Translations under genes and position numbers: made by a program
DNA from: a virus
DNA length: 27,329 nt
Virus record (IMG/VR): IMGVR_UViG_3300028743_000025
Coordinates: 1-27,329 of that record
Strand: one strand, 5' to 3'
Shown: piece after piece, positions 1-27,329 of the stretch
How positions within the stretch are numbered: the stretch's first letter is position 1
Layout of the letters: the number at the start of each line of letters is the position of its first letter
The notes under the pieces: generated by a model
What the model saw: the letters and a program-made list of their open reading frames with translations, nothing else
The model's database searches: none
What the model was told of the DNA's origin: nothing

Positions 1-391
1 TCCCACTCAAAATAGTGAATGCCGATGAATCAGGTATAGAATTAGAGCTATTTGAAACCACCACTTTCCCGTACTGCGTAGATACTACAACAGAAAATGA
101 GTATTGTCTATTGGTAAGTGATGTGCTCATATTGGATATTCCGGTTACTCCTTCAACACCTAGAATTCTTTCCTGTAATATTCGGTCTACCGCAGTTTTT
201 TGCCCCCCAGCTTGCCCCAAAATAGATTGGAACATCGGGGTCCCATCGTTTGTATTTTCCCACCATTCTCCCTTAAAAAAAAGAAGAGTGGTTTTAAGCG
301 CCTGTGCTACCGATTGGGCTTTGGTCAGAAAGACCTTTTGACCAGTTCCAAACACATAATCACCATTTGAATCTAAACCACGATATCTCAT
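1..391 (-). CDS. Baseplate wedge-like protein (partial, C-terminus outside window)
   Basis: The frame is open for 130 codons from an ATG at 391 to the window edge. The ATG overlaps the stop codon of the upstream spike gene (ATGA). The N-terminus reads MRYRGLDSNGDYVFGTGQ, followed by FLTKAQSVAQALKT and a GEWWENTNDGTPMFQ segment. This pattern is typical of a small baseplate protein encoded next to the spike in myophages and generally grouped with the gp25/W or gp46-like wedge proteins; I assign the role from that resemblance and from gene order. It would join the baseplate hub to the tail periphery. The sequence ends at the window edge, so its true length is unknown. Coding is well supported; the exact family is less sure. 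Confidence 0.72.
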   Translation of the reverse strand, partial: MRYRGLDSNGDYVFGTGQKVFLTKAQSVAQALKTTLLFFKGEWWENTNDGTPMFQSILGQAGGQKTAVDRILQERILGVEGVTGISNMSTSLTNRQYSFSVVVSTQYGKVVVSNSSNSIPDSSAFTILSG

Positions 392-1038
392 GTCTCTGGC
401 ACTCCTGTTATTATGGTCGCAGAGCCGCCCTGCACACCCACAACAGAATGTTGGTGGGTAGTATGGTCAATACCGTTCTTGTCTATTATAGCCGATTCAA
501 AAGTAGCATTGTTTAAAAAAGTGCATGGCCCTTTGATATTGACTTGTCCGGATTCGGTTACTTCAAAATAAGCTGAATCGTCATCTTTACCTATTCGGGC
601 CGCATTGCTGGGATACGTTCCAGGCGCATTTGGTTTTGACCAAGGCCCAAATATAGCAAATCCATCGGATAGATCGTGGCGGCGCAAATCTTCTGTTTTA
701 TTCTGTACGCCTCCTGATTGCCACCACCAGTCGATCCCCATATCAGCAAATATAACAAGACATTCATCGCCTTTTTTTATAGGCATTGTTGCCTTGAACC
801 CTCCCGATCTTTGCTGGATCACCGGAACATCTACTAACATGGGATATGACACATCATCAATAGTCATATCATTTTGAAGTATTTTTTCTTTAATGGCAAT
901 AAGCACTGTTACAGTATTTTTGCCGTCAAAACTTTGCACAATTCCGGGCTTGGCAAAGTGCATCTCAGCCGCCTGGTTATCAAGTAGCCGCCGCCATGTT
1001 TCTGTTTCAATGCTTAATCTTTCAGGTATAGTTATCAT
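388..1038 (-). CDS. Baseplate central spike, Gp138-like
   Basis: This 216-aa protein resembles the phi92 Gp138 family of membrane-puncturing spikes. An N-terminal OB-fold-like part (residues about 25-135) contains the segments VTVLIAIKE, YPMLVDVPVIQQ and KKGDECLVIFAD, followed by the WWWQSGG segment that is common in this family. A beta-rich C-terminus follows. The tail carries H192, H195 and H197 in HTTHQHS; an HxH motif at the tip of such spikes binds iron in P2 gpV and phi92 Gp138, so the same is likely here. The protein would sit as a trimer under the hub and pierce the outer membrane, which points to a Gram-negative host. The gene lies one base from the hub gene and overlaps the next gene by 4 nt. 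Confidence 0.85.
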   Translation of the reverse strand: MITIPERLSIETETWRRLLDNQAAEMHFAKPGIVQSFDGKNTVTVLIAIKEKILQNDMTIDDVSYPMLVDVPVIQQRSGGFKATMPIKKGDECLVIFADMGIDWWWQSGGVQNKTEDLRRHDLSDGFAIFGPWSKPNAPGTYPSNAARIGKDDDSAYFEVTESGQVNIKGPCTFLNNATFESAIIDKNGIDHTTHQHSVVGVQGGSATIITGVPET

Positions 1039-1039
1039 A

Positions 1040-1966
1040 TTAATTTAGGTTTTGTGCCGCTGATTCATACATCGCTGCCAATTTACCCGTGGACGTGTTA
1101 AATCCTGTTATGTCAGTGTACCATTCATTACCTCGTGTATCCCCTATATGGTTAACTGCAGCTACGTAATATAATCCATCCTGGTCGAGTCTAGTTTGCA
1201 ATTGGCCTATAAGTATTTTTTCTTGACGGATAGAAGCCATGTCAAGCTTAACCTGCATAGCAGGAAATTGTACTGACACCGCAGGGTTCAGCAACGTCCG
1301 GAATTGAACTCCGTCTTGCGTCTGTTGGGGAGACCCTATTAATCCAGAGCTTGGGGATATTACAAGGGCTTCCCCTTGTGGAACATCCGTTAGTTTTGAC
1401 ATCATCAACTGCCGGTCCTGATAACTCCATTGTGCATTATTAGCTCTGGCGATCTGTCTGAAATGAGTTTTAGGCATCCCAAAGAAAACGCGCCCTCTTG
1501 GCATTTTTATTGAACTAATATCACTGGATATTTGCCCAGAACCAAAAGTGTTTCTTGCGTTTTCCATAATAGCCAAAAGATCAGTTCTTTGATCATGTGA
1601 CGCCTGGACAGTCATACCTATGAAGTTATTATTTAGTTGGGAATCACCATCAAAACAATGGAGAGTTAATTTATAATCTGTAACCTGTTCACGCTCCCAA
1701 AGAGGTTGAAAAACATCTCCATCAAATATTTTACCATACTGGCCGTTTTCATAACCGGCTTCAATTGTTACTCTCATGCCGTATTTTACTATATCCACCT
1801 CGGTTTGAGCCGATAAATTGTAAATTTCTATATCTCCGTAATTTATGGCTTGGTACCCTACCCTTTGGATGTTGAATTTTACTCTTAGATCAGAAACATC
1901 AAGAGCAACATCATTGCCATCTATTACTCTGACTCTATATTTTCTCAAAAAATAAGGGTTGCTCAT
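1040..1966 (-). CDS. Baseplate hub protein (gp27/gpD-like)
   Basis: From the ATG at 1966 this is 308 aa. That start overlaps the upstream stop as ATGA, so I prefer it over an in-frame ATG 15 nt upstream at 1981. The N-terminal half looks like a tail-hub beta-barrel: RVRVIDGNDVALDVSDLRVKF, then GDIEIYNLS, an aromatic-poor strand region, and FDGDVFQPLWERE, a pattern shared by hub proteins of the T4 gp27/P2 gpD class. The segment MPKTHFRQIARANNAQWSYQD near the middle is typical of the second hub domain. Its place between the plug-like protein and the spike is the expected hub position. It would form the ring on which the spike trimer is mounted. Confidence 0.75.
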   Translation of the reverse strand: MSNPYFLRKYRVRVIDGNDVALDVSDLRVKFNIQRVGYQAINYGDIEIYNLSAQTEVDIVKYGMRVTIEAGYENGQYGKIFDGDVFQPLWEREQVTDYKLTLHCFDGDSQLNNNFIGMTVQASHDQRTDLLAIMENARNTFGSGQISSDISSIKMPRGRVFFGMPKTHFRQIARANNAQWSYQDRQLMMSKLTDVPQGEALVISPSSGLIGSPQQTQDGVQFRTLLNPAVSVQFPAMQVKLDMASIRQEKILIGQLQTRLDQDGLYYVAAVNHIGDTRGNEWYTDITGFNTSTGKLAAMYESAAQNLN

Positions 1967-2301
1967 ATAGTGTCGCCCCAAATAAGCTGAAAATCAGTTC
2001 CCAAATTAGTGTCATCAGGATAATCCATATCAACATTGCCCGCATTGACAAGGGTTGCAGCCCCAAGTCCTAAATAAGCATATTGTCCCAATAAGTTCCC
2101 AGCAGGGTATTCCCCAGTGATAAGAGGAAGTGAATCTAAAAGCAATTCCTGCGTGCTAGGATCGGTAATTGATAAAACCCAATATCCAGCCATTTCATTG
2201 TATTTTAGACCTAATTGGACGTTTTTATTAGCTCCATCTATTGATAGAGTAGTATTTATAATCTGGTTTGGATCTGATGTTAGTGGGACAATTTGAGCCA
2301 T
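1963..2301 (-). CDS. Baseplate plug-like protein (DUF6983 type)
   Basis: This small protein (112 aa) starts at the ATG at 2301, overlapping the previous stop by one base (TAATG); a TTG 6 nt upstream is a weaker alternative. The sequence is beta-rich and begins AQIVPLTSDPNQ. It continues with LSIDGANKNVQLGLKYNEMAGYWVLSITDP and ends with a DFQLIWGD segment. Proteins with this plan lie between the Dit-like and hub genes in many myophages and are annotated as baseplate plug or DUF6983 family. I take the role from the pattern and the gene order. The gene is coupled to both neighbours, which fits joint production with the baseplate proteins. Confidence 0.65.
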   Translation of the reverse strand: MAQIVPLTSDPNQIINTTLSIDGANKNVQLGLKYNEMAGYWVLSITDPSTQELLLDSLPLITGEYPAGNLLGQYAYLGLGAATLVNAGNVDMDYPDDTNLGTDFQLIWGDTI

Positions 2302-2951
2302 TACCAAGTACCTGATGATCCATGCCCAGTTTTGCCAAATAGTGATTTTTCGGCTGTTCCTAAAACCGTACTGCTTGGTTCTGTGGGCTGAGCTGTAGTT
2401 TTAGATGATGTTTGTGACGCATTTGGCCTTGCAGAAACTAATGTAGTTGTCACTGTGGCCATTATTATTTCCCTAAAAGCTACTGTGCACCTCAATCCGT
2501 CTCTTGTCTTGTAATCATCAGGAGCATGGATACTTTCTACCAACATATTTGAGTATTTATTTAGTCTTGTTTGAATAGTGAGTAACGTCCTATCGTTCTG
2601 TAATCCCTTGAGTGTTTGGTAGGCCGATACTGATTTTGAGGTATTATCCCCAAACTGACTAGATACAAATCTATCCATAGCATCGGACATACCTATTTCA
2701 AGGGTTAAATGGTCTGGTAATTTAAAAGCATGGTCTACTATGCTTGACCCCGTCTGAACGGGATGTTCGGTCATTCGTAAAGTCGAAGTATGATCAGCCC
2801 TGATAATAGCATCGAAAAAATACCCCCCTACATCAGTTTTAGCATAGACTAATTCAGGTTTGTCCCATTCTGATGGACGGTATGCTGTGGATGATGTGGT
2901 GGCAAGTGTAGAACCGGCTTGAGCTGTTGTTATATAAGTGCTTGACGTCAT
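2301..2951 (-). CDS. Dit-like baseplate/distal tail protein
   Basis: The 216-aa product has a central segment, FFDAIIRADHTSTLRMTEHPVQTG followed by SIVDHAFKLPDHLTLEIGMSD (residues roughly 43-90), that is characteristic of the N-terminal domain of Dit-like phage tail proteins. After it comes a conserved helical and strand region ending in RCTVAFREIIMATV. The C-terminus (from about residue 170) is low-complexity and rich in Ser, Thr, Ala and Gln. The start codon overlaps the tape-measure stop as ATGA. The protein likely forms the ring between the tail tube end and the hub. The first 25 residues are also Ser/Thr rich, so the exact N-terminus of the folded part is uncertain. Confidence 0.72.
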   Translation of the reverse strand: MTSSTYITTAQAGSTLATTSSTAYRPSEWDKPELVYAKTDVGGYFFDAIIRADHTSTLRMTEHPVQTGSSIVDHAFKLPDHLTLEIGMSDAMDRFVSSQFGDNTSKSVSAYQTLKGLQNDRTLLTIQTRLNKYSNMLVESIHAPDDYKTRDGLRCTVAFREIIMATVTTTLVSARPNASQTSSKTTAQPTEPSSTVLGTAEKSLFGKTGHGSSGTW

Positions 2952-4714
2952 TGGAAAACGCTCCCAGCGTCACGCAATTGGCGCTTTGTTTTTGCTCCTG
3001 TGGCATCTTGGAGAGCTTGAAGCGTCGCTGTATATATTTGTTCCGGGGATGCATTGGGGTGCGTCACATGGACATTGACGTCTCCAAACTCAGTATGGAC
3101 ACTGTTGCCACCTTGTATCCCACCATATGCAGATTGGGGCACACCGCTGGTAATGTTATTGTAATTATCAAAACCGTTGTTAAAAGCTGATTTAAACCCG
3201 CTTCCCGTAGACCAATGTTTACCCGTTGTTTTATATATATATTCGTCTATGGACGGATAGGTACCCTGCTTTTTGAATATATCTACTTTCCCCCCGGATC
3301 GCAAAGCATCAGCAGTGCCCTCTCCGGCATACCATGCCGCTGCCACAAGCCGGTCATCTTTATATTTTTTACGGTACTGGTTATATTTGAAATGTGCAAC
3401 AGCTTCTTGGTTGGCAGGTGTCATGCTCGAACCAGCGGGCAAACCCGCCTCTCTAGACCAAGGCCCCCAATTTTTAGGCATAATCTGATATTTGCCGCTT
3501 GCGCCTGAATCCTTGTTGACAGCGTTATAATTTCCACCAGATTCGGCGTTTCCAATCCCCCAAAGGCCCTTTATACGCTCTATAGATTCACGACCAGCGT
3601 CTCCTATTTCTTCGGTACTTTTGCCTTGCAACATGAGCCCTAATTGGTCTACATGACCAGCGGTAAATTCTGCAGCGGTTGCCACGAGCTTAAAGACAGT
3701 TGCAATAATCTTGTGAGTCCCAAGCCACCCCTCTATTTTACCACCACCACCTAGAATAGTGTCTATAAGGTGAGCTATACCTTCAACAGCGTTGCCAGCT
3801 GCCTTTGCAATGTCCTGGAATACCCCTGCATAGGTTTTCCAAAATGGGGCCAGAATGTTAGAGGATTTACGCCCTTCCATCCAGCCCATATAATCATCGA
3901 TCAAAAGCACCAAAGCCGACAAGACAGCAAGGGCCATCCCAACAGGACCTGTCCCAAATACAGCGGCCACGATGGCCCCAAAAACAACTATACCGCGGCC
4001 ACCCGCCCCTAGTGCATTCCAAAACCTCTCCAAGAGGTGGATAAACCCCATGAAGAATTTACCGACATGGACACCCATATTAATAAATAAAGCTAGCCAA
4101 TGAGCAATAACTTCGCTCCATTTTGGCATGTTTTTTTGTACCCAGTCATTGAATCTTTTCAACCCCTCATGCATGGATTTTAAAGGCCCATCAAGGTATT
4201 TTACCAGATAGTAAGTGACCCACTGCATCCCATAGGTGGCTTCTACCCTCATTCGAGTGAATTCGAAGCGGATATCTCGAATAAATTTTAACTGTCCTTC
4301 GGCATCCTTCGGCGTTTCCATTTGACGCGACTGCGCCATAAGAGACTGCCACCGGCCCCTAAGTTCCGGCATCCATACGATATCGTCAAGAGATTCGCCT
4401 AGAGCATCCGTGGTGATTTTGAGTTGTTTTGCGACATTATTTGCCATGTACATATGCATGGCAAACTTTTGGTAAGTAAGGTCTGCTTGCGCGGTCTTAT
4501 CGACCATTGTGGCCGTGGCTGAGGTAATAGCCGTAAGAGTGGAAACGATAACCCCCCCTGCGGTTACATATGCTTTTGCAATACCTTCTGTATGCCCCTG
4601 GACAGTCTTTGTAAAACGGTCCAGGGACTGCATCGTCTTGCGGTATGAAGCATCGTCAAGAGAGAATCCAAGGCTTACGAGGTATGATTTTATAACATTC
4701 ATTCCGCTAGCCAT
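2948..4714 (-). CDS. Tape measure protein with C-terminal lytic transglycosylase domain
   Basis: The 588-aa protein sets tail length and travels through the tube at ejection. Residues 1-240 are mostly helical. A hydrophobic stretch at about 241-272 could cross a membrane. An SLT-type lytic transglycosylase domain lies at about 381-500: the motif NAESGGNYNAVN places the catalytic Glu at 391, GKYQIMP lies at 407-413 and AAAWYAGEG at 458-466. The enzyme would cut peptidoglycan ahead of the incoming DNA. The C-terminal tail after residue 540 is a short mixed domain. The ATG directly abuts the TAA of the frameshifted chaperone frame. At 588 aa it implies a fairly short tail, roughly 90 nm by the usual 1.5 angstrom per residue rule. 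Confidence 0.9.
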   Translation of the reverse strand: MASGMNVIKSYLVSLGFSLDDASYRKTMQSLDRFTKTVQGHTEGIAKAYVTAGGVIVSTLTAITSATATMVDKTAQADLTYQKFAMHMYMANNVAKQLKITTDALGESLDDIVWMPELRGRWQSLMAQSRQMETPKDAEGQLKFIRDIRFEFTRMRVEATYGMQWVTYYLVKYLDGPLKSMHEGLKRFNDWVQKNMPKWSEVIAHWLALFINMGVHVGKFFMGFIHLLERFWNALGAGGRGIVVFGAIVAAVFGTGPVGMALAVLSALVLLIDDYMGWMEGRKSSNILAPFWKTYAGVFQDIAKAAGNAVEGIAHLIDTILGGGGKIEGWLGTHKIIATVFKLVATAAEFTAGHVDQLGLMLQGKSTEEIGDAGRESIERIKGLWGIGNAESGGNYNAVNKDSGASGKYQIMPKNWGPWSREAGLPAGSSMTPANQEAVAHFKYNQYRKKYKDDRLVAAAWYAGEGTADALRSGGKVDIFKKQGTYPSIDEYIYKTTGKHWSTGSGFKSAFNNGFDNYNNITSGVPQSAYGGIQGGNSVHTEFGDVNVHVTHPNASPEQIYTATLQALQDATGAKTKRQLRDAGSVFQ

Positions 4715-5346
4715 TTACGCCTCCCGGTTCATCTCATCCCATTCATGTTGACGTCTGAGATTTTCCGATTTAACCACGGCCATTTCGTGCCAGTTCAGCA
4801 AGTCGTCGAGGTTATAACTTCCGTCCCAAATTTCATATTGTTTCCAATCCCCTGCTATGACTGGGGCGTAGGCGAAGTTGTCGAGGTTTGGGCATTGAAG
4901 GGGTTCATAGCCTGCATTTTCTCTGATAACCCCGTCAATACCCCCTCGTCGAAAAAACCAGAGACATTGAACACCAAAACATGGACTGTTAAGCCCATGG
5001 CAATCATTGGATTTTCTCCAATGTCATCAACGCCCCATGCACCACTCGCCATCATCACAGGTATAGGTGTGACCACATTGCCAGCATGCGCTAGTTCACT
5101 GCATACTTTAAGACAATCAACTTGCAAAGCGGTGAAGTCCTCCCGTGACATGGTGGGAAGCCCTTTGCTTAAAAAACCCGATATCCCTGATTCAGATCCA
5201 ATATCGCTTGGCATATTGCCAGCCAGAGGCAAAAGAAGGTTCATCAGTTTATAGGCAATATATGACCCAGTGAGAGCATCAAATTTTGCGACTCTCCATT
5301 TCCTCCCACATAATTCGACATCTTTGTAGGTTTCTCGCTTCGCCAT
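4715..5346 (-). CDS. Tail assembly chaperone, long -1 frameshift product
   Basis: Reading from 5346, a -1 slip at the heptamer T TTT TTC (plus-strand 4957 down to 4951, zero-frame codons GGT TTT TTC) joins the first 132 codons of the shorter frame to 78 codons that run without a stop to a TAA at 4715-4717, immediately before the tape-measure ATG. The downstream part contains LDNFAYAPVIAGDWKQYEIW and DLLNWHEMAVVKSENLRRQH, which look like real protein. A long and a short chaperone made by frameshift, placed just upstream of the tape measure, is the classic lambda G/GT or P2 E/E' arrangement. The long form, about 210 aa, would load tube subunits onto the tape measure. The slip was inferred by eye; its efficiency is unknown. 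Confidence 0.8.
4855..5346 (-). CDS. Tail assembly chaperone, short (zero-frame) product
   Basis: This 163-aa frame begins after an AAAGGG ribosome site and ends at a TAG. It begins MAKRETYKDVELCGRKWRVAKFD and has a helical middle (LMNLLLPLAG, DCLKVCSELA). In this position, after the tube gene and before the tape measure, such a protein acts as the short chaperone form and is not usually part of the virion. The last residues (NAQTSTTSPTPQS) are low-complexity, as expected for the part lying beyond the slippage site. No family name is certain from the sequence alone; the role comes from the operon position and from the overlapping open frame. Confidence 0.8.
   Translation of the reverse strand: MAKRETYKDVELCGRKWRVAKFDALTGSYIAYKLMNLLLPLAGNMPSDIGSESGISGFLSKGLPTMSREDFTALQVDCLKVCSELAHAGNVVTPIPVMMASGAWGVDDIGENPMIAMGLTVHVLVFNVSGFFDEGVLTGLSEKMQAMNPFNAQTSTTSPTPQS
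4951..4957 (-). promoter_or_regulatory. -1 ribosomal frameshift heptamer
   Basis: On the minus strand the heptamer is TTTTTTC in the phase T TTT TTC, so both the P-site and A-site tRNAs can re-pair after slipping back one base. The new frame stays open to the base before the tape-measure start. A downstream stimulatory structure was not worked out. Confidence 0.75.
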
Positions 5347-5373
5347 GATAACCCTTTCTTTATTTTGCTAATA

Positions 5374-5811
5374 TTAAGCGGTCTGGCTCTGAATGTCGGC
5401 AGCCATCAAAACCCATGTGACTTTCTGGCCCTGCGGCTGGTAGGCTTTATCCGGTATTTTTTGTGGAGAAATGCCGGTACACACATGGCTAGTGCCATCC
5501 GACACATTACGGAGAGTTGCCCCAGTCTGCGCCCATTCGGACGTGTCTGCGGACATAAGATCATTGTACCAGTCAAGCAACCACTTATGAAGCTCACTTG
5601 TTTGCTGAGCGTGTATCGTGATTGACCCGTTGTTACCTGCTATTTTCGAAACCATCACAGAGCCATCAGCGGCAACATCATGAGCCGTTTTTTCCGTAGC
5701 CATCGTGATGTTGACTTCACCAACACCTTCCCCGGCAAAAAGATATGTCCCGATAGTTGGATGTGCTATTGAACCGGACAAATCCAAAAAACTGTACGTA
5801 GTAGTTGACAT
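5374..5811 (-). CDS. Tail tube protein (DUF3277, KPP10 ORF10-like)
   Basis: The 145-aa product is beta-rich and matches the DUF3277 pattern: YSFLDLSGSIAHP near the N-terminus, then the GEGVGEVNITMATEKTAHDVAADGS segment, HAQQTSELHKWLLDWYN in the middle, and SDGTSHVCTGISPQKIPDKAY near the end. This family is the inner tube of KPP10-like myophages. It lies directly after the sheath gene and before the chaperones, as expected. It polymerises into the rigid tube that carries DNA and is pushed through the cell wall when the sheath contracts. AAGGAG lies a few bases before the start. Confidence 0.85.
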   Translation of the reverse strand: MSTTTYSFLDLSGSIAHPTIGTYLFAGEGVGEVNITMATEKTAHDVAADGSVMVSKIAGNNGSITIHAQQTSELHKWLLDWYNDLMSADTSEWAQTGATLRNVSDGTSHVCTGISPQKIPDKAYQPQGQKVTWVLMAADIQSQTA

Positions 5812-5822
5812 GCTTTAACTCC

Positions 5823-6959
5823 TTATTGGTTTACGTAAAGGGTGATAAGCACAAAATGGATTGCGCCAGCTTCTTTAATAGCAACATAGATGGGAGGTGT
5901 TTTTCTTGCCTGACGATCGGCTTCCGATTGGTTGGATATTGCCTCACATTGAGACAAGTACCCTTTGGGCAGAGTTCCGCCAGCCTTTAAGTTCAGAACA
6001 GTCGCACCATTCCATCGTCCAGGGGCGATAAAACCTGTAGTTACGGCTGTATCGCACTGTTTGTTAATTGCACCAAGAATGGTGGTAATTCCGCCATCCG
6101 TTTGGGGTATTTTTGCGTTCTGGTAGAGTAAGTCCATTACTGCAAGCTGCATTCTGCTTGTGAGGATATCGAGATTTACGACCTCATCCCAAAAACTTCC
6201 ATCGGCCATGACGCCTTGTTCATAAATATTATAATAATTGCCGTAATTGAGATAAAGATTCCCGTTGATCCCTTCAATAATACTGATTTGAGAAGAGGTC
6301 AAGGATTCGACCGTTACCCCTGTCATTTGCTTACATTTAAGGGTATAAGCGCTGTTCGCCACCCCACTCCCGATTTGGGCATTCTGACCCATTGAGTAAC
6401 CCATAAGGGACGATATAGCGTACAGCGTAGTGGTGGAATAAATCCCCATGGTCCGCTTGTATCCTGCTGTTTGGAGAGTTGCAAAAACGTTACCTGCTGT
6501 GTTTGTTGGGACATCAGCATCAGCTGTAGTAAACACGTACAGTGTCGCCGGAGATGTTGATTCTACCCATGCCGCTATCGCTTCGTGGTCGGCCTTTGCG
6601 GCGCCGCATACCATCCCGACATACCATTCACTACTTGCCGCCCGGCATGCCTCAATCGCTTGCAAAGCAGATTCCCCGCTGCCCTGCGTGCCGATCCAAA
6701 GTTGGAACGATGCCCCAGTCCCGAATTTGTTATAAAGCTCCCCAACAAAAAGAGTTGCGGCTTCGTATTCGGGGTCGGTGCTGATGAACCCGTCAGTGAG
6801 CATATCGGCAAGGGCCGTATATCTTTTCAGCCGGGTTGACGTACTAATGTGGGTTGATATTCCAATGATCAAAAACTCATTGAAATTACTTCGCGGGGCA
6901 GCGGTTGCTGAAACGATCACAGAAACGTTGACAATTGAATTGAGGTTCTGAGTTGCCAT
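5823..6959 (-). CDS. Contractile tail sheath protein (DUF3383)
   Basis: At 378 aa this belongs to the DUF3383 family, which supplies the contractile sheath in a group of myophages. Typical segments are the N-terminal NLNSIVNVSVIVSATAAP, then FLIIGISTHISTSTRLKRY and the repeated YTALADMLTDGF pattern. A middle domain holds TLYVFTTADADVP, and the C-terminus reads FVLITLYVNQ, which is usual for the domain that binds neighbouring subunits. A good AGGAG site precedes the ATG. The presence of a sheath is the main proof that this phage is contractile-tailed. The gene is 11 nt from the tube gene and 12 nt from the neck gene. Confidence 0.88.
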   Translation of the reverse strand: MATQNLNSIVNVSVIVSATAAPRSNFNEFLIIGISTHISTSTRLKRYTALADMLTDGFISTDPEYEAATLFVGELYNKFGTGASFQLWIGTQGSGESALQAIEACRAASSEWYVGMVCGAAKADHEAIAAWVESTSPATLYVFTTADADVPTNTAGNVFATLQTAGYKRTMGIYSTTTLYAISSLMGYSMGQNAQIGSGVANSAYTLKCKQMTGVTVESLTSSQISIIEGINGNLYLNYGNYYNIYEQGVMADGSFWDEVVNLDILTSRMQLAVMDLLYQNAKIPQTDGGITTILGAINKQCDTAVTTGFIAPGRWNGATVLNLKAGGTLPKGYLSQCEAISNQSEADRQARKTPPIYVAIKEAGAIHFVLITLYVNQ

Positions 6960-6971
6960 AGTTTTACTCCT

Positions 6972-7829
6972 TTATGTTGGGTTCACATCAATTATCCGTT
7001 GCTGTGTTGAACTTTTAACTATAATTTCTGCGCTGGTTATGGACTCAATTGTTGTATTAGAAACGATAAGCTCGTTAAATTTCATAATCATGTTTGTGCG
7101 TTCCCACCACTGACCCTCAAATAATTCAGGGGATCTTGTTGCCGCTGGGATGCTGGGTATTAAAAACAAATTGTTAGATGCAAGCGTGTCATGATTTGTT
7201 TGGTAAAAAATATTATCTTTTATGGTTTTTGCATTTTTAAAGCTATTTGGACCATAAAATATGTATGATACTTGCATCACCCTTGTGCAGCTTGTCGCTT
7301 GATTGCTATTGGCAAGATCAAATTTTCTTTCTCTTTGCCGGTTATATTCATCATCGAGTTCTATGCACTGCAAAAAACAAATATCTTCATTTATCTTCCA
7401 TGCGGGTGCGCCCTCTGTAGGCCATGCAAGCCTCACGTTGTAATAAGGGTTTGAAGGTGTGGCATCCGCCCATGGGTTAATTGCTGTGATATTAAGCTTT
7501 AACCCTGACCCATGGCCTAGTGTAGTAGACACGCCTGTTGCAAGAGCATACCCAGTTCCAATAGTGCTTATATGACCGGTGAGGGCTGACCCACTCCCAT
7601 CAACAGTGTCTATTGTGTACTTCCCACCTATACCACTAGTTACGTTGACAATATCTAGAACTTGGTATCCAGTCCCAGCATTTGATGGGGTGATGGCTAC
7701 AGTTTTCAACCCAGTCAAAGCCGCCTGGTATGCATTCCATATTGTTGGGTCAAGTCCCAAAATGGACATAACCAGAGATTGAAATAAAGTCCCAAACTCA
7801 TCTATGGTGAGGTCAATATCAGTCGCCAC
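6972..7829 (-). CDS. Neck/tail terminator protein (LIC_12616-like) with inserted Gly-rich domain
   Basis: The ends of this protein match phage neck terminators: near the start DEFGTLFQSLVMSILGLDPTIWNAY, and in the second half the segment RVMQVSYIFYGPNSFKNAKTI and the closing WWERTNMIMKFNELIVSN. Between them lie about 75 residues of a beta-rich module with two GTGY repeats (AGTGYQVLDIVNVTSG and IGTGYALATGVSTT), which are common in phage fibre and capsid decorations but unusual here. I prefer the GTG at 7829, with GGAG nine bases upstream and an 11-nt overlap with the previous gene; this gives 285 aa. An ATG at 7871 would give 299 aa but has no ribosome site. The protein would close the tail end at the neck. 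Confidence 0.72.
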   Translation of the reverse strand: MATDIDLTIDEFGTLFQSLVMSILGLDPTIWNAYQAALTGLKTVAITPSNAGTGYQVLDIVNVTSGIGGKYTIDTVDGSGSALTGHISTIGTGYALATGVSTTLGHGSGLKLNITAINPWADATPSNPYYNVRLAWPTEGAPAWKINEDICFLQCIELDDEYNRQRERKFDLANSNQATSCTRVMQVSYIFYGPNSFKNAKTIKDNIFYQTNHDTLASNNLFLIPSIPAATRSPELFEGQWWERTNMIMKFNELIVSNTTIESITSAEIIVKSSTQQRIIDVNPT

Positions 7830-8181
7830 GTTTACGTACTCCGTAGGCCTTCCAATACCCGTAGTCCACATACGGCCAGATGTAAGCTATCCGGTAATCA
7901 TCGCCATTCCATGTGATAACATCCGATGTGCCCTTACTGGCATCGTTGTGGGTAACGTAAATCTCTTGTGTGCTATAAAAGAGCATTGCACCTGTGACAC
8001 GGTCGGCTTCTGGAACTTGGTTTAAATCCTTAAATCTGGCAACCGTGATCACCCCATTCATGGGAATAGACACAGGTGTGTTTTCTTTCCATCCTCCGGC
8101 TCCAAAATCCCCTGATGATCGTGTCACGGTGTAGCCCTGTTCAAAATCAGGATCACCAATTAGCTCGGAAACGTCAATCAT
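7819..8181 (-). CDS. Putative head-tail connector/closure protein
   Basis: This 120-aa product has beta-rich segments (VTRSSGDFGAGGWKENTPVSIPMNGVI and the later NGDDYRIAYIWPYVDYGYW) and no membrane segment. I do not recognise a named family with confidence. Its place between a gp10-like protein and the neck terminator is where a head-closure or connector protein normally sits, and the GDDYRIAYIWPY stretch resembles such proteins. The start overlaps the previous stop by eight bases (ATGATTGA), a sign of coupled translation. The role is therefore an inference from order and fold pattern. Confidence 0.6.
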   Translation of the reverse strand: MIDVSELIGDPDFEQGYTVTRSSGDFGAGGWKENTPVSIPMNGVITVARFKDLNQVPEADRVTGAMLFYSTQEIYVTHNDASKGTSDVITWNGDDYRIAYIWPYVDYGYWKAYGVRKRGD

Positions 8182-8725
8182 TTGACGATACCACGTAGGT
8201 AATGGCTTTTCTCATTTGCGCCGTATCAATCAAAGGGGTGTTGGTTCCTTCTATACTTTCACCTGCGGCCAAAGCGGCCTTTGCAGCTTTATACTTTGGA
8301 CCTTTTATCTTGGACAACTTCCTGAGCACGGTAATATCTGAATTTGCAGCCCACCCATTTCGCGGGTCAGTAAACCATTCCCGGCACACGTTCTGCCCAA
8401 TCTGGCCCGCACGGTTGAGATACTTTATTGCAAGGGCTTTATTGCCTGATAATGTGGCACTTACTGCCTGTTTCAATTCGTCTTGAATCGGTTCAATGTT
8501 GCCATGGGCCTGTATTGCTGGCTCTATTACCGGCCGTGCAGGTATGCGTTTCATGGGTGAACCGTTTGTGTGGATAAAAAGCAATTCAGCGTTACCGACT
8601 TCCCCCGTTTTGCGCGTGTTATCTGCTTCGGGTATCCCGACATATACCTGCATATGTTGCAGTTCCTTAAATGCCTCAAGAATTTTTGCCGTGTTATCGG
8701 TTATTTTCAAGGATGAATTTACCAT
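8174..8725 (-). CDS. HK97 gp10-like virion morphogenesis/tail completion protein
   Basis: From the ATG at 8725 the product is 183 aa. That start overlaps the preceding stop by seven bases; an in-frame ATG further upstream, at 8815, would overlap the neighbour by almost 100 bases and is unlikely. The sequence has the family pattern: the VYVGIPEADNTRK turn, the NAELLFIHTNGSPMKRIPARP motif, and later the helical GQIGQNVCREWFTD region. Proteins of this kind complete the neck or tail and sit among the connector genes in many phages. The C-terminus is Ala/Lys-rich and helical. The function is inferred from family resemblance and position. Confidence 0.65.
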   Translation of the reverse strand: MVNSSLKITDNTAKILEAFKELQHMQVYVGIPEADNTRKTGEVGNAELLFIHTNGSPMKRIPARPVIEPAIQAHGNIEPIQDELKQAVSATLSGNKALAIKYLNRAGQIGQNVCREWFTDPRNGWAANSDITVLRKLSKIKGPKYKAAKAALAAGESIEGTNTPLIDTAQMRKAITYVVSSND

Positions 8726-9246
8726 ATGTACATTGGGCCTGCCCCAATCATCTTGGCAAACGTTATAAACTGCTGGCCGTAGGTTGTTAGGTTCCACGAC
8801 CCCCATTGCTCCCATCCCGTGACAATGGGTTGATAACTTACCGATACATCAGCCACGGCCTTTGATACCTGTATGCCCTTAGCTAGACCCATAGAAACAA
8901 CTGTTTTGGCATTTGCGTCTGTGGGCGCTAAAGATTGAAGATAAAGCGTTGCGAAATGAGCCACAAAAAGATTCATACCCATGAGCCACGCATCTTCCCA
9001 CCGCACCTGTGATACTGTGGCATTTGCTAAATTAACAAATGTCTGTAAAATGGGATTAGGTGACGAACCATTAAGAGGAAACAGAGCAACCGAAAACTGG
9101 GAATAAAAAGCCTGAAAGTCAGCTACAGCATAAGGGGGATTATCACCAAAGCGGATATTAGCCGCATCGGTAACGCTCCCCTCTAATGCGTAACTTTCAT
9201 AGCCGTACTGGCTATCAATCCAGTTGTCGAACTCTGGGGATGGCAT
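8719..9246 (-). CDS. Head-tail adaptor protein (DUF4054)
   Basis: The 175-aa product fits DUF4054 proteins that act as head-tail adaptors. It contains the helical ADFQAFYSQFSVALFP segment, then WLMGMNLFVAHFATLYLQSL, which is typical of the central helices, and at the C-terminus KAVADVSVSYQPI, SWNLTTYGQQFITFAKMIG and the GPMYI ending. It probably docks on the portal and receives the neck. The ATG overlaps the previous stop by one base. The next gene starts within its last bases. The family call is from sequence pattern only. Confidence 0.75.
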   Translation of the reverse strand: MPSPEFDNWIDSQYGYESYALEGSVTDAANIRFGDNPPYAVADFQAFYSQFSVALFPLNGSSPNPILQTFVNLANATVSQVRWEDAWLMGMNLFVAHFATLYLQSLAPTDANAKTVVSMGLAKGIQVSKAVADVSVSYQPIVTGWEQWGSWNLTTYGQQFITFAKMIGAGPMYIW

Positions 9247-9494
9247 TATGCCGTTTTCTCCGTATCAGCCTTAGCAGCCTTGCCCGCAACAAATGGGGTT
9301 ACCTGGATGATTTCAATATCCCCATCGGCCTGAGCCCATTTGAACATCTGGTCATCGGAACACCAATCGGGGACATCCTGGAAATCCCCCGTCGTTGTAC
9401 GCACAACTTCCGGGACCATGATACCTGCGGTTTTGTCGAGCTTGTCAGCACCAGGCTTGATAAACCCATATGCTTTCTTTGAAAAGATTCGCAT
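9246..9494 (-). CDS. Small protein between capsid and connector genes
   Basis: This 82-aa product is unrecognised. It begins MRIFSKKAYGFIKPG and contains a QDVPDWCSDDQMFKWAQADGDIEII segment; it ends in an Ala/Lys-rich tail (AGKAAKADTEKTA). Similar short acidic proteins often follow the major capsid gene in related phages. The start is preceded by AAGGGAG close to the ATG, and the stop overlaps the next start by one base (TAATG). It is probably a real gene. A role in the capsid-neck junction is only suggested by its place in the operon. Confidence 0.6.
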   Translation of the reverse strand: MRIFSKKAYGFIKPGADKLDKTAGIMVPEVVRTTTGDFQDVPDWCSDDQMFKWAQADGDIEIIQVTPFVAGKAAKADTEKTA

Positions 9495-9506
9495 GATCTC
9501 CCTTTC

Positions 9507-10520
9507 TTAAATGCCGTCAAAATAACCAACGGGCTGGGTATACAGGAACTTGGGCACACCGATTTGACCCACATAGAGAGTCAGGTAAGCGGCTTCCTTG
9601 ACGTCCGGCTGGGTCATGGCACGTTGGATAGGCACGGTCAGATCGAAGTAGAGGCGATCTTCGTCGTTGACATAGGCAAGGGCACGATCCGTACCATTGG
9701 CACCGGCACCGATGCACCAGCGAGAGGGATATATCTGGACATCCACACCCTGGGTTTTTCCGATGTTGTTTTCGAGGAGGTAGGTCAGGATAGACGCCGA
9801 ACCGGCCGATGAAACCAGTGTGGTGGAGATGTAGGCAAACTGTGCGGGCGGGATCAGAATCTGGTTTGCCATCCCTGAAACGTCGTACTGCGACGCCGCC
9901 CACGTATTGACCAGCATTGTGTTGACGTCGTTCAGGATTTCATTCGGAGTTTTATCTTTCCATGTCCGAAGAGTCGAAGCGCCGGCGGGTACCGCAATAG
10001 CCGTGATGGTCGTGTTATTCAGCAAGCCGGGGTTGCTGGCAAAACCCTGGTAGACCATAAGGTCAAGGGTTTTGTTCCAGTTAAGCCGAATACCTTTGTC
10101 AAGCAGGTCATCAAGCGAGCGGCCAACTTGCTGCATTTTCTGCATATCGACATAAGGCACTTTCAGGATATTGCCCCACCCAAATACGGGGTAGAGGTCT
10201 TTACCAATATCCGCCTGCATGAGGGGAATACTGTTGGACTGACCGCCCATCAGGCCGTACATATTGGGGCCAGACGTGGCGTAATTGACGTTGAAGGTTG
10301 ACGTGTAATCGACCCATCCACCGCCGCTCTTACATACGATATCACGCATCCACGTGACGGAGGTCAGCGGCTCGCGAACCTTGGGATCACGTTTTTCAAG
10401 TTCACCCTGGAGAAAAGCCAGCCCCCCTGAAGTCGCGGCGTCGAAAGTCAGAGCGTTGAAAGCGTTTCCGTTCCGCATGGCATCGATTGTTGCTTTGTTT
10501 ACATTGGTTACAAGTTCCAT
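9507..10520 (-). CDS. Major capsid protein (DUF2184 family)
   Basis: With the ATG at 10520, which has an AAAGGAG site before it, the product is 337 aa; the longer frame starting at 10553 would overlap the cement gene and lacks support. It matches DUF2184 major capsid proteins. The N-terminal arm is followed by GGLAFLQGELEKRDPKVREPLTSV, then VDMQKMQQVGRSLDDLLDKGIRLN, and the C-terminal part has RALAYVNDEDRLYFDLTVPIQRAM and PDVKEAAYLTLYVG. Such proteins have the HK97 fold and build the icosahedral head. Its neighbours (cement protein, protease/scaffold) are the usual partners of a capsid. Confidence 0.88.
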   Translation of the reverse strand: MELVTNVNKATIDAMRNGNAFNALTFDAATSGGLAFLQGELEKRDPKVREPLTSVTWMRDIVCKSGGGWVDYTSTFNVNYATSGPNMYGLMGGQSNSIPLMQADIGKDLYPVFGWGNILKVPYVDMQKMQQVGRSLDDLLDKGIRLNWNKTLDLMVYQGFASNPGLLNNTTITAIAVPAGASTLRTWKDKTPNEILNDVNTMLVNTWAASQYDVSGMANQILIPPAQFAYISTTLVSSAGSASILTYLLENNIGKTQGVDVQIYPSRWCIGAGANGTDRALAYVNDEDRLYFDLTVPIQRAMTQPDVKEAAYLTLYVGQIGVPKFLYTQPVGYFDGI

Positions 10521-10542
10521 TGTTTTTGCTCTCCTTTCTCCG

Positions 10543-11079
10543 TTACGGTGCAATCCGCGTCAGGATGGTAAGTTCGGCTACGTTGTTCGCATCTTTTGCG
10601 CCCGTAGTCCATTGGCAATTGGTAAGCTGGACAGTATTGCCACCATCGGCGGCAGCCTCAAAGCCGCCGACAATACCGGCAGGGATCGCACCATTCAGAG
10701 TTTTGCGCATGTAGACGGCACCGCCAGCGGTGGGCGTGCCAACAAGGCAATTGACAACAGCCGATCCGCGTTCGAGGGCATCACAGGCATTACCGGGTGA
10801 GTACTGACCGGCGCTCTGCGTGACGTAGGTCGTGGACTGCTGAACTTCACGGACGGCCACACCAGCAAAAACAGCCGCGGTGAGGGTACCTCCGGCAGCA
10901 ATCCATGCAGCAATATCGGAATACGTGTTATCCGTATTAAGAACAACACCTGCGCCGAATTTGGGGCCTGCGGCATCCGCCGATTTAACCAGCCGGTTTG
11001 CGATGATACAATCACCGTTCCGGCTGTATGAACCAGGAAAACCGATATTCATTTGAGTGCCTATAGCTGAACCGGGCAT
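10543..11079 (-). CDS. Structural cement protein (Gp24-like)
   Basis: The 178-aa product has the pattern of phage cement proteins such as Gp24: IGTQMNIGFPGSYSRNGD at the start, PKFGAGVVLNTDNTY after it, then LTAAVFAGVAVREVQQSTTY, and the conserved middle GQYSPGNACDALERGSAVVNC. These proteins sit on the outside of the capsid and stabilise the shell after expansion. The gene lies just upstream of the capsid gene and 12 nt after the protease/scaffold gene. A clear ribosome site (AAAAGGAG) precedes the ATG at 11079. The family call is by resemblance; no signal peptide was seen. Confidence 0.75.
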   Translation of the reverse strand: MPGSAIGTQMNIGFPGSYSRNGDCIIANRLVKSADAAGPKFGAGVVLNTDNTYSDIAAWIAAGGTLTAAVFAGVAVREVQQSTTYVTQSAGQYSPGNACDALERGSAVVNCLVGTPTAGGAVYMRKTLNGAIPAGIVGGFEAAADGGNTVQLTNCQWTTGAKDANNVAELTILTRIAP

Positions 11080-11091
11080 GTTTATCTCCTT

Positions 11092-11748
11092 TTAATGCAA
11101 AATGTTTTTGCGGTGGAATTTTTCTTTGGCGCTTTTGCCGAAATCAGTATCATCAGTCCGTTTGGCGTCCTGGGCTTGTTTCAGTTTCAGCAAGTCACCA
11201 TATGAAGCCTTCTGGCTATTGGGAGCTTTGAAAGATGCTATCAGAGCATCGCAAGCTTTCCTTTTTGCCGGGCCGTCGGGCATTGCAGCAATTACCGGGC
11301 GCATCGCCTTGATAGCGGCAATAGCGGCATTGGAATCGGCTCCGGGAATGGGATTGGTCGGGAGTTCTTCACCGGCCAACGTTTCGACGGGAATCAGTTC
11401 GGCGTCGCCAGTCTCTTCCTTCTTGCCCTCTTCGAGCTCTTTGACAAAAGCATCAAGGGACTCTTCCGGGCCTGCCGCTTCGCCAGCTTCCGATGTTTCG
11501 AGTTTTGCCATCCTGGCGGAAATGCCTTTGATCTCTTCCAGAATCTGCTTCATCGCTTCGGCGTGCTCGTTGGTGTTGCTCTCGTTGGTAGTATCGACGT
11601 CCTTTGTGCAAGCATCTTCATTGCGCTTTTCGTTACGAGCTTCCCCCTTCGAGGTTGCTTCAAATGCCTTTGCTACCTCTTCCGGTTCGGCATCTTTGGC
11701 GAATTCTTTCAAGCCAAGGCCGAAAATGTGTTTTACGCTGAAAGCCAT
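11092..11748 (-). CDS. Internal-start scaffold protein nested in the protease gene
   Basis: A second ATG in the same frame, at 11748 (residue Met184 of the full product), follows an AAAAAGGAGACAAAA leader, a better ribosome site than that of the full gene. The product would be 218 aa starting MAFSVKHIFGLGLKEFAKD, i.e. the acidic helical scaffold without the protease. Nested scaffolds translated from inside a protease gene are well known in phages (lambda C/Nu3 is the classic case). The start falls exactly at the domain border, which supports it. The protein would form the internal core of the procapsid and be degraded by the protease. Confidence 0.7.
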   Translation of the reverse strand: MAFSVKHIFGLGLKEFAKDAEPEEVAKAFEATSKGEARNEKRNEDACTKDVDTTNESNTNEHAEAMKQILEEIKGISARMAKLETSEAGEAAGPEESLDAFVKELEEGKKEETGDAELIPVETLAGEELPTNPIPGADSNAAIAAIKAMRPVIAAMPDGPAKRKACDALIASFKAPNSQKASYGDLLKLKQAQDAKRTDDTDFGKSAKEKFHRKNILH

Positions 11749-12297
11749 TTTTGTCTCCTTTTTAATCTCTGGTTTGTGATCTCTTATAGCGACTTGGGTT
11801 CCGGCCCTGCCATGTGGGACAATAGCAATATGGTTGATACGGATGTTTTTTTGTTCATATTTCCCTTCGCCTATTTTACTGTAATCGCATATATAGCCAA
11901 GGGACACTTCCCGCTGCCCGTTTTCTACCTTGGAAATCAGACTGGCATCTTTGATATGTAGGTCAGCAAGCAACTTGTCATCATCTTCGCCCGTGCCCTT
12001 TCTGCTGTTCTGGGCATGGCCCTTTGAATATGAAGCATGATTATTGGGATCGAGCAATTGCGAGGGATGAAGGTCTGTTATATCCTTGCCCTCTACACTT
12101 GCAACTGTTGCAGGGTGGAATACCTCTTTAGGGTCTCTCCATACCTGAACAATACCCGGCTCATCTGCCCCAATCTCTTCAGATGCATATTCCTGCCACC
12201 CTGTACGACCAACAGGCACGTTGTGCGCTATCAAAAACCCCTCTGGAGTCTTTGAAATGTTGTCGCTGATTTTGGTAGCATAATACGCGATAGCCAT
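11092..12297 (-). CDS. Prohead protease-scaffold fusion (DUF2213)
   Basis: This 401-aa protein fuses a DUF2213 prohead protease (about residues 1-175) with a long acidic, helical scaffold. The protease part holds the typical VSLGYICDYS (Ser at 132) and NIRINHIAIVPHGRAG (His at 156) segments, where family catalytic residues are expected, and HPATVASVEGKDITDLHPS upstream. The second half is rich in Glu, Lys and Ala with coiled-coil-like runs, as in scaffolds that guide capsid assembly and are later cleaved. An AAGG site lies before the ATG. An internal start at 11748 probably produces the scaffold alone (see separate entry). Confidence 0.82.
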   Translation of the reverse strand: MAIAYYATKISDNISKTPEGFLIAHNVPVGRTGWQEYASEEIGADEPGIVQVWRDPKEVFHPATVASVEGKDITDLHPSQLLDPNNHASYSKGHAQNSRKGTGEDDDKLLADLHIKDASLISKVENGQREVSLGYICDYSKIGEGKYEQKNIRINHIAIVPHGRAGTQVAIRDHKPEIKKETKMAFSVKHIFGLGLKEFAKDAEPEEVAKAFEATSKGEARNEKRNEDACTKDVDTTNESNTNEHAEAMKQILEEIKGISARMAKLETSEAGEAAGPEESLDAFVKELEEGKKEETGDAELIPVETLAGEELPTNPIPGADSNAAIAAIKAMRPVIAAMPDGPAKRKACDALIASFKAPNSQKASYGDLLKLKQAQDAKRTDDTDFGKSAKEKFHRKNILH

Positions 12298-12306
12298 TGG
12301 TAAACC

Positions 12307-12801
12307 TTATTCAGCCGGGGTAAAAGTCAGCGTTGCTTTGCCTGCACCACTTTTCAAGGTGGTCACGAATTTGACGGCATTATCGTTCAGACCAACAATG
12401 TGAAAACTGCGGGTTGCTGTCGTGGTCATGTTGGTAAATGCCGTAATAGTACCATCAGCATGCTGTACAAAGGGCGTACTGAACGTGCCAGTGGTAGAAG
12501 GTGCACTCTGCACGGCAACAGACCAATGTGCGGTGGTGCCGCTTGTCACCGTAACCTGCAACGACCCGGCCCTGTGACTTGACATGCTGATAGCAGGCGT
12601 AGGGTTGACTTCCGTGCTGGACGAATAATTACCAAGGGTAATAGCCGCCCCCTTCACGATAGTACCCGCCACGGGGTTCAAGGCGGTATTGGCGACGTTA
12701 TAGTTCCCGTCCACAATGGCAAAAGCGCCACCGACGCAAAAACCGAGTACCAGGAAGATCACGACGAATGCTATTGACTTCTTTGAAATACGGTCTTTCA
12801 T
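12307..12801 (-). CDS. Exported or membrane-anchored protein of unknown role in the head operon
   Basis: From the ATG at 12801, with AAAAGGAG before it, the product is 164 aa; a longer in-frame reading to 12933 would run through the terminator hairpin and is rejected. The N-terminus has a positive n-region (KDRISKK), a hydrophobic core (AFVVIFLVLGFCVGG) and AFA at the end, which looks like a signal peptide cut after AFA, or an anchor. The rest is Ser/Thr-rich and beta-like, as in secreted domains. It is not a lipoprotein, because the Cys context lacks a lipobox. It lies between the terminator and the protease gene. I do not recognise it; superinfection exclusion or a virion surface protein are only guesses. 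Confidence 0.72.
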   Translation of the reverse strand: MKDRISKKSIAFVVIFLVLGFCVGGAFAIVDGNYNVANTALNPVAGTIVKGAAITLGNYSSSTEVNPTPAISMSSHRAGSLQVTVTSGTTAHWSVAVQSAPSTTGTFSTPFVQHADGTITAFTNMTTTATRSFHIVGLNDNAVKFVTTLKSGAGKATLTFTPAE

Positions 12802-12866
12802 TTTGGGTTCTCCTTTTGCTGTGGGTAAATATATTTGTGTTGCAATATACTCTGTGTGTAGGCCAC

Positions 12867-12910
12867 AAAAAAAGACGCCGAGAGGTTCAGAGCCCTCTGA
12901 GGCGTCTTTT
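12867..12910 (-). terminator. Strong intrinsic terminator inside the late operon (leftward)
   Basis: The hairpin pairs AAGACGCC (12872-12879) with GGCGTCTT (12901-12908) and, inside it, AGAGG (12881-12885) with CCTCT (12894-12898). The loop is about eight bases. Reading leftward it is followed by seven T residues (12873 down to 12867), an ideal terminator; the rightward side has only four T residues. It lies after the Mu F-like gene and before the exported-protein gene, so it would stop or reduce transcription into the capsid and tail genes unless it is bypassed. Confidence 0.85.
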
Positions 12911-13006
12911 AATGCGCTTGCGTCGCTTGCCATCTGGCCGGATGTTGGGCGAACCTGATTTATTGTGTTACTCTATTATCACAAAGTGAGTTAAAAAACA
13001 ACACAT

Positions 13007-13849
13007 TTATGCGGCCTGTTGGTACATCACCGCATATTTTTGGAACTGGCCTTTATTCATAGTGATAATACTACCACCGATATGCACTTTAGCCGGGAAT
13101 CTGATCATATCGAGGCGCACGATCGGCTCAGGATAACATCTACAATTCCATATATCACCCGCTTGATATGTACCGTAATTCTTATTTTGCCGATCAAGTA
13201 ATTCAGGGTTAGGGGCTTCTCTCCAATTGATGATTACGCCCTCCATGTGCTTGTGGGAATCACGCACACGGGCATCATGGGACGTGCGCCAAACGTACCA
13301 GTCAAGATCAAGGCTATCTGCCCTGGCCTTTGTAAGCGCCGTTGACGCCTTGCTTGTCTCTGTTCTAGCAATCAGATTGATACGGCTGTCTGCAATCTGC
13401 GGGAACTGTTGTTTCAATTCATCGGCAATGTCGCTTGACCGTCTGCCCTTTTGGGACTCTTGCAGGACATAGTCATTTACCTCACGAGCTATAGCAAGTG
13501 GGAAGGTTGACACAAGCTCTGCATTCCGAGTGATGATAGACTGCACTGCATAGCCTATAGGACCATTCATCTCATTGCGCAACATATCATATATGAGCTG
13601 CCCTTGCATGGACTCACGGGCAGCAGCACGCCACGTCTTGGCACCTTCTACAACAAGCCCGGTAATCATCTTGACAGCAGCCGATCGAGTGAAATCGTTG
13701 AACGCCTGGGAAAGGGATAAACTACGTAGGTTTTGCGTGAGTTCAAACGGATGGGTGAAATCCAGCACAAGCATCCGCTTGAATAGGCTGGCAAGCATCC
13801 GCTTATACTGTTCTTCTATTCTGCGCTTTGGTTGCCAGATGCTATTCAT
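13007..13849 (-). CDS. Mu F-like (SPP1 gp7-like) minor head protein
   Basis: The 280-aa product shows the family core in its second half: RINLIARTETSKASTALTKARADSLDLDWYVWRTSHDARVRDSHKHMEG, followed by GTYQAGDIWNCRCYPEPIV. The Arg-Asp-Ser-His and the Cys-x-Cys (NCRCYP) pattern are hallmarks of Mu F/SPP1 gp7 proteins, which bind the portal inside the procapsid and may be ejected with the DNA. The N-terminal half is helical. The ATG overlaps the portal stop as ATGA, so the pair is translationally coupled. The downstream terminator follows within about 100 bases. Confidence 0.85.
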   Translation of the reverse strand: MNSIWQPKRRIEEQYKRMLASLFKRMLVLDFTHPFELTQNLRSLSLSQAFNDFTRSAAVKMITGLVVEGAKTWRAAARESMQGQLIYDMLRNEMNGPIGYAVQSIITRNAELVSTFPLAIAREVNDYVLQESQKGRRSSDIADELKQQFPQIADSRINLIARTETSKASTALTKARADSLDLDWYVWRTSHDARVRDSHKHMEGVIINWREAPNPELLDRQNKNYGTYQAGDIWNCRCYPEPIVRLDMIRFPAKVHIGGSIITMNKGQFQKYAVMYQQAA

Positions 13850-15291
13850 TCATCGGCCTTATCTGATGGCTTATTAGGCTCGAATCCAGGCAAGCCACCC
13901 ATTCCCATTTCCTGTTTTGGCTCCAGGCTATCATCGGCCTTCTCGATATCTTTATCAGTGATGTTTGACCACATACCAGTTTCGTCAGACATTTGGCGCA
14001 GCTCTTTCAAAGCTATCTGCTGGGATATGATACCGGCATTGAATGTGTCGTTGACTGCCGTCGTCTTTTTGCTGGCAAGTTCTGCCCGGCGCTCACTGGT
14101 AACAGTCTGGCATGGCTTGAAGGCAAAATCAAGATCGTCTGGTATCTCACCCCAGGTGGACAACGCAATCACGGGTGTGAGTTTGTCAAGCTGGGGGCGC
14201 AACTGGCTGTCCTGTTTCTCACCCAACATGTCGTAATAGTTTTGGAGATCGCTTTCACCGGAAGAGTTCAAGCCAGACGGCGCACGGCCAAACAACTTCG
14301 TACACGGTATTTCGGCGGCCCCGGACATGTCGAGCATAAAAGATTCGTATATGTCGTTGATGCCTGTGAACGAATACTGCTTAGTATCGAAGTCGTCGTC
14401 CTTGTCAAGCACCATCATGCCCATGTTGGACATGAGCCGGTTTTGCGCTGACAGAGTGTTGTAAAGGTTTTGTTGTGCCTTGGGGTTATTTGCGGCAAGC
14501 TGCTGGGCTAATGATCCCATTTTTAGCACACGTACGTTAGCAAGAAATATTAGACTGGCAATGTTCCACGAGGTGTTATCCCTCTTTTTGAGTTCATCGA
14601 AAACAATCTCGACCTCAGATGCCCCCCAATGTACTTCGGCTTGTCGCTCCCAAAAAGGGAGGTTACGGCCGATAAAGCGCAAGACTCGTGATGCATGTAC
14701 ATCATAGAAGTGGCCTGTCTCTGTCGTCACCCTATAGGATGCAGGGAGTCCAAAGTCCGGGCTATTGATATCCTCTATTTGCTCTGCGCTAGGGGTGATA
14801 CCACTCCACCTATCGAGTACAAGCAAACCGCAATAGCTTCCAGGCATCACTTGATCAAGGTCAAGCGGCTGGTCAAGCATATTCTCATGGCCCTTGATCA
14901 TCATGATCGCGCCCGCCCCACCATACAGCCGACCCCATTTCAGGGCCTCATTGATGGCGGCACGGGTCCGGGTAACGCGCTCCACCTTCTGGTATTTGTC
15001 TATCATTTCTGGGGATACTTGGCAGGTAAGTTCAATCCAGTTCTTGCACATATCATCAGGGATGGTGTCGATTACTTTGCGAATAATCCAATGGGACCGG
15101 TACAGCGAATTCATCAGGTTGTAATCGCGGGATAGGCGTGTCAGAGGATAATCGGTGCCCTCCATGATGTTGTTGGAGCCAAAGCCGATACGCGCCATAA
15201 GATTTTGGAATGAGTCCAGGGTTTGAGTATCAGCATCATTAGTTTGGATAGGCGCGGTAGTGACCGGTAGTTTTTTATTTTTACGGCTCAT
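13846..15291 (-). CDS. Portal protein (DUF1073)
   Basis: At 481 aa from the ATG at 15291 (GGAGG eight bases upstream, ATGA overlap with the terminase stop), this matches DUF1073 portal proteins. Typical segments are YPLTRLSRDYNLMNSLYRSHWIIRKVIDTIPDDM near residue 50-85, then ALKWGRLYGGAGAIMMIKG, the ASRVLRFIGRNLPFW strand, and, in the later part, EIPCTKLFGRAPSGLNSSGESDLQNYYDML. The dodecameric portal sits at one vertex, lets DNA enter and leave, and contacts the terminase and neck. The gene order TerL-portal-Mu F is canonical. A start 15 bases further upstream (15306) is possible but less well supported. Confidence 0.88.
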   Translation of the reverse strand: MSRKNKKLPVTTAPIQTNDADTQTLDSFQNLMARIGFGSNNIMEGTDYPLTRLSRDYNLMNSLYRSHWIIRKVIDTIPDDMCKNWIELTCQVSPEMIDKYQKVERVTRTRAAINEALKWGRLYGGAGAIMMIKGHENMLDQPLDLDQVMPGSYCGLLVLDRWSGITPSAEQIEDINSPDFGLPASYRVTTETGHFYDVHASRVLRFIGRNLPFWERQAEVHWGASEVEIVFDELKKRDNTSWNIASLIFLANVRVLKMGSLAQQLAANNPKAQQNLYNTLSAQNRLMSNMGMMVLDKDDDFDTKQYSFTGINDIYESFMLDMSGAAEIPCTKLFGRAPSGLNSSGESDLQNYYDMLGEKQDSQLRPQLDKLTPVIALSTWGEIPDDLDFAFKPCQTVTSERRAELASKKTTAVNDTFNAGIISQQIALKELRQMSDETGMWSNITDKDIEKADDSLEPKQEMGMGGLPGFEPNKPSDKADE

Positions 15292-16517
15292 ACCGCTAAC
15301 CTCCATTGTGGTATTTTAGTTTTGATACCATAGCGTAATGCATCGGGGCAATGGTCGTTTGATTTAATCGGCTTTTCTTCACCACGCAGGGCGGCCTTTT
15401 CGTCCCAAGCATAAGCTGCTGTTTCTCCAATAGTGTTTGTACACCTTTTATGTATTCTGATCAAGCCTCTTTTCATCATGACCGAGACCATGCGGATGCC
15501 GTCGAGGACTTCGTTATCTGCATCCTGTACTAAAAGGCCACGGGATCGAAGTTCCGCCGCAAAGGATGCTGCCGAAGGGTCAAGCACAATCGTGGCGTCT
15601 TCCTTAGGGCCTATAAACTCTATTAGGTCATCAGCATACTCACTATCGGTTTTTTGACGGCCCTCTTTTTTGCTGTCCCAGTAATATTCCCTATCCACCC
15701 AAACGCTTTCACCATCATCCAGCATATCGAGGAAGGGCATGGGATTAGTGGTCCCGTAATCAATAAGGATGTACCTGTCCACGTAGCCACTACGCAAGCC
15801 AATAGGTATTGTGTCTTCATCGTATAATAGATCATCAGACCAGCAATCTTTGTAAATTGCCCCTTCGGCTACTACCCATAGGCCTAGGATGAACCGCTGG
15901 TAATAAACACCTGCATATGCATTGCGGATGAAATGCTTGTATTCTTCGTCAAGAGCCGGATTGTCGTCAAGTTCAAAATGGATAACTTTAACCATCTTTG
16001 AAGCGAGCTTTTCAGGGTCGTTGATATATTCAGTGTAGAGGTAATGGTAGGGGGAATCAGGGTTAGTCGTTGCGTACAGCCTCGCCCCTGGGACGGACAT
16101 ACGGTTCAGAAGCTGTTTAAAAAAACGTTCTGGCATCAAGGAGAGCTCATCACAATATGCCCGTGCTATGGTCTTACCACGGATATATTTTTCAGATCCT
16201 TCATCCTTAGCGCCGATAACTTTGTATTCATCCCCAAACAAATCGAGCTCGCCTGATTGCCGGTTGTAGTGATAGTTGCGCGTGCCTACTACGTCGAAGA
16301 GGTCACGGAGGATATTATCGTAGATTGTGTCCTTTGATACGCCCGTGATAACCCCTAACCCCTGGGGGGCATCACCGCACATATTAATCAGCTTGGGGAT
16401 CATGGCAACCGTCTTACCAGACCGTACAGAGCCTTCCAAAATTGTAATACGGGAATCTTGACCTACAGGGGTGAGGATGAATTGGAGGGCTTTCTTGCCA
16501 AAGGGTTGGAGTATCAT
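15288..16517 (-). CDS. terL: Terminase large subunit
   Basis: The 409-aa protein is the packaging motor and nuclease. The ATPase half has Walker A GSVRSGKT at residues 29-36, Walker B IARAYCDEL at 117-125 with Asp123 and Glu124, and a coupling motif ATTNPDSP at 149-156. The nuclease half has the acidic clusters YILIDYGTTN (Asp253), VLDPSAAS (Asp313) and NDHCPDALRYG (Asp388, Asp392), as in the RNase H-like terminase nuclease. It uses ATP to pump DNA through the portal and cuts the concatemer. The stop overlaps the portal start as ATGA and the start overlaps the small-subunit stop, so the three are coupled. Confidence 0.92.
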   Translation of the reverse strand: MILQPFGKKALQFILTPVGQDSRITILEGSVRSGKTVAMIPKLINMCGDAPQGLGVITGVSKDTIYDNILRDLFDVVGTRNYHYNRQSGELDLFGDEYKVIGAKDEGSEKYIRGKTIARAYCDELSLMPERFFKQLLNRMSVPGARLYATTNPDSPYHYLYTEYINDPEKLASKMVKVIHFELDDNPALDEEYKHFIRNAYAGVYYQRFILGLWVVAEGAIYKDCWSDDLLYDEDTIPIGLRSGYVDRYILIDYGTTNPMPFLDMLDDGESVWVDREYYWDSKKEGRQKTDSEYADDLIEFIGPKEDATIVLDPSAASFAAELRSRGLLVQDADNEVLDGIRMVSVMMKRGLIRIHKRCTNTIGETAAYAWDEKAALRGEEKPIKSNDHCPDALRYGIKTKIPQWRLAV

Positions 16518-17008
16518 AAGCTATTCGCACCCTGCTTAATAATATCCTTGAGGGATTCAAGCTGGTCTTCTGCCCCTTTGTCCTTCACAATGATCGAAGC
16601 CTCTGGCCGATAGTCAGCAGGGAAACGATTGCATATCTGTAGCCGGTACGCTTGTGCGTTAAATTCCTTGCCACCCCATATCCCAGACATGCCCTGCGAC
16701 TCCCACCATGCAAGGGAAAGCTCGCGTGCGCGTTGCATGGCGTCTGAAAATTCAGTATGTTCCTTGCACCATTCGTCTAATGTTGACCGAACAACATCGA
16801 GTTCAGCCGCCATCATAGCCTTGCTGAACCCTTTTTTCCCACACTCGACAACGACTTCACAGAATGGTTCACGGTATACGGTAGGACGACCAACGGGATT
16901 ATTGGTTACTTCGGTAGGTTCTTCACCTGCTTTGACTCGTTCCCACCCAGGGAGAGAGCAGTTTACGGGTTTATTGGTAGGTTCTTTCTTTTTTTCGCCC
17001 TTTTTCAT
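16514..17008 (-). CDS. terS: Terminase small subunit-like DNA-recognition protein
   Basis: The 164-aa product has a charged start (MKKGEKKKEPTNK), the GRPTVYREPFCEVVVECG segment, and a helix-turn-helix-like stretch GFSKAMMAAELDVVRSTLDEWC (about 80-100), with a helical WWESQGMSGIWGGKEFNAQAY part after it. This plan, directly upstream of the terminase large subunit, is that of a small subunit which recognises the packaging site and loads the motor. The ribosome site before the ATG at 17008 is weak. A perfect TTATCCACA lies four bases upstream of the start codon. Confidence 0.78.
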   Translation of the reverse strand: MKKGEKKKEPTNKPVNCSLPGWERVKAGEEPTEVTNNPVGRPTVYREPFCEVVVECGKKGFSKAMMAAELDVVRSTLDEWCKEHTEFSDAMQRARELSLAWWESQGMSGIWGGKEFNAQAYRLQICNRFPADYRPEASIIVKDKGAEDQLESLKDIIKQGANSL

Positions 17009-17011
17009 AGG

Positions 17012-17114
17012 TTATCCACAGGTAAAAAGGTATTTATTCGGTTTGTTGCATATTATTGTAATCATAACCATAAAATGCCATGTTTATTGGGCGTGGATAA
17101 AAAAGTTATCAACA
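17012..17114. other. Cluster of DnaA-box-like sequences, possible origin
   Basis: TTATCCACA at 17012-17020 is a perfect DnaA box. A reverse-strand copy with one change (TTATCCACG) lies at 17100-17092 and TTATCAACA, also one change, at 17106-17114. The 70 bases between are A+T rich. Three boxes with an A+T-rich spacer resemble an origin or a DnaA-controlled promoter. They lie just upstream of the terminase genes. The evidence is visual only, so the call is tentative. Confidence 0.4.
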
Positions 17115-17285
17115 GCCTCTACACAAATCGCTTTGCCAGATATCTGGTATAATTTTATAGGGGCACGCGTCCAGTAACACGTCATATTTCCAGAATAACC
17201 CATCGTGAGGATGTATACCCACAACGACAGCGGGGAGCCCTTGATAAATCACTTTGTCTTCCGGCCCAAATCTATACTTTTCCAT
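17109..17285 (-). CDS. Small protein of unknown function, first ORF of the late leader
   Basis: A 58-codon frame runs from the ATG at 17285 to a TGA at 17109-17111. It reads MEKYRFGPEDKVIYQGLPAV, then VVGIHPHDGLFWKYDVLLD, and ends in a Cys-containing tail, CRGC. The GLPAVVVGIHPHDGLFWKYDV stretch looks like a small SH3-like or beta-barrel fold. The ribosome site is weak, and the frame is too short for many gene finders. It would be the first cistron of the leftward late transcript. I do not recognise the family. Confidence 0.5.
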   Translation of the reverse strand: MEKYRFGPEDKVIYQGLPAVVVGIHPHDGLFWKYDVLLDACPYKIIPDIWQSDLCRGC

Positions 17286-17402
17286 TTCAGGTTTTTCTTT
17301 CTATGCGGTTCTGTTGTTTTGCCCCTAGTCCATGGACACAGGACAACCCCTTTACAATAAATTCAAAAGTCAATATGTTTTTTGTCTCTTCATACCAGTT
17401 AA

Positions 17403-17428
17403 GGGCAGCTAGCACGTGCTAGCTGCCC
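17403..17428. repeat. Perfect 26-bp palindrome
   Basis: Each half is 13 bases, GGGCAGCTAGCAC, and the second half is its exact reverse complement with no loop. No T run follows on either strand, so a simple terminator is unlikely. It may be an operator, a packaging or resolution site, or a cruciform. It lies inside the 5' leader of the leftward late transcript. Confidence 0.85.
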
Positions 17429-17444
17429 ACCTATTTTGAGCTTG

Positions 17445-17513
17445 ACCGGGTTCTGTGCTATCCAGGCCCATTCGCTACGTACTGAGCGGCGGCGGGATAG
17501 TTGTGGACCCGGT
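17445..17513 (-). ncRNA. Predicted stem-loop at the start of the late transcript
   Basis: Three nested pairings are visible: ACCGGGT (17445-17451) with ACCCGGT (17507-17513), CTATCC (17458-17463) with GGATAG (17495-17500), and CGCT (17473-17476) with AGCG (17485-17488). The outer two stems are separated by a symmetric 6-base internal loop. The leftward transcript from the promoter at 17527-17554 should begin about seven bases before it. A structured RNA at the very start of a late transcript resembles, in position, an antitermination element. No folding energy was calculated. Confidence 0.4.
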
Positions 17514-17526
17514 AGAGGCCCGGCTG

Positions 17527-17554
17527 ATTATAGTTTACCTTACCACATTGTAAT
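17527..17554 (-). promoter_or_regulatory. Leftward promoter for the packaging/late region
   Basis: A perfect -10 (TATAAT, plus 17532 down to 17527) is placed 16 bases from ATTACA (17554 down to 17549), a 4-of-6 match to the -35 box. Transcription would start near 17520 and read into the hairpin, the palindrome, the 58-aa ORF and the terminase genes. Confidence 0.55.
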
Positions 17555-17592
17555 GGTGTTTGCAACTATTTTTACTTGGTTAATTATTTTTG

Positions 17593-17621
17593 TTGACTTA
17601 TATAATTGATGGCGGTATTAT
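17593..17621 (+). promoter_or_regulatory. Rightward promoter P1 for the tiny-gene cluster
   Basis: TTGACT (17593-17598) and TATTAT (17616-17621) are separated by exactly 17 bases. The -35 and -10 both match sigma-70 well (5 of 6). The spacer shares 12 of 17 bases with the spacer of the second rightward promoter at 18088. The first gene begins 37 bases after the -10. Confidence 0.75.
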
Positions 17622-17657
17622 TAAGTTAACGATGGGGAACGAAACAAGGAGGATATC

Positions 17658-17849
17658 ATGAAACTTACAAACGACGAACAACGCGGATACAACGACAGGC
17701 TGGCAGGCTTCTATGACAAATGGTTTAGGTACAACAGACAAGACGACGGAGCTGCTTATAACAGAGGTTGTGCCCGTGCTGTAGATAGTGGCAAATGCAA
17801 AGATTATTTCACCTTGATAGAATGTAATAACAGCGTCCTCAGGTCTTAA
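17658..17849 (+). CDS. Small hypothetical protein, first rightward early gene
   Basis: The 63-aa product begins MKLTNDEQRGYNDRLAGFYDKW and has the pattern GAAYNRGCARAVDSGKCKDYFTLIE, with four charged or aromatic clusters and three Cys. A strong AAGGAGG site lies six bases before the ATG. The role is unknown. Its position right behind a strong promoter suggests an early, highly expressed protein, possibly for host takeover. It is one of four tiny genes in a rightward cluster. Confidence 0.75.
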   Translation: MKLTNDEQRGYNDRLAGFYDKWFRYNRQDDGAAYNRGCARAVDSGKCKDYFTLIECNNSVLRS

Positions 17850-17895
17850 CAACAGCCGCCCCGCCCGTGGCATAGTAACGGGCAGAAAGGTGTTT

Positions 17896-18096
17896 ATGTA
17901 TAAAAAAGTTGAGCATAAAAAGAAAACAGGCCCGAAGCCATCCGAACGCTCTAAACGACGAATGTATTATATCAGAGTCAGCGAAGATTTTCACGCTAAT
18001 TTGCTGGAATTAAACAAAGATTTTGTCAGGACGGTACTCGAAACATATGCCACCAAAGAAAATAATGCAGCCTACCAAATAAAAATATTGACATAG
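17896..18096 (+). CDS. Small basic protein, possible ribbon-helix-helix regulator
   Basis: From the ATG at 17896 (AAAGG five bases upstream) the product is 66 aa; a GTG six bases earlier is possible. It has a very basic N-terminus (KKVEHKKKTGPKPSERSKRR), then RMYYIRVSEDFHANLLEL and NKDFVRTVLETYATKE, an order of strand, helix, helix that suits a ribbon-helix-helix DNA-binding protein. The basic tail would suit DNA contact. It may regulate the two neighbouring promoters. The call rests on pattern only, and the gene stops with TAG, which is rare in this window. Confidence 0.55.
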   Translation: MYKKVEHKKKTGPKPSERSKRRMYYIRVSEDFHANLLELNKDFVRTVLETYATKENNAAYQIKILT

Positions 18097-18116
18097 ATAA
18101 TTATCGGTGGTAAAGT
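18088..18116 (+). promoter_or_regulatory. Rightward promoter P2 with a palindromic spacer
   Basis: TTGACA (18088-18093) and TAAAGT (18111-18116) are 17 bases apart. The spacer contains the palindrome GATAATTATC (18096-18105) and shares 12 of 17 positions with the P1 spacer. It overlaps the last codons of the previous gene and drives the next two tiny genes. Confidence 0.65.
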
Positions 18117-18152
18117 CTAATTACAATGAAGGACAAACAAGGAGGCCACACC

Positions 18153-18317
18153 ATGAAACGTATAGAAAAAGCGGACAGTAAACATTTATATGAGGTGGAA
18201 ACGTCTGTAAGCGGGTATGTGGGCAAAATTGAGGTAGAAGCCGACACACGGGCAGAAGCCAATACGACAGCGGTGGCTTATGGATATGTTGTAAGATCAA
18301 TTAATATGGTTGGCTAA
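18153..18317 (+). CDS. Small hypothetical protein
   Basis: The 54-aa product starts at the ATG at 18153, eight bases after an AAGGAGG; an upstream in-frame ATG at 18126 lacks such a site. It reads MKRIEKADSKHLYEVETSVSG, then GKIEVEADTRAEANTTAVAYGY and ends VVRSINMVG. The GYVVRSINMVG ending is seen in short phage proteins of unknown function. It is beta-alpha in character. It follows promoter P2. Confidence 0.65.
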   Translation: MKRIEKADSKHLYEVETSVSGYVGKIEVEADTRAEANTTAVAYGYVVRSINMVG

Positions 18318-18356
18318 CAGCCGGTACCCCGGCAATCTAATGGAGGTGGAAAAACA

Positions 18357-18482
18357 ATGAAAAAACTCACTCGCAACCAATTGGCCAACAAAATAAACCT
18401 GCTGGTGACTAGCCGCCGTAAACCCATGCCGTGCCCTGTTTGCGGCAATGACCGTTGCTCAATTTTGGCACACCACGGCTAA
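18357..18482 (+). CDS. Tiny zinc-finger-like protein (41 aa)
   Basis: The 41-aa product is missed by a 60-codon cut-off. GGAGGTGG lies ahead of the ATG. It reads MKKLTRNQLANKINLL and then RKPMPCPVCGNDRCSILAHHG: the CPVCG...C...HH pattern is a likely zinc-binding site. The basic N-terminus suits nucleic-acid or protein contact. It is the last intact gene of the rightward cluster. Its function is unknown. Confidence 0.6.
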   Translation: MKKLTRNQLANKINLLVTSRRKPMPCPVCGNDRCSILAHHG

Positions 18483-18548
18483 CCCAACACCGGGCACGGT
18501 GCCCCACTATAAGGAGGGACTAATAACCCAACCACATATAACGAACAA

Positions 18549-18577
18549 AAAGGGGCTTTGCGGCCCCTTTCCTTTTT
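18549..18577. terminator. Bidirectional terminator between convergent early units
   Basis: AAAGGGGC (18549-18556) pairs with GCCCCTTT (18563-18570) around a 6-base loop. Rightward it is followed by CCTTTTT; leftward the T run is TTTTTG, so it ends transcripts from both sides. It lies between the rightward tiny genes and the leftward modification genes. Confidence 0.85.
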
Positions 18578-18664
18578 AAGAATGGTATCAACCCCGTGTA
18601 GAGGCTAACAGGCCGCTTCTCTGCCCTATATTTGTTTAGCAGGGTGTTGGTATTTACAAAATAC

Positions 18665-19537
18665 TCACCATAGCCACATCTGGCAGTCGGGCTGGTCCGT
18701 GTCGTTGACGTTTTCTTCTTCCATCCACCATGACCAGTATTCGTCTACTGACCCGTATTGCGTGTTGCTCCGAGGCAACCCGTCTTTACGGGGGATATCT
18801 CGCCATTTTACCAGCCAATCCAAAGCAGCTTTTTTCCACATTTTTTCGTAGCGCGGCCACCGGGCAAAATCTCGCTTTCTCCCCTTCGTTCCGCTCATGG
18901 GACACCCGATGCAACCTAAACGGTGATAGCCCTCATCGTAGAGACTGCAATACGTCATGCTGTTCCCGTAGATAAATTGCCACACATCATCGTCAGTCCA
19001 GTACAATATCGGAGACATTATTGGAGCCTTTTGTCCCGGTATTATTCTGGTTGGTTGCCAAAGCCCTTTCCTTCTCGCCGACTCTGCGGCTCTTACTCCA
19101 ACGGCTTTGAATAGACCATTACCGCCCTGCTCCTTGTAAATCGAACAGCACCACCGCATAACTCTAGTCGGCAACCCCTGATAATTATCAACCATGTGCC
19201 GCAATATATGTTTTTTAGGATTGTGCCAGATCACTTGCGGATACTCCTGTTTGATAAACCACACTAGTTCGGGCGGGTCGATGGTGACATTGGAGTAATT
19301 GAGCGTGTACTGCACTCCCGCCAGCCCAAACAGCTTCGCCATGACAATAGAGTCCTTTCCACCACTGAAGCAGACATAGTACCCATCCGGCGACAGTGCC
19401 AGCGCCTGTTTCTCAAACGTGCGGATAAGGTCAATTGCCATTTCAATTTTATCTTGCAATGGGGCACGCAGGGCGGCCTGGTACATGGCCTCCGTGTCGT
19501 CGTTCCCGTATAGGTCAACTATTTTATTTTCAACCAT
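18665..19537 (-). CDS. PAPS reductase-like/adenine nucleotide alpha hydrolase with Fe-S-type cysteines
   Basis: I choose the ATG at 19537 (GGGAGGG just ahead), giving 290 aa. The PP-loop SGGKDS lies at residues 58-63, the NYSNVTIDPPELV segment follows, and GVRAAESARRKG at about 147-158 is typical of PAPS reductases. The pair Cys130-Cys131 (MRWCCS) and Cys209-x-x-Cys212 (GCIGCP) keeps the CC...CxxC spacing that binds a 4Fe-4S cluster in APS reductases and DndC. In a phage it is more likely to act on nucleic acid or on a nucleotide sulfur step than on host sulfate. The gene overlaps the previous one by eight bases. The exact reaction is unknown. Confidence 0.8.
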   Translation of the reverse strand: MVENKIVDLYGNDDTEAMYQAALRAPLQDKIEMAIDLIRTFEKQALALSPDGYYVCFSGGKDSIVMAKLFGLAGVQYTLNYSNVTIDPPELVWFIKQEYPQVIWHNPKKHILRHMVDNYQGLPTRVMRWCCSIYKEQGGNGLFKAVGVRAAESARRKGLWQPTRIIPGQKAPIMSPILYWTDDDVWQFIYGNSMTYCSLYDEGYHRLGCIGCPMSGTKGRKRDFARWPRYEKMWKKAALDWLVKWRDIPRKDGLPRSNTQYGSVDEYWSWWMEEENVNDTDQPDCQMWLW

Positions 19538-19745
19538 GCCGCCCTCCCACCATTTTGACATCTTTCTTTTTGGCGCTGTAATCGTCAAATAGTTTTAGCG
19601 AATTGACCAAATAACTACCATCTTCTAACTTCACGATCTGCGGCACACGGTCGTTTGACATGAGGTTTTTTACGTGGTTAGCACCCGTCCAAACTGGCAC
19701 GTCCCAGTCTTTCCATTGGCCGTTGTGGTAGTATTTGCCGGTCAT
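19530..19745 (-). CDS. Small hypothetical protein in the modification cluster
   Basis: The 71-aa product begins MTGKYYHNGQWKDWDVPVW and has NHVKNLMSNDRVPQIVKLEDGSYLVNS, a beta-rich pattern, with a basic end (KKKDVKMVGGRHG). I do not recognise it. Its ATG overlaps the previous stop as ATGA and its end overlaps the next start, so the three genes are coupled. It could be a partner of the PAPS-reductase-like enzyme, but this is only a location argument. Confidence 0.6.
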   Translation of the reverse strand: MTGKYYHNGQWKDWDVPVWTGANHVKNLMSNDRVPQIVKLEDGSYLVNSLKLFDDYSAKKKDVKMVGGRHG

Positions 19746-19909
19746 ATCTTAGACCACTGATTTTTGAGATAGAAGGTGCCAGATTCAGGCAGCCATAATT
19801 CCCCGTTGTTAAGCTCTCTGCCTTTTACGATAAAAGGTTTTTTGCCCTGCATCGTGACTCGTGCTGTGACAGCCACCGATTTCCGCATTAACATCTGCGC
19901 TCTATCCAT
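19742..19909 (-). CDS. Small hypothetical protein (55 aa)
   Basis: This 55-codon frame starts at the ATG at 19909, directly after an excellent AAGGAGGGGG. It reads MDRAQMLMRKSVAVTARV, then GKKPFIVKGRELNNGELWLPE, and ends in TFYLKNQWSKI. The GRELNNGELWLPESGTFYLK stretch resembles a beta-sheet protein. It is below a 60-codon cut-off but is well supported by the ribosome site and the 4-nt overlap with the following gene. The role is unknown. Confidence 0.6.
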   Translation of the reverse strand: MDRAQMLMRKSVAVTARVTMQGKKPFIVKGRELNNGELWLPESGTFYLKNQWSKI

Positions 19910-19966
19910 ACCCCCTCCTTAGTTTAGTTGTTTGACTGCCTCGATAAATAATAGACCATGACGCGT

Positions 19967-22267
19967 TTATTTTATGCCTAAAGAAAGTTGTTTTGCAGTG
20001 GTAGAATCTGCCTCTTTACAATTGTTCACGGCTTGTTTCCAATAAGCCGTTTTAAGTTCAATACCAAAAGATTTCCGGCCCATTTGTAGGGGTACAACTA
20101 GCTCAGTACCAATCCCCGCAAAGGGAGTAAAAACAGTATCGCCGGGATTCGTCCAGAGGTCAACTGCCCTTTCAACTACTTGAATTTGCAGTGGGCAAAT
20201 ATGGCGCTCATCCGCATCTTCACGGACGCTAAATCTCTGTAAAGTATCGGATGGGTTTATGTCCTGGCTAACATGCAAAAAACCATCTCCATAATCCGCT
20301 GGTTGGATGTTTTCCGCCCCATTAAATGCACTGACTTTCTTTTCTTCCTGCCCGATAACTGCCCATACCGGAGACGCATATCGCTGCCATACCGCAACGG
20401 GGAACGTATCGTTTGTGTGAGTAACAGGCTCGGTGTTGTCCCCTGGTTTTCGCATAACAACCAGATAATCAGGAATGCCCTGGCGGTTCATGCACGAATC
20501 TTTTTTGATCTGTTTATGGAGAAGACCAAGCGCCTTAGTCCTTTGCATGGCAGTTACAGGATCTTTCCAAATGCAAACCTCTGAATGGAATATCCACCCA
20601 TTATCTGTAAATACTCGTATCAGTTCCCCCCTGAAATCTCTGATCCCGATCACCCCATCGCGTTCCTTGCTCGTTGGCAGATTCATACAATGAAAAGCCA
20701 ATAAACGACCGGGCTTGGTAATGCGGTAGAGTTCAGGGACGAGAAACCGGAAATGGTCTGCAAACTCCTTATCGTTCTTTACGTTACCCATGTCTCGATC
20801 ACTGTTTGAGTAGGTATAAAGCGACGCAAACGGCGGGGAAAATATTGAGAAATGCATAGAGTTATCGGGAATCCGTTTAATGATCTCGCACGAATCCCCA
20901 TTCCAAAGAGTATAATTTTCCGTCTCTACTGATTCTTCAACGTAAACCGACTTGTCTGCCGACGCCCCACGGATATTCTTAGTCTCAATTGACTTCATGT
21001 TTTCAACCATATTTTCTGCCATTGACATAGCATCCGCCTCTTTTCTTTCAATATTTCTGACAACCGCGCCCTCTGTTTCAGCAGTGATTACGTGAACTTT
21101 TACCGCCTCTTTTTGCCCGAACCTCCAACACCGACGTACTGCCTGGTAGAACTGTTCATAAGAATCAGACAACCCGACAAAAGCCATGTTGTGGCAGTTT
21201 TGAAGATTTAACCCGTAGCCAAACATACTCGCTTTACTAACTAACCGGGATATGGTCCCATCCTGGAATCCGATCACTGACTTTTCTTTGTGTTCGATGG
21301 AGTCTGCCCCCTTGACTTCAACAGCCCCATCAATAGCCGCTTTAAGTTGAGCACTCTCTTCATTGAGATTACACCATATTAACCACTGCTCGTCTGGTTT
21401 CTCTGCCACTATCCGTGCGCACTCTGCTACCCTATCCACAATAGTGGATTTGCGCTCATGCTGTCGTTCTTGGAGAGTGAGCGCTTCAACTGGGAAAAGA
21501 AACCCATCCGGAGCTTGATCGACTTTGACTGTATGCTGTTCAATGGTCATTTCAGGAAGAGTGAATAACCCATCGTCATATCCCAAATCAGATGGCTTGC
21601 GGATGTTAACAGCCCATGAACATATCCACCGCCAAAAGTCGTTTTTTGCATGGCCTTTCAACCGCCACTTGGCGGTATCCCCTCCGTCGTGGACAAAAAA
21701 CATGGCAAGCATTTCAGTACGGGACATAACACCCAAAAACTCAGAATGGTTGCCAAGTTCCATATAATCGTTCGGGGCGGGTGTAGCGGTACATGCCAAA
21801 CGAAAAGGGGTGTTTTGGAATGAATCAACAATCTGATTGCGGAACTTGCCCGAATAAGATTTTAGGATAGAACTTTCATCCAAGACAATCCCTGTAAAAT
21901 AAGATGGATCAAAATGGTCAAGCATCTCGTAGTTAGTGATGGATATACCTGGTTTAACCTGATCTTGGTCACGGCAATATTTTATTTCAATATCAAGATT
22001 GTTTTTTGCCAACATTACAGTTTGAGGGGCCACAGCAAGTGGTGCCAGTATTAAAACGTTACCGGGTACATGTTTTGCCCACTCTGATTGCATTCCTGTT
22101 TTATAAAGACCGCAATCGGCAAATATCGCCGCCCGACCGCGTTTTAATGCCCATCGCGTAATATCTCTCTGGAAATCGTAGAGAGATTTATTTAATTCAG
22201 GTATTACTGTTAGCCCTGTTGGGATATCCACAACAGCTTTATTTTTTAGAAATTCATAGTATTCCAT
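19967..22267 (-). CDS. SNF2-type helicase fused to a DNA methyltransferase
   Basis: The 766-aa product is counted from the ATG at 22267; a TTG nine bases upstream is possible. The first half is an SNF2-like ATPase: a Walker A variant DCGLYKTG (51-58), DESS (130-133) in place of DEAH, CTATPAPND (159-167) and RRCWRFGQ (378-385) as motif VI. From about residue 450 is an amino-methyltransferase of beta order: WNGDSCEII, then SPPF (477-480) as the catalytic motif IV, and at the end FTPFAGIGTEL (713-723) as the SAM-binding motif I. It probably moves on DNA and methylates adenine (N6) or cytosine (N4). No nuclease domain was seen, so it is not an obvious restriction enzyme. Confidence 0.85.
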   Translation of the reverse strand: MEYYEFLKNKAVVDIPTGLTVIPELNKSLYDFQRDITRWALKRGRAAIFADCGLYKTGMQSEWAKHVPGNVLILAPLAVAPQTVMLAKNNLDIEIKYCRDQDQVKPGISITNYEMLDHFDPSYFTGIVLDESSILKSYSGKFRNQIVDSFQNTPFRLACTATPAPNDYMELGNHSEFLGVMSRTEMLAMFFVHDGGDTAKWRLKGHAKNDFWRWICSWAVNIRKPSDLGYDDGLFTLPEMTIEQHTVKVDQAPDGFLFPVEALTLQERQHERKSTIVDRVAECARIVAEKPDEQWLIWCNLNEESAQLKAAIDGAVEVKGADSIEHKEKSVIGFQDGTISRLVSKASMFGYGLNLQNCHNMAFVGLSDSYEQFYQAVRRCWRFGQKEAVKVHVITAETEGAVVRNIERKEADAMSMAENMVENMKSIETKNIRGASADKSVYVEESVETENYTLWNGDSCEIIKRIPDNSMHFSIFSPPFASLYTYSNSDRDMGNVKNDKEFADHFRFLVPELYRITKPGRLLAFHCMNLPTSKERDGVIGIRDFRGELIRVFTDNGWIFHSEVCIWKDPVTAMQRTKALGLLHKQIKKDSCMNRQGIPDYLVVMRKPGDNTEPVTHTNDTFPVAVWQRYASPVWAVIGQEEKKVSAFNGAENIQPADYGDGFLHVSQDINPSDTLQRFSVREDADERHICPLQIQVVERAVDLWTNPGDTVFTPFAGIGTELVVPLQMGRKSFGIELKTAYWKQAVNNCKEADSTTAKQLSLGIK

Positions 22268-22296
22268 AAATGTCAACCCCCCGTTTGTTTAACTGC

Positions 22297-22809
22297 CTAT
22301 AACGGTAAATCTGATGTTGATTGTTCTTGGAAATGTGCAGGGTTCCCCTGAATTTTGCGTATTTCATTCATCTGGCAATCACCCCACCCTAAACCAGGAT
22401 AAGTTTTGTCCATTATCCCTAAACCTTCTACCAGTTTGTCCCGACCCACGCTGTAGTCAACGGTCATGGCAATAATAGCCCAAGCCCGTTTGACGTATTG
22501 ATCGTGATTGCCTCCGAATTGTTGCTGAAACTCTCGGTCAACCACATGCCTGGGTTTAGGTTCGTCAGGAGAATTAGCAGAGTTCAACTTTTTCTGTTCC
22601 TCCTGAGCCATTGCCACAATACGGCTGAGAGGTGGGAAAGTAGCAGGGGAAATCTCCGCGTATACGCGCTTTGTAATCTGCACCATCACTGAATCCTGAG
22701 TGTCTTTGAGGTCATCAGTGATAGCGTTGATGGCATCAATAGACCAAGCCCGGTTAAAATGAGTTTTCCCTATGTGATCAAGCCCCTCTTTTAGCGTGTT
22801 GTATTGCAT
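22297..22809 (-). CDS. Hypothetical protein coupled to the replication gene
   Basis: The 170-aa product begins MQYNTLKEGLDHIGKTHFNRAW and has a helical first half (DAINAITDDLKDT), a linker EEQKKLNSANSPDEPKPRH, and a helical second half ending in DYSVGRDKLVEGLGIMDK. The start overlaps the upstream gene by 19 bases and has GGAG five bases ahead. A replication-linked job such as helicase loading would fit its position, but no ATPase motif is visible. The stop is TAG. Confidence 0.6.
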   Translation of the reverse strand: MQYNTLKEGLDHIGKTHFNRAWSIDAINAITDDLKDTQDSVMVQITKRVYAEISPATFPPLSRIVAMAQEEQKKLNSANSPDEPKPRHVVDREFQQQFGGNHDQYVKRAWAIIAMTVDYSVGRDKLVEGLGIMDKTYPGLGWGDCQMNEIRKIQGNPAHFQEQSTSDLPL

Positions 22810-23579
22810 TTTCGCTCCAGAGTATCTTTTTTAAGAAGGTCGAAATAGCTGCCCGGTTCATAATCCTTGGTAATGTCAAACTCACAGCTTTCAATTTTTT
22901 TCTTGCCGTTACCCATCAGCACCCCCTTGACGTAGGCAACGGAATTCTTCCCCTGCTCCGCCGAAATTCTGAATGCCTCGACAATCGCGTCTCGTGGGTA
23001 ATGCTGGCATAGTTCGCTTGCCAGTTGGTTGCAGCCTGGGGGCATTGCGGTTTTGAAGTTGTCGGTGAAGAGGAATCGGAAGTCATTGATCGTCATCATC
23101 GCCTTTTGCTCTAGTGGTGCTAGGTAAGAAGGTGATGATGTAGGTTTTTCTTTATCTACTTCTACTTCTGTATTCTCCATCTCCTTCTTGGGGCCGACAC
23201 TCTCCTTTTTTTGTCCTGATTTTTTAGAGTATTCATCTCGGTATTTCAATATGTTAGGTATGGAGATAGTTAAAACATCCTTCATAGATAAATCATAGAT
23301 AGTCGATACATTAGGCGAACATTGTGCATAGATAAGCGATAGATTGCTCATACATTCGAACAAGATACGTGCTTTTTTGAGATGGTATACTCCGGTTAAT
23401 CTCATCCAATATGACATGGGATAAGAGACGCTGCACTTGTCTCCGTCCTTGCCAATTTGGTTCGCAACCGCCTCGACAATCAGCCACCAGAAACCATAAC
23501 CCTCAGCCCCATGGGATGCCAACAACGCGGCTAATTTTTCGTCAATATGCGAATCGGTCAAATGCTTAAACCATTTCAA
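22791..23579 (-). CDS. DUF4373 replication initiation protein (Lin1244-like)
   Basis: The 262-aa product starts MKWFKHLTDSHIDEKLAALLASHGAEGYGFWWLIVEAVANQIG, which is typical of the DUF4373 N-terminal domain of phage replication proteins. A Lys/Glu-rich linker (about 120-155) separates it from a C-terminal helical domain (NDFRFLFTDNFKTAMPPGCN to VAYVKGVLMGNG), similar to the DnaD/replisome-organiser plan. The protein likely binds the phage origin and recruits the host helicase. Its end overlaps the next gene by 19 bases. The ribosome site is weak (AGGCGGTG). Confidence 0.78.
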   Translation of the reverse strand: MKWFKHLTDSHIDEKLAALLASHGAEGYGFWWLIVEAVANQIGKDGDKCSVSYPMSYWMRLTGVYHLKKARILFECMSNLSLIYAQCSPNVSTIYDLSMKDVLTISIPNILKYRDEYSKKSGQKKESVGPKKEMENTEVEVDKEKPTSSPSYLAPLEQKAMMTINDFRFLFTDNFKTAMPPGCNQLASELCQHYPRDAIVEAFRISAEQGKNSVAYVKGVLMGNGKKKIESCEFDITKDYEPGSYFDLLKKDTLERKCNTTR

Positions 23580-23593
23580 ATTACACCGCCTTT

Positions 23594-23707
23594 TTAGGCC
23601 CGCAGTTCATCCAACAACTCAGAAGCCAGATCAATCGCTGCCTGCTGGACTTCATTACCCGACGCATGTACAATCAATGCAAGGGCTGTTTTCAGCCGCC
23701 TAGACAG
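23594..23707 (-). CDS. Candidate small ORF downstream of the ParB-like gene
   Basis: After the TAA of the ParB-like gene the same frame stays open for another 38 codons, ending at 23594. From a CTG at 23707 it reads LSRRLKTALALIVHASGNEV and then QQAAIDLASELLDELRA, a clearly amphipathic helix pair. There is no ATG and no good ribosome site. It is either a tiny gene with a rare start, or a tail of the ParB-like protein that is lost through, or reached by reading through, the stop. Confidence is low. Confidence 0.35.
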   Translation of the reverse strand: MSRRLKTALALIVHASGNEVQQAAIDLASELLDELRA

Positions 23708-23710
23708 TGT

Positions 23711-24394
23711 TTACCAATCAGTATGGGGGCGGCTCGGCTTGACATGCTTGGAGGTGGCCTTAATCTTCCCATGATCTTCGGCAACTTTCACAGCATCACG
23801 CAAAGTTTTGCCAGCTAACAGCGATCCTTCTTGCCGGACGGTATTTACCGCCAACGTTGCGGACACTTGCCCCTGCTCAACCATTTGGACGACATCAGCG
23901 GGTGCTTCTAGAAGAGCAAGGGCATTCGTAATTGTAGTAGTGGAGACACCCCGGCGCTGGGCTATTTCTTGAGCCGTCCATCCGAATGTTGTAAGGCGTT
24001 TAATGGCTTTTGCTGTTTCGAGAGGTTTAAGGGGAAGGCCATCGTTTGAATTGAGAAGGTCAAGCGTGCGCTCTTCTTCGTTTTGGGTGTTTGCAATAGC
24101 AAGGATACCCTTAATAGGCGCTCCTTCTTCTTTTGCTAGTACGAATGCCCTGCGACGGCAATAACCCGCTACAACGTAAATTTCGCCGTTTTCCTGGCAT
24201 ATCGTGATCGGGGGAAATGCGGTTGTTCCTCCGGCGTGGATAGCATCCGCCATTTTACGGATATGCGCTTGAGTTTCGGGGCTATCCATATCGCGGACGT
24301 TATAACCTGGGCGCTCTTTGATTGCTTCGGGCTGAAAAAGAAAACTGTCGCCACCACGCCCCACGCATGCCTCATGTTCTTTCAACCTTGCCAT
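23711..24394 (-). CDS. ParB-like DNA-binding protein
   Basis: From the ATG at 24394 with AAGGAGG before it, the product is 227 aa. It has the ParB N-terminal pattern: PGYNVRDMD, PPITICQENGEIYVVAG and GYCRRRAFVLAKEEG (77-91, the GxxRRxA box), then ALLE near a helix-turn-helix at about 139-162 (TAQEIAQRRGVSTTTITNAL). A basic tail follows. In phages such proteins act in partition, transcription control or as DNA nicking enzymes. The gene sits behind a long structured leader. No ParA neighbour is visible, so partition is not proven. Confidence 0.8.
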   Translation of the reverse strand: MARLKEHEACVGRGGDSFLFQPEAIKERPGYNVRDMDSPETQAHIRKMADAIHAGGTTAFPPITICQENGEIYVVAGYCRRRAFVLAKEEGAPIKGILAIANTQNEEERTLDLLNSNDGLPLKPLETAKAIKRLTTFGWTAQEIAQRRGVSTTTITNALALLEAPADVVQMVEQGQVSATLAVNTVRQEGSLLAGKTLRDAVKVAEDHGKIKATSKHVKPSRPHTDW

Positions 24395-24436
24395 TGTCGG
24401 CCTCCTTAAAATGGGTGTTTGCCGCTGAAACAATAA

Positions 24437-24528
24437 GCCCCTAAGGGAATCTGCACATTCCGCCTAGGGGCCATTGTCCTTCGCTGGCAATGCCAGTAAA
24501 AGGATTATCTGCATAGCCGGGTGCAGCC
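24437..24528 (-). promoter_or_regulatory. Structured leader with three hairpins upstream of the ParB-like gene
   Basis: Leftward from the promoter, the leader first holds CTGCA/TGCAG (24511-24528), then the near-perfect palindrome CTGGCAATGCCAG (24484-24496), then a long hairpin with GCCCCTA (24437-24443) paired to TAGGGGC (24465-24471) and GGAAT/ATTCC inside it (24446-24450, 24457-24461). No T run follows the last, so it is not a standard terminator. The order suggests control at RNA level, or binding by the ParB-like protein. Confidence 0.45.
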
Positions 24529-24550
24529 GACTTTTGCTATTCAATTTTGC

Positions 24551-24652
24551 CTATACTATACGCCATCCTCGTCTTTTTTGCAAGCATTCCGATATTTCGA
24601 CGCCGTCTGTTCCAAAATGCCCATATTTTTTGCCAATAAGTCCGAAATCCAT
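24551..24652 (-). CDS. Possible 33-aa protein upstream of the promoter
   Basis: The frame starts at the ATG at 24652 after AAGGATAGGAC and reads MDFGLIGKKYGHFGTDGVE, then ISECLQKRRGWRIV, ending in TAG. It directly follows the zinc-ribbon gene. The promoter for the ParB-like gene lies inside its end. It is short and unrecognised, so it is listed as a candidate only. Confidence 0.3.
   Translation of the reverse strand: MDFGLIGKKYGHFGTDGVEISECLQKRRGWRIV
24555..24583 (-). promoter_or_regulatory. Promoter of the ParB-like gene
   Basis: Leftward TTGCAA (24583-24578) and TATAGT (24560-24555) are 17 bases apart, with a 5-of-6 -10 and a 4-of-6 -35. Transcription would begin near 24548 and read the structured leader. 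Confidence 0.6.
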
Positions 24653-24677
24653 GTCCTATCCTTTCCGGGGGTGTTGG

Positions 24678-24908
24678 TTAATCGCAGGTCTTGTGCCAGA
24701 TGATTCCGTCATCATCTCTGAAATGCTTTTGTCCTTCGAGGATTGGCAGACCACAACTTTCACAATCCCCAATTACTGCTTTACCGTCGATCGTCATAAC
24801 CTCAGCGTTTGGATATGCTCGTTGGAATGCCCCTATCGCTTTATCTAAATCGGTTTCTTTTGTGATGTGGCACACCTCTTCTTCTGGGATTACGCCAGTT
24901 ATTTTCAT
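24678..24908 (-). CDS. Small zinc-ribbon-like protein
   Basis: The 76-aa product starts MKITGVIPEEEVCHITKET and ends with IGDCESCGLPILEGQKHFRDDDGIIWHKTC: CESC plus HKTC gives two Cys pairs or a Cys-Cys-His-Cys set that would bind zinc. The middle is helical (LDKAIGAFQRAYPNAEV). A GGGAGAGAAG ribosome site lies before the ATG. It is probably a small regulator or adaptor of the early region. The role is not known. Confidence 0.65.
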   Translation of the reverse strand: MKITGVIPEEEVCHITKETDLDKAIGAFQRAYPNAEVMTIDGKAVIGDCESCGLPILEGQKHFRDDDGIIWHKTCD

Positions 24909-24939
24909 CTCTTCTCTCCCTTCGGCCCTATGGGCGGGG

Positions 24940-25101
24940 TTAATCGTTTTCTATAAAACATTGACCAATACTTTCGTCGCTGCTCATGGCCAGTTTATGT
25001 AGTTGTTCCGGTGTGAGGTCGATATGCACGCTTCGGTAGTTGCAGGGGTCTTGAAGATGGATAAATGGTGATAAGTCGCGTATTATTACAGTCAGTTTCA
25101 T
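24940..25101 (-). CDS. Small hypothetical protein (53 aa)
   Basis: This 53-codon frame starts at the ATG at 25101 with an AAAGGAG seven bases ahead. It reads MKLTVIIRDLSPFIHLQD, then YRSVHIDLTPEQLHKLAMSS and ends IGQCFIEND. The LTPEQLHKL segment is a helix cap typical of small DNA-binding or adaptor proteins. It is too short for a 60-codon cut-off but has good support. It lies between two early genes, both on the same strand. Confidence 0.6.
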   Translation of the reverse strand: MKLTVIIRDLSPFIHLQDPCNYRSVHIDLTPEQLHKLAMSSDESIGQCFIEND

Positions 25102-25105
25102 TTTT

Positions 25106-25399
25106 TCACTCCTTTATGGCGCTGATGATGGCTATCTGGGCGTCGTTTACCCCGTGCAGCCATGCGTCCTGGCTGTTGGTTAGTGCCCCTTCCGAGTTGG
25201 CCCCTGATGGGTTAATTACGGCATCCTGTACGGCGTTTATGCACCGCGCCCGTTCTCTCTGCTCCCCGGCGGCTAGACCGGCGTGGAAACCGTCTTTAAC
25301 TACCCTTGTTACCGAGTCGTGAATAAATGGTATTGGAGTCCCATCCGTGGCGATAGCCCACCACTCTTCAAACATCTGCTCCGGAGCCTTACCACTCAT
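25106..25399 (-). CDS. Small hypothetical protein, phage accessory
   Basis: The 97-aa product begins MSGKAPEQMFEEWWAIATDG and has FIHDSVTRVVKDGFHAGLAAGEQRERARCINAV, a helical pattern common in small phage accessory proteins of the early region. The end is helical too. The ATG overlaps the previous stop as ATGA. No catalytic motif is seen. The function is unknown. Confidence 0.6.
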   Translation of the reverse strand: MSGKAPEQMFEEWWAIATDGTPIPFIHDSVTRVVKDGFHAGLAAGEQRERARCINAVQDAVINPSGANSEGALTNSQDAWLHGVNDAQIAIISAIKE

Positions 25400-25722
25400 A
25401 AATCCTCCAGGTGGTACTTAGCTTTGATATCAGCTATAGCGCATAGGTATGCAGAAGGCCCATCAAACCACGATCTATTATCTATTAAAATTATGATCTC
25501 CCGCGCCGTTTCTTGCCGGGTCGTCTCTATAACTTTGTCGTGGTCGGTAAGACAATCAACGCATATTTCTTTGTCGGTGAGGACCTTCAGCGCGTCCCGT
25601 TCCTTGGTAAGCTCTGCCATCTGGACGCGGAGACAGTCAATCTCATCATTCAGCCCATTAATAATTGATGTATTTTCATAGTCAGCGTTGCAGAGTTGTG
25701 TATTTGTACGTTTGTCGCTCAT
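25396..25722 (-). CDS. Small coiled-coil protein
   Basis: The 108-aa product has a long helix (IINGLNDEIDCLRVQMAELTKERDALKVLTDKE) that looks like a coiled coil, then CVDCLTDHDKVIETTRQETAREIII, with a CxxC pair that could bind metal. The end is short and charged. It is coupled to both neighbours by ATGA overlaps. It may form dimers or bind a partner. Its role is unknown. Confidence 0.6.
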   Translation of the reverse strand: MSDKRTNTQLCNADYENTSIINGLNDEIDCLRVQMAELTKERDALKVLTDKEICVDCLTDHDKVIETTRQETAREIIILIDNRSWFDGPSAYLCAIADIKAKYHLEDL

Positions 25723-26195
25723 CCCTGCACCTCCTGTAAAACAGCACGAGCAATGCTTGAATCTTCCCAGTCCTTTCCGTGGCTCAATTTTTCCAGCACC
25801 TCTCTATACCGGGCGTTCTCGACCTCCACCGCTGCATTGTCGTGGTAGTACGTCCGACCAGCGGGCCGGGTTTTGAGAGCGGAGTTCTCGGTTTGTAGTC
25901 CAGCACGTATCTCGTTCGCAGTGAGAAGCGCGTCGTTTAGCCACCGGATATGCCAGTTCTCGTGCATGATGCAGTCCTGAGCGCTACAGGAAGCCATTTT
26001 ATGCTGGTATTCGCAGACCTCGCACATATCGTCATAGCAGCATTGATTTTCCTCTTCTTCTGCCAATTCAAAAGCCCCAAGAAGATGGTCAATGCACCAT
26101 TCGGCCTCTTCGATAATTTTAGGAGTGCCCAGCAAATCCCACGTTTTTCTGGATTTCCACAATGCCACTCTTTCCTTTAACTCGTTGTCACTCAT
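25719..26195 (-). CDS. Cys-rich and coiled-coil hypothetical protein
   Basis: The 158-aa product has an N-terminal helical part (DNELKERVALWKSRKTW), a Cys/Glu-rich middle with CCYDDMCEVCEYQHKMASCSAQDC, which is a possible zinc site, and a helical C-terminus (LTANEIRAGLQTENSALK). The ATG overlaps the preceding reading frame by eight bases. I do not recognise the family. It belongs to a row of small coupled early genes. Confidence 0.6.
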   Translation of the reverse strand: MSDNELKERVALWKSRKTWDLLGTPKIIEEAEWCIDHLLGAFELAEEEENQCCYDDMCEVCEYQHKMASCSAQDCIMHENWHIRWLNDALLTANEIRAGLQTENSALKTRPAGRTYYHDNAAVEVENARYREVLEKLSHGKDWEDSSIARAVLQEVQG

Positions 26196-26334
26196 GGGGG
26201 GTCTCCACTCGTTTGATGGTCTTCTCCAACTTTGCTATAGCACCCAGCAGCGTTTTAGACTGTTTCCACTATTGATGTTTGGCCGCAAGCAATAGAGATT
26301 TGCATTCTTTGACTGTCAATTTTTCAAAAGCCAT
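26188..26334 (-). pseudogene. Small gene interrupted by an in-frame amber codon
   Basis: From the ATG at 26334 (GGAGGAG five bases ahead) the frame reads MAFEKLTVKECKSLLLAAKHQ, then TAG at 26271-26269, then WKQSKTLLGAIAKLEKTIKR and VETPHE to a TGA that overlaps the next start. Both halves look like one helical protein, and the second half is conserved in composition. It may have been broken by a point mutation, or the amber is read through. TAG is used as a normal stop by at least four other genes here, so a change of genetic code is not supported. Confidence in the protein frame is fair; its state is open. Confidence 0.5.
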
Positions 26335-26371
26335 ATCTCCTCCATCCTGTTAATTGTTAGCGGGGGCCGGT

Positions 26372-26986
26372 CTAAACCCCACTTTTGCCTCGGTACCGGT
26401 CCACAACTTGCGTTACATGATCTTCTTCACCGTCACGGTGCTCCGCGACGTACTTCCGCAGATACGACTGCACGGCCTGATACCATTCCTTTGCCGTAAC
26501 TTGGATCAGGCCCATGTGCCCATGTTTTCCATCCGGTTGTGCCGATCTCATGTACTCTTGCAGCTCACCAGATGCCCAGGCGCGGGGAAGGTACAGCCAC
26601 CATGGCTCCAGGCAAAGAGATAATTTGTCGGCCATACAGAGCCGGGAGGGCTGATGCCCCACTTGCTTTGCCAGAAAACGAGAGTGAAACAGGCAAAACC
26701 AGCGCCATGTGTAATTGTGATCTGCCGCATAACCTTTCCTGCGGATTATGCGCGGCCAGTCAAAGAGCTTGTGCATGATTATCGCCCCACGGTATGGGTG
26801 CAGGCCGCCTACCGCTCCGTCCATTTCAGGGCATCCCCAATACCCCCAATCATGAACAATGAACGCCACCCATAGGCGCGGGTCAAAAGGAAAACCATAG
26901 AGCTTCCACCAGGCCAGCGCCACCCAAAGAGGATGAATAAACACTTGATGCACCCCGAAAAGTAATGATTTTGTCCCAACCTTCAT
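26372..26986 (-). CDS. HD-domain-like protein
   Basis: From the ATG at 26986 (TGGGAGGATATGCA upstream) the product is 204 aa. Residues that suit an HD fold are His18, His45-Asp46 (FIVHDWGYWG), His101 (FHSRFL) and Asp120 (RLCMADKLSL), in the order H...HD...H...D. Such enzymes are metal-dependent phosphohydrolases acting on nucleotides. The N-terminal part is unusually rich in Trp and Phe (WVALAWWKLYGFPF), so a membrane-near location is possible. It may clean up nucleotides for phage DNA synthesis, but the substrate is unknown. The gene overlaps the 32-aa ORF as ATGA. Confidence 0.65.
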   Translation of the reverse strand: MKVGTKSLLFGVHQVFIHPLWVALAWWKLYGFPFDPRLWVAFIVHDWGYWGCPEMDGAVGGLHPYRGAIIMHKLFDWPRIIRRKGYAADHNYTWRWFCLFHSRFLAKQVGHQPSRLCMADKLSLCLEPWWLYLPRAWASGELQEYMRSAQPDGKHGHMGLIQVTAKEWYQAVQSYLRKYVAEHRDGEEDHVTQVVDRYRGKSGV

Positions 26987-27081
26987 TGCATATCCTCCCA
27001 TGACAGGGCTTTCCACGCCGCCCCGCTGTTAATTTGGTGGCAAATCTGACACCATTTTGTTGACGCCAGCAATATGGTCAC
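26983..27081 (-). CDS. Possible 32-aa CxxC protein
   Basis: A GTG at 27081 overlaps the TGA of the upstream HNH-like gene, with AAAGGA ahead. The frame reads MTILLASTKWCQICHQINSG and AAWKALSWEDMQ, ending in a TGA that overlaps the next ATG. The CQIC pair could bind metal. Being coupled on both sides makes it plausible, although 32 aa is very short. Confidence 0.45.
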   Translation of the reverse strand: MTILLASTKWCQICHQINSGAAWKALSWEDMQ

Positions 27082-27329
27082 TGTAATCCTTTCAATTTTG
27101 CCTTGTACGTAGCGTTTATTTTGCAGATAAGAGCTTCTATGTCAACGTGCCACAATAAATATACCGAAGGGCCAGTTTGGTGCCGCCAAGCATGGCATTT
27201 GCGGCATAACGGTATAGTTTTGTCGTCCCCTGCTTTGATCCCCATCCCATGTGGCCCTTCGTGATGACTCTCGTTAGGGCCTAACTTGCCGCATCCGGCG
27301 CATGGTAGCGTCCTAGCAAAACTGAGGCG
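27078..27329 (-). CDS. HNH/DUF968-like nuclease-type protein (partial, start beyond window)
   Basis: The frame is open from the window edge to a TGA at 27078-27080, 83 codons. It contains LPCAGCGKLGPNESHHEGPHG and MGIKAGDDKTIPLCRKCHAWRH, with two Cys pairs and a His-His, a pattern of DUF968/Ref-like HNH proteins. These bind zinc and may cut DNA in recombination or replication. The N-terminus is outside the window, so the start and total length are unknown. It sits at the head of a leftward chain that includes the HD-domain-like gene. Confidence 0.7.
   Translation of the reverse strand, partial: RLSFARTLPCAGCGKLGPNESHHEGPHGMGIKAGDDKTIPLCRKCHAWRHQTGPSVYLLWHVDIEALICKINATYKAKLKGLQ

Follow-up and report, generated by a model that had tools for sequence, protein, structure and literature searches.

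Phage genes named 'cysH' carry the standing annotation of sulfonucleotide reductases, and surveys count them as a sign of virus-driven sulfate assimilation (e.g., PMC10914622); in another source they are listed as 'not validated' (PMC12713726). The described systems that come closest to the locus presented here are the assimilatory APS reductases (CysH; PDB 2goy, 7lhr, and 4bwv), the viral 'cysH' proteins of phrog_424 (AZF89934 of MetMV, XTK82663 of phage NatCom_17901, and gp45 of phiRgPS_6), the proteins BrxP, SspD, and DndC of DNA phosphorothioation, which also combine a PP-loop with a cysteine-rich site, and the prophage pair IbrA/IbrB, composed of a PAPS-reductase-like and a ParB-like protein. 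The characterised archaeal APS/PAPS reductases of the M. jannaschii type belong to the same superfamily (cited in PMC6286981 and PMC10322725). SNF2 helicase-methyltransferases occur fused in Synechococcus phage S-CBS3 and in the Methanosarcinales phage vir525, and split in mycobacteriophage Ramsey (gp65/gp66), and our literature search on phage helicase-methyltransferase fusions found no paper.

Here we describe a viral locus in which members of both enzyme families stand in one gene cluster. The window, that is, the whole stretch of DNA analysed, comprises 27,329 nucleotides (positions 1 to 27,329 of IMG/VR record IMGVR_UViG_3300028743_000025). The evidence is best accommodated, tentatively, by two accessory genes acquired independently of each other.

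Results

The cluster lies on the minus strand at the 3' end of the early/replication genes of a tailed phage genome of about 46.7-46.8 kb, and its features, in window coordinates, are as follows.

18547..18572, minus strand: terminator-like hairpin at the cluster end (10 pairs, followed by a T-run; a pattern match only)
18665..19537, minus strand: PP-loop Fe-S protein of the PAPS-reductase superfamily (phrog_424), 290 aa, probable start ATG 19537
18668..18688, minus strand: its C-terminal tail, DCQMWLW, with the tail cysteine C302
18902..18916, minus strand: GCIGC, whose CxxC supplies the second presumed ligand pair, C226 and C229, both unchanged in all 60 aligned sequences
19145..19153, minus strand: WCC, with C147 and C148, the first two of four presumed [4Fe-4S] ligands, unchanged throughout the 60-sequence alignment
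19349..19366, minus strand: SGGKDS PP-loop of the ATP pyrophosphatase type, with lysine K78 (SGGKD[ST] in 142/148 family members)
19530..19745, minus strand: 71-aa orphan ORF, overlapping its neighbours on both sides
19742..19909, minus strand: 55-aa orphan ORF with a strong Shine-Dalgarno sequence (aaggaggggg)
19967..22267, minus strand: fusion of a SNF2-type helicase and a beta-order N4/N6 amino-methyltransferase (phrog_16, phrog_67), start ATG 22267
20105..20125, minus strand: SAM-binding motif I, PFAGIGT, located after motif IV (beta order)
20828..20842, minus strand: methyltransferase motif IV, FSPPF (SPPF in 74/77 homologues)
22097..22111, minus strand: helicase Walker A, GLYKT instead of GLGKT
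22297..22809, minus strand: 170-aa ORF upstream in the cluster, with no significant Pfam or PHROG match
22791..23579, minus strand: replication-initiation-like protein, also encoded in this cluster (phrog_2562, replication initiation protein, 6e-7)
23711..24433, minus strand: ParB-like protein, encoded in this gene run at a greater distance upstream (phrog_1033, 1.4e-54; Pfam HTH_ParB, 1.4e-12)

The fusion gene is followed by the 55-aa ORF, the 71-aa ORF, the PP-loop gene, and the hairpin, and the intergenic gaps in the cluster (-19, 29, 57, -4, and -8 nt) support a single transcription unit. The one-operon layout and the ORF positions of the first-pass annotation were thus confirmed, as was its description of two tiny proteins of no known family, since neither small ORF has a PHROG, Pfam, or PADLOC match. 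In the IMG/VR homologue search, the sole match of the 55-aa ORF was the same virus, and that of the 71-aa ORF a longer record of the same virus. On the replication-initiation-like protein, the Pfam models DnaB_2 and Lin1244_N stayed below cut-off.

The longest frame of the PP-loop gene extends from 18665 to 19588 (TTG 19588), and it is this frame that gives the cysteines their numbers. ATG 19537 is nevertheless preferred as the start, because it has a good Shine-Dalgarno sequence (gggagggcgg), overlaps the stop of the 71-aa ORF by 8 nt, and lies at about the place where the relatives start. The profile matches (Pfam PAPS_reduct, PF01507, 3.4e-17 and 63.4 bits against a cut-off of 22.5; phrog_424, 8.3e-34), the motifs, and the model fold all place the protein in the PF01507 superfamily and in phrog_424. 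Its AlphaFold2 model (pLDDT 89, pTM 0.85) is nearest to the solved APS reductases (Z 15-16), with ATP sulfurylase CysD and the PAPS domain of FAD synthase also close, followed by the sulfurtransferases LarE, TtuA, and NcsA, which rank lower (Z about 11 vs 16).

With the APS reductases, the protein shares this fold, the motifs WT..VW and L.D.GY, and the CC...CxxC pattern, in which C147, C148, C226, and C229 correspond to the ligands of a predicted [4Fe-4S] cluster; the cysteines are therefore those of APS reductases, as had been noted at first sight. It departs from CysH in its ATP-type SGGKDS, where the degenerate sulfonucleotide-binding loop of the E. coli enzyme reads SSFGIQ, in an additional C-terminal region, and in the lack of the catalytic ECG(I/L)H tail, a motif (ECGxH) that E. 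coli CysH, our yardstick, possesses and that was found in 0/148 relatives. The best NCBIfam models, PRK13795/PRK08557, are reductase models, but the scores obtained against such models, 24-39 bits, are far below their cut-offs of 154-254. The viral 'cysH' proteins of MetMV, NatCom_17901, and phiRgPS_6 are 31-44% identical to the window protein and resemble it in SGGKDS, CC, CxxC, and early-region setting, although without the C-terminal DCQxxLW cysteine that its subfamily has. That near-subfamily is a single clade of 10 (support 100), and the tail cysteine is present in 10/10 of its members vs 21/138 of the other family members.

A likeness of the cysteines to DndC, also proposed initially, did not hold: the window protein has no match to the DndC model TIGR03183 at E 0.01, two distant relatives (L011 and L013) score 19-25 bits against 290, and DndC membership was rejected. 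Nor was there a match to the SspD model, and the best PADLOC model was BrxP (6e-17), which in type 4 BREX is the protein resembling PAPS reductase. PADLOC found no Dnd/Ssp proteins among the early proteins scanned, and none of the companions BrxC/SspC, SspB/DUF4007, DndD, or PglZ (the DndE search had no positive control). A cysteine desulfurase (Aminotran_5) was not found in the 46.8-kb genome, in a search that detected its positive controls. As with IbrA/IbrB, the gene run includes a ParB-like gene, upstream of the PP-loop gene, but five genes separate the two; this pairing was dropped, given that ParB_N occurs in only 6/50 family records. The ParB_N model has no match in the window's genome.

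The fusion carries both motif sets in one chain, LDES, TATP, and QxxRRxxRxGQ (helicase motifs II, III, and VI) together with SPPF and FAGIGT, and matches phrog_16 over residues 6-761 (1e-73), as well as Pfam N6_N4_Mtase (7.7e-14) and Helicase_C (1e-6). It therefore belongs to the phage SNF2 helicase and N6_N4_Mtase families (phrog_16/phrog_67), with an altered Walker A. The S-CBS3, vir525, and Ramsey relatives match it over the full length, with 43-55% identity and identical motif order, and relatives in fused or split form were found in 324 phage records. Both enzyme families are thus known ones, as stated at the outset, with Pfam and PHROG matches and phage relatives of each. A start of the fusion at TTG 22276 is also possible.

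Whether the two genes form a conserved pair was assessed by neighbourhood tests in both directions, based on crude longest-ORF gene calls. The 10 members of the near-subfamily have no common operon partner, and the SNF2 fusion adjoins the PP-loop gene in 1/10, that of the window's virus. Conversely, among 80 loci with the nearest relatives of the fusion, none contained a close relative of the PP-loop protein and two contained distant ones. A conserved SNF2-methyltransferase/PP-loop operon was accordingly rejected.

As a class, DNA methyltransferases are enriched beside the PP-loop gene across the 148 family loci (33/566 genes at positions ±1-2 vs 27/1939 at ±4-12; odds ratio 4.4, p 3.5e-8). 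This pooled count includes a cluster of six loci (c23) without a Pfam match, but C5 methyltransferases (OR 5.4, p 1.4e-5) and N6/N4 methyltransferases (OR 3.5, p 0.003) are each significant separately. SNF2 proteins alone gave no significant peak (OR 1.8, p 0.12), and DnaC- and DnaB-like genes gave none. In addition to these offsets within the same loci, other genes served as anchors, in control clusters named by eye and not by family search: methyltransferase neighbours numbered 3/56 for DnaB-like, 2/62 for DnaC-like, and 0/80 for SSB-like genes, and 1/62 and 1/39 for two further clusters, vs 33/566 beside the PP-loop gene. Against these early-gene anchors the enrichment is modest, and the SSB-like comparison alone is individually significant. 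A single DnaB-like query used as a control found one locus. On the family tree, the 28 methyltransferase-linked loci correspond to 24 changes and the 11 SNF2-linked loci to 11, so that the linkage is scattered over the tree, loose and recurrent. In ten other loci, a fused or split SNF2-methyltransferase is found no more than 5.3 kb from the family member, and in four of them it is next door (13 bp in L114, 102 bp in L164, 121 bp in L158, and 150 bp in L172).

Discussion

We tentatively favour, with somewhat less than even confidence, the explanation that the locus holds two independently acquired early accessory genes, an orphan anti-restriction methylase and an ATP-dependent Fe-S enzyme that adenylates, or transfers sulfur to, a nucleotide or nucleic acid. 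The helicase part of the fusion would presumably move along or open DNA, while its amino-methyltransferase part, judging from its family, would mark adenine-N6 or cytosine-N4 and so shield the phage DNA from host restriction. The PP-loop enzyme most likely uses ATP to adenylate an oxygen on its nucleotide or nucleic acid, and would then help to swap that oxygen for sulfur, or perform a related reductive step; such a role is suggested by the ATP-type loop unlike that of E. coli CysH, by the ECGxH count of 0/148, and by a fold near both APS reductases and sulfurtransferases. Since the phage has no desulfurase of its own, sulfur and electrons would be drawn from host systems, and host enzymes could substitute for the missing activity. 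A point against this reading is that the APS-reductase-type four-cysteine cluster of known enzymes is not known to be an open sulfur-carrying site, unlike that of TtuA/NcsA.

That the two enzymes would act independently is argued by the near-subfamily without a common partner and by the 80 fusion loci without a close PP-loop relative. Their adjacency would then reflect a region of phage genomes in which accessory genes for DNA modification have settled repeatedly, and not a fixed two-enzyme machine; their pairing is loose. The first-pass annotation had envisaged a specific partnership protecting the phage DNA by methylation plus a sulfur-linked mark. Of this, protection by methylation is plausible for a fusion so widespread in phages, the partnership survives only as the scattered, class-wide enrichment of methyltransferases, and the sulfur-linked part is supported as a type of chemistry (ATP-type loop, four cysteines, and fold). 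DNA as the substrate found no support, with no cysteine desulfurase in the genome and no Dnd/Ssp protein among the early proteins scanned.

The frequency of the ATP-type loop, the absence of the classical tail, and the adjacent methyltransferases call into question the sulfate-assimilation reading for this branch of phage 'cysH'. A broader proposal, which we consider unlikely, is that phage 'cysH' genes with SGGKDS and CC...CxxC encode stand-alone ATP-dependent sulfur-modifying enzymes of phage DNA or nucleotides, active beside orphan methyltransferases against restriction, and are not sulfate-assimilation genes. If true, a single gene would suffice for sulfur modification of DNA, with no Dnd/Ssp partners, and an auxiliary metabolic gene that is among those most often reported from phages would be reclassified.

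The main alternative, possible though doubtful, is that the PP-loop protein is an auxiliary metabolic sulfonucleotide reductase, converting APS/PAPS to sulfite for the cysteine synthesis of the infected cell. The nearest solved folds, the matching ligands, and the Pfam, PHROG, and NCBIfam names all agree with it, as does a separate archaeal group with a 4Fe-4S site for which APS/PAPS reductase activity is reported (PMC6286981); archaeal APS/PAPS reductases may also share the ATP-type loop. In E. coli CysH, however, the loop is degenerate, no relative has ECGxH (although the near-subfamily has its own C-terminal cysteine), the reductase models score far too low, and the genes most often found beside the family are those for DNA methyltransferases, helicases, and replication, rather than cys genes.

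It is distinctly unlikely that the genes form a coordinated module in which both enzymes act on the same phage DNA, adding a methyl and a sulfur-linked mark, with the tiny proteins perhaps as adaptors. The single coupled transcription unit, the ten other loci with nearby SNF2-methyltransferases, and the class-wide enrichment would fit such a module, but SNF2 proteins by themselves show no significant peak at the PP-loop gene, the near-subfamily does not conserve the pair, the fusion overwhelmingly occurs without a PP-loop gene, and the tiny ORFs have no IMG/VR homologues beyond this virus.

Equally hard to credit, if not more so, is a thiolase acting on tRNA of the host or the phage, or on a small-molecule cofactor, and unrelated to DNA: TtuA, NcsA, and LarE are indeed among the fold relatives, but they rank below the APS reductases, whose ligand pattern the protein has. 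Backbone phosphorothioation of the Dnd/Ssp/type-4-BREX kind is highly improbable, for although BrxP is the best PADLOC model and host IscS is able to replace the desulfurase DndA (PMC10853773), the protein matches neither DndC nor SspD, the companions are absent from the scanned proteins, and DndC is reported to have a three-cysteine cluster and, apart from it, a dyad (PMC10853773).

Returning to the favoured pair of independent genes, the fusion differs from its phage relatives in one respect. Among its 77 viral homologues, 66 have GLGK[TS] as Walker A and none has GLYKT, a substitution which, judged from the motif, may have cost the fusion its motor.

Gene cluster and genome context

The first-pass annotation had placed an SNF2-methyltransferase fusion, two tiny proteins and a PP-loop enzyme in one operon, and this observation was confirmed. 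The minus-strand order is ParB-like, replication-initiator-like, 170-aa unknown, SNF2-methyltransferase, 55 aa, 71 aa and PP-loop protein, with gaps of -19, 29, 57, -4 and -8 nt that make the last part of the run a coupled cluster. The features concerned are:

19967-22267, minus strand, SNF2-methyltransferase fusion (METHYLTRANSFERASE)
22097-22111, within the fusion, Walker A of the helicase part, reading GLYKT
18665-19537, minus strand, PP-loop protein, most probably starting at ATG 19537 rather than at the longest-frame TTG 19588
18668-18688, within the PP-loop gene, DCQxxLW-like tail

A terminator-like hairpin lies 3' of the PP-loop gene, and 1.4 kb separate this early cluster from the gene that follows and from the terminase genes; this stretch (17286-18660) contains three small ORFs on the plus strand, as well as a strong hairpin (17403-17428). 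The same virus is found in a longer IMG/VR record, IMGVR_UViG_3300029989_000043 (46,827 bases), which contains the window in permuted order: 16576-27329 is its start and 1-16721 its end, overlapping by ~146 bases, and the genome is therefore circular or terminally redundant, of ~46.7 kb. The NinB, YqaJ and ERF genes of the virus are located outside the window, in this 46.8 kb record.

The helicase-methyltransferase fusion

Over residues 6-761 the fusion matches the DNA helicase family phrog_16; it also matches the DNA methyltransferase family phrog_67, as well as Pfam Helicase_C and N6_N4_Mtase. Motif I (FAGIGT) follows motif IV (SPPF), which is the beta order. Relatives occur in 324 of 50,697 phage records, as a fusion or as two adjacent genes, the nearest at 43-55% identity. 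Genes of this kind are by default taken to encode an orphan anti-restriction methylase, which is the putative activity here. Since GLYKT was seen in none of 77 full-length viral homologues (GLGKT in 62, GLGKS in four) and both records of the virus agree on it, the helicase motor may be impaired, possibly to the point of loss of function.

The PP-loop protein

The PP-loop protein is a member of PF01507 and phrog_424. Residues S75, G77, K78, D79 and S80 (SGGKDS), C147, C148, C226 and C229 (longest-frame numbering) are invariant in a 60-sequence alignment, and among 148 dereplicated family loci from viral and bacterial contigs, SGGKD[ST] is present in 142, the CC motif in all and GCxxC in 147, while none shows the ECGxH tail seen in assimilatory (P)APS reductases; E. 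coli CysH, our yardstick, reads SSFGIQ at the loop and has ECGLH without CC/CxxC. AlphaFold2 gave a confident model (pLDDT 89, pTM 0.85). Among solved structures it is closest in fold to APS reductases (Z 15-16), to CysD and to the PAPS domain of FAD synthase, and after these to the sulfurtransferases LarE, TtuA and NcsA. From these motifs and the modelled fold, the protein looks built for ATP and a [4Fe-4S] cluster.

That it is a sulfonucleotide reductase stays a live alternative, because the DCQxxLW tail that marks its near-subfamily (ten members, a single clade with support 100) carries in all ten a cysteine that could replace the absent ECGxH one. Within the superfamily, those archaeal APS/PAPS reductases that have been characterised fall into a group of their own (PMC6286981, PMC10322725). 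The likeness to DndC first proposed from the cysteines was not upheld, as model searches recognised the protein as neither DndC nor SspD; its best defence model was BrxP of type 4 BREX, and no cysteine desulfurase was found in the virus genome. A DndE search gave no match, but neither did any control, so that it proves nothing. Pairing as in IbrA/IbrB is not the rule within the family.

Is there a partnership?

The proposed enzyme partnership is partly supported. Methyltransferases are enriched beside the family, at 33/566 positions within 1-2 genes vs 27/1939 at 4-12 genes (148 loci; OR 4.4, p 3.5e-8), for C5 enzymes alone 17/566 vs 11/1939 and for N6/N4 enzymes 13/566 vs 13/1939. SNF2 proteins gave 10/566 vs 19/1939 (p 0.12), and DnaB- and DnaC-like genes showed no peak in these loci. 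Rates around other early-gene anchors (0/80, 2/62, 3/56, 1/62 and 1/39) indicate that the excess is modest; PF01555 methylases occur in 21 of 50 whole records. Mapped onto the family tree, linkage takes 24 changes for the 28 loci that have it, and 11 changes for the 11 loci linked to SNF2 genes, so that it arises repeatedly and is not retained. SNF2-methyltransferase genes abut the PP-loop gene in four loci (L114, L158, L164 and L172).

The specific pair, however, is not kept among near relatives. The near-subfamily has no common neighbour gene, and only in the window virus does the fusion adjoin the PP-loop gene; in one member (L019) a long SNF2-methyltransferase lies at a distance of 4.8 kb, and in another (L023) a C5-like methyltransferase is the second gene along. 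Conversely, the 80 loci of closest fusion relatives (0.93 Mb) held no close PP-loop relative and two distant PAPS-reductase relatives. Two known kinds of phage gene share one cluster and most likely act independently, and the point of interest is the substrate of the PP-loop enzyme.

PAPS-reductase-like genes have been described in phages, plasmids, type IV-B CRISPR loci and BREX, with roles beyond sulfur metabolism suggested (PMC11437467, PMC10848311); surveys tally the phage genes under sulfate assimilation (PMC10914622), a role that is unvalidated (PMC12713726), and SspD/DndC-like and methyltransferase genes are mentioned in passing together in Sinorhizobium prophages (PMC12429752). A DNA-modification role is thus not a new suggestion; the motif census and neighbourhood statistics are new here.

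Besides the four loci with an abutting SNF2-methyltransferase gene, striking single cases are MetMV and phage NatCom_17901 (L012, 6754-11071). In NatCom_17901 the PP-loop gene is flanked on either side by a DNA methyltransferase gene; it overlaps the first of these, which appears to be a ParB-like/methylase fusion. Three protein clusters without a Pfam match are likewise enriched directly beside the PP-loop gene (L098 9159-9839, L101 1890-2339, L105 8724-9611). More than one PP-loop copy was found in 7 of 155 loci, and one virus record (L004) carries two diverged copies, at 3-857 and 9830-10855, ~9 kb apart.
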